From Roseivivax halodurans JCM 10272 (GTDB taxonomy: Bacteria; Pseudomonadota; Alphaproteobacteria; Rhodobacterales; Rhodobacteraceae): a DNA stretch of 38,977 nt. Below, piece after piece: positions 1-38,977 of this stretch (within the stretch, counting starts at the first letter, position 1; each line of letters opens with the position of its first letter). Below the pieces are notes generated by a model. That model was not told where the DNA came from, did not search any database, and saw only the letters and a list, made by a program, of their open reading frames with translations. The stretch is taken from NCBI RefSeq assembly GCF_000521785.1, contig NZ_JALZ01000024.1, positions 1 through 38,977 of the forward strand, in the 5' to 3' direction. A program made the position numbers and the translations under genes.

Positions 1-329
1 CCACTCAAGCGGGGCAGGATCAGGTGGTTCCACAGGGCAGGTCCAATGCGTCGAAGCTGGTGGCGCTCGTCGAAGACCCGGCCAGCAAGCTGCCCGCCGA
101 TGCTGTTCCCATCCTTAAGGTCCTCGCCGCGACCCTTGCGCAGCTGAACGAGGAGATCGCCGGGCTTGATGCGGAGATCTCGCGCCGAGCCAAGGAAAAC
201 GATGTGGCACGACGCCTTATGACTGTGCCGGGGATCGGGCCGCTGATCGCCACGGCGATGGCGGTCCTCGCTCGGTGCCAATGGATCTACCTATGGTTGT
301 TTTTCTGTATTGTTTTCAGGGGTGCTTAA
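1..329 (+). pseudogene. IS110-family transposase, C-terminal fragment
   Basis: The reading frame is open from the window edge (first full codon at base 3), so the 5' part lies outside the window. The translated segment carries the motif TVPGIGPLIATAMAVLA, which is the helix-hairpin-helix-like C-terminal (Transposase_20) part of IS110/IS1111 transposases. The N-terminal DEDD catalytic part is not in the window. The family resemblance stops at about base 272, just after the motif. The remaining codons (ending in WLFFCIVFRGA) read as unrelated DNA, so the 3' end of the transposase is also missing. It sits just downstream of repC, in the opposite orientation. I read it as an insertion-sequence scrap rather than a working element. 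Confidence 0.75.
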
Positions 330-367
330 CTCCGTTCCTATGTCTCGATGCGGTGGTTTGATCGGTG

Positions 368-1642
368 TCATGTCGGTCGGACCCTCCCTCCAGCAATTAC
401 TTCGCCAATTTGGAAGCGCTGAACCATTTTTGAAAGGTAAGCGCGGGGCTGGTTGATCTGGTGAATGCGTCCGGCGAGATAATCTAAGCTCACAACCATG
501 CCCGACATTCCCAAAACTGGAAGTGCCCTCTCCACTTGGTCCAGTCCAAGTCCCAGAAATCTTGAAAATTCTCTGATGACCCCAACCAGCTCATGAAGCG
601 ACCTGGGTGGAACGGGGTACATCGCGTTGAGCTCCATGCACTCATGCCAAACTTCGATGGCACCCGGTTTTAAATCGCGGGGTGTAGAATAAGATTCTTT
701 TGGATGAGACTCTGATTGCCGGTCGATCTGTCCGGCATCGGCGGGTGTTCTGTCCGGCAGAGAGGAGTTCCCAACTCGGCTTGGTGTCGGTTCGGCGTCC
801 AACTCGGAGAGAGATGTCGGGGCGTCTGTTTTTGTCGTCGTCATCTCCCTTGCCCCATCTTCGGCCACGTGGACTATAGCGGGACTTTTTTGGTACATAC
901 CAACTTTCACGCTGTCTGTAACAGCCGTGCTTGTTTGCAGAGGGTCTGTGGCCCCTGCCCCGGTTGTCTCGAGCTCTGTCGTCATCCGCTTAATCTGCAC
1001 TTCGAGTGCTGACAGTTCCTCGATGGTCGCCGTCTTCCGGCGAGTGATCGCCCTGGCGCGCTGAGCGAACTCGATTAGGACGTCCGGTGCTGACCCCAAA
1101 CGCTTTTCCAGCCGCCGCCGAAGTTCCGCGATCCGGCTGCTGATCCGCGTCGCGAGCGCTGTCCGGCGCCGGGTCTTCTCCTGGACTTGAGCTTGCCAGC
1201 GTCGGAGTTCGGCGGCTCGCATAAAGAGTGGTCTGAGGTCGATGCCGTATGCGTCGACGACTTCATCGTTCGCGTTGCGTTGCGGGAAACGTCGACCGTT
1301 CGCGGAGAGGCGTCTCTGGATCAGACCAACTTCTTCCAACCGGGCTTCCCCTCGACGGAAACGTCTTTCGTCCATGCCGTTGGCACGGTCCAATAGACCA
1401 GCTACCTCTGCGTAGCTCATCAAGAGATCGCGCGCACTGACCGGGCCTTTCGGAAGCACTGCTAGGTGGGCGCCGAGTACAGCAATTTCACGGTCGCCGA
1501 TGCCCAAGTCTCTGCGGAGGTCCCGCACGAGCGCCAGCAACTCCCAGCGATCAACGGCATGAAAGTGTCCTGCTCGCGGTCGTGGCGCAAGCGGATCCTG
1601 TTGGCCTGCCGTGTTGGCAGCGCCCAAAGTCGTGTCAGTCAT
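368..1642 (-). CDS. repC: RepC replication initiator of the repABC operon
   Basis: This 424-residue protein initiates replication of the repABC replicon. The N-terminal half (roughly residues 20-190, beginning near the motif VDRWELLALVRDLRRDLG) is the winged-helix DNA-binding RP-C domain. The C-terminal part (about 320-415, with DLKPGAIEVWHECMEL and LHELVGVIREFSRFLGL) is the second conserved RepC domain. A low-complexity, variable linker of about 100 residues separates them. Length is normal for the family. It is the last gene of repA-repB-repC, about 325 bases after repB, and that gap holds the antisense RNA that normally limits RepC synthesis. In known repABC plasmids the origin lies inside repC; an A+T-richer stretch near 666-705 is a candidate, but that is inference. 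One palindromic site (890-903) lies within the gene. Confidence 0.93.
   Translation of the reverse strand: MTDTTLGAANTAGQQDPLAPRPRAGHFHAVDRWELLALVRDLRRDLGIGDREIAVLGAHLAVLPKGPVSARDLLMSYAEVAGLLDRANGMDERRFRRGEARLEEVGLIQRRLSANGRRFPQRNANDEVVDAYGIDLRPLFMRAAELRRWQAQVQEKTRRRTALATRISSRIAELRRRLEKRLGSAPDVLIEFAQRARAITRRKTATIEELSALEVQIKRMTTELETTGAGATDPLQTSTAVTDSVKVGMYQKSPAIVHVAEDGAREMTTTKTDAPTSLSELDAEPTPSRVGNSSLPDRTPADAGQIDRQSESHPKESYSTPRDLKPGAIEVWHECMELNAMYPVPPRSLHELVGVIREFSRFLGLGLDQVERALPVLGMSGMVVSLDYLAGRIHQINQPRAYLSKMVQRFQIGEVIAGGRVRPT
890..903. other. parS-like palindrome 1 (inside repC)
   Basis: TTGGTACATACCAA. Matches TTGGTNCNNACCAA, with one mismatched centre pair. First of five copies in 1.9 kb that are confined to the repB/repC end of the operon. 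Probable RepB (ParB) binding site. Confidence 0.7.
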
Positions 1643-1729
1643 GTCTCATTCAGGAAGACAAAAAGATACCCCGCTCCGAAAAAGCATTTCGGAGTTGAAG
1701 TGTCCGTCGCGAGGGGGTATCCAGAACGT

Positions 1730-1781
1730 GCTAATGATCCTGGAAGCCCGGTAGTCCACGCGACGCCGGGTTTTCTTTTTT
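1730..1781 (+). ncRNA. repABC counter-transcribed RNA (ctRNA)
   Basis: repABC operons carry a small antisense RNA between repB and repC, read against the operon, that lowers RepC translation and causes incompatibility. Here, on the plus strand in that gap, a possible -35 (TTGAAG, 1695-1700) and a weak -10 (TATCCA, 1718-1723) are spaced by 17 bases. They precede a clear factor-independent terminator ending at about 1781. That predicts an RNA of about 50 nucleotides, close to known ctRNAs. Position, strand and terminator are seen directly; the exact 5' end is inferred. Confidence 0.7.
1747..1781 (+). terminator. ctRNA rho-independent terminator
   Basis: A stem CCCGG/CCGGG (1747-1751 with 1766-1770) is extended by GTC/GAC around a CACGC loop. 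It is followed directly by a T-rich tract (TTTTCTTTTTT, 1771-1781) on the plus strand. The same hairpin in the repB-repC message would be part of the antisense target. Confidence 0.75.
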
Positions 1782-1849
1782 GTCTGGCTCCTGCTCCTTT
1801 CTGCTCGATGGTGTCTCTTGGTTGGTGGCCGGTTGGTCCCGGCTCTGAG

Positions 1850-1863
1850 TTGGTACGGACCAA
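1850..1863. other. parS-like palindrome 2 (repB-repC gap)
   Basis: TTGGTACGGACCAA, with one mismatched centre pair. It lies downstream of the ctRNA terminator in the repB-repC intergenic region. Confidence 0.72.
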
Positions 1864-1936
1864 TTGTTTGTTTTCAGACGGTTACATTTTCGCCCACTGA
1901 CCAAGGCACCTGTTTGTCTAATGCTCTTGGTTCGCG

Positions 1937-1950
1937 TTGGTCCGGACCAA
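1937..1950. other. parS-like palindrome 3 (just after repB)
   Basis: TTGGTCCGGACCAA, a perfect 14-bp palindrome, 19 bases beyond the repB stop codon. Confidence 0.75.
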
Positions 1951-1968
1951 TTCCATGAAATCAGTCGG

Positions 1969-2937
1969 TTAGCTCTTGGCCTCCTTCCACTGATCGTACA
2001 TGTCGGGGAGGCGGTCTCGCACGAAGTCGAGGAATTCCGCTTCTTCTTTTGCAGCTGCCTTCACGACGAGGCCGTTGCCGGAGCGGGTCGCCGTGATCTT
2101 GCCTGCAACCGATTCCGCGGTGGGTTTCTTTGCCGGGGCATCGGAACGGCCAGCGCTCCCTACCGCGGTCGTCAGAGCATTTACGCGGCGGCCCACCGGC
2201 AAATCGCGATCGACGAGCTGTATGATCTCCTGCCCATCGAGCTTCGATTGCGCAATTGCTTTCTGAAGGCCCTCGAAGGGCCGCCGACCGTCTTTGACCG
2301 GTCCGAGTGCTTGGACCAGACCATCAGGAAGCGTCTCCATCAGGGACTTCATACGACTGATCTCGGGCGCATCCTTACCAAGCACGCGCTCGATGTCGCG
2401 TCCGTCGTAGCCAGCTTGCCGTAGCTGGTGCGCAAAGCTCGCGCGCTCGATATAAGACGTCTCGAGCCGTTCGGCGTTCTCGACACCCTGAAGCAGCACC
2501 GCTTCGGCTTCGTCCATGTCTGCGATGATCGCCAAGACAGGTCGGCCGAGTTCACGACACGCCGCCAGTCGGCGCCGGCCGTATACGACCTCATAGGGCA
2601 GGGGGCCCGATGTCTTGGTACGTACCAATATCGGCAACCGCTGCCCGTCTTGCTTGATGCTGTCGACCAGACCGGCGAGGTCGTCTCTGACGTCAATCCG
2701 GTCAGAGAAGCGGCTATCGGACACTTGGTCCGTACCAATTTCGCGCGGCGCCTGCTTCTTGAGTCGCTCAAGCTCTGCCATCCGTGACGACAGATCCTTG
2801 TCGAAGACTTCCAGCGACTTCGTGAAATGCGGCTTCTTCGATGCGGGCGTCTCTTCAGAGGAGGGGGCTTCTTGGTTGTGAGAGTCCGCCGTCAGGGCAT
2901 CCTCCAACCCGGCCAGCCGGCTACGTCTCTTTTTCAT
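1969..2937 (-). CDS. repB: RepB, ParB-family centromere-binding protein of repABC
   Basis: RepB binds the plasmid centromere and works with RepA to segregate the replicon. The protein has 322 residues. The ParB/Srx fold is recognisable from DDLAGLVDSIKQDGQRLPILVR and VVYGRRRLAACRELGRPV, followed by VENAERLETSYIERASFAHQL and a helix-turn-helix region (YDGRDIERVLGKDAPEISRMKS). The start at 2937 is chosen because its ATG overlaps the repA stop as ATGA; longer in-frame starts upstream would run into repA. Two perfect or near-perfect palindromes (2615-2628 and 2725-2738) lie inside the gene and one just beyond it. RepB is therefore likely to bind within its own coding region, with possible feedback on transcription. 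Confidence 0.93.
   Translation of the reverse strand: MKKRRSRLAGLEDALTADSHNQEAPSSEETPASKKPHFTKSLEVFDKDLSSRMAELERLKKQAPREIGTDQVSDSRFSDRIDVRDDLAGLVDSIKQDGQRLPILVRTKTSGPLPYEVVYGRRRLAACRELGRPVLAIIADMDEAEAVLLQGVENAERLETSYIERASFAHQLRQAGYDGRDIERVLGKDAPEISRMKSLMETLPDGLVQALGPVKDGRRPFEGLQKAIAQSKLDGQEIIQLVDRDLPVGRRVNALTTAVGSAGRSDAPAKKPTAESVAGKITATRSGNGLVVKAAAKEEAEFLDFVRDRLPDMYDQWKEAKS
2615..2628. other. parS-like palindrome 4 (inside repB)
   Basis: TTGGTACGTACCAA, a perfect 14-bp palindrome embedded in repB codons. Confidence 0.75.
2725..2738. other. parS-like palindrome 5 (inside repB)
   Basis: TTGGTCCGTACCAA, one mismatched centre pair; 96 bases between this copy and copy 4. Confidence 0.72.
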
Positions 2938-4118
2938 GTCCGCCCCCATGCTTGCTGGATCAGCCCGTGAATTTCGTCGGTCACCGCGGTTGCGGCGGCC
3001 ACGATCCTTGCCCGGGTTTTCCACTGTGCCTTGCCAGGTACGACTTCCCAGACCGTCTTCTGTTCAAGGCCGGCGCTGCTGATTTCCGAAGATTTCAGGA
3101 ATTCAGACGCCAGAACGTGATCGCCGAAGCGGCTGCGCAGATAGTCTGCGACATCGAGGTGTGCTGAGATCGACGTGTCGAAGCGAGAAAGCTGGAATCT
3201 CATGAAATCGATCTTCTCGTCGACGCCGTGCCTTTTGAGGACGCCCATGAAGTCGCCGGCCATGCGCAGGAACTGGGCGAGGGAGGCCACATCGACGCGA
3301 TCCGGAATGACCGGGAGAATGAGACCAGTCGCCGAAGTCAGTGCTGCCAATGTGGTGAAGCCAAGGCTCGGCGGGCAGTCGATCAGGACGACATCGTATT
3401 GATCCTCGACTTCAGCGATCGCGGCCGACAAGCGCGTGTGGAAGGGAGGCTGCATATTCGCGAGCGCGCGTGGCGCTTCGTGTTCGAACTCGGCAAGATC
3501 GATCCCGCCCGCGATGTAGTCGAGATGGGGAAAGTAGCTCTTGTTGATGACGTCCCTTGTGGGCAACCTGTCTTCGTCACCATCGGGGTAGCGGATGGTG
3601 TCGTAGAGCGTGCCACCGTCAGCAAAATCGAGAGAGGGTTGCTTGCCGAAATATGTTGTCAAGCTGGCCTGGGGGTCGGCGTCGATAACGAGGACTCGGT
3701 AGCCGCGGAGGGCAAGGCGTTGTGCCGTGTGGATGCAGCTGGTGGACTTCGAGCTGCCACCTTTGAATGTAGAGAATACGAGGACCTGGAGATGGTCATC
3801 GGGTCCTCGTCGGCCAGGCTGGAAGCGAGCAGGGTCCCTGGCTTCGGAGGCGAGCATCTGCCGGATGGACCAGATGTCCTCGGCCGTAAATACTCGACGA
3901 TTCCCCGGGCCCAACGGCGCCGTGATCTTGCCTTCGGCCAGCAGTTTTCGGACGTAACCAAAGGTTACCTCGAGGAGTTCGGCCGCTTCTTGTCCACTGA
4001 AAGTGCGCAGCTCTTTCTCACCCGAGGGCGCGAAAAACCTCTGCTGCATGGCCGCGAGTCCACGGGAAAGCACGTCCGCGCACTCATTGATCTCGTCAGT
4101 AAGACTTGCTCTCTCCAA
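2934..4118 (-). CDS. repA: RepA, ParA-family partition ATPase of repABC
   Basis: RepA is the Walker-type ATPase that moves the plasmid during segregation and usually represses the repABC promoter. The 394-residue protein starts with a DNA-binding region (residues about 40-90, EAAELLEVTFGYVRKLLAEGK), typical of long ParA/RepA proteins. The deviant Walker A motif KGGSSKS lies at 119-125, followed by VLVIDADPQASLTTYFG (A') and YDVVLIDCPPSLGF (Walker B). Length is normal for RepA of repABC plasmids. It is the first gene of the operon and its stop overlaps the repB start (ATGA). An inverted repeat 45-82 bases upstream of its start is a candidate operator. Confidence 0.94.
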   Translation of the reverse strand: MERASLTDEINECADVLSRGLAAMQQRFFAPSGEKELRTFSGQEAAELLEVTFGYVRKLLAEGKITAPLGPGNRRVFTAEDIWSIRQMLASEARDPARFQPGRRGPDDHLQVLVFSTFKGGSSKSTSCIHTAQRLALRGYRVLVIDADPQASLTTYFGKQPSLDFADGGTLYDTIRYPDGDEDRLPTRDVINKSYFPHLDYIAGGIDLAEFEHEAPRALANMQPPFHTRLSAAIAEVEDQYDVVLIDCPPSLGFTTLAALTSATGLILPVIPDRVDVASLAQFLRMAGDFMGVLKRHGVDEKIDFMRFQLSRFDTSISAHLDVADYLRSRFGDHVLASEFLKSSEISSAGLEQKTVWEVVPGKAQWKTRARIVAAATAVTDEIHGLIQQAWGRT

Positions 4119-4162
4119 CTGCTCCGCCTCGTGCTACTCAACAGGGCCGTTTGGTGTTTTCG

Positions 4163-4200
4163 GTAGCGTGACGTGCGGCCCTCACTTGTTTCCACGCTAC
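4163..4200. promoter_or_regulatory. Inverted repeat upstream of repABC, candidate operator
   Basis: The perfect 8-bp arms GTAGCGTG (4163-4170) and CACGCTAC (4193-4200) are separated by 22 bases, 45 bases upstream of the repA start. RepA of this family commonly autorepresses from its promoter, so this is a candidate RepA/RepB operator or a leader hairpin. Between it and the decayed gene ending at 4430 I see nothing else I can name. Confidence 0.4.
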
Positions 4201-4429
4201 TAGAGTGATGCACGAGTTTGTGAGTCCATTCAAGATCTCCGTTAAACGCCTGATCATATTTCTGAATCTAGGTTTCTGGTGGGGCTAACGAACAAAAACC
4301 TCAAGATATGGGGTCACTCGGCGCCAATGGATTCGACTCATATGTGCTGCTCTCAACCCACAAACTAACTGGCGATTTTCGTAGGGCAGGGGCTCACTTA
4401 ATGGCTGTTCGAGTGCCGAGCTAAGCCAG

Positions 4430-5297
4430 TTAGTGGAGAAGTATGCAGGCGAATTTGCCATCTGGCTCGACAACATCGTCTTCCGAGATATCGAGGTCCG
4501 CGAAATTGTCCGGTGCCGTTGACCGGGTGTTGTCGGCAGCGGACTCCTTTCTGCAACGCGACCGCCGAATTCAGGATGCTGATGTGGGTGTCCAGATTGG
4601 TATCGGGCGCGACGGCGACATCGATCGTGTTCAGTAGCTCGAGGAACGGGCGCTCATGGTAGGCCGCGTAAAGGTGCCTTGGGATGATAGCAGTGCCCGA
4701 AATGATCGTCGTACCCAGTGGCTTTGAGTTCCTGTTCCCGGTCTCCGAGAATGGGTAGGATATCGATGGCCGTCCTGAACTTACTCCCGGCAGTCTCTAC
4801 GCGGCGCTCGTCGCGGTGCGCCTTTGATCCCGGGGCAGGGTAGGAGAATTGCTTTGCGCGTTCGCGCTCGAGCTGGTCCTGAACGACAGCGTGCTCGGCT
4901 TGGAGGTGGCCGATTTCCACCTTTTCTTTGGCTGCGAGTATGGTGTGGCGGACGTCCTGATGTGAGTCTTGCTCAACTTCCCTGAATCCCCGGGGCACAG
5001 AAGATTGCCTGCGGTGCAGAGTATAGGGCGCCATCGATCAGGTCGGGGCGAAGTTGTCCGACCATTTTCTTGAACTGTATCGGCTCGATGGGCACATCGA
5101 ATTCCGAGCATAAAATTTGCGCAGTTTATCAGTCACCATCTCGTAGTCGTAGACACTTCCTTGGTTCTGTCCCTTAGTGAATCCCGCAGACGAGGACAGG
5201 GAGCACCGTGCCCGTGCATTCTGGATACCTTCGGGAAGCTGGACCCGCGTTTCAGCGATTGCGGCTTCGGTCTCGTCGGGGGGCGGTCACATCATCA
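4430..5297 (-). pseudogene. Decayed gene of unknown family (several frameshifts)
   Basis: No intact gene fills this stretch, but protein-like sequence runs through it on the minus strand in changing frames. The upstream piece reads PPPDETEAAIAETR, then GQNQGSVYDYEMVTDKLRK near 5190-5110. A shift leads to EFDVPIEPIQFKKMVGQLRP (about 5105-5040). Another leads to HTILAAKEKVEIGHLQAEHA (about 4950-4890) and further to YHERPFLELLNTIDVAVAP (about 4660-4600). After a last shift it ends at a TAA at 4430-4432. At least three frame changes are needed to join them. I do not recognise the family. It could be the remnant of a gene lost when the two replicons fused. Confidence 0.4.
5274..5297. repeat. 24-bp repeat, copy A
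   Basis: This segment is identical at 23 of 24 positions to 9764-9787, in the same orientation. Copy B lies just upstream of an IS110-type transposase start, so copy A may be the vestige of an insertion-sequence end or of its preferred target. Confidence 0.5.
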
Positions 5298-5345
5298 ACG
5301 CCGCTCCGCAGGCTTTGCGCTCAATCTTCAAGTGCTGGAGCCTGA

Positions 5346-5389
5346 TGAGAGAGGCACATGTTTCGCGCGCGAAACATGTGCCTCTCTCA
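5346..5389. other. 44-bp perfect palindrome, partition-site candidate at the end of parB
   Basis: Positions 5346-5367 are the exact reverse complement of 5368-5389, with no loop. The centre is GTTTCGCGCGCGAAAC, shared with 6486-6507 and 9405-9420. The last three bases are the parB stop codon. It could act both as a ParB-binding site and as a strong cruciform or transcript-end hairpin, although no clear T-tract follows on the parB transcript. Confidence 0.75.
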
Positions 5390-6415
5390 CCCTGTCTTTT
5401 TCAGCCAGTTCATCAGGCTTTCGCGCAGCTCCGAGGTCATCGCCGGCCCGGAGAGGGTGATCCCGCCGGAGCTCTCGGTCTGATACCAGAGGCCTGGGCG
5501 GAGCTCCGTACCTTTGCCCGCCGGTGCAGCCACGCGGGAGGATTGCGCGGCCTTGCGGGCAGGCTTGGTGTTTTTGCCCGGTAGAAGGGCGCTTGAGATC
5601 AGACCCTGTTCCGCCTCTGCTGACCCTACCCCAGCGGTCTCCAGCTGGGACCGCAAGCCCGGACCAAATTCGGGATCCGCATCCATCGCCTTGGCGAGCG
5701 CCAGACCCTGCCGCTCACCGATGGTCTCGGGAAAACGCAGCGCCCCGTCGAGCGCCTCGACCAAAGCAAGGAAACTGCCGATCTTCGAGCGCTTGGCCCG
5801 CGACGCGGCGTGGAAGAGTGCGCGCAGCGCGTCGCGTTTCGTCTCGAACACACCCTGCTCTACCGCTCTGGCCACCACACGGGCGCGCTCGTAATAGCTC
5901 AACCCGACCCGGATCTCATTTTCCTCGACCATGGCCAGATACGCGTCCGAGGCTTCGCAGGGACGGCGCAGAAGTGCCAGGACCCGGGCGAAGCGGTCTT
6001 CCCCGGTTTCGGCATGAAGCTCCGAGAGTGCCCGGCAGCGGCGCCAGCCCGAGATCAGCCCATAGCGCGGGGTTCCATCCGTGCCCTGCTCCAGCTCGGC
6101 GACTTCGACCGGCGCCTGCTGCCCGCGTGCGCGCAGGCTGTCCTTCAGGACCTGCATCTCGCCCTCGTCGACCGCGATCCGGTCGCGCACCAGATAGCCG
6201 GTCTCGATCTCGTCCAGCGACAAGGTCAGGACCATGCGACCCTCTTCCCGCGCGGTGGCAAGCGTCTCCGCCATCTCCTCAAGCGCCGCGGCCGAGGAGG
6301 CGTCGCGCGCCACGTCAGCGATCGGCGCCGGCCGGGCGAAGAGGCTCTTGGCCTCCGCCCCCGCGGGTTCGAGAAAGTCGGGATTGGCGGGGGTCAGGCG
6401 TTTGCGCTTGGCCAT
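5387..6415 (-). CDS. parB: ParB-like partition protein of the second replicon
   Basis: The 342-residue protein has the ParB N-terminal fold: LSLDEIETGYLVRDRI, then EGEMQVLKDSLRARGQQAPVEV, the motif GLISGWRRCRALSEL, and VEENEIRVGLSYYERARVV. A helical DNA-binding part follows (about 195-245). It is clearly different from RepB at 1969-2937. The start at 6415 is the first ATG after the parA-parB gap, which contains one copy of the palindrome GTTTCGCGCGCGAAAC. Two more copies lie at the 3' end of this gene and beyond repA (9405). This arrangement suggests that ParB binds these sites and with the adjacent ParA segregates the RPA-type replicon. Confidence 0.88.
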   Translation of the reverse strand: MAKRKRLTPANPDFLEPAGAEAKSLFARPAPIADVARDASSAAALEEMAETLATAREEGRMVLTLSLDEIETGYLVRDRIAVDEGEMQVLKDSLRARGQQAPVEVAELEQGTDGTPRYGLISGWRRCRALSELHAETGEDRFARVLALLRRPCEASDAYLAMVEENEIRVGLSYYERARVVARAVEQGVFETKRDALRALFHAASRAKRSKIGSFLALVEALDGALRFPETIGERQGLALAKAMDADPEFGPGLRSQLETAGVGSAEAEQGLISSALLPGKNTKPARKAAQSSRVAAPAGKGTELRPGLWYQTESSGGITLSGPAMTSELRESLMNWLKKTG

Positions 6416-6485
6416 AGACAGCTCCTTCCGGTGGATCCCTCGGGCGCGACCATTCCCACAAAAGGCGCCCTATCCAGAAACGCGC

Positions 6486-6507
6486 TGTGTTTCGCGCGCG
6501 AAACACA
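6486..6507. other. Partition-site palindrome between parA and parB
   Basis: A perfect 22-bp palindrome with the core GTTTCGCGCGCGAAAC. It lies in the 103-base gap between parA and parB. Each half carries TGTTTC, the same half-site as the chromosomal parS consensus, but with a 6-bp instead of a 4-bp centre. Confidence 0.75.
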
Positions 6508-6518
6508 TTGCGCTACTT

Positions 6519-7910
6519 TCATTCCGCCGCCTCGCGGGCTTCGAGCTCGTCGCGTCGCCAGGCCCCGACCAGGAGCTGCTTGAACGCGGCGTAGGTGGCA
6601 TCGAATGTCTCACGGCCCCGGACATAGGTCTCGCGGTTGAAGTCGCGGTAATCGGCCTCGTAGATGCCCTGCACCTGTTCGCCGGCCTGTCCGATCAGCG
6701 CGGTGTAGCCCTGCCGATGGGGCGAGAGAGTCTGGCCGAGATAGGTCTGCATGAGACTGGCAAGTTCCGCCTGCTGTGCCGCGTCGAAACGTGTGATCAC
6801 CGCGCGCACAGCGTCCCACTGGAATGACAAAGCCTCGCGGCCGAGCGCCCGGGCCGCCATGCCCTCGGATTCCTCAATCGAGCCGAAAGTCGCGTGCAGC
6901 ATGTCGAAGAAGCGGCCTGTGGAGTCGAATTCAAGAAACGATGCGCCGAGCGGCACAAGCAGCAGATCAGAAGCGGCCAGGCCGTTGATGGTCAGGTAAC
7001 CGAGGGCAGGGGGGGTATCGAGGAAGACCACGTCGTATTCGTCTAGAAGTCCCCCCGCCTCGAGCATGTCGGTGAGTGCATCCCAGAGTTTCCAGCCGCG
7101 GCTCTGCATCCGCCAGACCGGGATCTGGAACTCGGCCCAATAGAGGTTCAGCTGCGCGCCGATGAGGTCGATATTTGGCCAGTGGGTTTTCTGGACGAGC
7201 GCTTTGGGATCGGTTTCCGCGGCTTCGGCGAGGGTCTCGTCAAGCGGGATCGGTGCCTCACCCCGGTCCATGCGCCGCTGGTTCTCCCCCCTGAGATGCT
7301 CGGCGTAATGCCGGGCGATGAGCGGGAAGACCGTCTGCCATTCGTCGGCCACCCGACCCCCGAAGATCGAGGTCATCGAGCCCTGACTGTCGAGGTCGAT
7401 CACCAGAACCCGGTAGCCGTCGAGCGCCGCCGACATCGCCAGATGCGCCGCGGTCGAGGTCTTGCCAACACCCCCCTTGAAGTTCGCGACCGCGGCAATC
7501 TTGGCGGGGAGCTCCTTCGGTCGGTAGGGTAGGTACTCCTTGGCCTTCGAGCCTTGGGTGCCAAAATGCCCGCGCAGCCGCAGCACCTCCTCGAGGGTGA
7601 ACCACTTGGCGCCGCCCTCTGTCTCGGAGCGGCCCTGTGGCAAGTCGGGGTTTTCCTTCAGCACCCTGCGGAAATGCCCGACCGCGACGGGGATCAAATA
7701 GCGGGTGATCTCCCAGGTCGAGAACATCCGCAAGGAGCGCTTACCATCGGCCTCGAGCCCGCGGGACGATAGATCCGCACGACCCTTGGCGCAGGCCTCG
7801 GCGGTGATGCCGAAGGTCCGTGTTCCAGCGGGACCGCCAAGGGCCGCCGCGGCACTATCGGGGTCGATGTTGAAGTAAGGGGGCAATCCACCCCTGGTGT
7901 CACCCTTCAT
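6519..7910 (-). CDS. parA: ParA-family partition ATPase of the second replicon
   Basis: With the ATG at 7910 the protein has 463 residues. An N-terminal part of about 135 residues probably binds DNA, as in other plasmid ParA proteins of the long (type Ia) kind. It is followed by Walker A (FKGGVGKT, ending near 151), VLVIDLDSQGSMTSIFGG (A') and YDVVFLDTPPALGYLT (Walker B). I prefer 7910 because GGAGAGG lies about nine bases before it; a TTG at 7964 is an in-frame alternative that would add 18 residues. The gene points away from the origin and repA, in the usual parA-parB order, and reads into the partition palindrome at 6486. Confidence 0.9.
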   Translation of the reverse strand: MKGDTRGGLPPYFNIDPDSAAAALGGPAGTRTFGITAEACAKGRADLSSRGLEADGKRSLRMFSTWEITRYLIPVAVGHFRRVLKENPDLPQGRSETEGGAKWFTLEEVLRLRGHFGTQGSKAKEYLPYRPKELPAKIAAVANFKGGVGKTSTAAHLAMSAALDGYRVLVIDLDSQGSMTSIFGGRVADEWQTVFPLIARHYAEHLRGENQRRMDRGEAPIPLDETLAEAAETDPKALVQKTHWPNIDLIGAQLNLYWAEFQIPVWRMQSRGWKLWDALTDMLEAGGLLDEYDVVFLDTPPALGYLTINGLAASDLLLVPLGASFLEFDSTGRFFDMLHATFGSIEESEGMAARALGREALSFQWDAVRAVITRFDAAQQAELASLMQTYLGQTLSPHRQGYTALIGQAGEQVQGIYEADYRDFNRETYVRGRETFDATYAAFKQLLVGAWRRDELEAREAAE

Positions 7911-8074
7911 CCTGCTCAGCCTCTCCGCATCTGAATGTGCGCGCTTTTTCTCAGGGTACAGCAAAACGGCTTACATGGAAGTAGAATCGCTACATCAGGC
8001 GATTTTTTCAGCATTTTCGGGGGATATGAGGCCGGAAAACCGGGGGCAGGGGAGCGCTTCGGCGATTTTCTGCA

Positions 8075-8232
8075 GTTAGATTTTGTTAGTTAAATCGTTA
8101 CAGGATTGGAGCGTACCGCAAAAAGCCCTTTATTTTATGGCCAAATCGGGCGCGCTTGGAAGACCATGTGAATCTGAACCCCCGTTCATGCGACTCCGAA
8201 CCCACGCCTCTGCGACTCCGATCCGACGATGG
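8075..8232. other. Putative replication origin (oriV) with three iterons
   Basis: The gene-free gap 7911-8391 between divergent parA and repA holds an A+T-rich stretch (about 8077-8140). Three direct repeats of TGYGAMTCYGAWCC follow, starting at 8167, 8189 and 8211, with an exact 22-bp period. The second and third copies differ at one of 14 positions. Iterons spaced by two helical turns beside an initiator gene are the usual origin layout, so these are probably RepA sites. I saw no convincing DnaA box. Confidence 0.7.
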
Positions 8233-8391
8233 GCCGCTTTACGGAGCCGGCCGGCACTTCTAGGCTGGGTGTCACTGAAACCCCGAAAGTGAAAAATCGC
8301 ATCAAAACGGGGATACGAGGCGGGCCCGAGCAGGCCCCGAGACGCGAGGGATGCGCATGAGGACGGGGAGTGATCTCCCTGGCCCGTTTCC

Positions 8392-9402
8392 GTGAGCGGT
8401 ACGGGTGACGGGGCAGGCGGGTTGGCGCCGCAGGGCCACCCGGCGGGGGTTTTCTTTGTCGCGGACATCTTCGATGCCGCGCCCAAAAATGATCTCGGCA
8501 GTATGGAGCATCCGCTCTTCTCGCTGTCGACCCGGCCCGACCGGCGGGTCTTGAGCTATTCCCATAACGGAGCGAGCGTGGAGGTGATCCCGTCAGTGAA
8601 GGGACGGGCGACGATGCATGACAAGGACGTGCTAATCTATTGCGTCTCGCAGCTGATGGGGGCGATCAATGCCGGGCGCGAGGTCAGCCGAACATTGCGG
8701 CTGCGGGCCCATGACCTTCTCGTCGCCACCAATCGCGAAACCTCGGGTGATGCCTACAAGCGCCTCAAGGAGGCGTTCGAGCGTCTGGCTGGCACCCGCA
8801 TCATCACCAACCTCACCACCGGCGGTGAGGAGACGACCCGAGGCTTTGGCCTGATCGAATCCTGGGAGATCGTGCGCAAGACTCGCGGCGGGCGCATGGT
8901 CTCGGTTTCCGTGACCCTGTCTGAATGGCTCTACCGGGCAGTCCTGGCGAAATCGGTGCTGACTCTCAGCCGCGACTATTTCCACCTGCGCAAGCCGCTC
9001 GAGCGACGCGTTTACGAACTGGCTCGCAAGCATTGCGGTCGCCAGCCCGAATGGCGCATCTCGGTCGCCACTCTGCACAAGAAGGCGGGCAGCGTGGCGC
9101 CGCTGCGGGTGTTTCGCGCCAGCCTGCGCCGGATGATCACCGAGAACCACCTGCCGGATTATGCGCTGGCCGAGGCGGAGGGTGACCTTCTGGTGGTGAC
9201 CCGGCGCCGCCCCCGCAAGAGTCCGGCGGCCCCCGTCCTTACCCCCGAGGCGTTGGCGAAAGCCCGAGCGCTCGTTCCCGGCGCGGATGCCTACGCGCTC
9301 GAGGCCGAGTGGCGCAGCTGGTGGGAGGATACCGGGCGCCCCCGTCTCGGCAATGCGAATGCCGCCTTCCTCGGCTGGGTCCGCCGCCGCGCAAAACCCT
9401 AG
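8392..9402 (+). CDS. repA: RPA-type plasmid replication initiator
   Basis: This 336-residue protein belongs to the replication initiator protein A (RPA) family found on many alphaproteobacterial plasmids. Seen directly are FFVADIFDAAPKNDLGSMEH near the start, followed by PLFSLSTRPDRR, VEVIPSVKGRATMHDKDVLI and CVSQLMGAINAGR. A winged-helix-like region follows (RLRAHDLLVATNRETSGDAY, then KRLKEAFERLAGTRI). The GTG at 8392 is chosen because homologous sequence begins well before the internal ATG at 8503. It reads away from the iteron region and is divergent from parA. Together with parAB and the palindromes it makes a replicon independent of repABC. Confidence 0.9.
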   Translation: MSGTGDGAGGLAPQGHPAGVFFVADIFDAAPKNDLGSMEHPLFSLSTRPDRRVLSYSHNGASVEVIPSVKGRATMHDKDVLIYCVSQLMGAINAGREVSRTLRLRAHDLLVATNRETSGDAYKRLKEAFERLAGTRIITNLTTGGEETTRGFGLIESWEIVRKTRGGRMVSVSVTLSEWLYRAVLAKSVLTLSRDYFHLRKPLERRVYELARKHCGRQPEWRISVATLHKKAGSVAPLRVFRASLRRMITENHLPDYALAEAEGDLLVVTRRRPRKSPAAPVLTPEALAKARALVPGADAYALEAEWRSWWEDTGRPRLGNANAAFLGWVRRRAKP

Positions 9403-9404
9403 AC

Positions 9405-9420
9405 GTTTCGCGCGCGAAAC
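9405..9420. other. Partition-site palindrome after repA
   Basis: GTTTCGCGCGCGAAAC, a perfect 16-bp palindrome two bases after the repA stop. Third copy of the site found around parB. Confidence 0.72.
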
Positions 9421-9479
9421 ATTTCGCACCAGGCCAGGCAGCGGTGACCCACGCGACCATCGGCGGATCATCGTCTATG

Positions 9480-9712
9480 AGGTGACGAGGCTGCATCGGG
9501 TGAATCGATCCGCCCCCTTGGCTTGCGCTCGCGCGCCAGAATAGGTCGCGATGTGGCAGAGCGGTGTTGTCGGGGTCTCTGGCACACGCCGCCGCCAAAC
9601 TGGCGCGAAGACGGGGCAGGGGAGACGTGGTGCGCTTAGCGGTCGCAACGGCCCCATGAAGCTGGAACACATTCTTCGCCAGATCGAGCCCGACCGTGGT
9701 AATCTTCGACAT
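9480..9712 (-). pseudogene. IS110-family transposase, N-terminal remnant
   Basis: From an ATG at 9712 the minus strand reads MSKITTVGLDLAKNVFQLHG, the conserved start of IS110/IS1111 transposases that holds the first catalytic aspartate (GLDLAK). After about 21 residues the similarity moves to other frames. A piece ILARERK near 9545 resembles the WAREL region found further on, so the gene has frameshifts and probably a deletion. The rest of the transposase is absent. The 24-bp repeat copy B lies 52 bases upstream. The gap 9421-9479 holds nothing I can name. Confidence 0.75.
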
Positions 9713-9763
9713 GACCGCTCCCTCCCGTGGATCATCGCTGACCCACCTTGGCACACCAGATGC

Positions 9764-9787
9764 CGTCGGGGGGCGGTCACACCATCA
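9764..9787. repeat. 24-bp repeat, copy B
   Basis: This matches 5274-5297 at 23 of 24 positions in the same orientation. It lies in the leader of the IS110 remnant, so it may be part of that element's left end. Confidence 0.5.
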
Positions 9788-9865
9788 GTCCCAGTGAGCC
9801 CTACGCGGACTTGTTCGTGCGTTGCATACACGGTACTCTATTGGAGCACCGCTGGAGAGATCAGG

Positions 9866-10141
9866 ATGTCCGTTCAGAAACAGTCTGTGAGCTTCACCGA
9901 AGCGGCCTATGCCTTCGCCAAGGAGCTAGTAGAGACCGGCGAGTATCCGAATGTCAGCGCGGCCGTCTCTGGAGAGCTGGTCAAGGCCAAGGCTGAACGC
10001 GACCGCGAGCGGTCGCTTCTCGAGGTGGAGCTCGAGCGGCGGCTCGCGCTGCCGCTCGACCAATGGGAGCCGGTCGGTGAGGCGGGCACCGTGACCGACG
10101 GTGCCCGCGCGCATCTGGCGGCGGTCAGACAGAAATCCTGA
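9866..10141 (+). CDS. ParD-like antitoxin
   Basis: This 91-residue protein begins MSVQKQSVSFTEAAYAFAKE and continues LVETGEYPNVSAAVSGELVK, a ribbon-helix-helix pattern typical of ParD antitoxins. A charged helical tail probably wraps the toxin. It would neutralise the toxin encoded next and repress the pair's promoter. Its stop overlaps the start of the downstream gene by one base (TGATG), so the two are translationally coupled. The pair lies between the RPA replicon and the mobilization genes, where it would serve plasmid maintenance. Confidence 0.78.
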   Translation: MSVQKQSVSFTEAAYAFAKELVETGEYPNVSAAVSGELVKAKAERDRERSLLEVELERRLALPLDQWEPVGEAGTVTDGARAHLAAVRQKS

Positions 10142-10500
10142 TGCGGATCATCCGCCACCCGTTTGTCGAACGGGACCTGATCGGCATGGTTGACCATGTC
10201 ATCGACGTCACCCAAGGCGATGTCGCAGCCGCGGAGCGACGCCTCGACGAGGTGGATGCGCTGATCGCATCAATCCTGGAAAACCCGCGGTCCGGTATTC
10301 GCCTCGGCGGCGCGCTTTCGGGCTGGCTGGTGCGTCATGGCGGAGCGGGTCACCGGCTGACGATCGTGTTTCGCCCGGACGTGCAGAACGGCACGATCTA
10401 CCTAGCGCTCATCGCGTTCGGCGGCCGGGACTGGATCCGGCTGGTGGCATTGCGGCGCGGGTTCGTCGAGGAACCTGACGGACAAGATCGCGGTCACTGA
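10141..10500 (+). CDS. ParE/RelE-superfamily toxin
   Basis: The 119-residue product starts MRIIRHPFVERDLIGMVDHV and contains LIASILENPRSGIRLG, then HRLTIVFRPDVQNGTIYLAL, matching the short alpha/beta fold of ParE/RelE toxins. It is slightly longer than usual, with a tail after RLVALRRGF. ParE members poison DNA gyrase and RelE members cut mRNA; the sequence alone does not tell me which. The partner antitoxin directly precedes it with a one-base overlap. Confidence 0.75.
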   Translation: MRIIRHPFVERDLIGMVDHVIDVTQGDVAAAERRLDEVDALIASILENPRSGIRLGGALSGWLVRHGGAGHRLTIVFRPDVQNGTIYLALIAFGGRDWIRLVALRRGFVEEPDGQDRGH

Positions 10501-10862
10501 TCGCCGCGCGCAAATGATGATCTCATCGCGACGACGGCTGCCTGGCCTTTTCCGATCCCAAGCGCAGATCAGTCTCCCACGCCTCTGGCGCCCCACGCTC
10601 CTTCGGCGGACCTCTCCGGGGCTGATCTGACCGGGAGCGGCTGGCGCCTCGCCCGCCGGGGCGCAACGGCGGGGATGGACTTTCTTCCCCTGGCGGCCTG
10701 GGTCGAGACCGGGCCCGCCATTCCTCGCGAGACAAGAAAGACCATCCCCGCCGTCCTCTGCTGCGCTCCGGGCCCGAAGGGCTGCGCCGGCGGGTCGTCC
10801 CGGTCCTGTCGATCACCATCGAGGCCGCGATGGGCGCGGGCTCGCAGCAGAGGAGATACGAC
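10501..10862 (+). promoter_or_regulatory. Structured leader of the DUF736 gene
   Basis: This gap has no gene. It contains a perfect 11-bp inverted repeat: CCTCTGCTGCG (10755-10765) and CGCAGCAGAGG (10843-10853), enclosing 77 GC-rich bases. The right arm covers most of the ribosome-binding sequence AGAGGAG of the gene starting at 10863. In a transcript the two arms could pair and hide that site, so translation may be controlled. Promoter elements are not clear to me. Confidence 0.5.
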
Positions 10863-11201
10863 ATGACCACCATCGGCACCTTCCGGAAGTCCGGCAGCGA
10901 TTACGTCGGCGAGATCGTCACCCTGAGCCTGCAGGCGAAGAACGTCCGCATCGTCCGCGAGACCAGCACGCCGCACGAGACCGCCCCTTCGCACCGGGTC
11001 TTTGTCGGCCGCGCCGAGATCGGCGCCGCCTGGGCCCGGCATTCGGCGGAGGGACGCGACTACCTCAGCCTCAAACTCGACGATCCGAGCTTCACCGCCG
11101 CCATCTACGCCAACCTCTTCGACGACATCGTCCTCGAGGGCGGTGAGGAGAGCTTCAGCCTGGTCTGGTCGCGGCCGAATGGCCGCCGCAGCGCGGAGTG
11201 A
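10863..11201 (+). CDS. DUF736-family protein
   Basis: The 112-residue product begins MTTIGTFRKSGSDYVGEIVT and contains SHRVFVGRAEIGAAW and YLSLKLDDPSFTAAIYANLF, the conserved pattern of the DUF736 family. This small family is common on alphaproteobacterial plasmids and integrative elements near conjugation genes; its function is not established. The start at 10863 has AGAGGAG a few bases upstream; an in-frame ATG at 10830 lies before the ribosome site and is less likely. A strong GC hairpin follows the gene. Confidence 0.88.
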   Translation: MTTIGTFRKSGSDYVGEIVTLSLQAKNVRIVRETSTPHETAPSHRVFVGRAEIGAAWARHSAEGRDYLSLKLDDPSFTAAIYANLFDDIVLEGGEESFSLVWSRPNGRRSAE

Positions 11202-11210
11202 GCTCTTGCC

Positions 11211-11233
11211 CCGGGGCGGCCCTGCCGCCCCGG
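11211..11233. terminator. GC-rich hairpin after the DUF736 gene
   Basis: A perfect 10-bp stem (CCGGGGCGGC / GCCGCCCCGG) closes a three-base loop, 10 bases after the stop codon. There is no T-tract, so it may be a weak terminator or an mRNA-stabilising structure between two plasmid genes. Confidence 0.45.
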
Positions 11234-11266
11234 TCCCGTTCCCCCCTTCGAGACGGGAGCAGAGAC

Positions 11267-11626
11267 ATGGACCTTCTGACCGATACGATCCTTGCGCGGC
11301 TCGCGACAAACGGCCGCGAGACCCGCGACCGGCAGCGCAGAGGCGCCGAGGAGATCGACCACCTGCCGGTGGTCAAGCTCTTCACCCCGGATGCAGGCGC
11401 GACCTAGCTGCTGTCCGAGACCGACCCTGACGATCCCGACCTTGCCTTCGGGCTCTGCGATCTCGGGCTCGGCTGTCCGGAATTCGGCCGGGTGCGCCTG
11501 AGCGAGATCCGCGCCTTGCGCGGGCGCCTGGACCTGCCGGTGGAATGCGATCTTGACTTCGCACCCGACGCGCCGCTCGGCCTCTATGTCAACCGCGCGC
11601 GCAAGGCCGGGGCCATCCTGGCCTGA
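11267..11626 (+). pseudogene. DUF2958-family gene interrupted by one amber codon
   Basis: The frame encodes MDLLTDTILARLATNGRET at the start, VVKLFTPDAGAT at codons 35-46, then TAG (11405-11407). It continues in the same frame as LLSETDPDDPDLAFGLCDLG and ends at a TGA at 11624-11626. No base is gained or lost. In the family as I know it, this position usually carries tryptophan (GATWLL), so a single TGG-to-TAG change explains the break. It would yield a 46-residue stub. Without the stop the product would be 119 residues, the normal size. The rest of the frame is well kept, so the mutation looks recent, or a sequencing error, or a suppressed stop. Confidence 0.85.
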
Positions 11627-11783
11627 GCGTCCCTCTGCCATCGATCGCGGGGTCCCGCGCTGATCCTCTGTTCGCTGCGGGGCAGGGGCCTCGTCGCCAA
11701 GGACTCCCTCCGATCTCTCGCATGTTTTCCCCCCGTGGCGGGTGCGCCCGGCATCGGCGAAGATCCGCGTCAGTATGATCTGC

Positions 11784-11803
11784 GCAATATGACAAATTGT
11801 GCG
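11784..11803. promoter_or_regulatory. Operator/oriT candidate upstream of the mobilization operon
   Basis: The gap 11627-11895 precedes the mobilization genes. It contains GCAATATGACAAATTGTGCG, an imperfect dyad, followed by a second TTGTGCG at 11812-11818 (15-base spacing from the first). The 20-mer matches 29733-29752, upstream of the virB operon, at 17 of 20 positions. A transfer origin is expected near here because oriT usually lies beside the relaxase operon. I could not identify a nick site. Confidence 0.55.
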
Positions 11804-11895
11804 TAGTGACGTTGTGCGGTATATCGGAAGGGGAAGAGAAGGGGACGGTGGCAGGATATGCCAAATGTCTGCGCCTTTTGTCCGAGGGGTCCGAG

Positions 11896-12480
11896 ATGCC
11901 GACGGGACGCGGAAGACGCCTGACCTTGGAGGAGCGCATCACCCTCGCGCGGCGCTACCATGCGGGTGAGACCCCGAAGGTCCTGGCCGCAGCCTATGGC
12001 GTCTCGCGGCGGCACGTGACCCGGCTCGCCCGGGAGGAGCGGGGTGAGGGGCAGGGGGTGCGCGATCCCTCGGTGGCGGTGAGCTTCCGGGCGTCCCGGT
12101 CGGAGATGGCGCTCTTCGACGCGGAGTGGCGCGCCCGCGGCTTTGCCTCGCGGAGCCAGGCGCTGCAGGCGCTGGTGCGGGCGCGCTGCGGTCTGCTCGA
12201 CGCCGCCCGGGACGATCTGCGGTGCTTCGGGGAGACGCTGGCCCGCGCCCAGGTGCTGGCGGAGGCGGGGCGGCGCCTTGCAAAGGAGGCGGCGCGCGGG
12301 CGCCTGGTGCTGCAGCAGGGGGACCGGAAGGTGCTCGCGGCGCTGCTCGATCTTGCGGAGGAAACGAAGCGACGGCTGCAGGAGATGCAGGCGGCGGCCC
12401 GGGCGCGGCGCGGGCAGGGCTGGCGGGCAGGGGAGACAGCAGCCCGGGCGCCGGACGGGCAGGGCGGGTCCCATGACTGA
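11896..12480 (+). CDS. Relaxosome accessory (MobC-like) DNA-binding protein
   Basis: The 194-residue protein starts MPTGRGRRLTLEERITLARR and contains a helix-turn-helix (GETPKVLAAAYGVSRRHVTR, residues about 20-40). A ribbon-helix-helix-like stretch follows (SVAVSFRASRSEMALFDAEW, then RSQALQALVRA). The C-terminal half is a charged helix likely to form a coiled coil. The gene immediately precedes the relaxase and overlaps it by eight bases, the usual place for the accessory protein that bends oriT DNA and often represses the operon. The start at 11896 is preferred over 11797 because the protein-like region begins there and GAGGGG precedes it. It is a candidate for binding the 20-bp dyad shared with the virB promoter region. 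Confidence 0.65.
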   Translation: MPTGRGRRLTLEERITLARRYHAGETPKVLAAAYGVSRRHVTRLAREERGEGQGVRDPSVAVSFRASRSEMALFDAEWRARGFASRSQALQALVRARCGLLDAARDDLRCFGETLARAQVLAEAGRRLAKEAARGRLVLQQGDRKVLAALLDLAEETKRRLQEMQAAARARRGQGWRAGETAARAPDGQGGSHD

Positions 12481-14359
12481 ACCGCTCGCGCTCTACGCGG
12501 CCGTGATGGGACGGCTCTGGGAGGACGAGCGTCTCCGCGGGCAGCGGCAGGCCCGGATCGAGGCCCGGCTCGCGGGGCGCCGGCAGGGGGGCGGGACCGG
12601 AAGCCGGGGCTCGGCGCGCGACATGCTCAAGGCGGCCAGCCGCGAGAGCCGCGCGGCCATCTTCAAGCGGATCCGGTCCGGAGGCTGCAAGACCCGGGTG
12701 AGCCTGTCGCACCAGCTTGCCTATGTCAGCGACAAGGCGGTCTACACCTATTCGACGATGACCAATCCGCTGCGCACGGGGGCAAGCCTCAGCACAGCGC
12801 AGAAGGCGGAGATCGTCGCGGCCTGGGCCGAGACCTGGCGGGGCACAACAAAGCTCGGCTTCACCTCCCACATGCTGCTGTCGTTCCCCAAAGAGGTGAG
12901 CGTTGCCCAGGCGCGGGAGATCGCGCTCGACTGGGGGGAGCATTTCTTCGAGAGCGGCGCGTATGGTGACCGCTGGGATTACGTGCTCGCGGTGCATGAC
13001 GACCGGGCGCACAAACATGCGCATATCGTGCTCAACAATCGCGGCACCGAGGCCGGGACCTGGTTCTCCTGCTGGGCCGAGGGTGTGATGTCGCCGCAGC
13101 TGATGCGCGAGAAACAGGCCGAGATCGCGGAACGCCACGGGGTGATGCTCGAGGCCACGCGGCGGCTCGAGCGGGGGATCTTCACCCGGGCGGCCGGGAT
13201 CGAGGAGATCTACCGCGCCAAGGCGGAGGCCCGGTTGCCGCGCGAGATCGCGCTGAGCCCCGAGGAAAAGGCGATTGCCCAGGCGCAGGTCGCGGGCTTT
13301 GCCGAAGGCTACCGCGCGCTCGCCGACGTGCTGCAGGTCATGGACAAGCGCCCTTTGGCACAGGCGATGCGGCGCGTGGCGGCCAGTCTCGGGACCGGCA
13401 CAGTCTATCAGCTCGACGAGGGGGAGATCGACATGGAGACGATCCGCACGGTCGGCGATGCCATTGCGCAGGCCGAGAAGACAATCGAGGCGCTCCGGCT
13501 CAAGGCCGAGGAGCTGGGGCCGGACATGCGGCCCGGCTTCGAGATCCGGGCTGCGCCGGTGATCCGGGATCTGTCGAAGATGGTGCCCGATCCCGAGCTG
13601 CGGGCCCGGTTCGCGCGCGATCTGACCGAGCCCTATCCGCCGGGATCGGGGGTGGCGCGGTTCGCGGCAGCCTATGCCGGGAGTGATCCGGTGCTCGACC
13701 GGCTCAAGGCCCATATGGAGAAGGTTGGTCTCGACGGGGCCGAGATGGCCGCCCGGATCGCGGCGGGCGGCACGACACATTACGGGCTCGCCCAGGATTG
13801 GGTGACCCGGGACATGGAGGCAATCCTCGCCCGGGACGGCCTCACGCTGGCGCGGGCCAGCGAGGCGCAGCAGGCGGCGGCGCTGGAGACGGTCGACCAG
13901 GTCATGGAGGGGCTGCTCGCGCGGGCGCGCGCGCTTGGTCTTGGCGGGGAGGGCGCAGCATCGGATCTCGCCGATCGCGAGGGCCGCGACCCTCGCAGCC
14001 CCCTGCAGGGGCTGGCGGACCTGCTCCGCGCCGGGCCCCTTGGCGCTCCTCAGGCGGAGAGGGTCACGCGAGAGCTGCGGGGAGAACTTGCCCGGACGCT
14101 CGGCGAAGACGAGCTCGGCGCGCTGCGGCGCGGCCAGTACGAGGTCCTGGCGGAGGCGCTGCCGGACCCGCTCGACCGGATCATCGTCACCCAGAGCTTC
14201 CTTGAGATGACCTCCGCGGAGACCGGCTCGCGCGTCTTCAGCGAGCGCGCCTCGGCGCTGCAGCAGGACAAGGCCGAGGCGCTGGCAAGGCAGACCCGTC
14301 TCGAGATGCATCGGGGCCGGGAGAGCGCCCGCGATGCCGGCGAGGAGTTCGGCCTCTGA
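12473..14359 (+). CDS. Relaxase (VirD2/MobA-type conjugative nickase)
   Basis: This protein would cut one strand at oriT and pilot it into the recipient. Translation from the ATG at 12473 gives 628 residues. A tyrosine-rich stretch (QLAYVSDKAVYTYS, about 81-94) may supply the nucleophile. The metal-binding motif III is clear at 175-184 (HDDRAHKHAH, then IVLNNRG). The C-terminal two-thirds is helical and has no domain I can name. The start overlaps the preceding gene by eight bases, and the stop overlaps the start of the coupling-protein gene (TGATG), so the three genes form one operon. The very long open frame on the opposite strand is a GC-driven shadow. Confidence 0.88.
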   Translation: MTEPLALYAAVMGRLWEDERLRGQRQARIEARLAGRRQGGGTGSRGSARDMLKAASRESRAAIFKRIRSGGCKTRVSLSHQLAYVSDKAVYTYSTMTNPLRTGASLSTAQKAEIVAAWAETWRGTTKLGFTSHMLLSFPKEVSVAQAREIALDWGEHFFESGAYGDRWDYVLAVHDDRAHKHAHIVLNNRGTEAGTWFSCWAEGVMSPQLMREKQAEIAERHGVMLEATRRLERGIFTRAAGIEEIYRAKAEARLPREIALSPEEKAIAQAQVAGFAEGYRALADVLQVMDKRPLAQAMRRVAASLGTGTVYQLDEGEIDMETIRTVGDAIAQAEKTIEALRLKAEELGPDMRPGFEIRAAPVIRDLSKMVPDPELRARFARDLTEPYPPGSGVARFAAAYAGSDPVLDRLKAHMEKVGLDGAEMAARIAAGGTTHYGLAQDWVTRDMEAILARDGLTLARASEAQQAAALETVDQVMEGLLARARALGLGGEGAASDLADREGRDPRSPLQGLADLLRAGPLGAPQAERVTRELRGELARTLGEDELGALRRGQYEVLAEALPDPLDRIIVTQSFLEMTSAETGSRVFSERASALQQDKAEALARQTRLEMHRGRESARDAGEEFGL

Positions 14360-16266
14360 TGCGCCCGGCCCTGCCGACCTGGGCCGCGGTCTCCGCGGGC
14401 CTGCTCTGCGGCGGCGTGATCGGCACCATCGTCGCAAGCTTCTACCTCGCGCTTGCGCTGCGAACCCCACCGGCCGAGTTCGACATGCTGGTGCTCTGGA
14501 GGGCGGGCGGCGAGACACGCGCCGCGCATCACGACGCCTTCCAGGTGGGGTTCGGGGCTGTCGGTTTCGGGGCGGCCGGGCTCGCGCTCATGGCCTTCAT
14601 CTGGGTCCGGCAGGGCCGGAGCGATGTCTACGGTGCCGCCCATTGGCAGACAAAGACCGAATTGAAACGAAACGGCATGCTCGAGGCCCCGGGCCGCGGC
14701 TTTGTCTGCGGCAAGCTCGGCCGACCAAAATCGAAGGCTCCCTATATCTCCGCCAGCTATATCCCGCATGTGATGATGGTCGCTCCAACCCGCGCGGGGA
14801 AGGGGGTCGGTTTTGTGATCCCCAACCTTCTTTCCTTCGCCGGCTCGACCGTGGTGCTCGACGTCAAAGGCGAGAATTTCGAGAAGACCGCGCGTCTCCG
14901 CGCGCTGAACGGCGACGAGGTCTTTCGCTTCAGCCCTTTCGACTGGGCGAACAGCACACATCGCTACAACCCGCTTGCGCGGATCGCGGCGGCTCCGAGT
15001 TTCGCGCAGCAATTCACCGAGGTCTCGATCCTGGCCGATCTCTTCCTCGACAAAGACAACAAGACCCTCGACACCTTCTCCGAAGCCGGCAAGTCGATCT
15101 TCGTGGCGGCCTGCCTGCTCGCGATCCAGCGGAAACGAGCGACCCTCGGAGAGGTCAACCGGATCGTCACAGGGGGCGATTACAAGAACGCGCAATACAG
15201 CGCCTATGCCGAAGAAGCGCTCGAGCCGACCGTACGTGCGCTCTGGATCAATGCCGCCAGCGCCTCGTCGCGGCTCCTGACCTCGAACATCCAGGCGCTG
15301 ATGACCGCCGGCCTCAAGCAATGGGACAACCCGGCGGTGCGCTCGGCGACGCAAGCGAGCGATTTCGACTTCGCCGCGTTCCGGACCAAACCCCATTCGC
15401 TTTATATCGTCGTCTCCGAGGATCACATCACAACGCTCGCGCCGCTTCTCAGGCTCATGTTTGCCGACCTCATCGCCAGCCTGCGCCTGCGGGAGCCGGG
15501 GCCGGACGAGCCCTGGCCGGTGATGATGATGATCGACGAGTTCCAGCAGATGGGCGCGATGCCCTATCTCGAGCGTGCGATCCACTCCCTCGCCGCCTAT
15601 GGCGGGCGTGTGGCGATGATCGCGCAATCGCTCGCGTCGCTCGATCGGATCTACGGGCCCGAGGGACGCGAAAGCCTCGAGAACGGGGCAGGGCTCAAGC
15701 TCTACATCACGCCGCGGGACCAGCGCACCGTGCGCGAGGTCTCGGCCGCGGTCGGAAGCACCACGCGCGAGGCGGTCACACATGTCTATGGCCGCAACAA
15801 GGGAATCCTGGGCGCAACCTCGTCCTCCTCGCGCCTGGAGGAACGTCCTCTCCTTTCGGAGACGGAAGCCCGGACCATGGATCCTGACGATGTGATCATT
15901 CTCGCCTCCCCCCAGCATCCGATCCTGGCAAAGCGGATCAAATATTTCGAGGATCCGCTGTTCACCACTCTCGCAGACCGGCAAGCGGGGCGGGAGCATC
16001 CGTATCCGCCACAGGTGGCGGGAGCGGGTCCCTGGACCGAAGAGCCGGATCGCGAGGACCGGTCAGATTGGTCGGAGACCGATCAGGCAAGTGCCGCACG
16101 GATCCGGCACCGCCAGTCCCGCGTGATGCAGGTGCGGCCCCATGACGAGAGTGGAGATGCTCTCCGCCCCGAGGATATGAGATTGGCAGATCCGGTACCG
16201 GCAGCCTGGGACCAGATGTTCCGGGAGCAGGGCGATTTCATCGATGAATTGTTGGGGGAGAGGTGA
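14359..16266 (+). CDS. virD4: VirD4/TraG-type coupling protein
   Basis: The type IV coupling protein delivers the relaxase-DNA complex to the secretion channel at the inner membrane. The 635-residue protein has two N-terminal membrane segments (about 8-34 and 62-83), Walker A at 142-149 (APTRAGKG, then VGFVIPNLL), a Walker B-like MMMIDEFQQMG near 390-400, and AMIAQSLASLDRIYG further on. The length is usual for VirD4 proteins. Its start overlaps the relaxase stop, so both are made from one message. The matching virB genes lie 2.3 kb downstream on the other strand, beyond the peroxidase gene. Confidence 0.93.
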   Translation: MRPALPTWAAVSAGLLCGGVIGTIVASFYLALALRTPPAEFDMLVLWRAGGETRAAHHDAFQVGFGAVGFGAAGLALMAFIWVRQGRSDVYGAAHWQTKTELKRNGMLEAPGRGFVCGKLGRPKSKAPYISASYIPHVMMVAPTRAGKGVGFVIPNLLSFAGSTVVLDVKGENFEKTARLRALNGDEVFRFSPFDWANSTHRYNPLARIAAAPSFAQQFTEVSILADLFLDKDNKTLDTFSEAGKSIFVAACLLAIQRKRATLGEVNRIVTGGDYKNAQYSAYAEEALEPTVRALWINAASASSRLLTSNIQALMTAGLKQWDNPAVRSATQASDFDFAAFRTKPHSLYIVVSEDHITTLAPLLRLMFADLIASLRLREPGPDEPWPVMMMIDEFQQMGAMPYLERAIHSLAAYGGRVAMIAQSLASLDRIYGPEGRESLENGAGLKLYITPRDQRTVREVSAAVGSTTREAVTHVYGRNKGILGATSSSSRLEERPLLSETEARTMDPDDVIILASPQHPILAKRIKYFEDPLFTTLADRQAGREHPYPPQVAGAGPWTEEPDREDRSDWSETDQASAARIRHRQSRVMQVRPHDESGDALRPEDMRLADPVPAAWDQMFREQGDFIDELLGER

Positions 16267-16775
16267 GGGCGTCATGCCGACCGCTACACCCCGGCGCCTC
16301 ACATCACCGGCGACGGAGAGCCGATCATGGCTTTCCATCGCCGGCACGACAAATGTGCACTCCGATCGGAAGACCCGGCGAATAACTCAAGCGCGCCAGA
16401 TCCTCTCCAGGGAGCGGAAAGCACCTGGCTTGCCGGGCCTTCACCGTTCGCCTTCAGCGCCGGTTTCGCAGCGGTCGCCATAGGCGGGACGCCCCCCGCG
16501 TCTCGAGCAAAGACACTCGCGCCGATACCGGGGTCAGAACCCCACCCGGCATGTAGCAAGAGCAAAACCCGGTCACCTGATAGGGCGGCCAACGAGGGCC
16601 AAAACTTACCGGTGCCACTCCGCCCCGCTAGCTTGAACCGACGCGAGGCGCTGCCACCAATGATTGTGCGAATCCAAAATTAAGAGCATACTTTGTGCGC
16701 GCTGAATGTGTTTTCCGCATTTATGTTTTCGTTTCATCAAATTCAAAATTTCTCATGCGTTATTAGGAGCACGGC
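16267..16775. other. Gene-free gap before the peroxidase, probable promoter region
   Basis: I see no convincing gene here; short open frames on both strands lack any family pattern. The last 100 bases (about 16670-16764) are markedly A+T-rich, as expected for the promoter of the peroxidase gene. AGGAG lies about seven bases before its ATG. Two isolated TTGTGCG sequences (16664-16670 and 16693-16699) resemble half of the mobilization/virB dyad but could be chance. Confidence 0.4.
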
Positions 16776-18377
16776 ATGACCGATATTGAAGTCAAGCACG
16801 GTCAAGGCACTCGCGAAATGAGCAAAACATCCCTGCGGGCTCTCGCGGGGCATGGTGATCCGGGAAAATTCGGCCGGATGTTCCCCGATCTCGATCCACT
16901 CGTCGTCGACGATGGCAAGCTGCTGGAGCTTGCCAAGGCCATGAAAGACAGCAATCCGATGGGAGGGGATGGCGACAACGACGCCATTCCAGCGGGCTTC
17001 ACCTATCTGGGGCAGTTCGTTGACCACGACATCACGCTCGACCTGACCCCATTGTCGGAGCAAAGCGCAGATCCGCTCGCCACTCGGAATTTCCGCACCC
17101 CCGCACTCGACCTCGACAACGTCTACGGCATGGGCCCGCAGCTTGCGCCCTATCAGTATGACCGCGATGCAAAGGGCAAACAGACCGGCAAGCTGCTGAT
17201 CGGAAAGACCGAGGTTTCGGGTGGGCCCGGCGGAAACATCGCGGCCGGAGATCACGATCTGCCCCGCAGCCGGTTCGGGCGCGCCATCATCGGTGACGAG
17301 CGGAACGACGAGAACCTCCTCGTCAGCCAGACGCACCTCGCCTTTCTGAAGTTTCACAACCGCATCGTCGACCTTCTGAAAGACGATCATCCGGATTGGG
17401 GCGCGGCAGAACTCTACCGGGAGGCCCGCCGGATCGCGACATGGCATTATCAATGGATCGTGCTTTACGACTTTGCCGAGCGGCTGACCGAGCCCGGTCT
17501 GATCAACAAGATCCGGCATGACGGTCGCAAGTTCTATCGCTTCAAGACGACCCCCTACATCCCGGTGGAATTCGGCGCCGCGGCGTACCGGCTCGGTCAT
17601 TCGATGGTCCGCGAGGAATACAACCACAACGCCGTCTTCAGCGGGCAGCCAGGAAGCTTCGGACCCGGGACACTTCCTCTCCTGTTCCACTTCACGGGCA
17701 AATCGGGAGCGATCCTCGGAGACCGTGCCGCAGATGCCGATCCCGCCGACTTCCCAAACGGGCCGGGGGTGTTCGAAGGACTGCCGTCGAACTGGGTCAT
17801 CGACTGGAGGCGGTTCTACGACTTCAGCACATCTCCGGACGAGCCGGGCTTCTCGCTGAACCTCTCCAGAAAGCTCGACGCCTTCGTCGTGCCAGCCCTT
17901 CACACGCTGCCGGGAGAAAACCAAGCGGCAAACGAGCACGTCCTTCCGTTCCGCAACCTTGCCCGCGGCGTGCGCCTCGAGCTCCCCTCGGGGCAGGCGG
18001 TGGCCGCGGAGATGGCAAAGCAGGTTCAGATCGATCAGATCACCACCGACGAGCTGACGAGCGGGCCAGACGGGGCAGCTCTCAAGGATGTCGGCCTGCA
18101 GAACCACACGCCGCTCTGGTACTACATCCTGAAAGAGGCGCAGGTGAAGCACGACGGCAAGCGCCTCGGGCCGGTCGGCACGATGATCATCGCGGAAACC
18201 TTTCTGGGCCTGGTTCACGGGGACAAGTCGTCGTTCATGTGGCAGCGCACTGATTGGAAGCCACATCTTCCCGCCGCCAAAGCCGGCCACTTCACGATGG
18301 TCGACATGCTGAACTTCGTCGGGGAGCTCGACCCGATAGGGGAAGCGGCCGCGGCAGAGCAAGAACCGGCCGAATGA
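16776..18377 (+). CDS. Animal-type haem peroxidase
   Basis: This 533-residue protein belongs to the animal haem peroxidase (myeloperoxidase-like) superfamily, which uses hydrogen peroxide to oxidise halides or organic substrates. The distal motif GQFVDHDITLDLTP places the calcium aspartate and distal histidine at 83-84. GDERNDENLL (173-182) supplies the distal arginine (176). RLGHSMVREEYNHN supplies the proximal histidine (275). I see no signal peptide, so export, if any, would need another route. The gene has its own A+T-rich upstream region and a hairpin after its stop. It sits between the mobilization operon and the convergent virB operon, so it is cargo or a transfer-linked function. Its substrate cannot be told from sequence. 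Confidence 0.9.
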   Translation: MTDIEVKHGQGTREMSKTSLRALAGHGDPGKFGRMFPDLDPLVVDDGKLLELAKAMKDSNPMGGDGDNDAIPAGFTYLGQFVDHDITLDLTPLSEQSADPLATRNFRTPALDLDNVYGMGPQLAPYQYDRDAKGKQTGKLLIGKTEVSGGPGGNIAAGDHDLPRSRFGRAIIGDERNDENLLVSQTHLAFLKFHNRIVDLLKDDHPDWGAAELYREARRIATWHYQWIVLYDFAERLTEPGLINKIRHDGRKFYRFKTTPYIPVEFGAAAYRLGHSMVREEYNHNAVFSGQPGSFGPGTLPLLFHFTGKSGAILGDRAADADPADFPNGPGVFEGLPSNWVIDWRRFYDFSTSPDEPGFSLNLSRKLDAFVVPALHTLPGENQAANEHVLPFRNLARGVRLELPSGQAVAAEMAKQVQIDQITTDELTSGPDGAALKDVGLQNHTPLWYYILKEAQVKHDGKRLGPVGTMIIAETFLGLVHGDKSSFMWQRTDWKPHLPAAKAGHFTMVDMLNFVGELDPIGEAAAAEQEPAE

Positions 18378-18384
18378 AACCCCG

Positions 18385-18414
18385 GTCCGGGCAGGGCTGA
18401 TCCCTTGCCCGGAC
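18385..18414. terminator. Hairpin between the convergent peroxidase and virB operons
   Basis: The arms GTCCGGGCAGGG and CCCTTGCCCGGAC pair over 12 positions with one bulged T and a five-base loop. It starts 8 bases after the peroxidase stop and could end transcription from that side. There is no T-tract, so efficiency is uncertain. Confidence 0.45.
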
Positions 18415-18524
18415 GCGCCACAGCGGCGTGATCCTCTTTTGCCCTGTTGAGGCTGCAGTCTTCTCTGCGGGATCCCCCGGAGGTGCATGTCTCCGCGCGC
18501 GCAGATCCATTCTGAGCCCGGCGC

Positions 18525-19523
18525 CTATTCGAAACTTCCGTCGATCTCACGGACAACCAGCAGCTCTGTCACGCCGCGCCGCCCGCCAGCCCGCCCGAGC
18601 TGCACGATCATGTCGACGGATTTTCGGATGTAGGTCCGGACTTCGGCGAAGGAGAGCGGGGTGCCCGCCTGCAGCACCATGATGGCCAGCCGGTCTATGG
18701 CCAGTTCAGCCGTCTCTGCGTGAATGGTCGTGACCGATCCGCCATGGCCCGTGTTGATGGCCTCGAGATAGGCCAGGGCCTCGGGTCCCCGGACTTCGCC
18801 GAGGACGATCCGGTCGGGTCGCATGCGAAGCGACGCTTGCAGGAGTGCGCTCGCCGAGCGCTGCGATTGTGCCATGCGCTCGGCAAGAAGACACACGGTA
18901 TTGGGCTGCGGGGGAAACAGCTCAAAGGCGTCTTCGATCGTGATCAGCCGGTCCTGCGCCGGAACGTGTTTCAGAAGGTGCCGGGCAAAGGTCGTCTTTC
19001 CGGACGATGTTCCTCCGCTGATCAGCAGGGTCAGGCGCTCCTCGACCAACAGCGCCAGCGCTGCATCGAGATCCGTCCTGGCAAGAGAGGCAATCTTCAC
19101 GAGGATCTCGCGTCGGCGCTCATCGAGAGACACCGGCTTGCCGAACAGGTAGCGGGGCCTGTAGCGCGCCAGCATCTCCACCCCGAACAACCGGACCGAG
19201 ATTGCCGCACCACATTCGACAGCGGGGGGCACAACAACCTGCACCCGGAGCGGGCGGCCGCGATACTCGATCTTGCCCGAGACAAGGGGCACTCGTTCCG
19301 ACACCCGGGCCCTGGCATCCCCAACAAGCGTGTTTGCAAGATTGGTTGCGGTGGCCGGGTCCAGTTTTTGGCCGGTCTTTTCCATCACCGCCGCGCCTTG
19401 CCGTTCGATCCAGACACAGCCATCGGGGTTGATCGCAAATTCGACGATATCGTCACGCGTGATCAGGTCGCGGAAGGGATCAAGGTAGCGCTCGAGATAA
19501 GATGAGGGTAGCGACGCCTCCAT
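18525..19523 (-). CDS. virB11: VirB11 secretion ATPase
   Basis: VirB11 is the hexameric cytoplasmic ATPase that works with VirB4 and VirD4 in pilus assembly and DNA transfer. The 332-residue protein has the normal N-terminal domain (residues 1-140), Walker A at 170-177 (GGTSSGKT), RLITIEDAFEL (Asp box) and RPDRIVLGEVRGPEALAYLE (Walker B). The His box GHGGSVTTIHAETAELAIDR is also present. It is the last gene of the virB operon, and its start overlaps the virB10 stop. The operon ends here, opposite the peroxidase gene. Confidence 0.95.
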   Translation of the reverse strand: MEASLPSSYLERYLDPFRDLITRDDIVEFAINPDGCVWIERQGAAVMEKTGQKLDPATATNLANTLVGDARARVSERVPLVSGKIEYRGRPLRVQVVVPPAVECGAAISVRLFGVEMLARYRPRYLFGKPVSLDERRREILVKIASLARTDLDAALALLVEERLTLLISGGTSSGKTTFARHLLKHVPAQDRLITIEDAFELFPPQPNTVCLLAERMAQSQRSASALLQASLRMRPDRIVLGEVRGPEALAYLEAINTGHGGSVTTIHAETAELAIDRLAIMVLQAGTPLSFAEVRTYIRKSVDMIVQLGRAGGRRGVTELLVVREIDGSFE

Positions 19524-20947
19524 CAGAAGATGACGATGTCCCGATCGACCAGCACGGTGACCATCGCGCCCTGGTCGACATAGATGGTCGGTGAGATCGA
19601 GACCTGGTCGGCGATGACAGAACCCGTGGCCTCCTCCAGGCCGGATCCGATCTCCGCGAGCACATCGCCGGTGATCTCGTCCTCCGCCGAGTTGGCGGCC
19701 ACGGCGGGAGCCGCACCGATGATCGAGATCAGCGCTGCGCCGCCAAAGCGTTCGTCGAACTTGGTGTCGACGAGACCGGTTAGACCCGAGCGGCCGAGCG
19801 GATCACCCCCCACAGCCGCAATCTCCATGGAAATACCCTCCGGTGTCAGAATACGGGTCCAGAGCACCAGGATGCGCTTTTGGTTCACGTCGATGCCGGA
19901 ACGGTACTGACCGAAAAGCCGCGCCCCCTTCGGGACAAGGACCCTATCACCCGCAAATCCGTAGACCGGCTCGGCCACAACCGCGACAACGTTGCCGGGC
20001 AAGTCGCTGTTGATTGCGGTCTGCAGGGCTGCCTGGATCACGGTTCCCTGCGCGAGGGTGCGTTCGGGGGTCTCCATGCGCGTGGCCTCGTCGATCTCCA
20101 AGGCTCGCGCACCGCGCCGAAGATAGGCTTCATCCGCCTCAAGCGGCAAGCTCGGGGAGGCGCGTGCGCCCTCCGCGCCAGACGCCACGTCCGCGCTCCC
20201 GGTACTGCTGCCTGCCGAATAGACCACCGCCGGGGACCGGATCTGTGCGGAGAGAAGCTCCGTTGCCTGGCGCTCCGCTTCGAGCCTTTGTTCCTCGGCT
20301 TCCTGTCGCCTGCGTTCCTCGAGGAGCTCTAGATCGCGGATCAGCGCATCGTCGGCGCGTTCGGCTTCCAGGGCCTCCCGCTGCGCGCGTTCCGCCTCCA
20401 GCATGGCCTCGAGCGAATTCAGCCGGGTTTCGTTCTCGCGCTCAAGCCGCGAAATCCGCTCGTCGCGCTCCGCCACCGCGGCCTCGAGAGATCGGGTCTG
20501 ATCCCCGAATGCCGCCCGAAGCTCACCGACCGCGGATTGAATCTGAGCGTTCCGTTCGGCCTGAGAGGCGGCCAGCGCGTCCCGCAACCGCTGGAGCTCG
20601 GCGAGGATTTCCGCGCTCGGCACCGCAGGCTCCGGCGCGGCAGGCGGAGGAACAAGAGCGTCCTCGATGGCGATCAGGGCGTCTTCGATGCGCCCCCCGG
20701 CCTCTTCCTCGGGGAATTCGAGTCCCCCACCGGTTTCCGGCCGATCGTCCTGGAAGGGCTCGACATCGGAGGTGCGGAGTGCGTCGCGAGCCTCCTGCCA
20801 GTCCACAGCCAGGACATATGCAATACCAGCACCGCCAAGCCCGAGCATCAGCGCCAGCAGGGTGATGTTTATCCCGCGACCGGGCCGACGCTGTCTCGAG
20901 GCCGAAAAGGTCTCGAGACGTTTCTGGAGATCTGGATCCTCCGCCAT
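19523..20947 (-). CDS. virB10: VirB10 channel core protein
   Basis: VirB10 spans the inner and outer membranes and forms the core of the secretion channel with VirB7 and VirB9. The 474-residue protein has a short cytoplasmic end, one membrane segment (about 24-46, INITLLALMLGLGGAGIAYV) and an acidic and proline-rich stretch. A long charged coiled coil (about 125-230, with ERDERISRLERENETRLNSL) comes next. The conserved C-terminal TrbI/VirB10 domain follows, with QGTVIQAALQTAINSDLPGN and VLVPKGARLFGQYRSGID. The coiled coil is longer than in many family members. It lies between virB9 and virB11 with very tight spacing. Confidence 0.94.
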   Translation of the reverse strand: MAEDPDLQKRLETFSASRQRRPGRGINITLLALMLGLGGAGIAYVLAVDWQEARDALRTSDVEPFQDDRPETGGGLEFPEEEAGGRIEDALIAIEDALVPPPAAPEPAVPSAEILAELQRLRDALAASQAERNAQIQSAVGELRAAFGDQTRSLEAAVAERDERISRLERENETRLNSLEAMLEAERAQREALEAERADDALIRDLELLEERRRQEAEEQRLEAERQATELLSAQIRSPAVVYSAGSSTGSADVASGAEGARASPSLPLEADEAYLRRGARALEIDEATRMETPERTLAQGTVIQAALQTAINSDLPGNVVAVVAEPVYGFAGDRVLVPKGARLFGQYRSGIDVNQKRILVLWTRILTPEGISMEIAAVGGDPLGRSGLTGLVDTKFDERFGGAALISIIGAAPAVAANSAEDEITGDVLAEIGSGLEEATGSVIADQVSISPTIYVDQGAMVTVLVDRDIVIF

Positions 20948-20950
20948 CGC

Positions 20951-21676
20951 TCAGTTGCTCATGTAGATCAGGGAGCTGTCGCGGTAGATGCAGAGCGCCT
21001 CTTCGCCGAGCCGAAGCGTCCAATAGGCATTGACCCCCGGGACCCGGACCACATTGCCCTCCTGGGTCCAGTTGACCGTCCGCTCGCGGCCGCCCGCATC
21101 GGCCTTGAAGATCGCCGGCTGGCGGCCGGTCTCGGAAAACGTGAAATAGGTGAACCGGCCATCGTCGTAGACCGAGACGGGCCGGAAATCTCCCTCACCT
21201 GCGATCTTGTAGGCATGGCGTCTCGGTGCATCAAAACCTTTGGGCTGGCTCGCGGCGCGACGCGCAGATTGCCGGTCTTCGGGGTAGCGGAACCGGACTT
21301 CGAAGAACATTCCAGTCGGACCCGGGATCGCCCCTTCCCGAAGGTGGAAGGAATAGGTCCGCCGATTGGTGATCACCGTCATGTTGGTCGCGGCGTTCTC
21401 GATATGCGGCTTTATCGTCAGTACGTTGCCGAGCTCTGGGATTGGATCGACCTGAAAGCTCTCGGTGTCGCCGACAATCACCGCCGCAAAGCGCTCGCCC
21501 CGTCCGAATTGGATCGTCGTCGAATGACGCAGATCTGTCTCAATGCCGAAGACCTGCTCTTCGTCATAGGCCGCGTAGCGGATGCGAATGTCCCTCGGGC
21601 CACCCTGGGGGATCGCTTCGGCAAGGATCATCGCCGGCATGAGTGCCAGAGGGATCGCGAGAAGAGACGGGCGCAT
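20951..21676 (-). CDS. virB9: VirB9 outer-membrane core protein
   Basis: The 241-residue protein begins with a signal peptide (MRPSLLAIPLALMPAMILAE). It contains the family pattern: DIRIRYAAYDEEQVFGIETD near the N-terminus and NVLTIKPHIENAATNMTVIT in the middle. The C-terminal domain has VYDDGRFTYFTFSETGRQPA. VirB9 pairs with VirB7 lipoprotein and VirB10 to make the periplasmic and outer-membrane ring. It starts three bases after the virB8 stop and ends three bases before virB10. Confidence 0.93.
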   Translation of the reverse strand: MRPSLLAIPLALMPAMILAEAIPQGGPRDIRIRYAAYDEEQVFGIETDLRHSTTIQFGRGERFAAVIVGDTESFQVDPIPELGNVLTIKPHIENAATNMTVITNRRTYSFHLREGAIPGPTGMFFEVRFRYPEDRQSARRAASQPKGFDAPRRHAYKIAGEGDFRPVSVYDDGRFTYFTFSETGRQPAIFKADAGGRERTVNWTQEGNVVRVPGVNAYWTLRLGEEALCIYRDSSLIYMSN

Positions 21677-21679
21677 CGC

Positions 21680-22342
21680 TCACTCCTCCAGGGTTTCCGC
21701 ATCGACGCGATAGGAGGTGACCACAAAGCCGAGCGGGTTGGCCCAGACCTCCTGCAGGCGCTGGCGGGTGTCGGGGCGGAACTCATAGCCAAGGGTGGCG
21801 ACATAGGGCCGGGTGATTGTGCGGGTGTCACGTGACTTCCGAAGAGTCCGGGTGAAGCGCACCTGGGCGAGCCCAGGCTCGATCTGGTTTACCGACCGGA
21901 TGACGACGTCTATCTTGGCCTCGCTGCCATAGACGGTGATGGGGTAATCGGCGTTGGTCGAGGACCAGAGATCCCGCAACGTGCGCGCGGCGTCGCCATC
22001 TGAGCGCTTCAGGACCGCGTTGATGCGGATCTCGCTATCGGTCAGATCGTAAGTTTCGCGGTCGTCCACATAGGCCACGAGACTGGCTTGGATGATGGCG
22101 TCGCTCTCGTCGAGTGTCAGCGCCTCGACCCTGGCCACACGATCCATTTCGCCGGTGTTCTTGTCGACCAGGATCACGAAGGTCTCGATGGATTTGAGAG
22201 GGAAAAGCGAGACGGCACCCAGGAAACCCGTGAGCCCAACGGTGACGCCGACAGCCGCGACAGCATAGGCAACACGCTCGCGCCGCCTCGGCCCGAAGAT
22301 AAAATCCGCCTCGAAGGCATCCTGATCGAATGCCGGCTTCAT
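21680..22342 (-). CDS. virB8: VirB8 inner-membrane assembly protein
   Basis: The 220-residue protein has a cytoplasmic N-terminal tail, one membrane helix (about 22-46, VAYAVAAVGVTVGLTGFLGA) and a periplasmic domain. That domain carries VARVEALTLDESDAIIQASL and the conserved RETYDLTDSE segment. VirB8 nucleates assembly by contacting VirB9 and VirB10. Its start overlaps the end of virB6 by one base. The size and gene order match other VirB systems. Confidence 0.93.
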   Translation of the reverse strand: MKPAFDQDAFEADFIFGPRRRERVAYAVAAVGVTVGLTGFLGAVSLFPLKSIETFVILVDKNTGEMDRVARVEALTLDESDAIIQASLVAYVDDRETYDLTDSEIRINAVLKRSDGDAARTLRDLWSSTNADYPITVYGSEAKIDVVIRSVNQIEPGLAQVRFTRTLRKSRDTRTITRPYVATLGYEFRPDTRQRLQEVWANPLGFVVTSYRVDAETLEE

Positions 22343-23355
22343 TAGCTCCTCCGGAAGGACTTGGTGACGGCCAGGAGCGCCGCAGGCGAGCGGCGGATGA
22401 GTTGATTGCCCTGTGTTGCCGCATGGCTCACCCCTTGGCGGAGCTCGTAAGGTGTACGCCCGGTCAAAAGGCGTCCGGCGCCGCCGATGCCGTATTCACC
22501 CGCGTTGACAACGCCGCGTCGCGCGAGCCCTGTAAGGCCAACGGCGTTCGACGCAAGGGCCACAACACCGGTGAGGTTCGAGGCGATCGACGGCACCGCC
22601 AACATGATGCCCGCCGACAGGAGCAGGATGACAAGAAAGGGCAGGATCAGGCTGACGGTCTCGACGCTGTCGGGATCGACCGATGCCTCGCCAACGGTTT
22701 CCGCAATCGCAACAATGATGCCCGCTGCCCCCGCCGCCGCAACAGGCATGAGCGCGTAGCCGATCGTGGCCCGGGACCAGGCCTCGAAGAGCGACTGGGT
22801 CGGCTTGAAGAGTGAGGTCAGGATCATGAAGGGTGCAATCACGATCATCAGCGTGAAGACGATCCGGCCATAGGCAACGATACCGGCCGTCACGGCCGCA
22901 AACAGGGCCGATAGAACAAAGAAGATCGCACCCAGGACCGCACCGAAGACCCAGCCCGCACGATCCCCGATCGCGTCACCATAAGCGGTGATCCGGTTCA
23001 CCATGCTGCCGAGGCTTTCGTAGACACCAGCTTCATTGCCTGAGTCCGTCAGCGCCAAGATGGAGGCACCAATGCTTTCTGGGACGTCAGTGGCAATCAG
23101 ATAAACGACTTCAAAGCTGTCCCAACTCTGCGCAAATATACCGATGAGTGATATTTTCAGTCCAAAGGCAAAGGCACTTCCAAAGGTCATGGGTTGAACC
23201 TGCATGACGACATTTATGCCGATGACGATGAGTAGCAGGATCGACCCGGCTGTTAGCGTATCTCCCACAGCACCTGCTGACGCTACGAAGCCATCCTGAG
23301 AGACGGTGGCGATCGCTTCATCCACCTGGCCTAGAATATCGCTGATAATGCCCAT
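22342..23355 (-). CDS. virB6: VirB6/TrbL polytopic membrane protein
   Basis: The 337-residue protein is strongly hydrophobic, with at least six membrane segments, for example GSILLLIVIGINVVMQV, VFGAVLGAIFFVLSALFAAV and GRIVFTLMIVIAPFMILTSL. The last of these is the conserved core of the TrbL/VirB6 family. VirB6 lines part of the inner-membrane DNA path. A basic tail of about 80 residues follows the last segment. It starts directly after the small cysteine-containing gene at 23356-23748 and overlaps virB8 by one base. Confidence 0.9.
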   Translation of the reverse strand: MGIISDILGQVDEAIATVSQDGFVASAGAVGDTLTAGSILLLIVIGINVVMQVQPMTFGSAFAFGLKISLIGIFAQSWDSFEVVYLIATDVPESIGASILALTDSGNEAGVYESLGSMVNRITAYGDAIGDRAGWVFGAVLGAIFFVLSALFAAVTAGIVAYGRIVFTLMIVIAPFMILTSLFKPTQSLFEAWSRATIGYALMPVAAAGAAGIIVAIAETVGEASVDPDSVETVSLILPFLVILLLSAGIMLAVPSIASNLTGVVALASNAVGLTGLARRGVVNAGEYGIGGAGRLLTGRTPYELRQGVSHAATQGNQLIRRSPAALLAVTKSFRRS

Positions 23356-23748
23356 CTACTCGATGGAGCACGCATCGAGGCGTGCACCTTCGAGGTTGGC
23401 GGCTTGCTCGTCCAAGGCAACCACATCGAACGGCAGACGTGGATTATCCGAAGTTACTAATTTCTCGGAGCGTTTGACCACTTCAGCCCATGTGAAATCG
23501 GTCAGGAAACATATGCATTCCTTGGTCTCCTGCCATTTCTCTGCCGCCATGATACGCAGGATCGCGCGGTAGCCGTTCCGGATATAAGCTGTCTCAGCGA
23601 GGTCCTTGGGCGGCCGCGGCGCCTTGCACTCGTCATCAGTTTCGACTGGTTGGGCCATCGTATCGAAACTTTGCGCCGGCACCTCGCATGGGAATGCGAG
23701 CATCAGCGTGCATAGGGACGGAACAAGAATGCCGGGGGCAGGGATCAT
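23356..23748 (-). CDS. Small secreted protein of unknown function inside the virB operon
   Basis: I do not recognise the family. The 130-residue product starts with a likely signal peptide (PGILVPSLCTLMLAFPCEVPAQ), followed by a soluble domain. That domain has cysteines in DDECKAP, KECICFLTDFTW and the tail LDACSIE, so disulphides in the periplasm are plausible. Its start overlaps the virB5 stop (ATGA) and its end abuts virB6. Co-transcription with the channel genes suggests a periplasmic accessory, such as an entry-exclusion or assembly factor, but that is inference from position only. Confidence 0.7.
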   Translation of the reverse strand: MIPAPGILVPSLCTLMLAFPCEVPAQSFDTMAQPVETDDECKAPRPPKDLAETAYIRNGYRAILRIMAAEKWQETKECICFLTDFTWAEVVKRSEKLVTSDNPRLPFDVVALDEQAANLEGARLDACSIE

Positions 23749-24509
23749 CTCGGAACCTCCATTGAGCGGAACTTGCGTTCTTCGGCGAGAGTGGCGGCAT
23801 CGACGACCCCGAGCTGACCCCCGTTGACCCCAGCGGCCGCTTCGAGACGCCAGATCTGCGTGAGGATGATGCCAAGCTCCGCGGTGACACGGGTGTTGAG
23901 ATCGACCGCCGCCTTGAGGCCCTCCTGGTCGTCGATGAGCCCGACCATGGTCTCCAGGCGGTCGAGGCTCTCTCCCGCCTCAACGTGACTGGTCTCGGCC
24001 GCCACCGAGAGCATGGCGCTCGCACCGACCTGTGTGGCGATCCTCTTGTCCGCCGGCTGCACACTTTCCGAAAGCGAGGTGAGGCGCTCCTGGGTGAAGC
24101 CCGATCCGGAAAGAACACGTTCAACCACAACGCCGAGATCTGCCTCAGGGCGAAAGCCTCCCAGGAAGTCGCCGGCGGCGAGCGCTTCCACGGTGCCGAG
24201 CGGCGCTGTCAGCTTGCCGCGTACTCGCTGGAACTCTGCAACGCTTGCGAAAAGCCCGCCTAGTTCGTTGCCCTCCACAAGGGCGGAGAGCTGGGCCTCA
24301 AGGTTCACAAGCTGGGCCGATTGCGTCTCGAATTGCTGGCGCATCGTCGCCAGCTGCTCGAGCTGGATGGTCAGATCTTCTGCCATGTGATCGAGCTGCA
24401 GGACCAGTTGCCGCAATTGGGCATTGTCGAAGGTCGGGACACCCTGGGCGAGGGCCGGGGCGCCGGAGAGGCCGCCAAACATACATGAGAGAAAGAGCCA
24501 GCGTCTCAC
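23745..24509 (-). CDS. virB5: VirB5-like pilus component
   Basis: The 254-residue protein begins with a signal peptide ending in PALAQGVPT. It continues as a helical, coiled-coil-rich chain (LRQLVLQLDHMAEDLTIQLE, then QLATMRQQFETQ), which is typical of VirB5/TrbJ proteins that sit at the pilus tip. The C-terminus is EERKFRSMEVPR. The preceding gene product has matching ends (AQGVPT and ERDFMRMEVGR) around a transglycosylase domain. The start overlaps that gene's stop (ATGA). Confidence 0.85.
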   Translation of the reverse strand: MRRWLFLSCMFGGLSGAPALAQGVPTFDNAQLRQLVLQLDHMAEDLTIQLEQLATMRQQFETQSAQLVNLEAQLSALVEGNELGGLFASVAEFQRVRGKLTAPLGTVEALAAGDFLGGFRPEADLGVVVERVLSGSGFTQERLTSLSESVQPADKRIATQVGASAMLSVAAETSHVEAGESLDRLETMVGLIDDQEGLKAAVDLNTRVTAELGIILTQIWRLEAAAGVNGGQLGVVDAATLAEERKFRSMEVPR

Positions 24510-25612
24510 CGACCCACCTCCATGCGCATGAAGTCCCGCTCCGTTAGCCGGTCGGCGACCAGGTGCTGGCCATGCGCGGCCTTGTGCTTGCGGCTGGCCG
24601 CCATGAGGCGCAGCCGCGATGCCAGAATGCGGCCGAGCTCGGCGCGGGCATAGGTGTTGTGCTCAAAGGCGCGTTTTGCATCCGGCGTCTTGTCGATCCG
24701 GCGAATGATGGCGGTCAGCCGTGAGATCACCTGAGCCGTGAGCGCGTGGCTGTCCGCGGCATAGTGGAGCGAGGCGTGGGATATCGAGCTGTATTCGGCG
24801 AGCGCCATGTCTTCCGGTGACAGCGTGCCAAGTGCGTCGGCCCCGCCCACGACAGCAAGATACTCGCTGTAGTAGCGGGTGATGTTGCGCACGTAACCTT
24901 GGGTCTCGGCGAAAGGGGGCACGCCTCCGTATTCCATGACCCGTCCAGGCCCTGCATTATAAGCGGCAAGCGCGTGCGGGATGGTCCCAAAGGTCTCAAG
25001 CTGAGTCGTGATGTAGCGCGCCCCGCCGCGCAGATTGTCCATCACGTCGTAGCGATCGACCCCCATGTCCGATGCCGTGCCAGGCATGAGCTGGGTGAGA
25101 CCATAGGCGCCGACCGGGCTTTCGGCGGTGACGCTGAACCGGCTCTCCTGCTTGATGAGGGCCTGGTAGAGGCACCGCCACTGAGTTGCGGAGAGGCCGG
25201 CGCGGCGGACACCTGACGCGTTTGCGTATTCGCCGGCTACGCGGACGATCATCATCTCGATTGTCTCGCGCGCCTCACCAAAGAGGCGGCTGTCCATTGG
25301 GTGATTGTCGGTGGCGGGGTAGACCACATCTGCAGGGGCATCCGAGTGCTCCTCGAACGTCCGGACGTCAAAACCGGGACCGGTCAGGGCAGCGGACATG
25401 GCCGTAAGCGTCCGGAGCTGCTCGGTCTCGATGGCAATCAGCGAAGTGGCCGTCCTTCGCTGCGCCTCCTGCACCTCCCGATCGTCGCCAAGATGCAGGA
25501 GCAGGGTGGTGAGATGACCAATCCCGCTGCTGTCCCGTGTCGGCACACCCTGCGCGAGTGCCGGAGAGCCAACGGCCAGCGCCGCAAACAGGATGAGAGG
25601 CGCGCTCTTCAT
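24506..25612 (-). CDS. Lytic transglycosylase domain flanked by VirB5-like ends
   Basis: From the ATG at 25612 the protein has 368 residues. A signal peptide (1-20) ends in SPALA. The N-terminal part (AQGVPT, then helical up to about 75) and the C-terminal tail (ERDFMRMEVGR) both resemble the neighbouring VirB5. Between them lies a soluble lytic transglycosylase domain: ALIKQESRFSVTAES with the catalytic glutamate near 156, then VGAYGLTQLMPGTASDMGVD and AYNAGPGRVMEYGGVPPF. Such enzymes open the cell wall for the channel. The start overlaps the stop of the lipoprotein gene (ATGA); upstream codons of the same open frame fall inside that gene and virB4. A second transglycosylase (virB1) is present in the same operon. 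Confidence 0.85.
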   Translation of the reverse strand: MKSAPLILFAALAVGSPALAQGVPTRDSSGIGHLTTLLLHLGDDREVQEAQRRTATSLIAIETEQLRTLTAMSAALTGPGFDVRTFEEHSDAPADVVYPATDNHPMDSRLFGEARETIEMMIVRVAGEYANASGVRRAGLSATQWRCLYQALIKQESRFSVTAESPVGAYGLTQLMPGTASDMGVDRYDVMDNLRGGARYITTQLETFGTIPHALAAYNAGPGRVMEYGGVPPFAETQGYVRNITRYYSEYLAVVGGADALGTLSPEDMALAEYSSISHASLHYAADSHALTAQVISRLTAIIRRIDKTPDAKRAFEHNTYARAELGRILASRLRLMAASRKHKAAHGQHLVADRLTERDFMRMEVGR

Positions 25613-25800
25613 CGACCCGGTTCGATCGGTTCGAAAACGCAGTCTTTGCGGCTGTATTCCTCCGCCGCGAAGGTCAGCAGCGCAATGGCACTGCGCCCGA
25701 CCACAGGCGCGCCATCTGCGCCGAAACATGGCGAGGTGGCCTCGGTGTATTTCTCGCAGGCGGCGAGGATCAGAAGAAGACCGGCGAGGGTCAATCGCAT
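25609..25800 (-). CDS. virB7: VirB7-like lipoprotein
   Basis: The 63-residue product begins MRLTLAGLLLILAACEKYTE, a lipoprotein signal with the modified cysteine at position 15. It ends in a short soluble part with further cysteines (SPCFGADGAPV and SRKDCVFEP). VirB7 lipoproteins of similar size anchor VirB9 in the outer membrane. It overlaps virB4 by ten bases and the next gene by four. The name rests on size, lipobox and position, not on a strong sequence signature. Confidence 0.7.
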   Translation of the reverse strand: MRLTLAGLLLILAACEKYTEATSPCFGADGAPVVGRSAIALLTFAAEEYSRKDCVFEPIEPGR

Positions 25801-28223
25801 GCCGCCCTCCAGAACTCCGGGTCAGCGCGCCAGTCCGGTGAAAAACAGGCCTCGCCCGTGGCACCGCCCCCCAAGACCCGCAGAAGGGGCCCCAGGGCGG
25901 AGAGGTCGGCATCGACGAAGACGCTGTCCCCAGCCGACCGCACGAGCGCAATCCGTTGGCCTGCTGTTGTGCGGGTGAGCAGCGCCGCTTCCTTGTCGTT
26001 GACCTTCAAGAGGTCGTAATCTGTCGGGGCGCCGCGGTCGTTGGGAAAGAGGATCTGCGTTGGCACGGTCTCCACGATAGTCTTGCCGACACGGGAGGAG
26101 GCGAGCTGACCGGGATATTGGGTCAGCATGACCACCACAGCGTTCATCTTCCGGAGCGTGACCAGCCAGTTCTCAAGTCGGATCCCAAAATATGGATCGT
26201 CGAGAAGTTTCCAGGCCTCGTCGAGGACAATGAGGGTCGGGCGCCGATCCTCGACAAGTCTCTCGATCCGCCGGAGGATATAGGACAGTACCGCCGTCCG
26301 CTCCGTGGTCATGTCGAGGATCTCGGTCATGTCGAAGGCGACGATCTCACCGGAAAAATCGACGCTTACGCCGATCTCGGCCTCATCAAAGACCCAACCG
26401 AAACGCCCGCCCGGTGCCCATTCCGCAACGCGGGCACTGAGCTCGCCCTGATCGTCCAGCGGATGGAAGAGCGTCTGGAAGGACACAAAGCGCTGCAGCG
26501 TCGACCCCGCGCCGGCGTTCTGAGACACCGCGCTCTGAACGTGACGTGTCTGTTCACCGGAGAGCGTGCCGGCTCGCGACAAGAGTGTTGTGAGCCAATC
26601 CGAGAGCCAGGCCTGCCCCCGTTCATCGGTTTCGGTCTGAAGCGGGTTGAGGCCGGTCGGAAGACCGGCGCGGATCTCATTGTAACGACCGCCCAGGGCA
26701 CGAACCGCCATTTCGAAACCACGATCCTTGTCAAAGAGGAAGAGTCGCGCACCAACCCGCTGCGTCTGGGCTGCCAGAAACATCGTGGTCAGGGTCTTGC
26801 CGCTGCCCGTGCGGCCGAGAACGAGCGTATGCCCTACAGTCGGTTCGCTTTGCGCCGATCCAGGTTCGTGGAAGCTGAACCGGTAGGCAGCAGAGCCGAC
26901 ACTGGGCAGGATTGTCATTGGCGTTCCCCAGGGCGTCTGGCCCGCATCCCGCCCTGTGACGCTGCCGTGCAGCGCGGAGAAATCGGCGAAGTTGATCGTC
27001 GAGATCGGGGTCCGGCGCGCGCGGTAGGCAAAGTTCCCAGGCGCTTGCGCAAAGTAAGTGGCCTTCAGCGCCATGGTCTCTCGGACGATGACCGCCATTA
27101 TTTCCTGGCCAAGCCGCTTGATCTCGGCAGCGGCGTGTTCAAGCTCCTCGCGCGTTTCCGCATAGATGGCGATTGATAAATGATGATCCCCGAAGGCGAT
27201 CCGGCCTGCCTCCTGATCGTCGGCAGCCTCGAGAAGCTGCTCGCGGAGCGAGACTGCAGCATCTTCGGCGGCCCGCATCTGACGGACAATGCGCTGGATG
27301 CGCTCGGCCATGATGTTCGCCGGGATGGGCGTGAAGGAGTTGGTGAGAACGATATCCAGTGGCAAATCTAGCCCGTCCATGACCATGGCATCTGTGAGCG
27401 CCGGGTAGGACTTGATGCTGAAGAGCGCCCCCAAGCGGGGCCGGCCAGTGGTCGCGCAGTCGATCCGGATCGTGTCGGTCTCGAAGGTCGCCCGACAGGT
27501 CCCAAGACAATGGGCGAGGGGCAGGGGAGAACAAGGGGCCGCGATCGGCGCGAATTGGCCCGAAAGCAGCGCTCCGAGGAAGCCGAGCCATTCGCCACCC
27601 TCCCGGGTCAAACGCTTCGGGTGTGCGACGGAGAGCGCGGTTTCGAAGAAGCCGGTGACTTCATTCAACTGGCGTGCGCGGGCCGTCTTGTCCTTGACCC
27701 AGGCGCGTTTTGCGAGAGCGCCGAGAAGCGGGATGCGCGCTCCGATATCGGGACGCCGCAGGATGCTGAAATATATCCGGGGTGTTTTGGGGGCGAGTTC
27801 GCGGAGATGGTGCTGCCAGCGCCGATCAATTTCCGCGGCAAAGTTCTCGCCCGGGACGGCGGGAAGCCCGACCTTCTGCGGCACGGTGATCCGGTGGACG
27901 TAGAACCCAAAGGCATTGCCGGTCTGCGCGACGATCGCTGCTACCGCTCGTTTCAGGGCATCGAGATCACCATCCGGGGTCGTCAGGGCCGAGAGGCCGT
28001 GGAGGCCAAGCGTCGCCATGAGACTCCCGTCCCGGAGCACGATGAGGTCCCGCTCGTGAAACGCGACAAAGGGCAGGTGCTCGGACAGGTGGCTCTCGAG
28101 CGTTGCGGGTCCGCCGCCTGTGGCGAGAAGCGCGCGGCCGGGGAGCGCATACCGAAACCCGTCAAGCGCCAAAGCTGTCGCCTCCGTGCCGCGCGCGGTT
28201 CCTCGTCGCCCTGACAACACCAT
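25791..28223 (-). CDS. virB4: VirB4 secretion ATPase
   Basis: VirB4 is the largest energiser of the channel. About 810 residues are read from the ATG at 28223. The C-terminal half holds Walker A (LVLGRTGSGKTLTTMFL), RPTLIVLDEAWKLLDDP (Walker B) and MLTQYPGQLASS. The N-terminal half is the CagE/TrbE/VirB4 domain (with LTNSFTPIPANIMAERIQRI). The start is uncertain because the gene overlaps virB3: a GTG at 28232, the ATG at 28223, and a TTG at 28172 with GGAGG eight bases upstream are all in frame. The TTG start would shorten the protein by 17 residues. Confidence 0.93.
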   Translation of the reverse strand: MVLSGRRGTARGTEATALALDGFRYALPGRALLATGGGPATLESHLSEHLPFVAFHERDLIVLRDGSLMATLGLHGLSALTTPDGDLDALKRAVAAIVAQTGNAFGFYVHRITVPQKVGLPAVPGENFAAEIDRRWQHHLRELAPKTPRIYFSILRRPDIGARIPLLGALAKRAWVKDKTARARQLNEVTGFFETALSVAHPKRLTREGGEWLGFLGALLSGQFAPIAAPCSPLPLAHCLGTCRATFETDTIRIDCATTGRPRLGALFSIKSYPALTDAMVMDGLDLPLDIVLTNSFTPIPANIMAERIQRIVRQMRAAEDAAVSLREQLLEAADDQEAGRIAFGDHHLSIAIYAETREELEHAAAEIKRLGQEIMAVIVRETMALKATYFAQAPGNFAYRARRTPISTINFADFSALHGSVTGRDAGQTPWGTPMTILPSVGSAAYRFSFHEPGSAQSEPTVGHTLVLGRTGSGKTLTTMFLAAQTQRVGARLFLFDKDRGFEMAVRALGGRYNEIRAGLPTGLNPLQTETDERGQAWLSDWLTTLLSRAGTLSGEQTRHVQSAVSQNAGAGSTLQRFVSFQTLFHPLDDQGELSARVAEWAPGGRFGWVFDEAEIGVSVDFSGEIVAFDMTEILDMTTERTAVLSYILRRIERLVEDRRPTLIVLDEAWKLLDDPYFGIRLENWLVTLRKMNAVVVMLTQYPGQLASSRVGKTIVETVPTQILFPNDRGAPTDYDLLKVNDKEAALLTRTTAGQRIALVRSAGDSVFVDADLSALGPLLRVLGGGATGEACFSPDWRADPEFWRAACD

Positions 28224-28440
28224 AGGAGACACGGATCACCTCAAAGACATGCGGCTCCTTGGCCGCGACGATCCACAGCACCGGATAGGCAAGAGCTCCG
28301 GCGAGGAAGAACACGAAGGACTTCGTCCAGATGAAGGGCAGAACGACACCGAGGGCCAGAACGACGAGGTAGCCGACGGGAAGCCCGAGATATTTTGGGG
28401 ATCGGGCGAGACCGAGGAAAAGCGGGGATTGCTGGGCCAT
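28162..28440 (-). CDS. virB3: VirB3 inner-membrane protein
   Basis: The 92-residue product has the VirB3 pattern: SPLFLGLARSPKYLGLPVGY, then two membrane segments (YLVVLALGVVLPFIW and VFFLAGALAYPVLWIVA) and a basic tail. VirB3 works with VirB4 in pilus assembly. It follows virB2 by four bases and overlaps virB4 at its 3' end. Confidence 0.92.
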   Translation of the reverse strand: MAQQSPLFLGLARSPKYLGLPVGYLVVLALGVVLPFIWTKSFVFFLAGALAYPVLWIVAAKEPHVFEVIRVSYGVVRATRNRARHGGDSFGA

Positions 28441-28444
28441 GGGA

Positions 28445-28732
28445 TCAGGTGAACCCCGCCACTATGGTGCCAGCCGAGAAGATCAGAACAATCCCGATGA
28501 CGACGGAGGCAAACCAGCCCCAGTTGAGGCGACCCATCATGCACATGAACCCTGTCCCGATCACGGCAAGCGTGGCGACGGCGATACCGATCGGTCCCGT
28601 GAGGGCGGCCTCGACCGTCTCGAGCATGTCCTGGATCGGTGAGAGGTCCTGGGCCATTGCCGGGTCGGTCGATAAAAGCAAAAGTCCGATGAAGGCGGAA
28701 GCGAGGTCGGAAGCTTTTCGGTTCATCCTCAT
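28445..28732 (-). CDS. virB2: VirB2 pilin
   Basis: The 95-residue precursor has a signal peptide ending in DPAMA (about residue 27). Two hydrophobic segments follow (IGIAVATLAVIGTGFMCMMG and FASVVIGIVLIFSAGTIVAG), the pattern of TrbC/VirB2 pilins. The processed protein of about 68 residues would form the conjugative pilus. It lies directly before virB3. Confidence 0.92.
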   Translation of the reverse strand: MRMNRKASDLASAFIGLLLLSTDPAMAQDLSPIQDMLETVEAALTGPIGIAVATLAVIGTGFMCMMGRLNWGWFASVVIGIVLIFSAGTIVAGFT

Positions 28733-28752
28733 ATCCCCGCCCTCCGACCCCT

Positions 28753-29352
28753 CTAGTCGAGCCCCAGCACAACCGCTGTTCGGCCGGGAGGGATAAGTGC
28801 TCCTTGGGCTGGGCGGGGCGACGTGCGGGCCGACACTCGTGCGCGGATGTTATGTATGCGTGCAATGTAGCGGTGGGTTTCGGGAAACGGCGGCACTCCC
28901 CCATATCGGATGACGCGATGCGGCCCGGCGTTGTAGGCGGCGAGCGCGTGATCGATATCTGCGAAGGCCTCGAGTTGGCTGAGCAGATACCGGGCAGACC
29001 CGTCGAGATTCTGCGCGATGTCCCGGCGGTCGATACCAAGCGCCCGCGCGGTTTCCGGCATGAGCTGGCCGAGGCCAAAAGCCCCTTTCGGGCTCATGGC
29101 CGCCGGGCGGTAGGCGCTTTCGGCTTCGATCAGCGCGCGGAAGAGGGCGTGCCAGTCTTCGGCGTCGAGCCCCACCGGCCCAAGCGCCCGGTTCTGTGCG
29201 TGCCGTAACGAGGTTGCCCGAATGGCGTCGAGAATGTCGGCGTGTCCTGGATTGGCGAGCTTGGCGGATATCAATGGGGAGGCCTGTGCAGACGGCCCGT
29301 GGCGATGCCAGCCTTCAGTTGTTCTTGTGCTTCCGTCCGGACGGAACACCAT
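28753..29352 (-). CDS. virB1: VirB1-like lytic transglycosylase
   Basis: The soluble domain is clear: FRALIEAESAYRPAAMSPKG with the catalytic glutamate (78 from the ATG used here), then FGLGQLMPETARALGIDRRD and HALAAYNAGPHRVIRYGGVP. It would locally cut peptidoglycan for the secretion channel. The start is a problem. The ATG at 29352 gives 199 residues without a signal peptide. The same frame just upstream reads VAICVLAATTLLPSAPRAEV, a good signal peptide, but the nearest conventional start there is a TTG at 29397 in mid-signal, and an ATC sits at 29433. The start codon may have been lost, or a rare start is used; the open frame continues to 29580. Confidence 0.82.
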   Translation of the reverse strand: MVFRPDGSTRTTEGWHRHGPSAQASPLISAKLANPGHADILDAIRATSLRHAQNRALGPVGLDAEDWHALFRALIEAESAYRPAAMSPKGAFGLGQLMPETARALGIDRRDIAQNLDGSARYLLSQLEAFADIDHALAAYNAGPHRVIRYGGVPPFPETHRYIARIHNIRARVSARTSPRPAQGALIPPGRTAVVLGLD

Positions 29353-29671
29353 CACCTCCGCCCGGGGTGCTGAGGGCAATAGTGTAGTCGCTGCCAAAAC
29401 ACAGATTGCGACCGTCGCCGAACTCGTGGTGATGCTTGAAGAGCCCTGGCCAGATGTTGAAGAGCCGCGCTTCAGGCCCGTAGGGGCCGAAACGGGTGGA
29501 AACCAGCACCGCTTCCGGTTCTCTCTCGCGGAGATAGACGCATTGGTAGCGGGGCTTTCCATCGTCCGTGAACCCGACAAGCTCGTACCGACAGCGGAAG
29601 TCGACTCCCGACCCGATGAGGTCCTTCACCCCATCGATTGTAATCAAGATTTGGTCTCTCGCGATCGGCAC
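29315..29671 (-). CDS. Unknown small protein at the head of the virB operon
   Basis: I do not recognise the family. The 118-residue product begins MPIARDQILITIDGVKDLIG and contains CRYELVGFTDDGKPRYQCVY and LFKHHHEFGDGRNLCFGSDY. It has no signal peptide or membrane segment. The alternation of charged and aromatic residues looks like a real folded protein. Its 3' end overlaps the transglycosylase gene in another frame. It is the first gene of the operon, so it could be a regulator or small cytoplasmic accessory, but nothing in the sequence proves a role. Confidence 0.55.
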   Translation of the reverse strand: MPIARDQILITIDGVKDLIGSGVDFRCRYELVGFTDDGKPRYQCVYLREREPEAVLVSTRFGPYGPEARLFNIWPGLFKHHHEFGDGRNLCFGSDYTIALSTPGGGDGVPSGRKHKNN

Positions 29672-29732
29672 CGGGCACCCCCACTGGGAGCCCTTCTACA
29701 TTTGGCAGGAAAGCGCGCAAAGACACCGCTTA

Positions 29733-29752
29733 GCAATATGTAATATTGTGCG
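29733..29752. promoter_or_regulatory. Dyad in the divergent promoter region of the virB operon
   Basis: GCAATATGTAATATTGTGCG lies in the 125-base gap between the virB operon (minus) and the TrbM-like gene (plus). It contains the perfect dyad CAATAT-GTA-ATATTG and matches 11784-11803 at 17 of 20 positions. A shared transcription factor is likely; the MobC-like protein is one candidate. Confidence 0.65.
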
Positions 29753-29796
29753 ATACGTAATTTGGGCAAGAATACGCTTAAGGTTCGGAGGTGCTC

Positions 29797-30372
29797 ATGA
29801 GAGTCCCAAAACTGGTAGCCGTCATTCTGCTCGTGTCCTCATTGTTCACGACAAAAGCGGCCCGCGCCTACGACATGGATTGCGCCATCATGCTCTGCAT
29901 GGCGGGTGGGTTTCCCTCGAGCGATGTTTGCGCAGAAGCCTATGCCGAGATGATCCGCCGGATCACACCCTGGCCGGTTCAGCCGCCTTTTGGCGTCTGT
30001 TCGTTCTCCGGGCCCGTCCCACTTGGCGGTGCGTCCGGGGAGCGGGAGCTCGACATCTCAACGCCGGATTATGCCTGGCTTCGCCGGACGCGGGTCCTCT
30101 GGTGGAGGAGCCGCCATTGGGGCAACCGCACGGAGGGCACGGAGTATTGGTCCTGGTCTCTGCGGTCCTGCGATCACGAGATCCGCAATTGCCGCATCCT
30201 CAGCCGCCGTTACAGCTCGACCACACCGTGGCCGGCCAGCTTTGTGACTGAACACGGCCAGGTTATCACACCCCCCGAAAATGCAGGCCGATGGTTCTCG
30301 AACCGCGCCGTGAGGGTCGAGTACGGGGATTACGAGGGTAAGATCAATCACTCGGATTGGGTCCGGTACTGA
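29797..30372 (+). CDS. TrbM-like secreted conjugation protein
   Basis: From the ATG at 29797 (GGAGG five bases before it) the protein has 191 residues. A signal peptide (about 1-24, with LVAVILLVSSLFTTKAARA) precedes a cysteine-rich segment (DCAIMLCMAGGFPSSDVCAE, then FGVCSF). This resembles TrbM/KikA proteins, which are secreted or periplasmic helpers of conjugation. The second half is aromatic-rich (RVLWWRSRHWGNRTEGTEYW). The gene is transcribed away from the virB operon and shares its promoter region, including the 20-bp dyad, which supports a transfer role. Confidence 0.65.
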   Translation: MRVPKLVAVILLVSSLFTTKAARAYDMDCAIMLCMAGGFPSSDVCAEAYAEMIRRITPWPVQPPFGVCSFSGPVPLGGASGERELDISTPDYAWLRRTRVLWWRSRHWGNRTEGTEYWSWSLRSCDHEIRNCRILSRRYSSTTPWPASFVTEHGQVITPPENAGRWFSNRAVRVEYGDYEGKINHSDWVRY

Positions 30373-30557
30373 TCCCGGGGATCCGGTAGATCGCGTTCGA
30401 CAATCAGGTCTGGGGAGATGTCGTCCGGCTTGACCTCCCAAGACTGCGTGTGGAGCCCCGTATTCCAGACATGTTTGAGCCAAACCGTTCGATCTTCGCC
30501 ATCCAGCGGAAGATAACCCTCTCGAACGGGCACACCGTATATCAGGCGATCAGACAT
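30348..30557 (-). CDS. Unknown small protein
   Basis: I do not recognise it. The ATG at 30557 gives 69 residues starting MSDRLIYGVPVREGYLPLDG, and containing VWLKHVWNTGLHTQSWEVKP. The composition is protein-like, with no membrane segment. It follows the broken gene at 30588-30927 on the same strand by 30 bases, and its 3' end overlaps the convergent TrbM-like gene by 25 bases. Treat as hypothetical. Confidence 0.45.
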   Translation of the reverse strand: MSDRLIYGVPVREGYLPLDGEDRTVWLKHVWNTGLHTQSWEVKPDDISPDLIVERDLPDPRDQYRTQSE

Positions 30558-30587
30558 GGACCGATCTGCCCGCGCCCGCCAGCGCAT

Positions 30588-30927
30588 TCAGAGCACGATG
30601 CGCTGCAGATCGTGAGAAGCGCCAGCGTCCGTTTCGAGCGGCTCGGATGAGAGTAAGGACCCGGCGCGTTCGAGCTTTCCCAGCCGGCAATGCACGGCGT
30701 CGGCATAAAGAGCAGCGCTTTTCCTGGATTTGCGAATTCCAAGCTTCGTGGGGATCAGGCAAAAGCGCGCGGTGGGTTCCCGGCTGGACTGGGAACATTC
30801 TCGCATGAGGCACCACGAGGCTGACCAGAGATGCTGGGACAAACGGGTTGGTGTCCTCGGTTCCGACCATGAGACTATTCTCGAACAGTCCATCAAGGGT
30901 TGTGCCATCATACAGAGATACACGCAA
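30588..30927 (-). pseudogene. Frameshifted gene of unknown family
   Basis: One frame reads RVSLYDGTTLDGLFENSLMV and on to VVPHARMFPVQ, from a TTG at 30927 down to about 30790. Another frame takes over with SREPTARFCLIPTKLGIRKS, then ALYADAVHCRLGKLERAG, and ends at a stop at 30588. Each half looks like protein only in its own frame, so a single-base insertion or deletion near 30790 probably broke one gene of about 110 residues. The 5' end may also be missing, because no ATG precedes the first half. Confidence 0.45.
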
Positions 30928-31386
30928 AATGCGAGCGTGGTGTTTTTCTCAGGCGGAAATATGCCATGCGCCGAGGTCGGAAAAGCGACGGTTGTCGAAT
31001 GTATGCGAAAGCGACTCGATTCCACGGATTTCGAGATCTTGTGGGGAGGCAGTGCCGAGCAATCCTCACCCAGCTGCCAAGCATTTCGACCCAAAGCGAA
31101 CCTTCGACGCGCCCCGCGCAAGTGCCTGCTATGCGGACAAAGCTACCGCGCGAGGTCGAACAGTCGATGAATGCTTACAACCCGAAAACCAAAAACGTAT
31201 CGAGCGCCGAAACGCCCGTTGCCGGGCATTCTGATCCGTAGGGCTCCCGTGGCATCCGTCCCTTGCCGCTGGCAAAGTAGAACCGGTCGCAAAAACTGTC
31301 CGCGAAGCCGGGTTTTGCGTGTTAGCAAAGTCGCGACCGGCGGTGTGTCACCGCCAGACCCTTGATGCAGTGCGGATGGACTGAGA
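30928..31386. promoter_or_regulatory. Gap before the Lrp-type regulator with nested inverted repeats
   Basis: I see no gene in most of this stretch. The last 100 bases before the regulator are structured. CCGGTCGC (31283-31290) pairs with GCGACCGG (31333-31340). Inside, CGCAAAA (31288-31294) can pair with TTTTGCG (31313-31319). GGCGGTG-TGT-CACCGCC forms a perfect 7-bp hairpin at 31339-31355. The first two overlap and would be alternatives. They may be operator dyads or a regulated leader; no known riboswitch class is recognisable to me. Confidence 0.4.
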
Positions 31387-31878
31387 ATGAAAAGGATTGG
31401 TCTCGACGCGACCGACATTCGCATCCTGTGCGCGGTGCAGCAATACGGGCAGCTGAGCAAGGGAAAGCTGGCCGAGATTGCCAACATATCGGCAACGCCG
31501 TGCTGGGCTCGTCTGGACCGGCTAAAGGCGGCGGGTCTGATCCGGGGCTATTACGGCGACATCGCGATCGACAGGCTCTGCGATCTGACGCAGGTCGTGG
31601 TCACCGTATCGCTGACCCATCATCGCAAGGCCGACTTTGACAGGTTCGAGGCCTTTGTCATGGGCCGGGACGAGATCACAGAGTGCATCGCGACAGGCGG
31701 CGGCATGGATTACGTGCTGAAAGCCGTCAGTTCCAGTCTTACATCGTTTCAAGCGCTGATGCAGGCGATGCTGGATGCCGAAGTGAGTGTGGACCGATAC
31801 ATGACCTACATCGCGACTCGTACCGTCAAGGCAGGTCGGCCAAACCTTGCCAAACTGGCGAGAAAAGACGTCGGCTGA
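31387..31878 (+). CDS. Lrp/AsnC-family transcriptional regulator
   Basis: The 163-residue protein has an N-terminal helix-turn-helix (residues about 6-55: LDATDIRILCAVQQYGQLSK, then GKLAEIANISATPCWARLDR). A ligand-binding RAM domain follows (QVVVTVSLTHHRKADFDRFE and ITECIATGGGMDYVLKAV). Such regulators often sense an amino acid or a pathway intermediate and control the neighbouring operon. It lies 161 bases upstream of, and in line with, the methylated-sulfur operon, so it is the likely local regulator. It differs a little from typical Lrp in the recognition helix (TPCWARLDRL), which resembles the subfamily near catabolic operons. Confidence 0.88.
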   Translation: MKRIGLDATDIRILCAVQQYGQLSKGKLAEIANISATPCWARLDRLKAAGLIRGYYGDIAIDRLCDLTQVVVTVSLTHHRKADFDRFEAFVMGRDEITECIATGGGMDYVLKAVSSSLTSFQALMQAMLDAEVSVDRYMTYIATRTVKAGRPNLAKLARKDVG

Positions 31879-31960
31879 CACGCTCAGACCAAACGATACA
31901 AATTCTGCCCGAAAATTAGCCCGTCCAGTCTGGAACTGCCGGTTTTTCAGACCGAGCGTG
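31879..31960. promoter_or_regulatory. Inverted repeat region upstream of the DmdA-like operon
   Basis: CACGCTC (31879-31885) and GAGCGTG (31954-31960) are exact inverted copies about 68 bases apart. They lie between the regulator and the operon, in an A+T-richer stretch. Lrp-type proteins bind spaced sites and wrap DNA, so these could be regulator sites. GGAGG lies nine bases before the start at 32040. Confidence 0.35.
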
Positions 31961-32039
31961 CCCATCTTTCGAACCTAAATTCGCCGCAGGTTCAGTCGAT
32001 CCCGGCCCATCCGGCCGGTGGCGCAGGAGGGGAAACAGA

Positions 32040-33179
32040 ATGCACGCAGACGACTTCGGCTTTGGCACACAGATCCGGAAATCACCCTTTTTCGACGCCA
32101 CCGTACGGTGGGGTGCAAAGGGTTTTTCCGTCTACAACCACATGTATATCCCGCGCGATTTCGGCGATCCGGAACAGAACTTCTGGAACCTCGTCAACGA
32201 CGCGATCCTGTGCGACGTGGCTGTGGAACGCCAGGTCGAAATCACCGGCCCCGATGCGGCACGCTTCGTGCAGATGCTGACTCCGCGCGATCTGTCGAAG
32301 ATGGCCGTCGGCCAGTGCAAATATATCCTCATCACGAATGCCGAGGGCGGCATCCTCAACGATCCGATCCTGCTGCGCCTGGCCGAGAACCACTTCTGGA
32401 TTTCGCTGGCCGACAGCGACATCCTGCTGTGGGCACAGGGCGTCGCCGTGCATTCAGGCCTTGGCGTCACGATCAGTGAACCTGACGTGTCGCCGCTGCA
32501 ACTTCAGGGCCCGAAGTCCGGCGAAATCATGCAGGCCCTGTTCGGTGACAGTATCCTTGACCTGAAATACTACTGGCACCGCGAACTTGAACTGGACGGC
32601 ATCCCGCTGCTTGTGTCGCGAACCGGCTGGTCCAGCGAGTTGGGCTACGAGATCTATCTGCGCGACAGTGCGTATGGCGATGCGCTGTGGGAACGCATCA
32701 TGGTAGAGGGCATGGCCTTTGGCCTGAAGCCGGGCCATACCTCCTCGATCCGCCGGATCGAAGGCGGGATGCTGTCCTATCATGCGGACGCGGATATCAA
32801 GACGAACCCCTACGAGCTGGGACTCGACCGCCTCGTGGATCTCGACGTCGAGGCCGATTTCATCGGCAAAGCCGCGCTGCGCCGCATCCGCGATCAGGGT
32901 GTCACCCGCATGCAGGTCGGCGTGATCATCGACGGTGCGCCACTGCAACGTCCGAACACCACCTTCTGGCCGATCAAGAGTAACGGCGCGCAGATCGGCA
33001 AGGTCACATCGGCGGTCTATTCGCCCCGGCTGGAACGGAACATTGCCTTGGCAATGGTAGAGGTCGCCCATGCGCAGATCGGGACCGAGGTCGAGGTCAT
33101 GATGCCGTCCGGGCCGACCCGAGCAACCGTCGTGGAGCGGCCGTTCTACGATCCCAAGAAGAAACTCGCCGCCGCCTAA
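32040..33179 (+). CDS. DmdA-like GcvT-family methyltransferase
   Basis: The 379-residue protein is of the glycine-cleavage T-protein fold, which transfers a methyl or methylene group to tetrahydrofolate. The segments FSVYNHMYIPRDF, CDVAVERQVEITGPDAARFV, QMLTPRDLSKMAVGQCKYI and ISLADSDILLWAQGVA closely recall DMSP demethylase (DmdA). The later ERIMVEGMAFGLKPG and SIRRIEGGMLSY, with KTNPYELGLDRLVDLD, are also typical of the broader group. It could demethylate DMSP or another methylated S- or O-compound. The operon context (CoA ligase, crotonase, methanethiol oxidase) favours sulfur. GcvT paralogues without DMSP activity are common, so I give no gene symbol. Confidence 0.8.
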   Translation: MHADDFGFGTQIRKSPFFDATVRWGAKGFSVYNHMYIPRDFGDPEQNFWNLVNDAILCDVAVERQVEITGPDAARFVQMLTPRDLSKMAVGQCKYILITNAEGGILNDPILLRLAENHFWISLADSDILLWAQGVAVHSGLGVTISEPDVSPLQLQGPKSGEIMQALFGDSILDLKYYWHRELELDGIPLLVSRTGWSSELGYEIYLRDSAYGDALWERIMVEGMAFGLKPGHTSSIRRIEGGMLSYHADADIKTNPYELGLDRLVDLDVEADFIGKAALRRIRDQGVTRMQVGVIIDGAPLQRPNTTFWPIKSNGAQIGKVTSAVYSPRLERNIALAMVEVAHAQIGTEVEVMMPSGPTRATVVERPFYDPKKKLAAA

Positions 33180-33208
33180 TCGGCCCGGCTCATCAAGAGA
33201 TCCGACCT

Positions 33209-33679
33209 ATGTCCGACCTTTCGATCCAGTTGCACTGGCAGCGTGCGGAACCTGCACTGATGACCGGCAAGTATTCCAGCGCACACACCGTGCAATTCAA
33301 CAAGGATTGCGAGATCTGCGTGGACGCCGCCCCCGATTGGGGCGGCGATCCGGCCCATACCAACCCCGAACAGGCGCTCGCCTCGGCGCTGTCCAGTTGC
33401 CACATGATGACCTTTCTGGCGCTGGCGGCCAAGGCGGCTTGGCCTGTGGCCAGCTACAGCGATCTTGCGGTCGCGTACCTTGGCAAGAATGCGCGGGGCC
33501 AGATGTCGGTGACACGGATCGATCTGCACCCGGTGGTGCGGTTCGACACCGGCTTTTCGCCATTGGAGGCCGAGTTGGACAAGATGCAGCACCGCGCGCA
33601 TCGCTACTGTTTCATCGCCAACACGCTGGCAGACAGCGTGGAGATTAATATTCTTCACCCCGCACACGCGGGGGCCTGA
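33209..33679 (+). CDS. OsmC-family protein
   Basis: The 156-residue product has the OsmC/Ohr fold. GGDPAHTNPEQALASALSSC precedes the helix HMMTFLALAAKAAWPV, and the second cysteine lies in AHRYCFIANTLADSVEIN. The paired cysteines are those that reduce peroxides in the family. It starts 29 bases after the DmdA-like gene and ends five bases before the next. In this operon it could remove hydrogen peroxide or organic peroxides made by the methanethiol oxidase, or handle a reactive sulfur intermediate; the choice is inference. Confidence 0.85.
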   Translation: MSDLSIQLHWQRAEPALMTGKYSSAHTVQFNKDCEICVDAAPDWGGDPAHTNPEQALASALSSCHMMTFLALAAKAAWPVASYSDLAVAYLGKNARGQMSVTRIDLHPVVRFDTGFSPLEAELDKMQHRAHRYCFIANTLADSVEINILHPAHAGA

Positions 33680-33683
33680 TGCC

Positions 33684-34484
33684 ATGCTGAAGGCCGACAT
33701 CCTGACGCACGAACTGGACGCCGACGGCATCCTGCGTCTGACCCTGAACGACCCCGCGCGGCGCAACGCGCTGTCAGAGGCGATGCTGTCGGAACTGGCG
33801 GCCGCCTTTGCAGGGGCCGCTGCCGATCCTGCGATCCGGGTCATCGTGTTTGCCGCGAAGGGGCCCGCTTTCTGTGCGGGTCACGACCTGAAGGAAATGA
33901 CCGCAGGCCGCAGCGGTTCGGACGCGGGCCGCGCCTATTTCGCGCAGGTTCTCACGCAATGCTCGGGCGTCATGCAGGGCATCGTCACCTGCCCGAAACC
34001 AGTCATCGCCGAGGTGACGGGCGTGGCCACCGCCGCAGGCTGCCAGCTTGTCGCCAGCTGCGACCTTGCCATTGCCGCCGACACGGCGACGTTCAGCACC
34101 CCCGGTGTTCACATCGGGCTGTTTTGCTCGACCCCCATGGTCGCCCTGTCGCGCAACGTGGCCGCCAAACACGCGATGGAAATGCTGCTGACCGGCGACA
34201 TGATCCCGGCGGACCGCGCGGTAGAAATGGGGTTGATTAACAGGTCCGTCGCGATCGATGACCTGCGAGACACCACGATGGAGCTGGCGCGCAAGATCGC
34301 GTCGAAATCCAGCATGACGCTGGCGACCGGCAAGCGCGCCTTCTACGCGCAGCGCGACATGACGCTGTCAGACGCCTACGACTACGCCACGCAGGTCATG
34401 GTCGACAACATGCTGGCCCGCGACGCAGAAGAAGGCATCGGCGCCTTCATTGCCAAACGCGCCCCCGCTTGGCAGGGCGCCTGA
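33684..34484 (+). CDS. Crotonase-fold protein lacking the usual catalytic glutamates
   Basis: The 266-residue protein has the enoyl-CoA hydratase/isomerase fold. AKGPAFCAGHDLKEM (58-72) and VTGVATAAGCQLVASCDLAI (111-130) form the oxyanion-hole regions, and TFSTPGVHIGLFCSTP follows. The two positions where active hydratases carry glutamate hold glutamine 121 and glycine 141. This resembles the ECHDC3-like branch. The methylthioacryloyl-CoA hydratase DmdD also belongs to the crotonase fold but needs its glutamates, so this is unlikely to be a standard DmdD. It could be a thioesterase, an isomerase or a hydratase with other chemistry. It is spaced by one base from the ligase gene. Confidence 0.85.
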   Translation: MLKADILTHELDADGILRLTLNDPARRNALSEAMLSELAAAFAGAAADPAIRVIVFAAKGPAFCAGHDLKEMTAGRSGSDAGRAYFAQVLTQCSGVMQGIVTCPKPVIAEVTGVATAAGCQLVASCDLAIAADTATFSTPGVHIGLFCSTPMVALSRNVAAKHAMEMLLTGDMIPADRAVEMGLINRSVAIDDLRDTTMELARKIASKSSMTLATGKRAFYAQRDMTLSDAYDYATQVMVDNMLARDAEEGIGAFIAKRAPAWQGA

Positions 34485-34485
34485 A

Positions 34486-36177
34486 ATGACGGACGCGAAC
34501 CCCTACAACATCGGGCTCGACCGCAACCCCGCGAACCATCAGCCGCTCACTCCGCTGACCTTTCTGGAACGCGCGGCCAGCGTGTTTCCGGAGCATACGG
34601 CCATCGTGCATGGCGCGCTGCGGCGTAGTTATGCTGATTTCTACCGACGGTCGCGGCAGTTGGCGTCGGCGCTGACGCAGGCGGGGATCGGGCGCGGGGA
34701 TACGGTCTCGGCCCTGCTGGCCAACACGCCGGCAATGCTGGAATGCCACTACGGCGTGCCGATGTGCGGCGCGGTGCTGCATTCGATAAATACGCGACTG
34801 GATGCGGCGATCATCGCGTTCCAGCTGGATCACGCCGGCGCAAAGCTGGTGATCGTGGACCGCGAATTCATGCCACTGATGCAGGATGCGCTGGCGCTGA
34901 CGGCGGTGAAACCGGTTCTGATCCAATACGACGACCCGGAATTCACTGAACCGTTTGCCGCTGGAGATGCCTTCGACTACGAGGCTTTCGTGGCGGGTGG
35001 CGCGCCTGATTTCGCTTGGCTCATGCCGCTGGACGAATGGGATGCCATCGCGATCAATTACACCTCTGGCACGACCGGCGATCCGAAGGGCGTGGTGTCG
35101 CATCATCGCGGGGCCTGCCTGCTGGCACAGGGGAACGCGCTGACGGCGTCCATGCCGAAACATGCGTTCTATCTGTGGACGCTGCCGATGTTCCATTGCA
35201 ACGGCTGGTGTTTTCCCTGGACGCTGTCAGCCATCATCGGCACCCATGTCTGCCTGCGACAAGTCCGGGCCGAACCGATCTGGGCAGCACTCGCCGATGA
35301 GGGCGTGACCCACCTGTGCGGCGCACCGATCGTCATGTCGCTGATGATCCAGGCCCCCGCGGCGGCAAAACGCGAGCTGCATCACAACGTGCAGTTTTTT
35401 ACCGCCGCCGCCCCGCCGCCCGAAAAGGTGTTGGCGGACATGAAGACAGCGGGTTTCGATGTTGTCCACCTTTATGGGCTGACCGAAACCTACGGCCCTG
35501 CGGTCGTCAACGACTGGCACGACAGCTGGTCCGAACTGCCGCTTGCCGAACAGGCGCGTCTGAAATCCCGGCAAGGCGTGCGCTATCTGCCGCTGGAACA
35601 GCTCGACGTGCTGGACCCTGACACGATGCTGCCCGTTCCGCGCGACGGCCAGACGATGGGCGAGGTCATGTTTCGCGGAAACGTCGTGATGAAAGGCTAT
35701 TTCCGCAATCCGCAGGCAACGCAGGAGGCCTTTGCCGGGGGCTGGTTCCATTCCGGCGACCTTGGCGTCATGCACCCCGACGGATATATCCAGCTCAAGG
35801 ATCGATCCAAGGACGTCATCATCTCTGGTGGCGAGAACATCTCCTCAATCGAGATCGAAGAGGTGCTGTATCGTCACCCCGACGTGGCCGTCGTGGCCGT
35901 CGTCGCCATGCCGCACGACCGGTGGGGCGAAACGCCTTGTGCCTTTGTCGAGCTGTCAGAGGGGGCCGACATGGACCCGGACCAGCTTCGGGATTGGTGC
36001 CGCAACCATCTGGCGGGGTACAAGGTGCCGGGTCGGATCGCCTTCATGCCGATCCCGCGCACCACGACGGGAAAGATCCAGAAGTTCGTGCTGCGCGAAC
36101 GGGCACGTGCGCTGGCGGCAGAGGGCACCTCGGCAATATCCGCATCCGCCAAAAAGACAAAACACCCTGCTGTTTAA
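34486..36177 (+). CDS. AMP-forming acyl-CoA ligase
   Basis: The 563-residue protein activates a carboxylic acid to its CoA thioester. The AMP-binding motif YTSGTTGDPKGV is at 192-203. FFTAAAPPPEKVLADM and LYGLTETYGPAV follow. WFHSGDLGVMHPDGYIQLKD and RSKDVIISGGENISSIEIEE lead into the C-terminal domain. The catalytic lysine lies in TTTGKIQKFVLRE. N-terminal LDRNPANHQPLTPLTFLERA and MFHCNGWCFPW are typical of the medium-chain acyl-CoA synthetase group that includes DmdB-like enzymes. The start at 34486 follows the previous stop by one base. In context it may activate methylmercaptopropionate, the product of DMSP demethylation; the true substrate is unproven. Confidence 0.88.
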   Translation: MTDANPYNIGLDRNPANHQPLTPLTFLERAASVFPEHTAIVHGALRRSYADFYRRSRQLASALTQAGIGRGDTVSALLANTPAMLECHYGVPMCGAVLHSINTRLDAAIIAFQLDHAGAKLVIVDREFMPLMQDALALTAVKPVLIQYDDPEFTEPFAAGDAFDYEAFVAGGAPDFAWLMPLDEWDAIAINYTSGTTGDPKGVVSHHRGACLLAQGNALTASMPKHAFYLWTLPMFHCNGWCFPWTLSAIIGTHVCLRQVRAEPIWAALADEGVTHLCGAPIVMSLMIQAPAAAKRELHHNVQFFTAAAPPPEKVLADMKTAGFDVVHLYGLTETYGPAVVNDWHDSWSELPLAEQARLKSRQGVRYLPLEQLDVLDPDTMLPVPRDGQTMGEVMFRGNVVMKGYFRNPQATQEAFAGGWFHSGDLGVMHPDGYIQLKDRSKDVIISGGENISSIEIEEVLYRHPDVAVVAVVAMPHDRWGETPCAFVELSEGADMDPDQLRDWCRNHLAGYKVPGRIAFMPIPRTTTGKIQKFVLRERARALAAEGTSAISASAKKTKHPAV

Positions 36178-36244
36178 TTCCGGGATAGGCTCGGACCGAG
36201 GAGATCGAGATAGGCCAAAGACATTTTCAAGGGAGGAACGACCA

Positions 36245-37645
36245 ATGAACCTGAGACCGGATCCAACGTTTCACGCAACCCCGAAACTTGCCATGGAGGC
36301 CCCGCCCGAAACGCTGGCTTTCACACTGATGCTCAGCCCGGACGGATCGCAACCCGACGGACTGGCAGTCGTCGACGTGGACCCCGCGTCCGACACCTAC
36401 GGCCAGATCGTCCACCAGGTGATCATGCCCAACACCGGCGACGAGTTTCACCATTTCGGCTGGAATGCCTGTTCTGCGTCCCTCTCGCCCTTGTCTGGCC
36501 ACGCCTTTCTGGAGCGCCGCTACCTGATCATTCCCGGCATCCGGTCGTCGCGTATCTATATCATCGACGTGAAAGAACCTTTGAAGGCGAAAATCCACAA
36601 GATCATCGAACCAGAGGAGGTCTTTTCCAAGACCGGCTATTCGCGCCCTCACACGATCCACTGCGGACCCGAAGGCATCTACGTCTCGACCCTGGGCGGA
36701 GGCGGCGAGGACGGGACCGACGGCCCTCCGGGCATCTTTATCATGGACTGCGAAACCTTCGAGATCCTCGGCCGCTACGAGATGGACCGAGGAAAGCAGG
36801 ACAAGCACTATGATTTCTGGTGGAACCTGCCGCGCGACTACATGATCAGTTCGGAATGGGGCCTGCCGCCGCAGTTCGAGAACGGCGTCGTGGCAGAGGA
36901 CCTTCTGGCCAACAAATACGGCCATTCCATCCACTTCTGGAACCTGCGCGCGCGCCAGAATGTCCAGACCATCGATCTGGGCGAGAATTACCAGATGGCG
37001 CTGGAAATCCGCCCGGCGCATGACCCGTCGAAAGACTACGGTTTCTGCGGCGTCGTGGTGGACACGACGAACCTGCAAGGCGCAATCTTCACATGGTGGC
37101 AGAGGGACGACGACACGTTCGAGACCAAGAAGACCATCACCATCGACCCGCGCCCGGAAGACCCGGAAAATCTGCCGCCCTTGCTGAAAGGCTTCGGCGC
37201 GGTGCCACCGCTGGTCACCGACATCGACCTGAGCCTTGATGACAAATATCTCTATGTCGCGTGTTGGGGCCTGGGCGAGATGCATCAATACGACGTCACC
37301 GACCCGATGAACCCCAAATTGACCGGCAAGGTCGAACTGGGCGGCATCGCGCGAGGGACGAAGCATCCCAACGGAAAGACCTTCGCCTACGCCCCGCAGA
37401 TGGTCGAGATCAGCCGTGACGGCAAGCGTGTCTACTGGACCAACTCGCTCTACTCCACGTGGGACGACCAGTTCTATCCGGATGACGAAGGCGGACAGAT
37501 GGTGATGGCGAATGTGGGCGAAAATGGCGGCCTGACGCTGGACAAGGATTTCTTTGTCGAATTCCCGAAAGGATACCGCAGCCACCAGATCCGGCTGGAA
37601 GGCGGCGACTGCTCGACCGACAGCTTCTGTTATCCGTCGGCGTAA
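36245..37645 (+). CDS. mtoX: SBP56-family protein, probable methanethiol oxidase
   Basis: The 466-residue protein is a selenium-binding-protein-56 homologue, the family of copper-dependent methanethiol oxidases (methanethiol to formaldehyde, hydrogen sulfide and hydrogen peroxide). The conserved cysteine motif is seen in EFHHFGWNACSASLSPLSGH (cysteine 76, histidines 69-70). SRPHTIHCGPEGIYVSTLGG, KYGHSIHFWNLRARQNVQT and the C-terminal RSHQIRLEGGDCSTDSFCYP follow. Length is normal. I see no signal peptide, whereas a characterised bacterial enzyme is periplasmic, so location may differ. GGAGG lies nine bases before the ATG. The electron and copper partners often found beside mtoX (SCO1/SenC, MauG) are not in this window. 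Confidence 0.88.
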   Translation: MNLRPDPTFHATPKLAMEAPPETLAFTLMLSPDGSQPDGLAVVDVDPASDTYGQIVHQVIMPNTGDEFHHFGWNACSASLSPLSGHAFLERRYLIIPGIRSSRIYIIDVKEPLKAKIHKIIEPEEVFSKTGYSRPHTIHCGPEGIYVSTLGGGGEDGTDGPPGIFIMDCETFEILGRYEMDRGKQDKHYDFWWNLPRDYMISSEWGLPPQFENGVVAEDLLANKYGHSIHFWNLRARQNVQTIDLGENYQMALEIRPAHDPSKDYGFCGVVVDTTNLQGAIFTWWQRDDDTFETKKTITIDPRPEDPENLPPLLKGFGAVPPLVTDIDLSLDDKYLYVACWGLGEMHQYDVTDPMNPKLTGKVELGGIARGTKHPNGKTFAYAPQMVEISRDGKRVYWTNSLYSTWDDQFYPDDEGGQMVMANVGENGGLTLDKDFFVEFPKGYRSHQIRLEGGDCSTDSFCYPSA

Positions 37646-37651
37646 CGCGGG

Positions 37652-38308
37652 ATGGACATGACGACGGCAACGGCCCTTTGGTGGGCCGTTGTGGCCTCTG
37701 GCGTATATCACGGGATCAATCCGGGGATGGGGTGGCCACTGGCTGTCTCTGCCGCGCTGATGGACCGAACGCCGCGCAGCCTGATCAAGGCGGTCGGTGC
37801 CCTTGCCGCGGGGCACCTGCTGGCCATGGGGGCCATCCTGTTTCCGTTCACCGCCCTGATGTTCGTGGCGCAGTGGCAGCGCGAAATCCAGATCACCGCG
37901 GCCTGTCTGGTAATCGGGCTTGGCGTCTGGCTGGTCTTCAACCGCCGTCATCCGCGTTTTCTGGCGCGGGTGCCGCCGTCCCGCTTGGCGCTGTGGTCGT
38001 TTCTTGCGGCCATGGCGCATGGTGCGGGCCTGATGCTGGTACCGATTTATCTGGGCATCTGCCAGACGGTCGACACCGACGCTGGGCACGCCGCGGCCCA
38101 AGCCCTGATGAGCGCCAACGCCGGGATCGCGGTCGGCGTGGCGCTGATCCACACGCTGGCGATGACGCTCTCGGGCGGGCTGATCGCCTTCGGCGTCTAC
38201 AGGTGGTTCGGGCTGAAGTTTCTGTCCAGAAGCTGGTTCAATCTAGATCTTGTCTGGGCAACAAGCCTCATTCTTGTCGGTGCAATATCGCTTCTTGTTG
38301 CGGTCTGA
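37652..38308 (+). CDS. Polytopic membrane protein, possible metal or small-molecule transporter
   Basis: The 218-residue product has about six membrane segments, including TATALWWAVVASGVYHGINP, LAAGHLLAMGAILFPFTALM and WSFLAAMAHGAGLMLVPIYL. Polar histidine-bearing motifs (YHGINPGMGW, AMAHGAGL and ALIHTLAM) lie in or beside the membrane. Such intramembrane histidines are seen in metal transporters, so copper supply to the neighbouring oxidase, or sulfur-compound transport, is conceivable. I do not recognise a named family. It starts six bases after the oxidase stop, and is the last gene of the operon. ATG at 37658 is an alternative start. Confidence 0.7.
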   Translation: MDMTTATALWWAVVASGVYHGINPGMGWPLAVSAALMDRTPRSLIKAVGALAAGHLLAMGAILFPFTALMFVAQWQREIQITAACLVIGLGVWLVFNRRHPRFLARVPPSRLALWSFLAAMAHGAGLMLVPIYLGICQTVDTDAGHAAAQALMSANAGIAVGVALIHTLAMTLSGGLIAFGVYRWFGLKFLSRSWFNLDLVWATSLILVGAISLLVAV

Positions 38309-38670
38309 CGTGATGTCGTTTTTGCTTTTTTCGCCAGATCATCATCGACGCCACTCACTTTGGTCGAGCATGATCGAAAGCACGCGCAATATCACTTTAT
38401 TTTAGCGTCATATCGCTCGAAAAAATGGACACGCCGGCCGCGCCAAGCACACGCGTTTATTTTGATTCTGCAGTGTCTGATTCCAGCGAAAAGCAAACGA
38501 TGTTGAAATCGAGGCATTGGTCAATAAGGGCTCGAAGTTGACCCTCGCCGAGCGGCCAACGAATGGCGGCACTGGCATTTCACTATGCCGCTTTGTCGCG
38601 CGGGCAACCCTGACGGGATCAGGACACTAGGTTGTCCCCACGGCGTGTTCCAAAACGCGGCATTATGCGA
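38309..38670. other. Gene-free gap after the sulfur operon
   Basis: I see no gene here on either strand. A T-rich stretch (TTTTTGCTTTTTT, about 38319-38331) follows the last gene but without a clear stem. The right part up to the palindrome at 38671 looks like debris of lost sequence. Confidence 0.3.
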
Positions 38671-38692
38671 CTTATGCTGATATCGGCATAAG
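38671..38692. other. Near-perfect 22-bp palindrome at the ArdC break point
   Basis: CTTATGC (38671-38677) and GCATAAG (38686-38692) are exact inverted arms around the 8-bp centre TGATATCG, itself nearly symmetrical (one mismatched pair). The spacing resembles a tyrosine-recombinase core site or an element end. The truncated ArdC frame opens inside it. Confidence 0.45.
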
Positions 38693-38977
38693 GCCCACGC
38701 GACAAAGGCATCCCACCGGCTCGATCGGAGCTTCGGCGCGTCGAGTTTCGGTAAGGAGGCATATGCTAAGGAGGAGTTGGTGGCCTGCTTTTCCGAGGCA
38801 TTGATTGGCCAGCGCATGAGGTTCTACGCCGATCACATCGACAACCACGCGGCGTATATCGACTCGTGGATCAAGATGCTGAAGGGCGATACGCGGTTCC
38901 TGTTCACCGCGGGGGCGCACGCGCAGCGCGCCGTTGACTGGCTGGTCGCTGCGCCGGAGACAGGCGCGAAACAGATG
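38681..38977 (+). pseudogene. ArdC-like antirestriction protein, 5'-truncated and cut by the window end
   Basis: The frame opens after a TGA at 38678-38680 and is still open at the window end. It reads HATKASHRLDRSFGASSFGK, then EAYAKEELVACFSEALIG, DHIDNHAAYIDSWIKMLKGD and TRFLFTAGAHAQRAVDWLVA. This is the C-terminal zincin-like metallopeptidase part of ArdC/DUF1738 proteins, which protect incoming plasmid DNA from restriction. The HExxH-like site is represented only by its second half, so the single-stranded-DNA-binding N-terminal domain and part of the active site are missing. It is probably a remnant cut at the palindrome. Confidence 0.7.

Follow-up and report, generated by a model that had tools for sequence, protein, structure and literature searches.

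A plasmid operon of Roseivivax halodurans joining a predicted S-demethylase of a DmdA-sister clade to a predicted methanethiol oxidase

Which compound is broken down by an operon that joins a relative of the demethylase DmdA to a protein of the methanethiol oxidase type, and how would it release the thiol? DMSP is an algal osmolyte, and methanethiol is foul-smelling. We analysed a contig of Roseivivax halodurans JCM 10272 (NZ_JALZ01000024.1, 38,977 nucleotides; this whole stretch is the window), in which a preliminary description had proposed a methylated-sulfur operon. The operon probably (roughly 0.6) encodes plasmid-borne catabolism of a small S-methylated sulfonium carboxylate, with DMSP or a near analogue as the likeliest substrate, and its enzymes seem related to those of the textbook DMSP pathway yet clearly different. 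That DMSP is the main substrate we rate at slightly below an even chance, and thiol release without DmdC we propose only tentatively; these weights are rough, and the three statements are not mutually exclusive.

Gene order, plasmid setting and recurrence

The operon consists of six genes in line on the forward strand, all at the place first described and separated by 29, 4, 1, 67 and 6 bases. The first three encode a DmdA-sister GcvT protein, predicted to be a folate-dependent S-demethylase (32040–33179; Pfam GCV_T and GCV_T_C), an OsmC-family protein with both family cysteines (33209–33679; Pfam OsmC), and an ECHDC3-type crotonase (33684–34484; Pfam ECH_1). There follow a PRK08162-type acyl-CoA ligase (34486–36177; Pfam AMP-binding), whose start was set at the ATG at 34486, internal to the listed open reading frame 34450–36177, an SBP56 protein (36245–37645; Pfam SBP56, 577 bits) and a multi-pass membrane protein (37652–38308) outside any Pfam or NCBIfam family. 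The Lrp-type regulator noted ahead of the operon was confirmed as an Lrp/AsnC-family protein (31387–31878, forward strand; Pfam HTH_24 and AsnC_trans_reg); it lies 161 bases before the GcvT gene and likely controls the operon. A promoter scan found no promoters, and a repeat search of 28500–38977 found no long repeat pair on either side of the operon.

The contig also carries a relaxase and a type IV coupling protein (12143–16266, forward strand; Pfam Relaxase and T4SS-DNA_transf), type IV secretion genes of the VirB11, 10, 9, 8, 6, 5-like and 4 types (18525–28232, reverse strand; Pfam T2SSE, TrbI, CagX, VirB8, TrbL, T4SS and CagE_TrbE_VirB) and two replication systems, RepC with ParA and a second RPA-type initiator with ParA. 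By this gene content it is predicted to be a plasmid, apparently a transferable one, in line with the conjugative plasmid first proposed.

Among 390 sampled Rhodobacterales genomes, 73 (the carriers) had the window-type GcvT clade. In 58 of 72 fetched loci, and in 78 of 80 loci of a second set, the GcvT gene had an Lrp match on the same strand no more than 1 kb upstream. After the GcvT gene, OsmC was found in 45, the crotonase in 47 and the ligase in 43 of the 72 fetched loci, and all three together in 37; the surroundings of this recurring Lrp-GcvT-OsmC-crotonase-ligase unit were otherwise varied. The neighbourhood search suggested at the outset thus found that the unit recurs. All seven genes recurred, in unchanged order, in Loktanella salsilacus DSM 16199 (L228), Seohaeicola (L230), Thalassococcus (L240) and one bin (L241), which argues that the window gene order is not due to chance. 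No paper describing the gene set was found in the open PMC literature (subscription papers and preprints lie outside it).

The demethylase clade and its link to methanethiol

The GcvT protein had been described as DmdA-like and given the first textbook reaction, an assignment that was not supported. It scored 377 bits on the DmdA model NF009133, below the cut-off of 410, and three Roseobacter-type DmdA proteins, picked by NCBIfam score to stand in for R. pomeroyi DSS-3 DmdA, scored 566–681 bits. In a quick tree with a long Pelagibacter branch, the phylogenetic check separated it from the DmdA proteins of Pelagibacter and Roseobacter, which form one clade with support 100, and placed it in the window clade, with support 90. 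Its pocket motif also differs. In the 30 rows used, out of 75 in the window clade, KQG at 199–201 was replaced by SEL throughout, while D125, S126, W197 and E204 were retained in all 30 and Y206 in 28. Besides KQG to SEL, the clade carries W58C, P97L, E238R and G248H, all at positions constant in DmdA and two sister clades. We conclude that the protein belongs to a clade of its own, sister to DmdA, with predicted folate-dependent S-demethylase activity.

A second DmdA-like gene occurs in 50 of the 73 carriers. On this count we rejected the idea that the new clade replaces DmdA, and the GcvT protein may serve another substrate, a point against the general reading. It might act on a different sulfonium compound, such as dimethylsulfonioacetate, DMSP sulfoxide or trimethylsulfonium, as the second gene and the altered pocket, the same in all 30 rows used, would allow. 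We regard this as possible though somewhat unlikely, since nothing positive points to any single candidate compound and DMSP is abundant in such habitats.

The SBP56 protein contains the motifs GWNACS, HTIHC and GGDCS. Those given for cluster-1 methanethiol oxidases in PMC10936201 are GWNACS, HT(V/I)HC and GGDC(S/T), and methanethiol oxidation is reported there for two cluster-1 proteins; the window protein is a predicted member of this cluster. The operon had been said to cover the first two and the last DMSP reactions, which is not supported as it was put: the GcvT protein lies outside the DmdA clade and the ligase is not of DmdB type (see below).

Of 101 distinct loci that were scored, 22 had an SBP56 gene no more than 9.5 kb from the GcvT gene (the count is also 22 over all 129 rows). 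Its presence there changed at least 12 times on the tree, and none of 19 control loci, those of other DmdA-family genes, had one near. The link of the operon to methanethiol is therefore well supported, and the joining of a DmdA-family protein to SBP56 on a plasmid, as first described, is present here and repeated elsewhere. SBP56 was encoded in 44 of 73 carrier genomes and in 90 of 317 non-carriers (raw counts, kinship ignored); at E 1e-60 it was absent from 29 of the 73 carriers. An N-demethylase or fatty-acid unit standing beside SBP56 by chance would fit the 79 of 101 scored loci in which SBP56 was not near, and the SELGYE motif of the window GcvT protein, which resembles that of TMAO demethylase. 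The repeated changes on the tree, the empty control loci and the joining of two SBP56 clades in different arrangements make such a chance association very improbable.

The second of these arrangements ties the crotonase and ligase to GcvT in 6 of 72 fetched loci. It comprises the other SBP56 clade, a ferredoxin and a CoA-binding protein, in part also a rhodanese, joined either to crotonase-ligase-GcvT or to the window-type module; in Phaeobacter inhibens plasmid pP30_b and in L143 it includes a Blh-like sulfur dioxygenase. This arrangement fits the sulfane-sulfur product reported in PMC10936201.

The membrane protein was encoded directly downstream of SBP56 in all 30 best-match loci, and next to SBP56 in 10 of the 11 genomes of other families examined, out of 23 with a match; the exceptions were L330 and a bin (L273) without an SBP56 match. 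No family was found for it in PHROGs, Pfam or NCBIfam, and its AlphaFold model had a mean pLDDT of 58.9. Kinship with the Marinovum PpoB2-type protein was not supported (hhalign probability 0.1; with so few sequences the test is weak).

The OsmC protein had been suggested to cope with peroxide from MtoX, which now appears doubtful. Of 59 rows, 57 have the first Cys motif and 58 the second. An OsmC gene comes after GcvT in 45 of 72 loci, far more often than any SBP56 is near (15 of 72), and a role as an MtoX-specific guard was rejected for this reason; a section heading of PMC10936201 also has the R. pomeroyi methanethiol oxidase producing no H2O2.

Ligase, crotonase and thiol release

The ligase had been given the second textbook reaction, that of DmdB. 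It scored 303 bits on the MMPA-CoA ligase model NF005426, far below the cut-off of 822, and 892 bits on NF006020 (PRK08162; cut-off 677), and is of PRK08162 type instead. Relatives 46–48% identical to it adjoin true DmdA in Marinovum and sister-clade GcvT proteins with a dehydrogenase. Locus L013 of Paracoccus seriniphilus stops soon after its ligase gene. There, a crotonase-ligase pair 74–78% identical to that of the window has no GcvT or SBP56 match beside it, so the pair is not pathway-specific.

The crotonase scored 398 bits on NF006008 (cut-off 313), and its nearest solved structure was 2vx2, human ECHDC3, with the common motifs ATAAGCQLVASCD and GLFCSTP. As first described, it is atypical: Q121 and G141, at positions equated with DmdD by motif, replace the two catalytic glutamates and are retained in at least 95% of 63 rows. 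AAGCQL was present in 62 of the 63 relatives and G at the second catalytic place in 56, the remaining 7 being unmatched by the pattern. According to PMC3660561, DmdD requires Glu121 and Glu141 and gave no methanethiol from MMPA-CoA.

DmdC is absent from the operon, again as first described: the candidate from the R. halodurans genome had no match in 72, 80 and 4 loci (156 in all, partly overlapping), compared with 4 of the 19 control loci. Outside the operon, this genome encodes candidates for DmdC (956 bits to PDB entry 6ijc, presumably DmdC) and DmdB (748 bits against the cut-off of 822; 572 bits to PDB entry 6ihk, presumably DmdB), and a DmdC-type dehydrogenase occurs elsewhere in 70 of the 73 carriers. 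The absent DmdC together with the odd crotonase is the most interesting part of the operon.

These genes would allow the operon to be an accessory to the textbook pathway, in which GcvT is the DMSP demethylase of this organism, DmdB, DmdC and a hydratase act from elsewhere, SBP56 clears methanethiol, and the crotonase and ligase serve a side product or fatty acids. The other R. halodurans matches to the DmdA model are all at or below 101 bits, and three Mameliella loci (L236, L243, L260) hold a minimal Lrp-GcvT-SBP56-membrane unit around which OsmC, crotonase and ligase had no match. The crotonase and ligase are, however, repeatedly joined to GcvT, in both arrangements, which indicates the same pathway, and the GcvT pocket is unlike that of DmdA. 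We consider an accessory role the less likely account.

A DmdC-free shortcut is likewise a minority reading. In it, the ligase forms methylthiopropionyl-CoA, the crotonase expels methanethiol by beta-elimination to give acryloyl-CoA, and AcuI reduces the latter. It fits the loci without a DmdC match, the crotonase without the glutamates that DmdD needs, an AcuI-type reductase above cut-off in 71 of 73 carriers, and carrier G108, which has the full module (L141) and no DmdC match in its genome. In sister operons L173 and L176, a dehydrogenase is present and the crotonase has both glutamates, a pattern that fits methanethiol release without DmdC but does not prove it. Against the shortcut stand the dehydrogenases elsewhere in most carriers, the failure of DmdD to release methanethiol from MMPA-CoA, the lack of a known catalytic base for the elimination, the crotonase-ligase pair outside this context in L013, and no AcuI-like match in the 156 partly overlapping loci.

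For the catabolism of a sulfonium carboxylate, we propose that the Lrp-type protein detects either the substrate or the product and that the GcvT protein, judging by its family and retained folate-site residues, would pass one S-methyl to tetrahydrofolate. The ligase would convert the demethylated acid into its CoA thioester. Either the crotonase would then release methanethiol directly from the thioether-CoA, or DmdC would do so together with a hydratase, both encoded elsewhere in the genome. SBP56, by analogy with the two same-motif proteins of published activity, would turn methanethiol into formaldehyde and sulfane sulfur, and the membrane protein might serve it, perhaps in copper or sulfur handling.

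Known systems and significance

With the DmdA-DmdB-DmdC-DmdD/AcuH pathway of Ruegeria pomeroyi the operon shares a folate-type demethylase family, a CoA ligase, a crotonase and methanethiol as presumed product. It differs in its sister-clade demethylase, its PRK08162-type ligase, a crotonase lacking two glutamates and an operon without a DmdC-like gene. All three Cys motifs are shared with the Rhodobacteraceae cluster-1 oxidases RdMTO and RlMTO (PMC10936201), but the window SBP56, of predicted activity, is coupled to a demethylase operon and a membrane protein outside named families. The mtoX-SCO1-mauG operon of Hyphomicrobium and R. pomeroyi (SPOA0268-0272), as outlined in PMC5739008, shares the SBP56 family, and an IclR-type regulator adjoins some SBP56 genes of both clades; in contrast, the window protein reached only 113 bits on the MtoX model NF052453 (cut-off 650), and Pfam found neither SCO1 nor MauG among the six operon genes.

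Marinovum algicola plasmid pMaD9 has the order ligase-DmdA-alcohol dehydrogenase (putatively AcuI)-SBP56-membrane protein. As in the window, SBP56 and the membrane protein come after a demethylase and a ligase, the latter sharing 48% identity with the window ligase, but the demethylase here scores as a true DmdA (681 bits on the model), and OsmC and crotonase are not annotated in its gene row. Phaeobacter inhibens P30 plasmid pP30_b has the Lrp-GcvT-OsmC-crotonase-ligase unit, yet lacks an adjoining cluster-1 SBP56; a nearby second operon holds the other SBP56 clade, the rhodanese and the Blh-like dioxygenase.

In marine surveys of DMSP demethylation, dmdA is the gene commonly counted. Such surveys would miss or misname another widespread demethylase clade that is linked to methanethiol oxidation and is also plasmid-borne. 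The operon offers a concrete test case for methanethiol release without DmdC and for the role of ECHDC3-type crotonases. More speculatively, and with low probability, the ECHDC3-type crotonase, working with the PRK08162-type ligase, would itself expel methanethiol directly from methylthiopropionyl-CoA, and DMSP or a related compound would lose a methyl group and its sulfur with no need for DmdC. No paper treating ECHDC3 and methanethiol together was found in open PMC articles (subscription papers and preprints being outside that search). Mammals have a methionine transamination pathway, and SELENBP1 is the human methanethiol oxidase. If the direct expulsion were true, ECHDC3 would become a candidate enzyme for thiol release in that pathway, upstream of SELENBP1.

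The operon, its replicon and its recurrence

Six genes at 32040-38308 (+ strand) encode, in this order, a GcvT protein, an OsmC protein, a crotonase, an acyl-CoA ligase, an SBP56 protein and a membrane protein, with intergenic gaps of 29, 4, 1, 67 and 6 bases; an Lrp-type regulator (31387-31878, + strand) precedes them. Pfam and NCBIfam searches confirmed the gene families named in the preliminary description, with a ligase of the PRK08162 type and a crotonase of the ECHDC3 type. Every part of the operon is assignable to a known superfamily, except for the membrane protein, which matched no Pfam or NCBIfam family. A search of the open-access PMC literature, partly aimed at this gene set, found no description of the operon.

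The operon probably lies on a plasmid, as had been proposed. Gene content upholds this reading, because the contig carries a relaxase, a coupling protein, VirB-type genes and two replication systems (368-4118, RepC and a ParA-type gene; 6519-9402, an RPA-type initiator and another ParA-type gene). An animal-type haem peroxidase gene (PF03098; 16776-18377, + strand) separates the coupling protein gene from those of VirB type.

With the GcvT protein as query against 390 Rhodobacterales genomes, the matches listed formed two separate groups, one of 64-100% identity in 73 genomes (its own included) and one of 48% or less; a partial 72% match in G063 was left out of the 73. Parts of the suggested line-up recurred among the 72 other carriers, where Lrp was found upstream of GcvT in 58, and OsmC, crotonase and ligase downstream in 45, 47 and 43, respectively (all three in 37/72). 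Among the best 80 of 560 relatives, Lrp was present in 78 and the three downstream genes together in 43, and four plasmid loci had both Lrp and the trio in every case. These locus sets overlap (27 identical GcvT cores). Neighbours beyond the gene set differ from locus to locus, and several loci have Lrp-GcvT without the remaining operon genes. Genome G314 has four GcvT places of equal score, on contigs C12, C26, C34 and C41, which are either a true amplification or an assembly duplication.

A second arrangement has the gene order IclR, then SBP56-ferredoxin-CoA-binding protein-(rhodanese)-crotonase-ligase-GcvT, with a crotonase about 54% and a ligase about 52% identical to those of the window. 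Both arrangements are present on the Phaeobacter inhibens plasmid pP30_b. Here, at 7247-13975 of locus L331, the Lrp-GcvT-OsmC-crotonase-ligase unit is flanked by two tyrosine-recombinase genes, like a cassette. The second arrangement on this plasmid has an extra MBL protein between rhodanese and crotonase. Against the dioxygenase domain of Blh this protein scored 367 bits, below a cut-off of 625 bits that applies to the whole two-domain protein. The arrangement may be read as a path from methanethiol to sulfane sulfur and towards sulfite.

The GcvT protein compared with DmdA

The window GcvT protein scored 377 bits against the DMSP-demethylase model (cut-off 410), and five relatives from its clade or the second arrangement scored 368-380, compared to 566-681 bits for DmdA of Marinovum and two related DmdA proteins. 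In a tree made by a quick method, and with long branches, Pelagibacter DmdA joined Roseobacter DmdA (support 100), the window clade stood apart (support 90), and two further GcvT clades were likewise separate from DmdA.

DmdA and both further clades have KQG in common at positions 199-201, apart from a single DmdA row with R in place of K. The window clade instead reads SEL in 30/30 rows used, close to the GEL of TMAO demethylase. It also shows W58C and P97L (29/30 rows each) and E238R and G248H (30/30 each), and retains D125, S126, W197 and E204. According to PMC7487153, a tryptophan is a key residue for DMSP contact; by offset, this would be W197. Position 197 is Y in 7/8 DmdA rows.

SBP56 and the membrane protein

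By identity to the window protein, the listed SBP56 matches of the sampled genomes fell into two groups, c1 (80-95%) and c2 (about 42-45%). Three cysteine motifs, taken from the cluster-1 Rhodobacteraceae methanethiol oxidases of PMC10936201, occurred in 63/63 c1 and 13/13 c2 rows. A c1 gene lies directly downstream of the GcvT-clade module in the window and at L088/L228 (L228 being Loktanella salsilacus DSM 16199; from length and coordinates we infer the two to be the same contig), L093, L096, L230, L240 and L241, and within a shorter Lrp-GcvT-SBP56-membrane form at L236, L243 and L260. Elsewhere c1 is on the opposite strand to GcvT (L132/L295, L152, L157, L268) or at greater distance (L129, L135), and c2 is near a GcvT-clade gene at L143, L149, L151, L154 and L156-L159.

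When 129 distinct GcvT proteins were placed on a tree, SBP56 was within 9.5 kb in 22/101 scored loci, and its proximity requires a minimum of 12 gains or losses. As 28 short loci without SBP56 were left unscored, the share with SBP56 is at least 22/129. SBP56 was found at 0/19 other DmdA-family loci with flanks of about 7-8 kb (Fisher p 0.02 against 22/101). SBP56 also occurs beside true DmdA operons, in Marinovum and at L185 and L186, which were chosen for a nearby SBP56. Genome-wide, it was present in 44/73 carriers compared to 90/317 non-carriers, an odds ratio of 3.8 before any correction for kinship.

The membrane protein gene came next after c1 SBP56 in 30/30 best-match loci; the exceptions, L273 and L330, have the membrane protein and no SBP56 match. 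At L273 (a Marivita bin) the ligase is followed by the membrane protein about 4.1 kb past the GcvT start, with no SBP56 match between them. In Loktanella salsilacus 1A07899 (L006, 12200-14248), the SBP56 behind the operon matched over its first 62% only, and an IS3 transposase comes after it. Paracoccus seriniphilus (L332, 6962-9537) has a c2-like SBP56 and then a DUF2182 membrane protein. Marinovum (L009, 5082-6473) has a PpoB2 copper-chaperone-family protein and a DUF1326 protein upstream of ligase and DmdA, and relatives adjoin DmdA in L182-L186. We take DUF2182 and PpoB2 to be one family.

Methanethiol release and the proposed pathway

Two earlier claims, that the operon has no DmdC and that its crotonase is atypical, both held. 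The DmdC candidate of the same genome matched 0/72, 0/80 and 0/4 loci of the three sets, and 4/19 control loci. In the crotonase, Q and G replace two glutamates of DmdD that are required according to PMC3660561. Elsewhere, the genome has a strong DmdC candidate, a DmdB candidate and an AcuI-type gene. The DmdC candidate had a match in 70/73 carriers (missing from G108, G210 and G326) and an AcuI-type reductase was found in 71/73. G108 has a full module (L141) with no DmdC match at E 1e-100.

Could methanethiol be released by a shortcut that bypasses DmdC? Two of the six fetched loci of a sister clade (L173, 6874-12033; L176, 6987-12151) have a complete-looking four-gene demethylation set, GcvT-ligase-acyl-CoA dehydrogenase-crotonase, in which the L173 demethylase scored 361 bits, under the DmdA cut-off, and the crotonase keeps both glutamates. 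The dehydrogenase gene and the two glutamates therefore go hand in hand, as L173 and L176 have both and the window type has neither. This contrast speaks for the shortcut, although two loci are not a test, and the same crotonase-ligase pair occurs without GcvT in Paracoccus seriniphilus; on balance we consider the shortcut rather unlikely. In a bold and unlikely reading, methylthiopropionyl-CoA would be the compound from which crotonases of the ECHDC3 type set methanethiol free.

Our best reading of the operon is of a pathway under Lrp control, in which S-demethylation of a presumed substrate would yield 5-methyl-THF, followed by CoA activation and by methanethiol release along one of two putative routes. 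SBP56 is predicted to oxidize the methanethiol in the last step, where the membrane protein may act as a helper.
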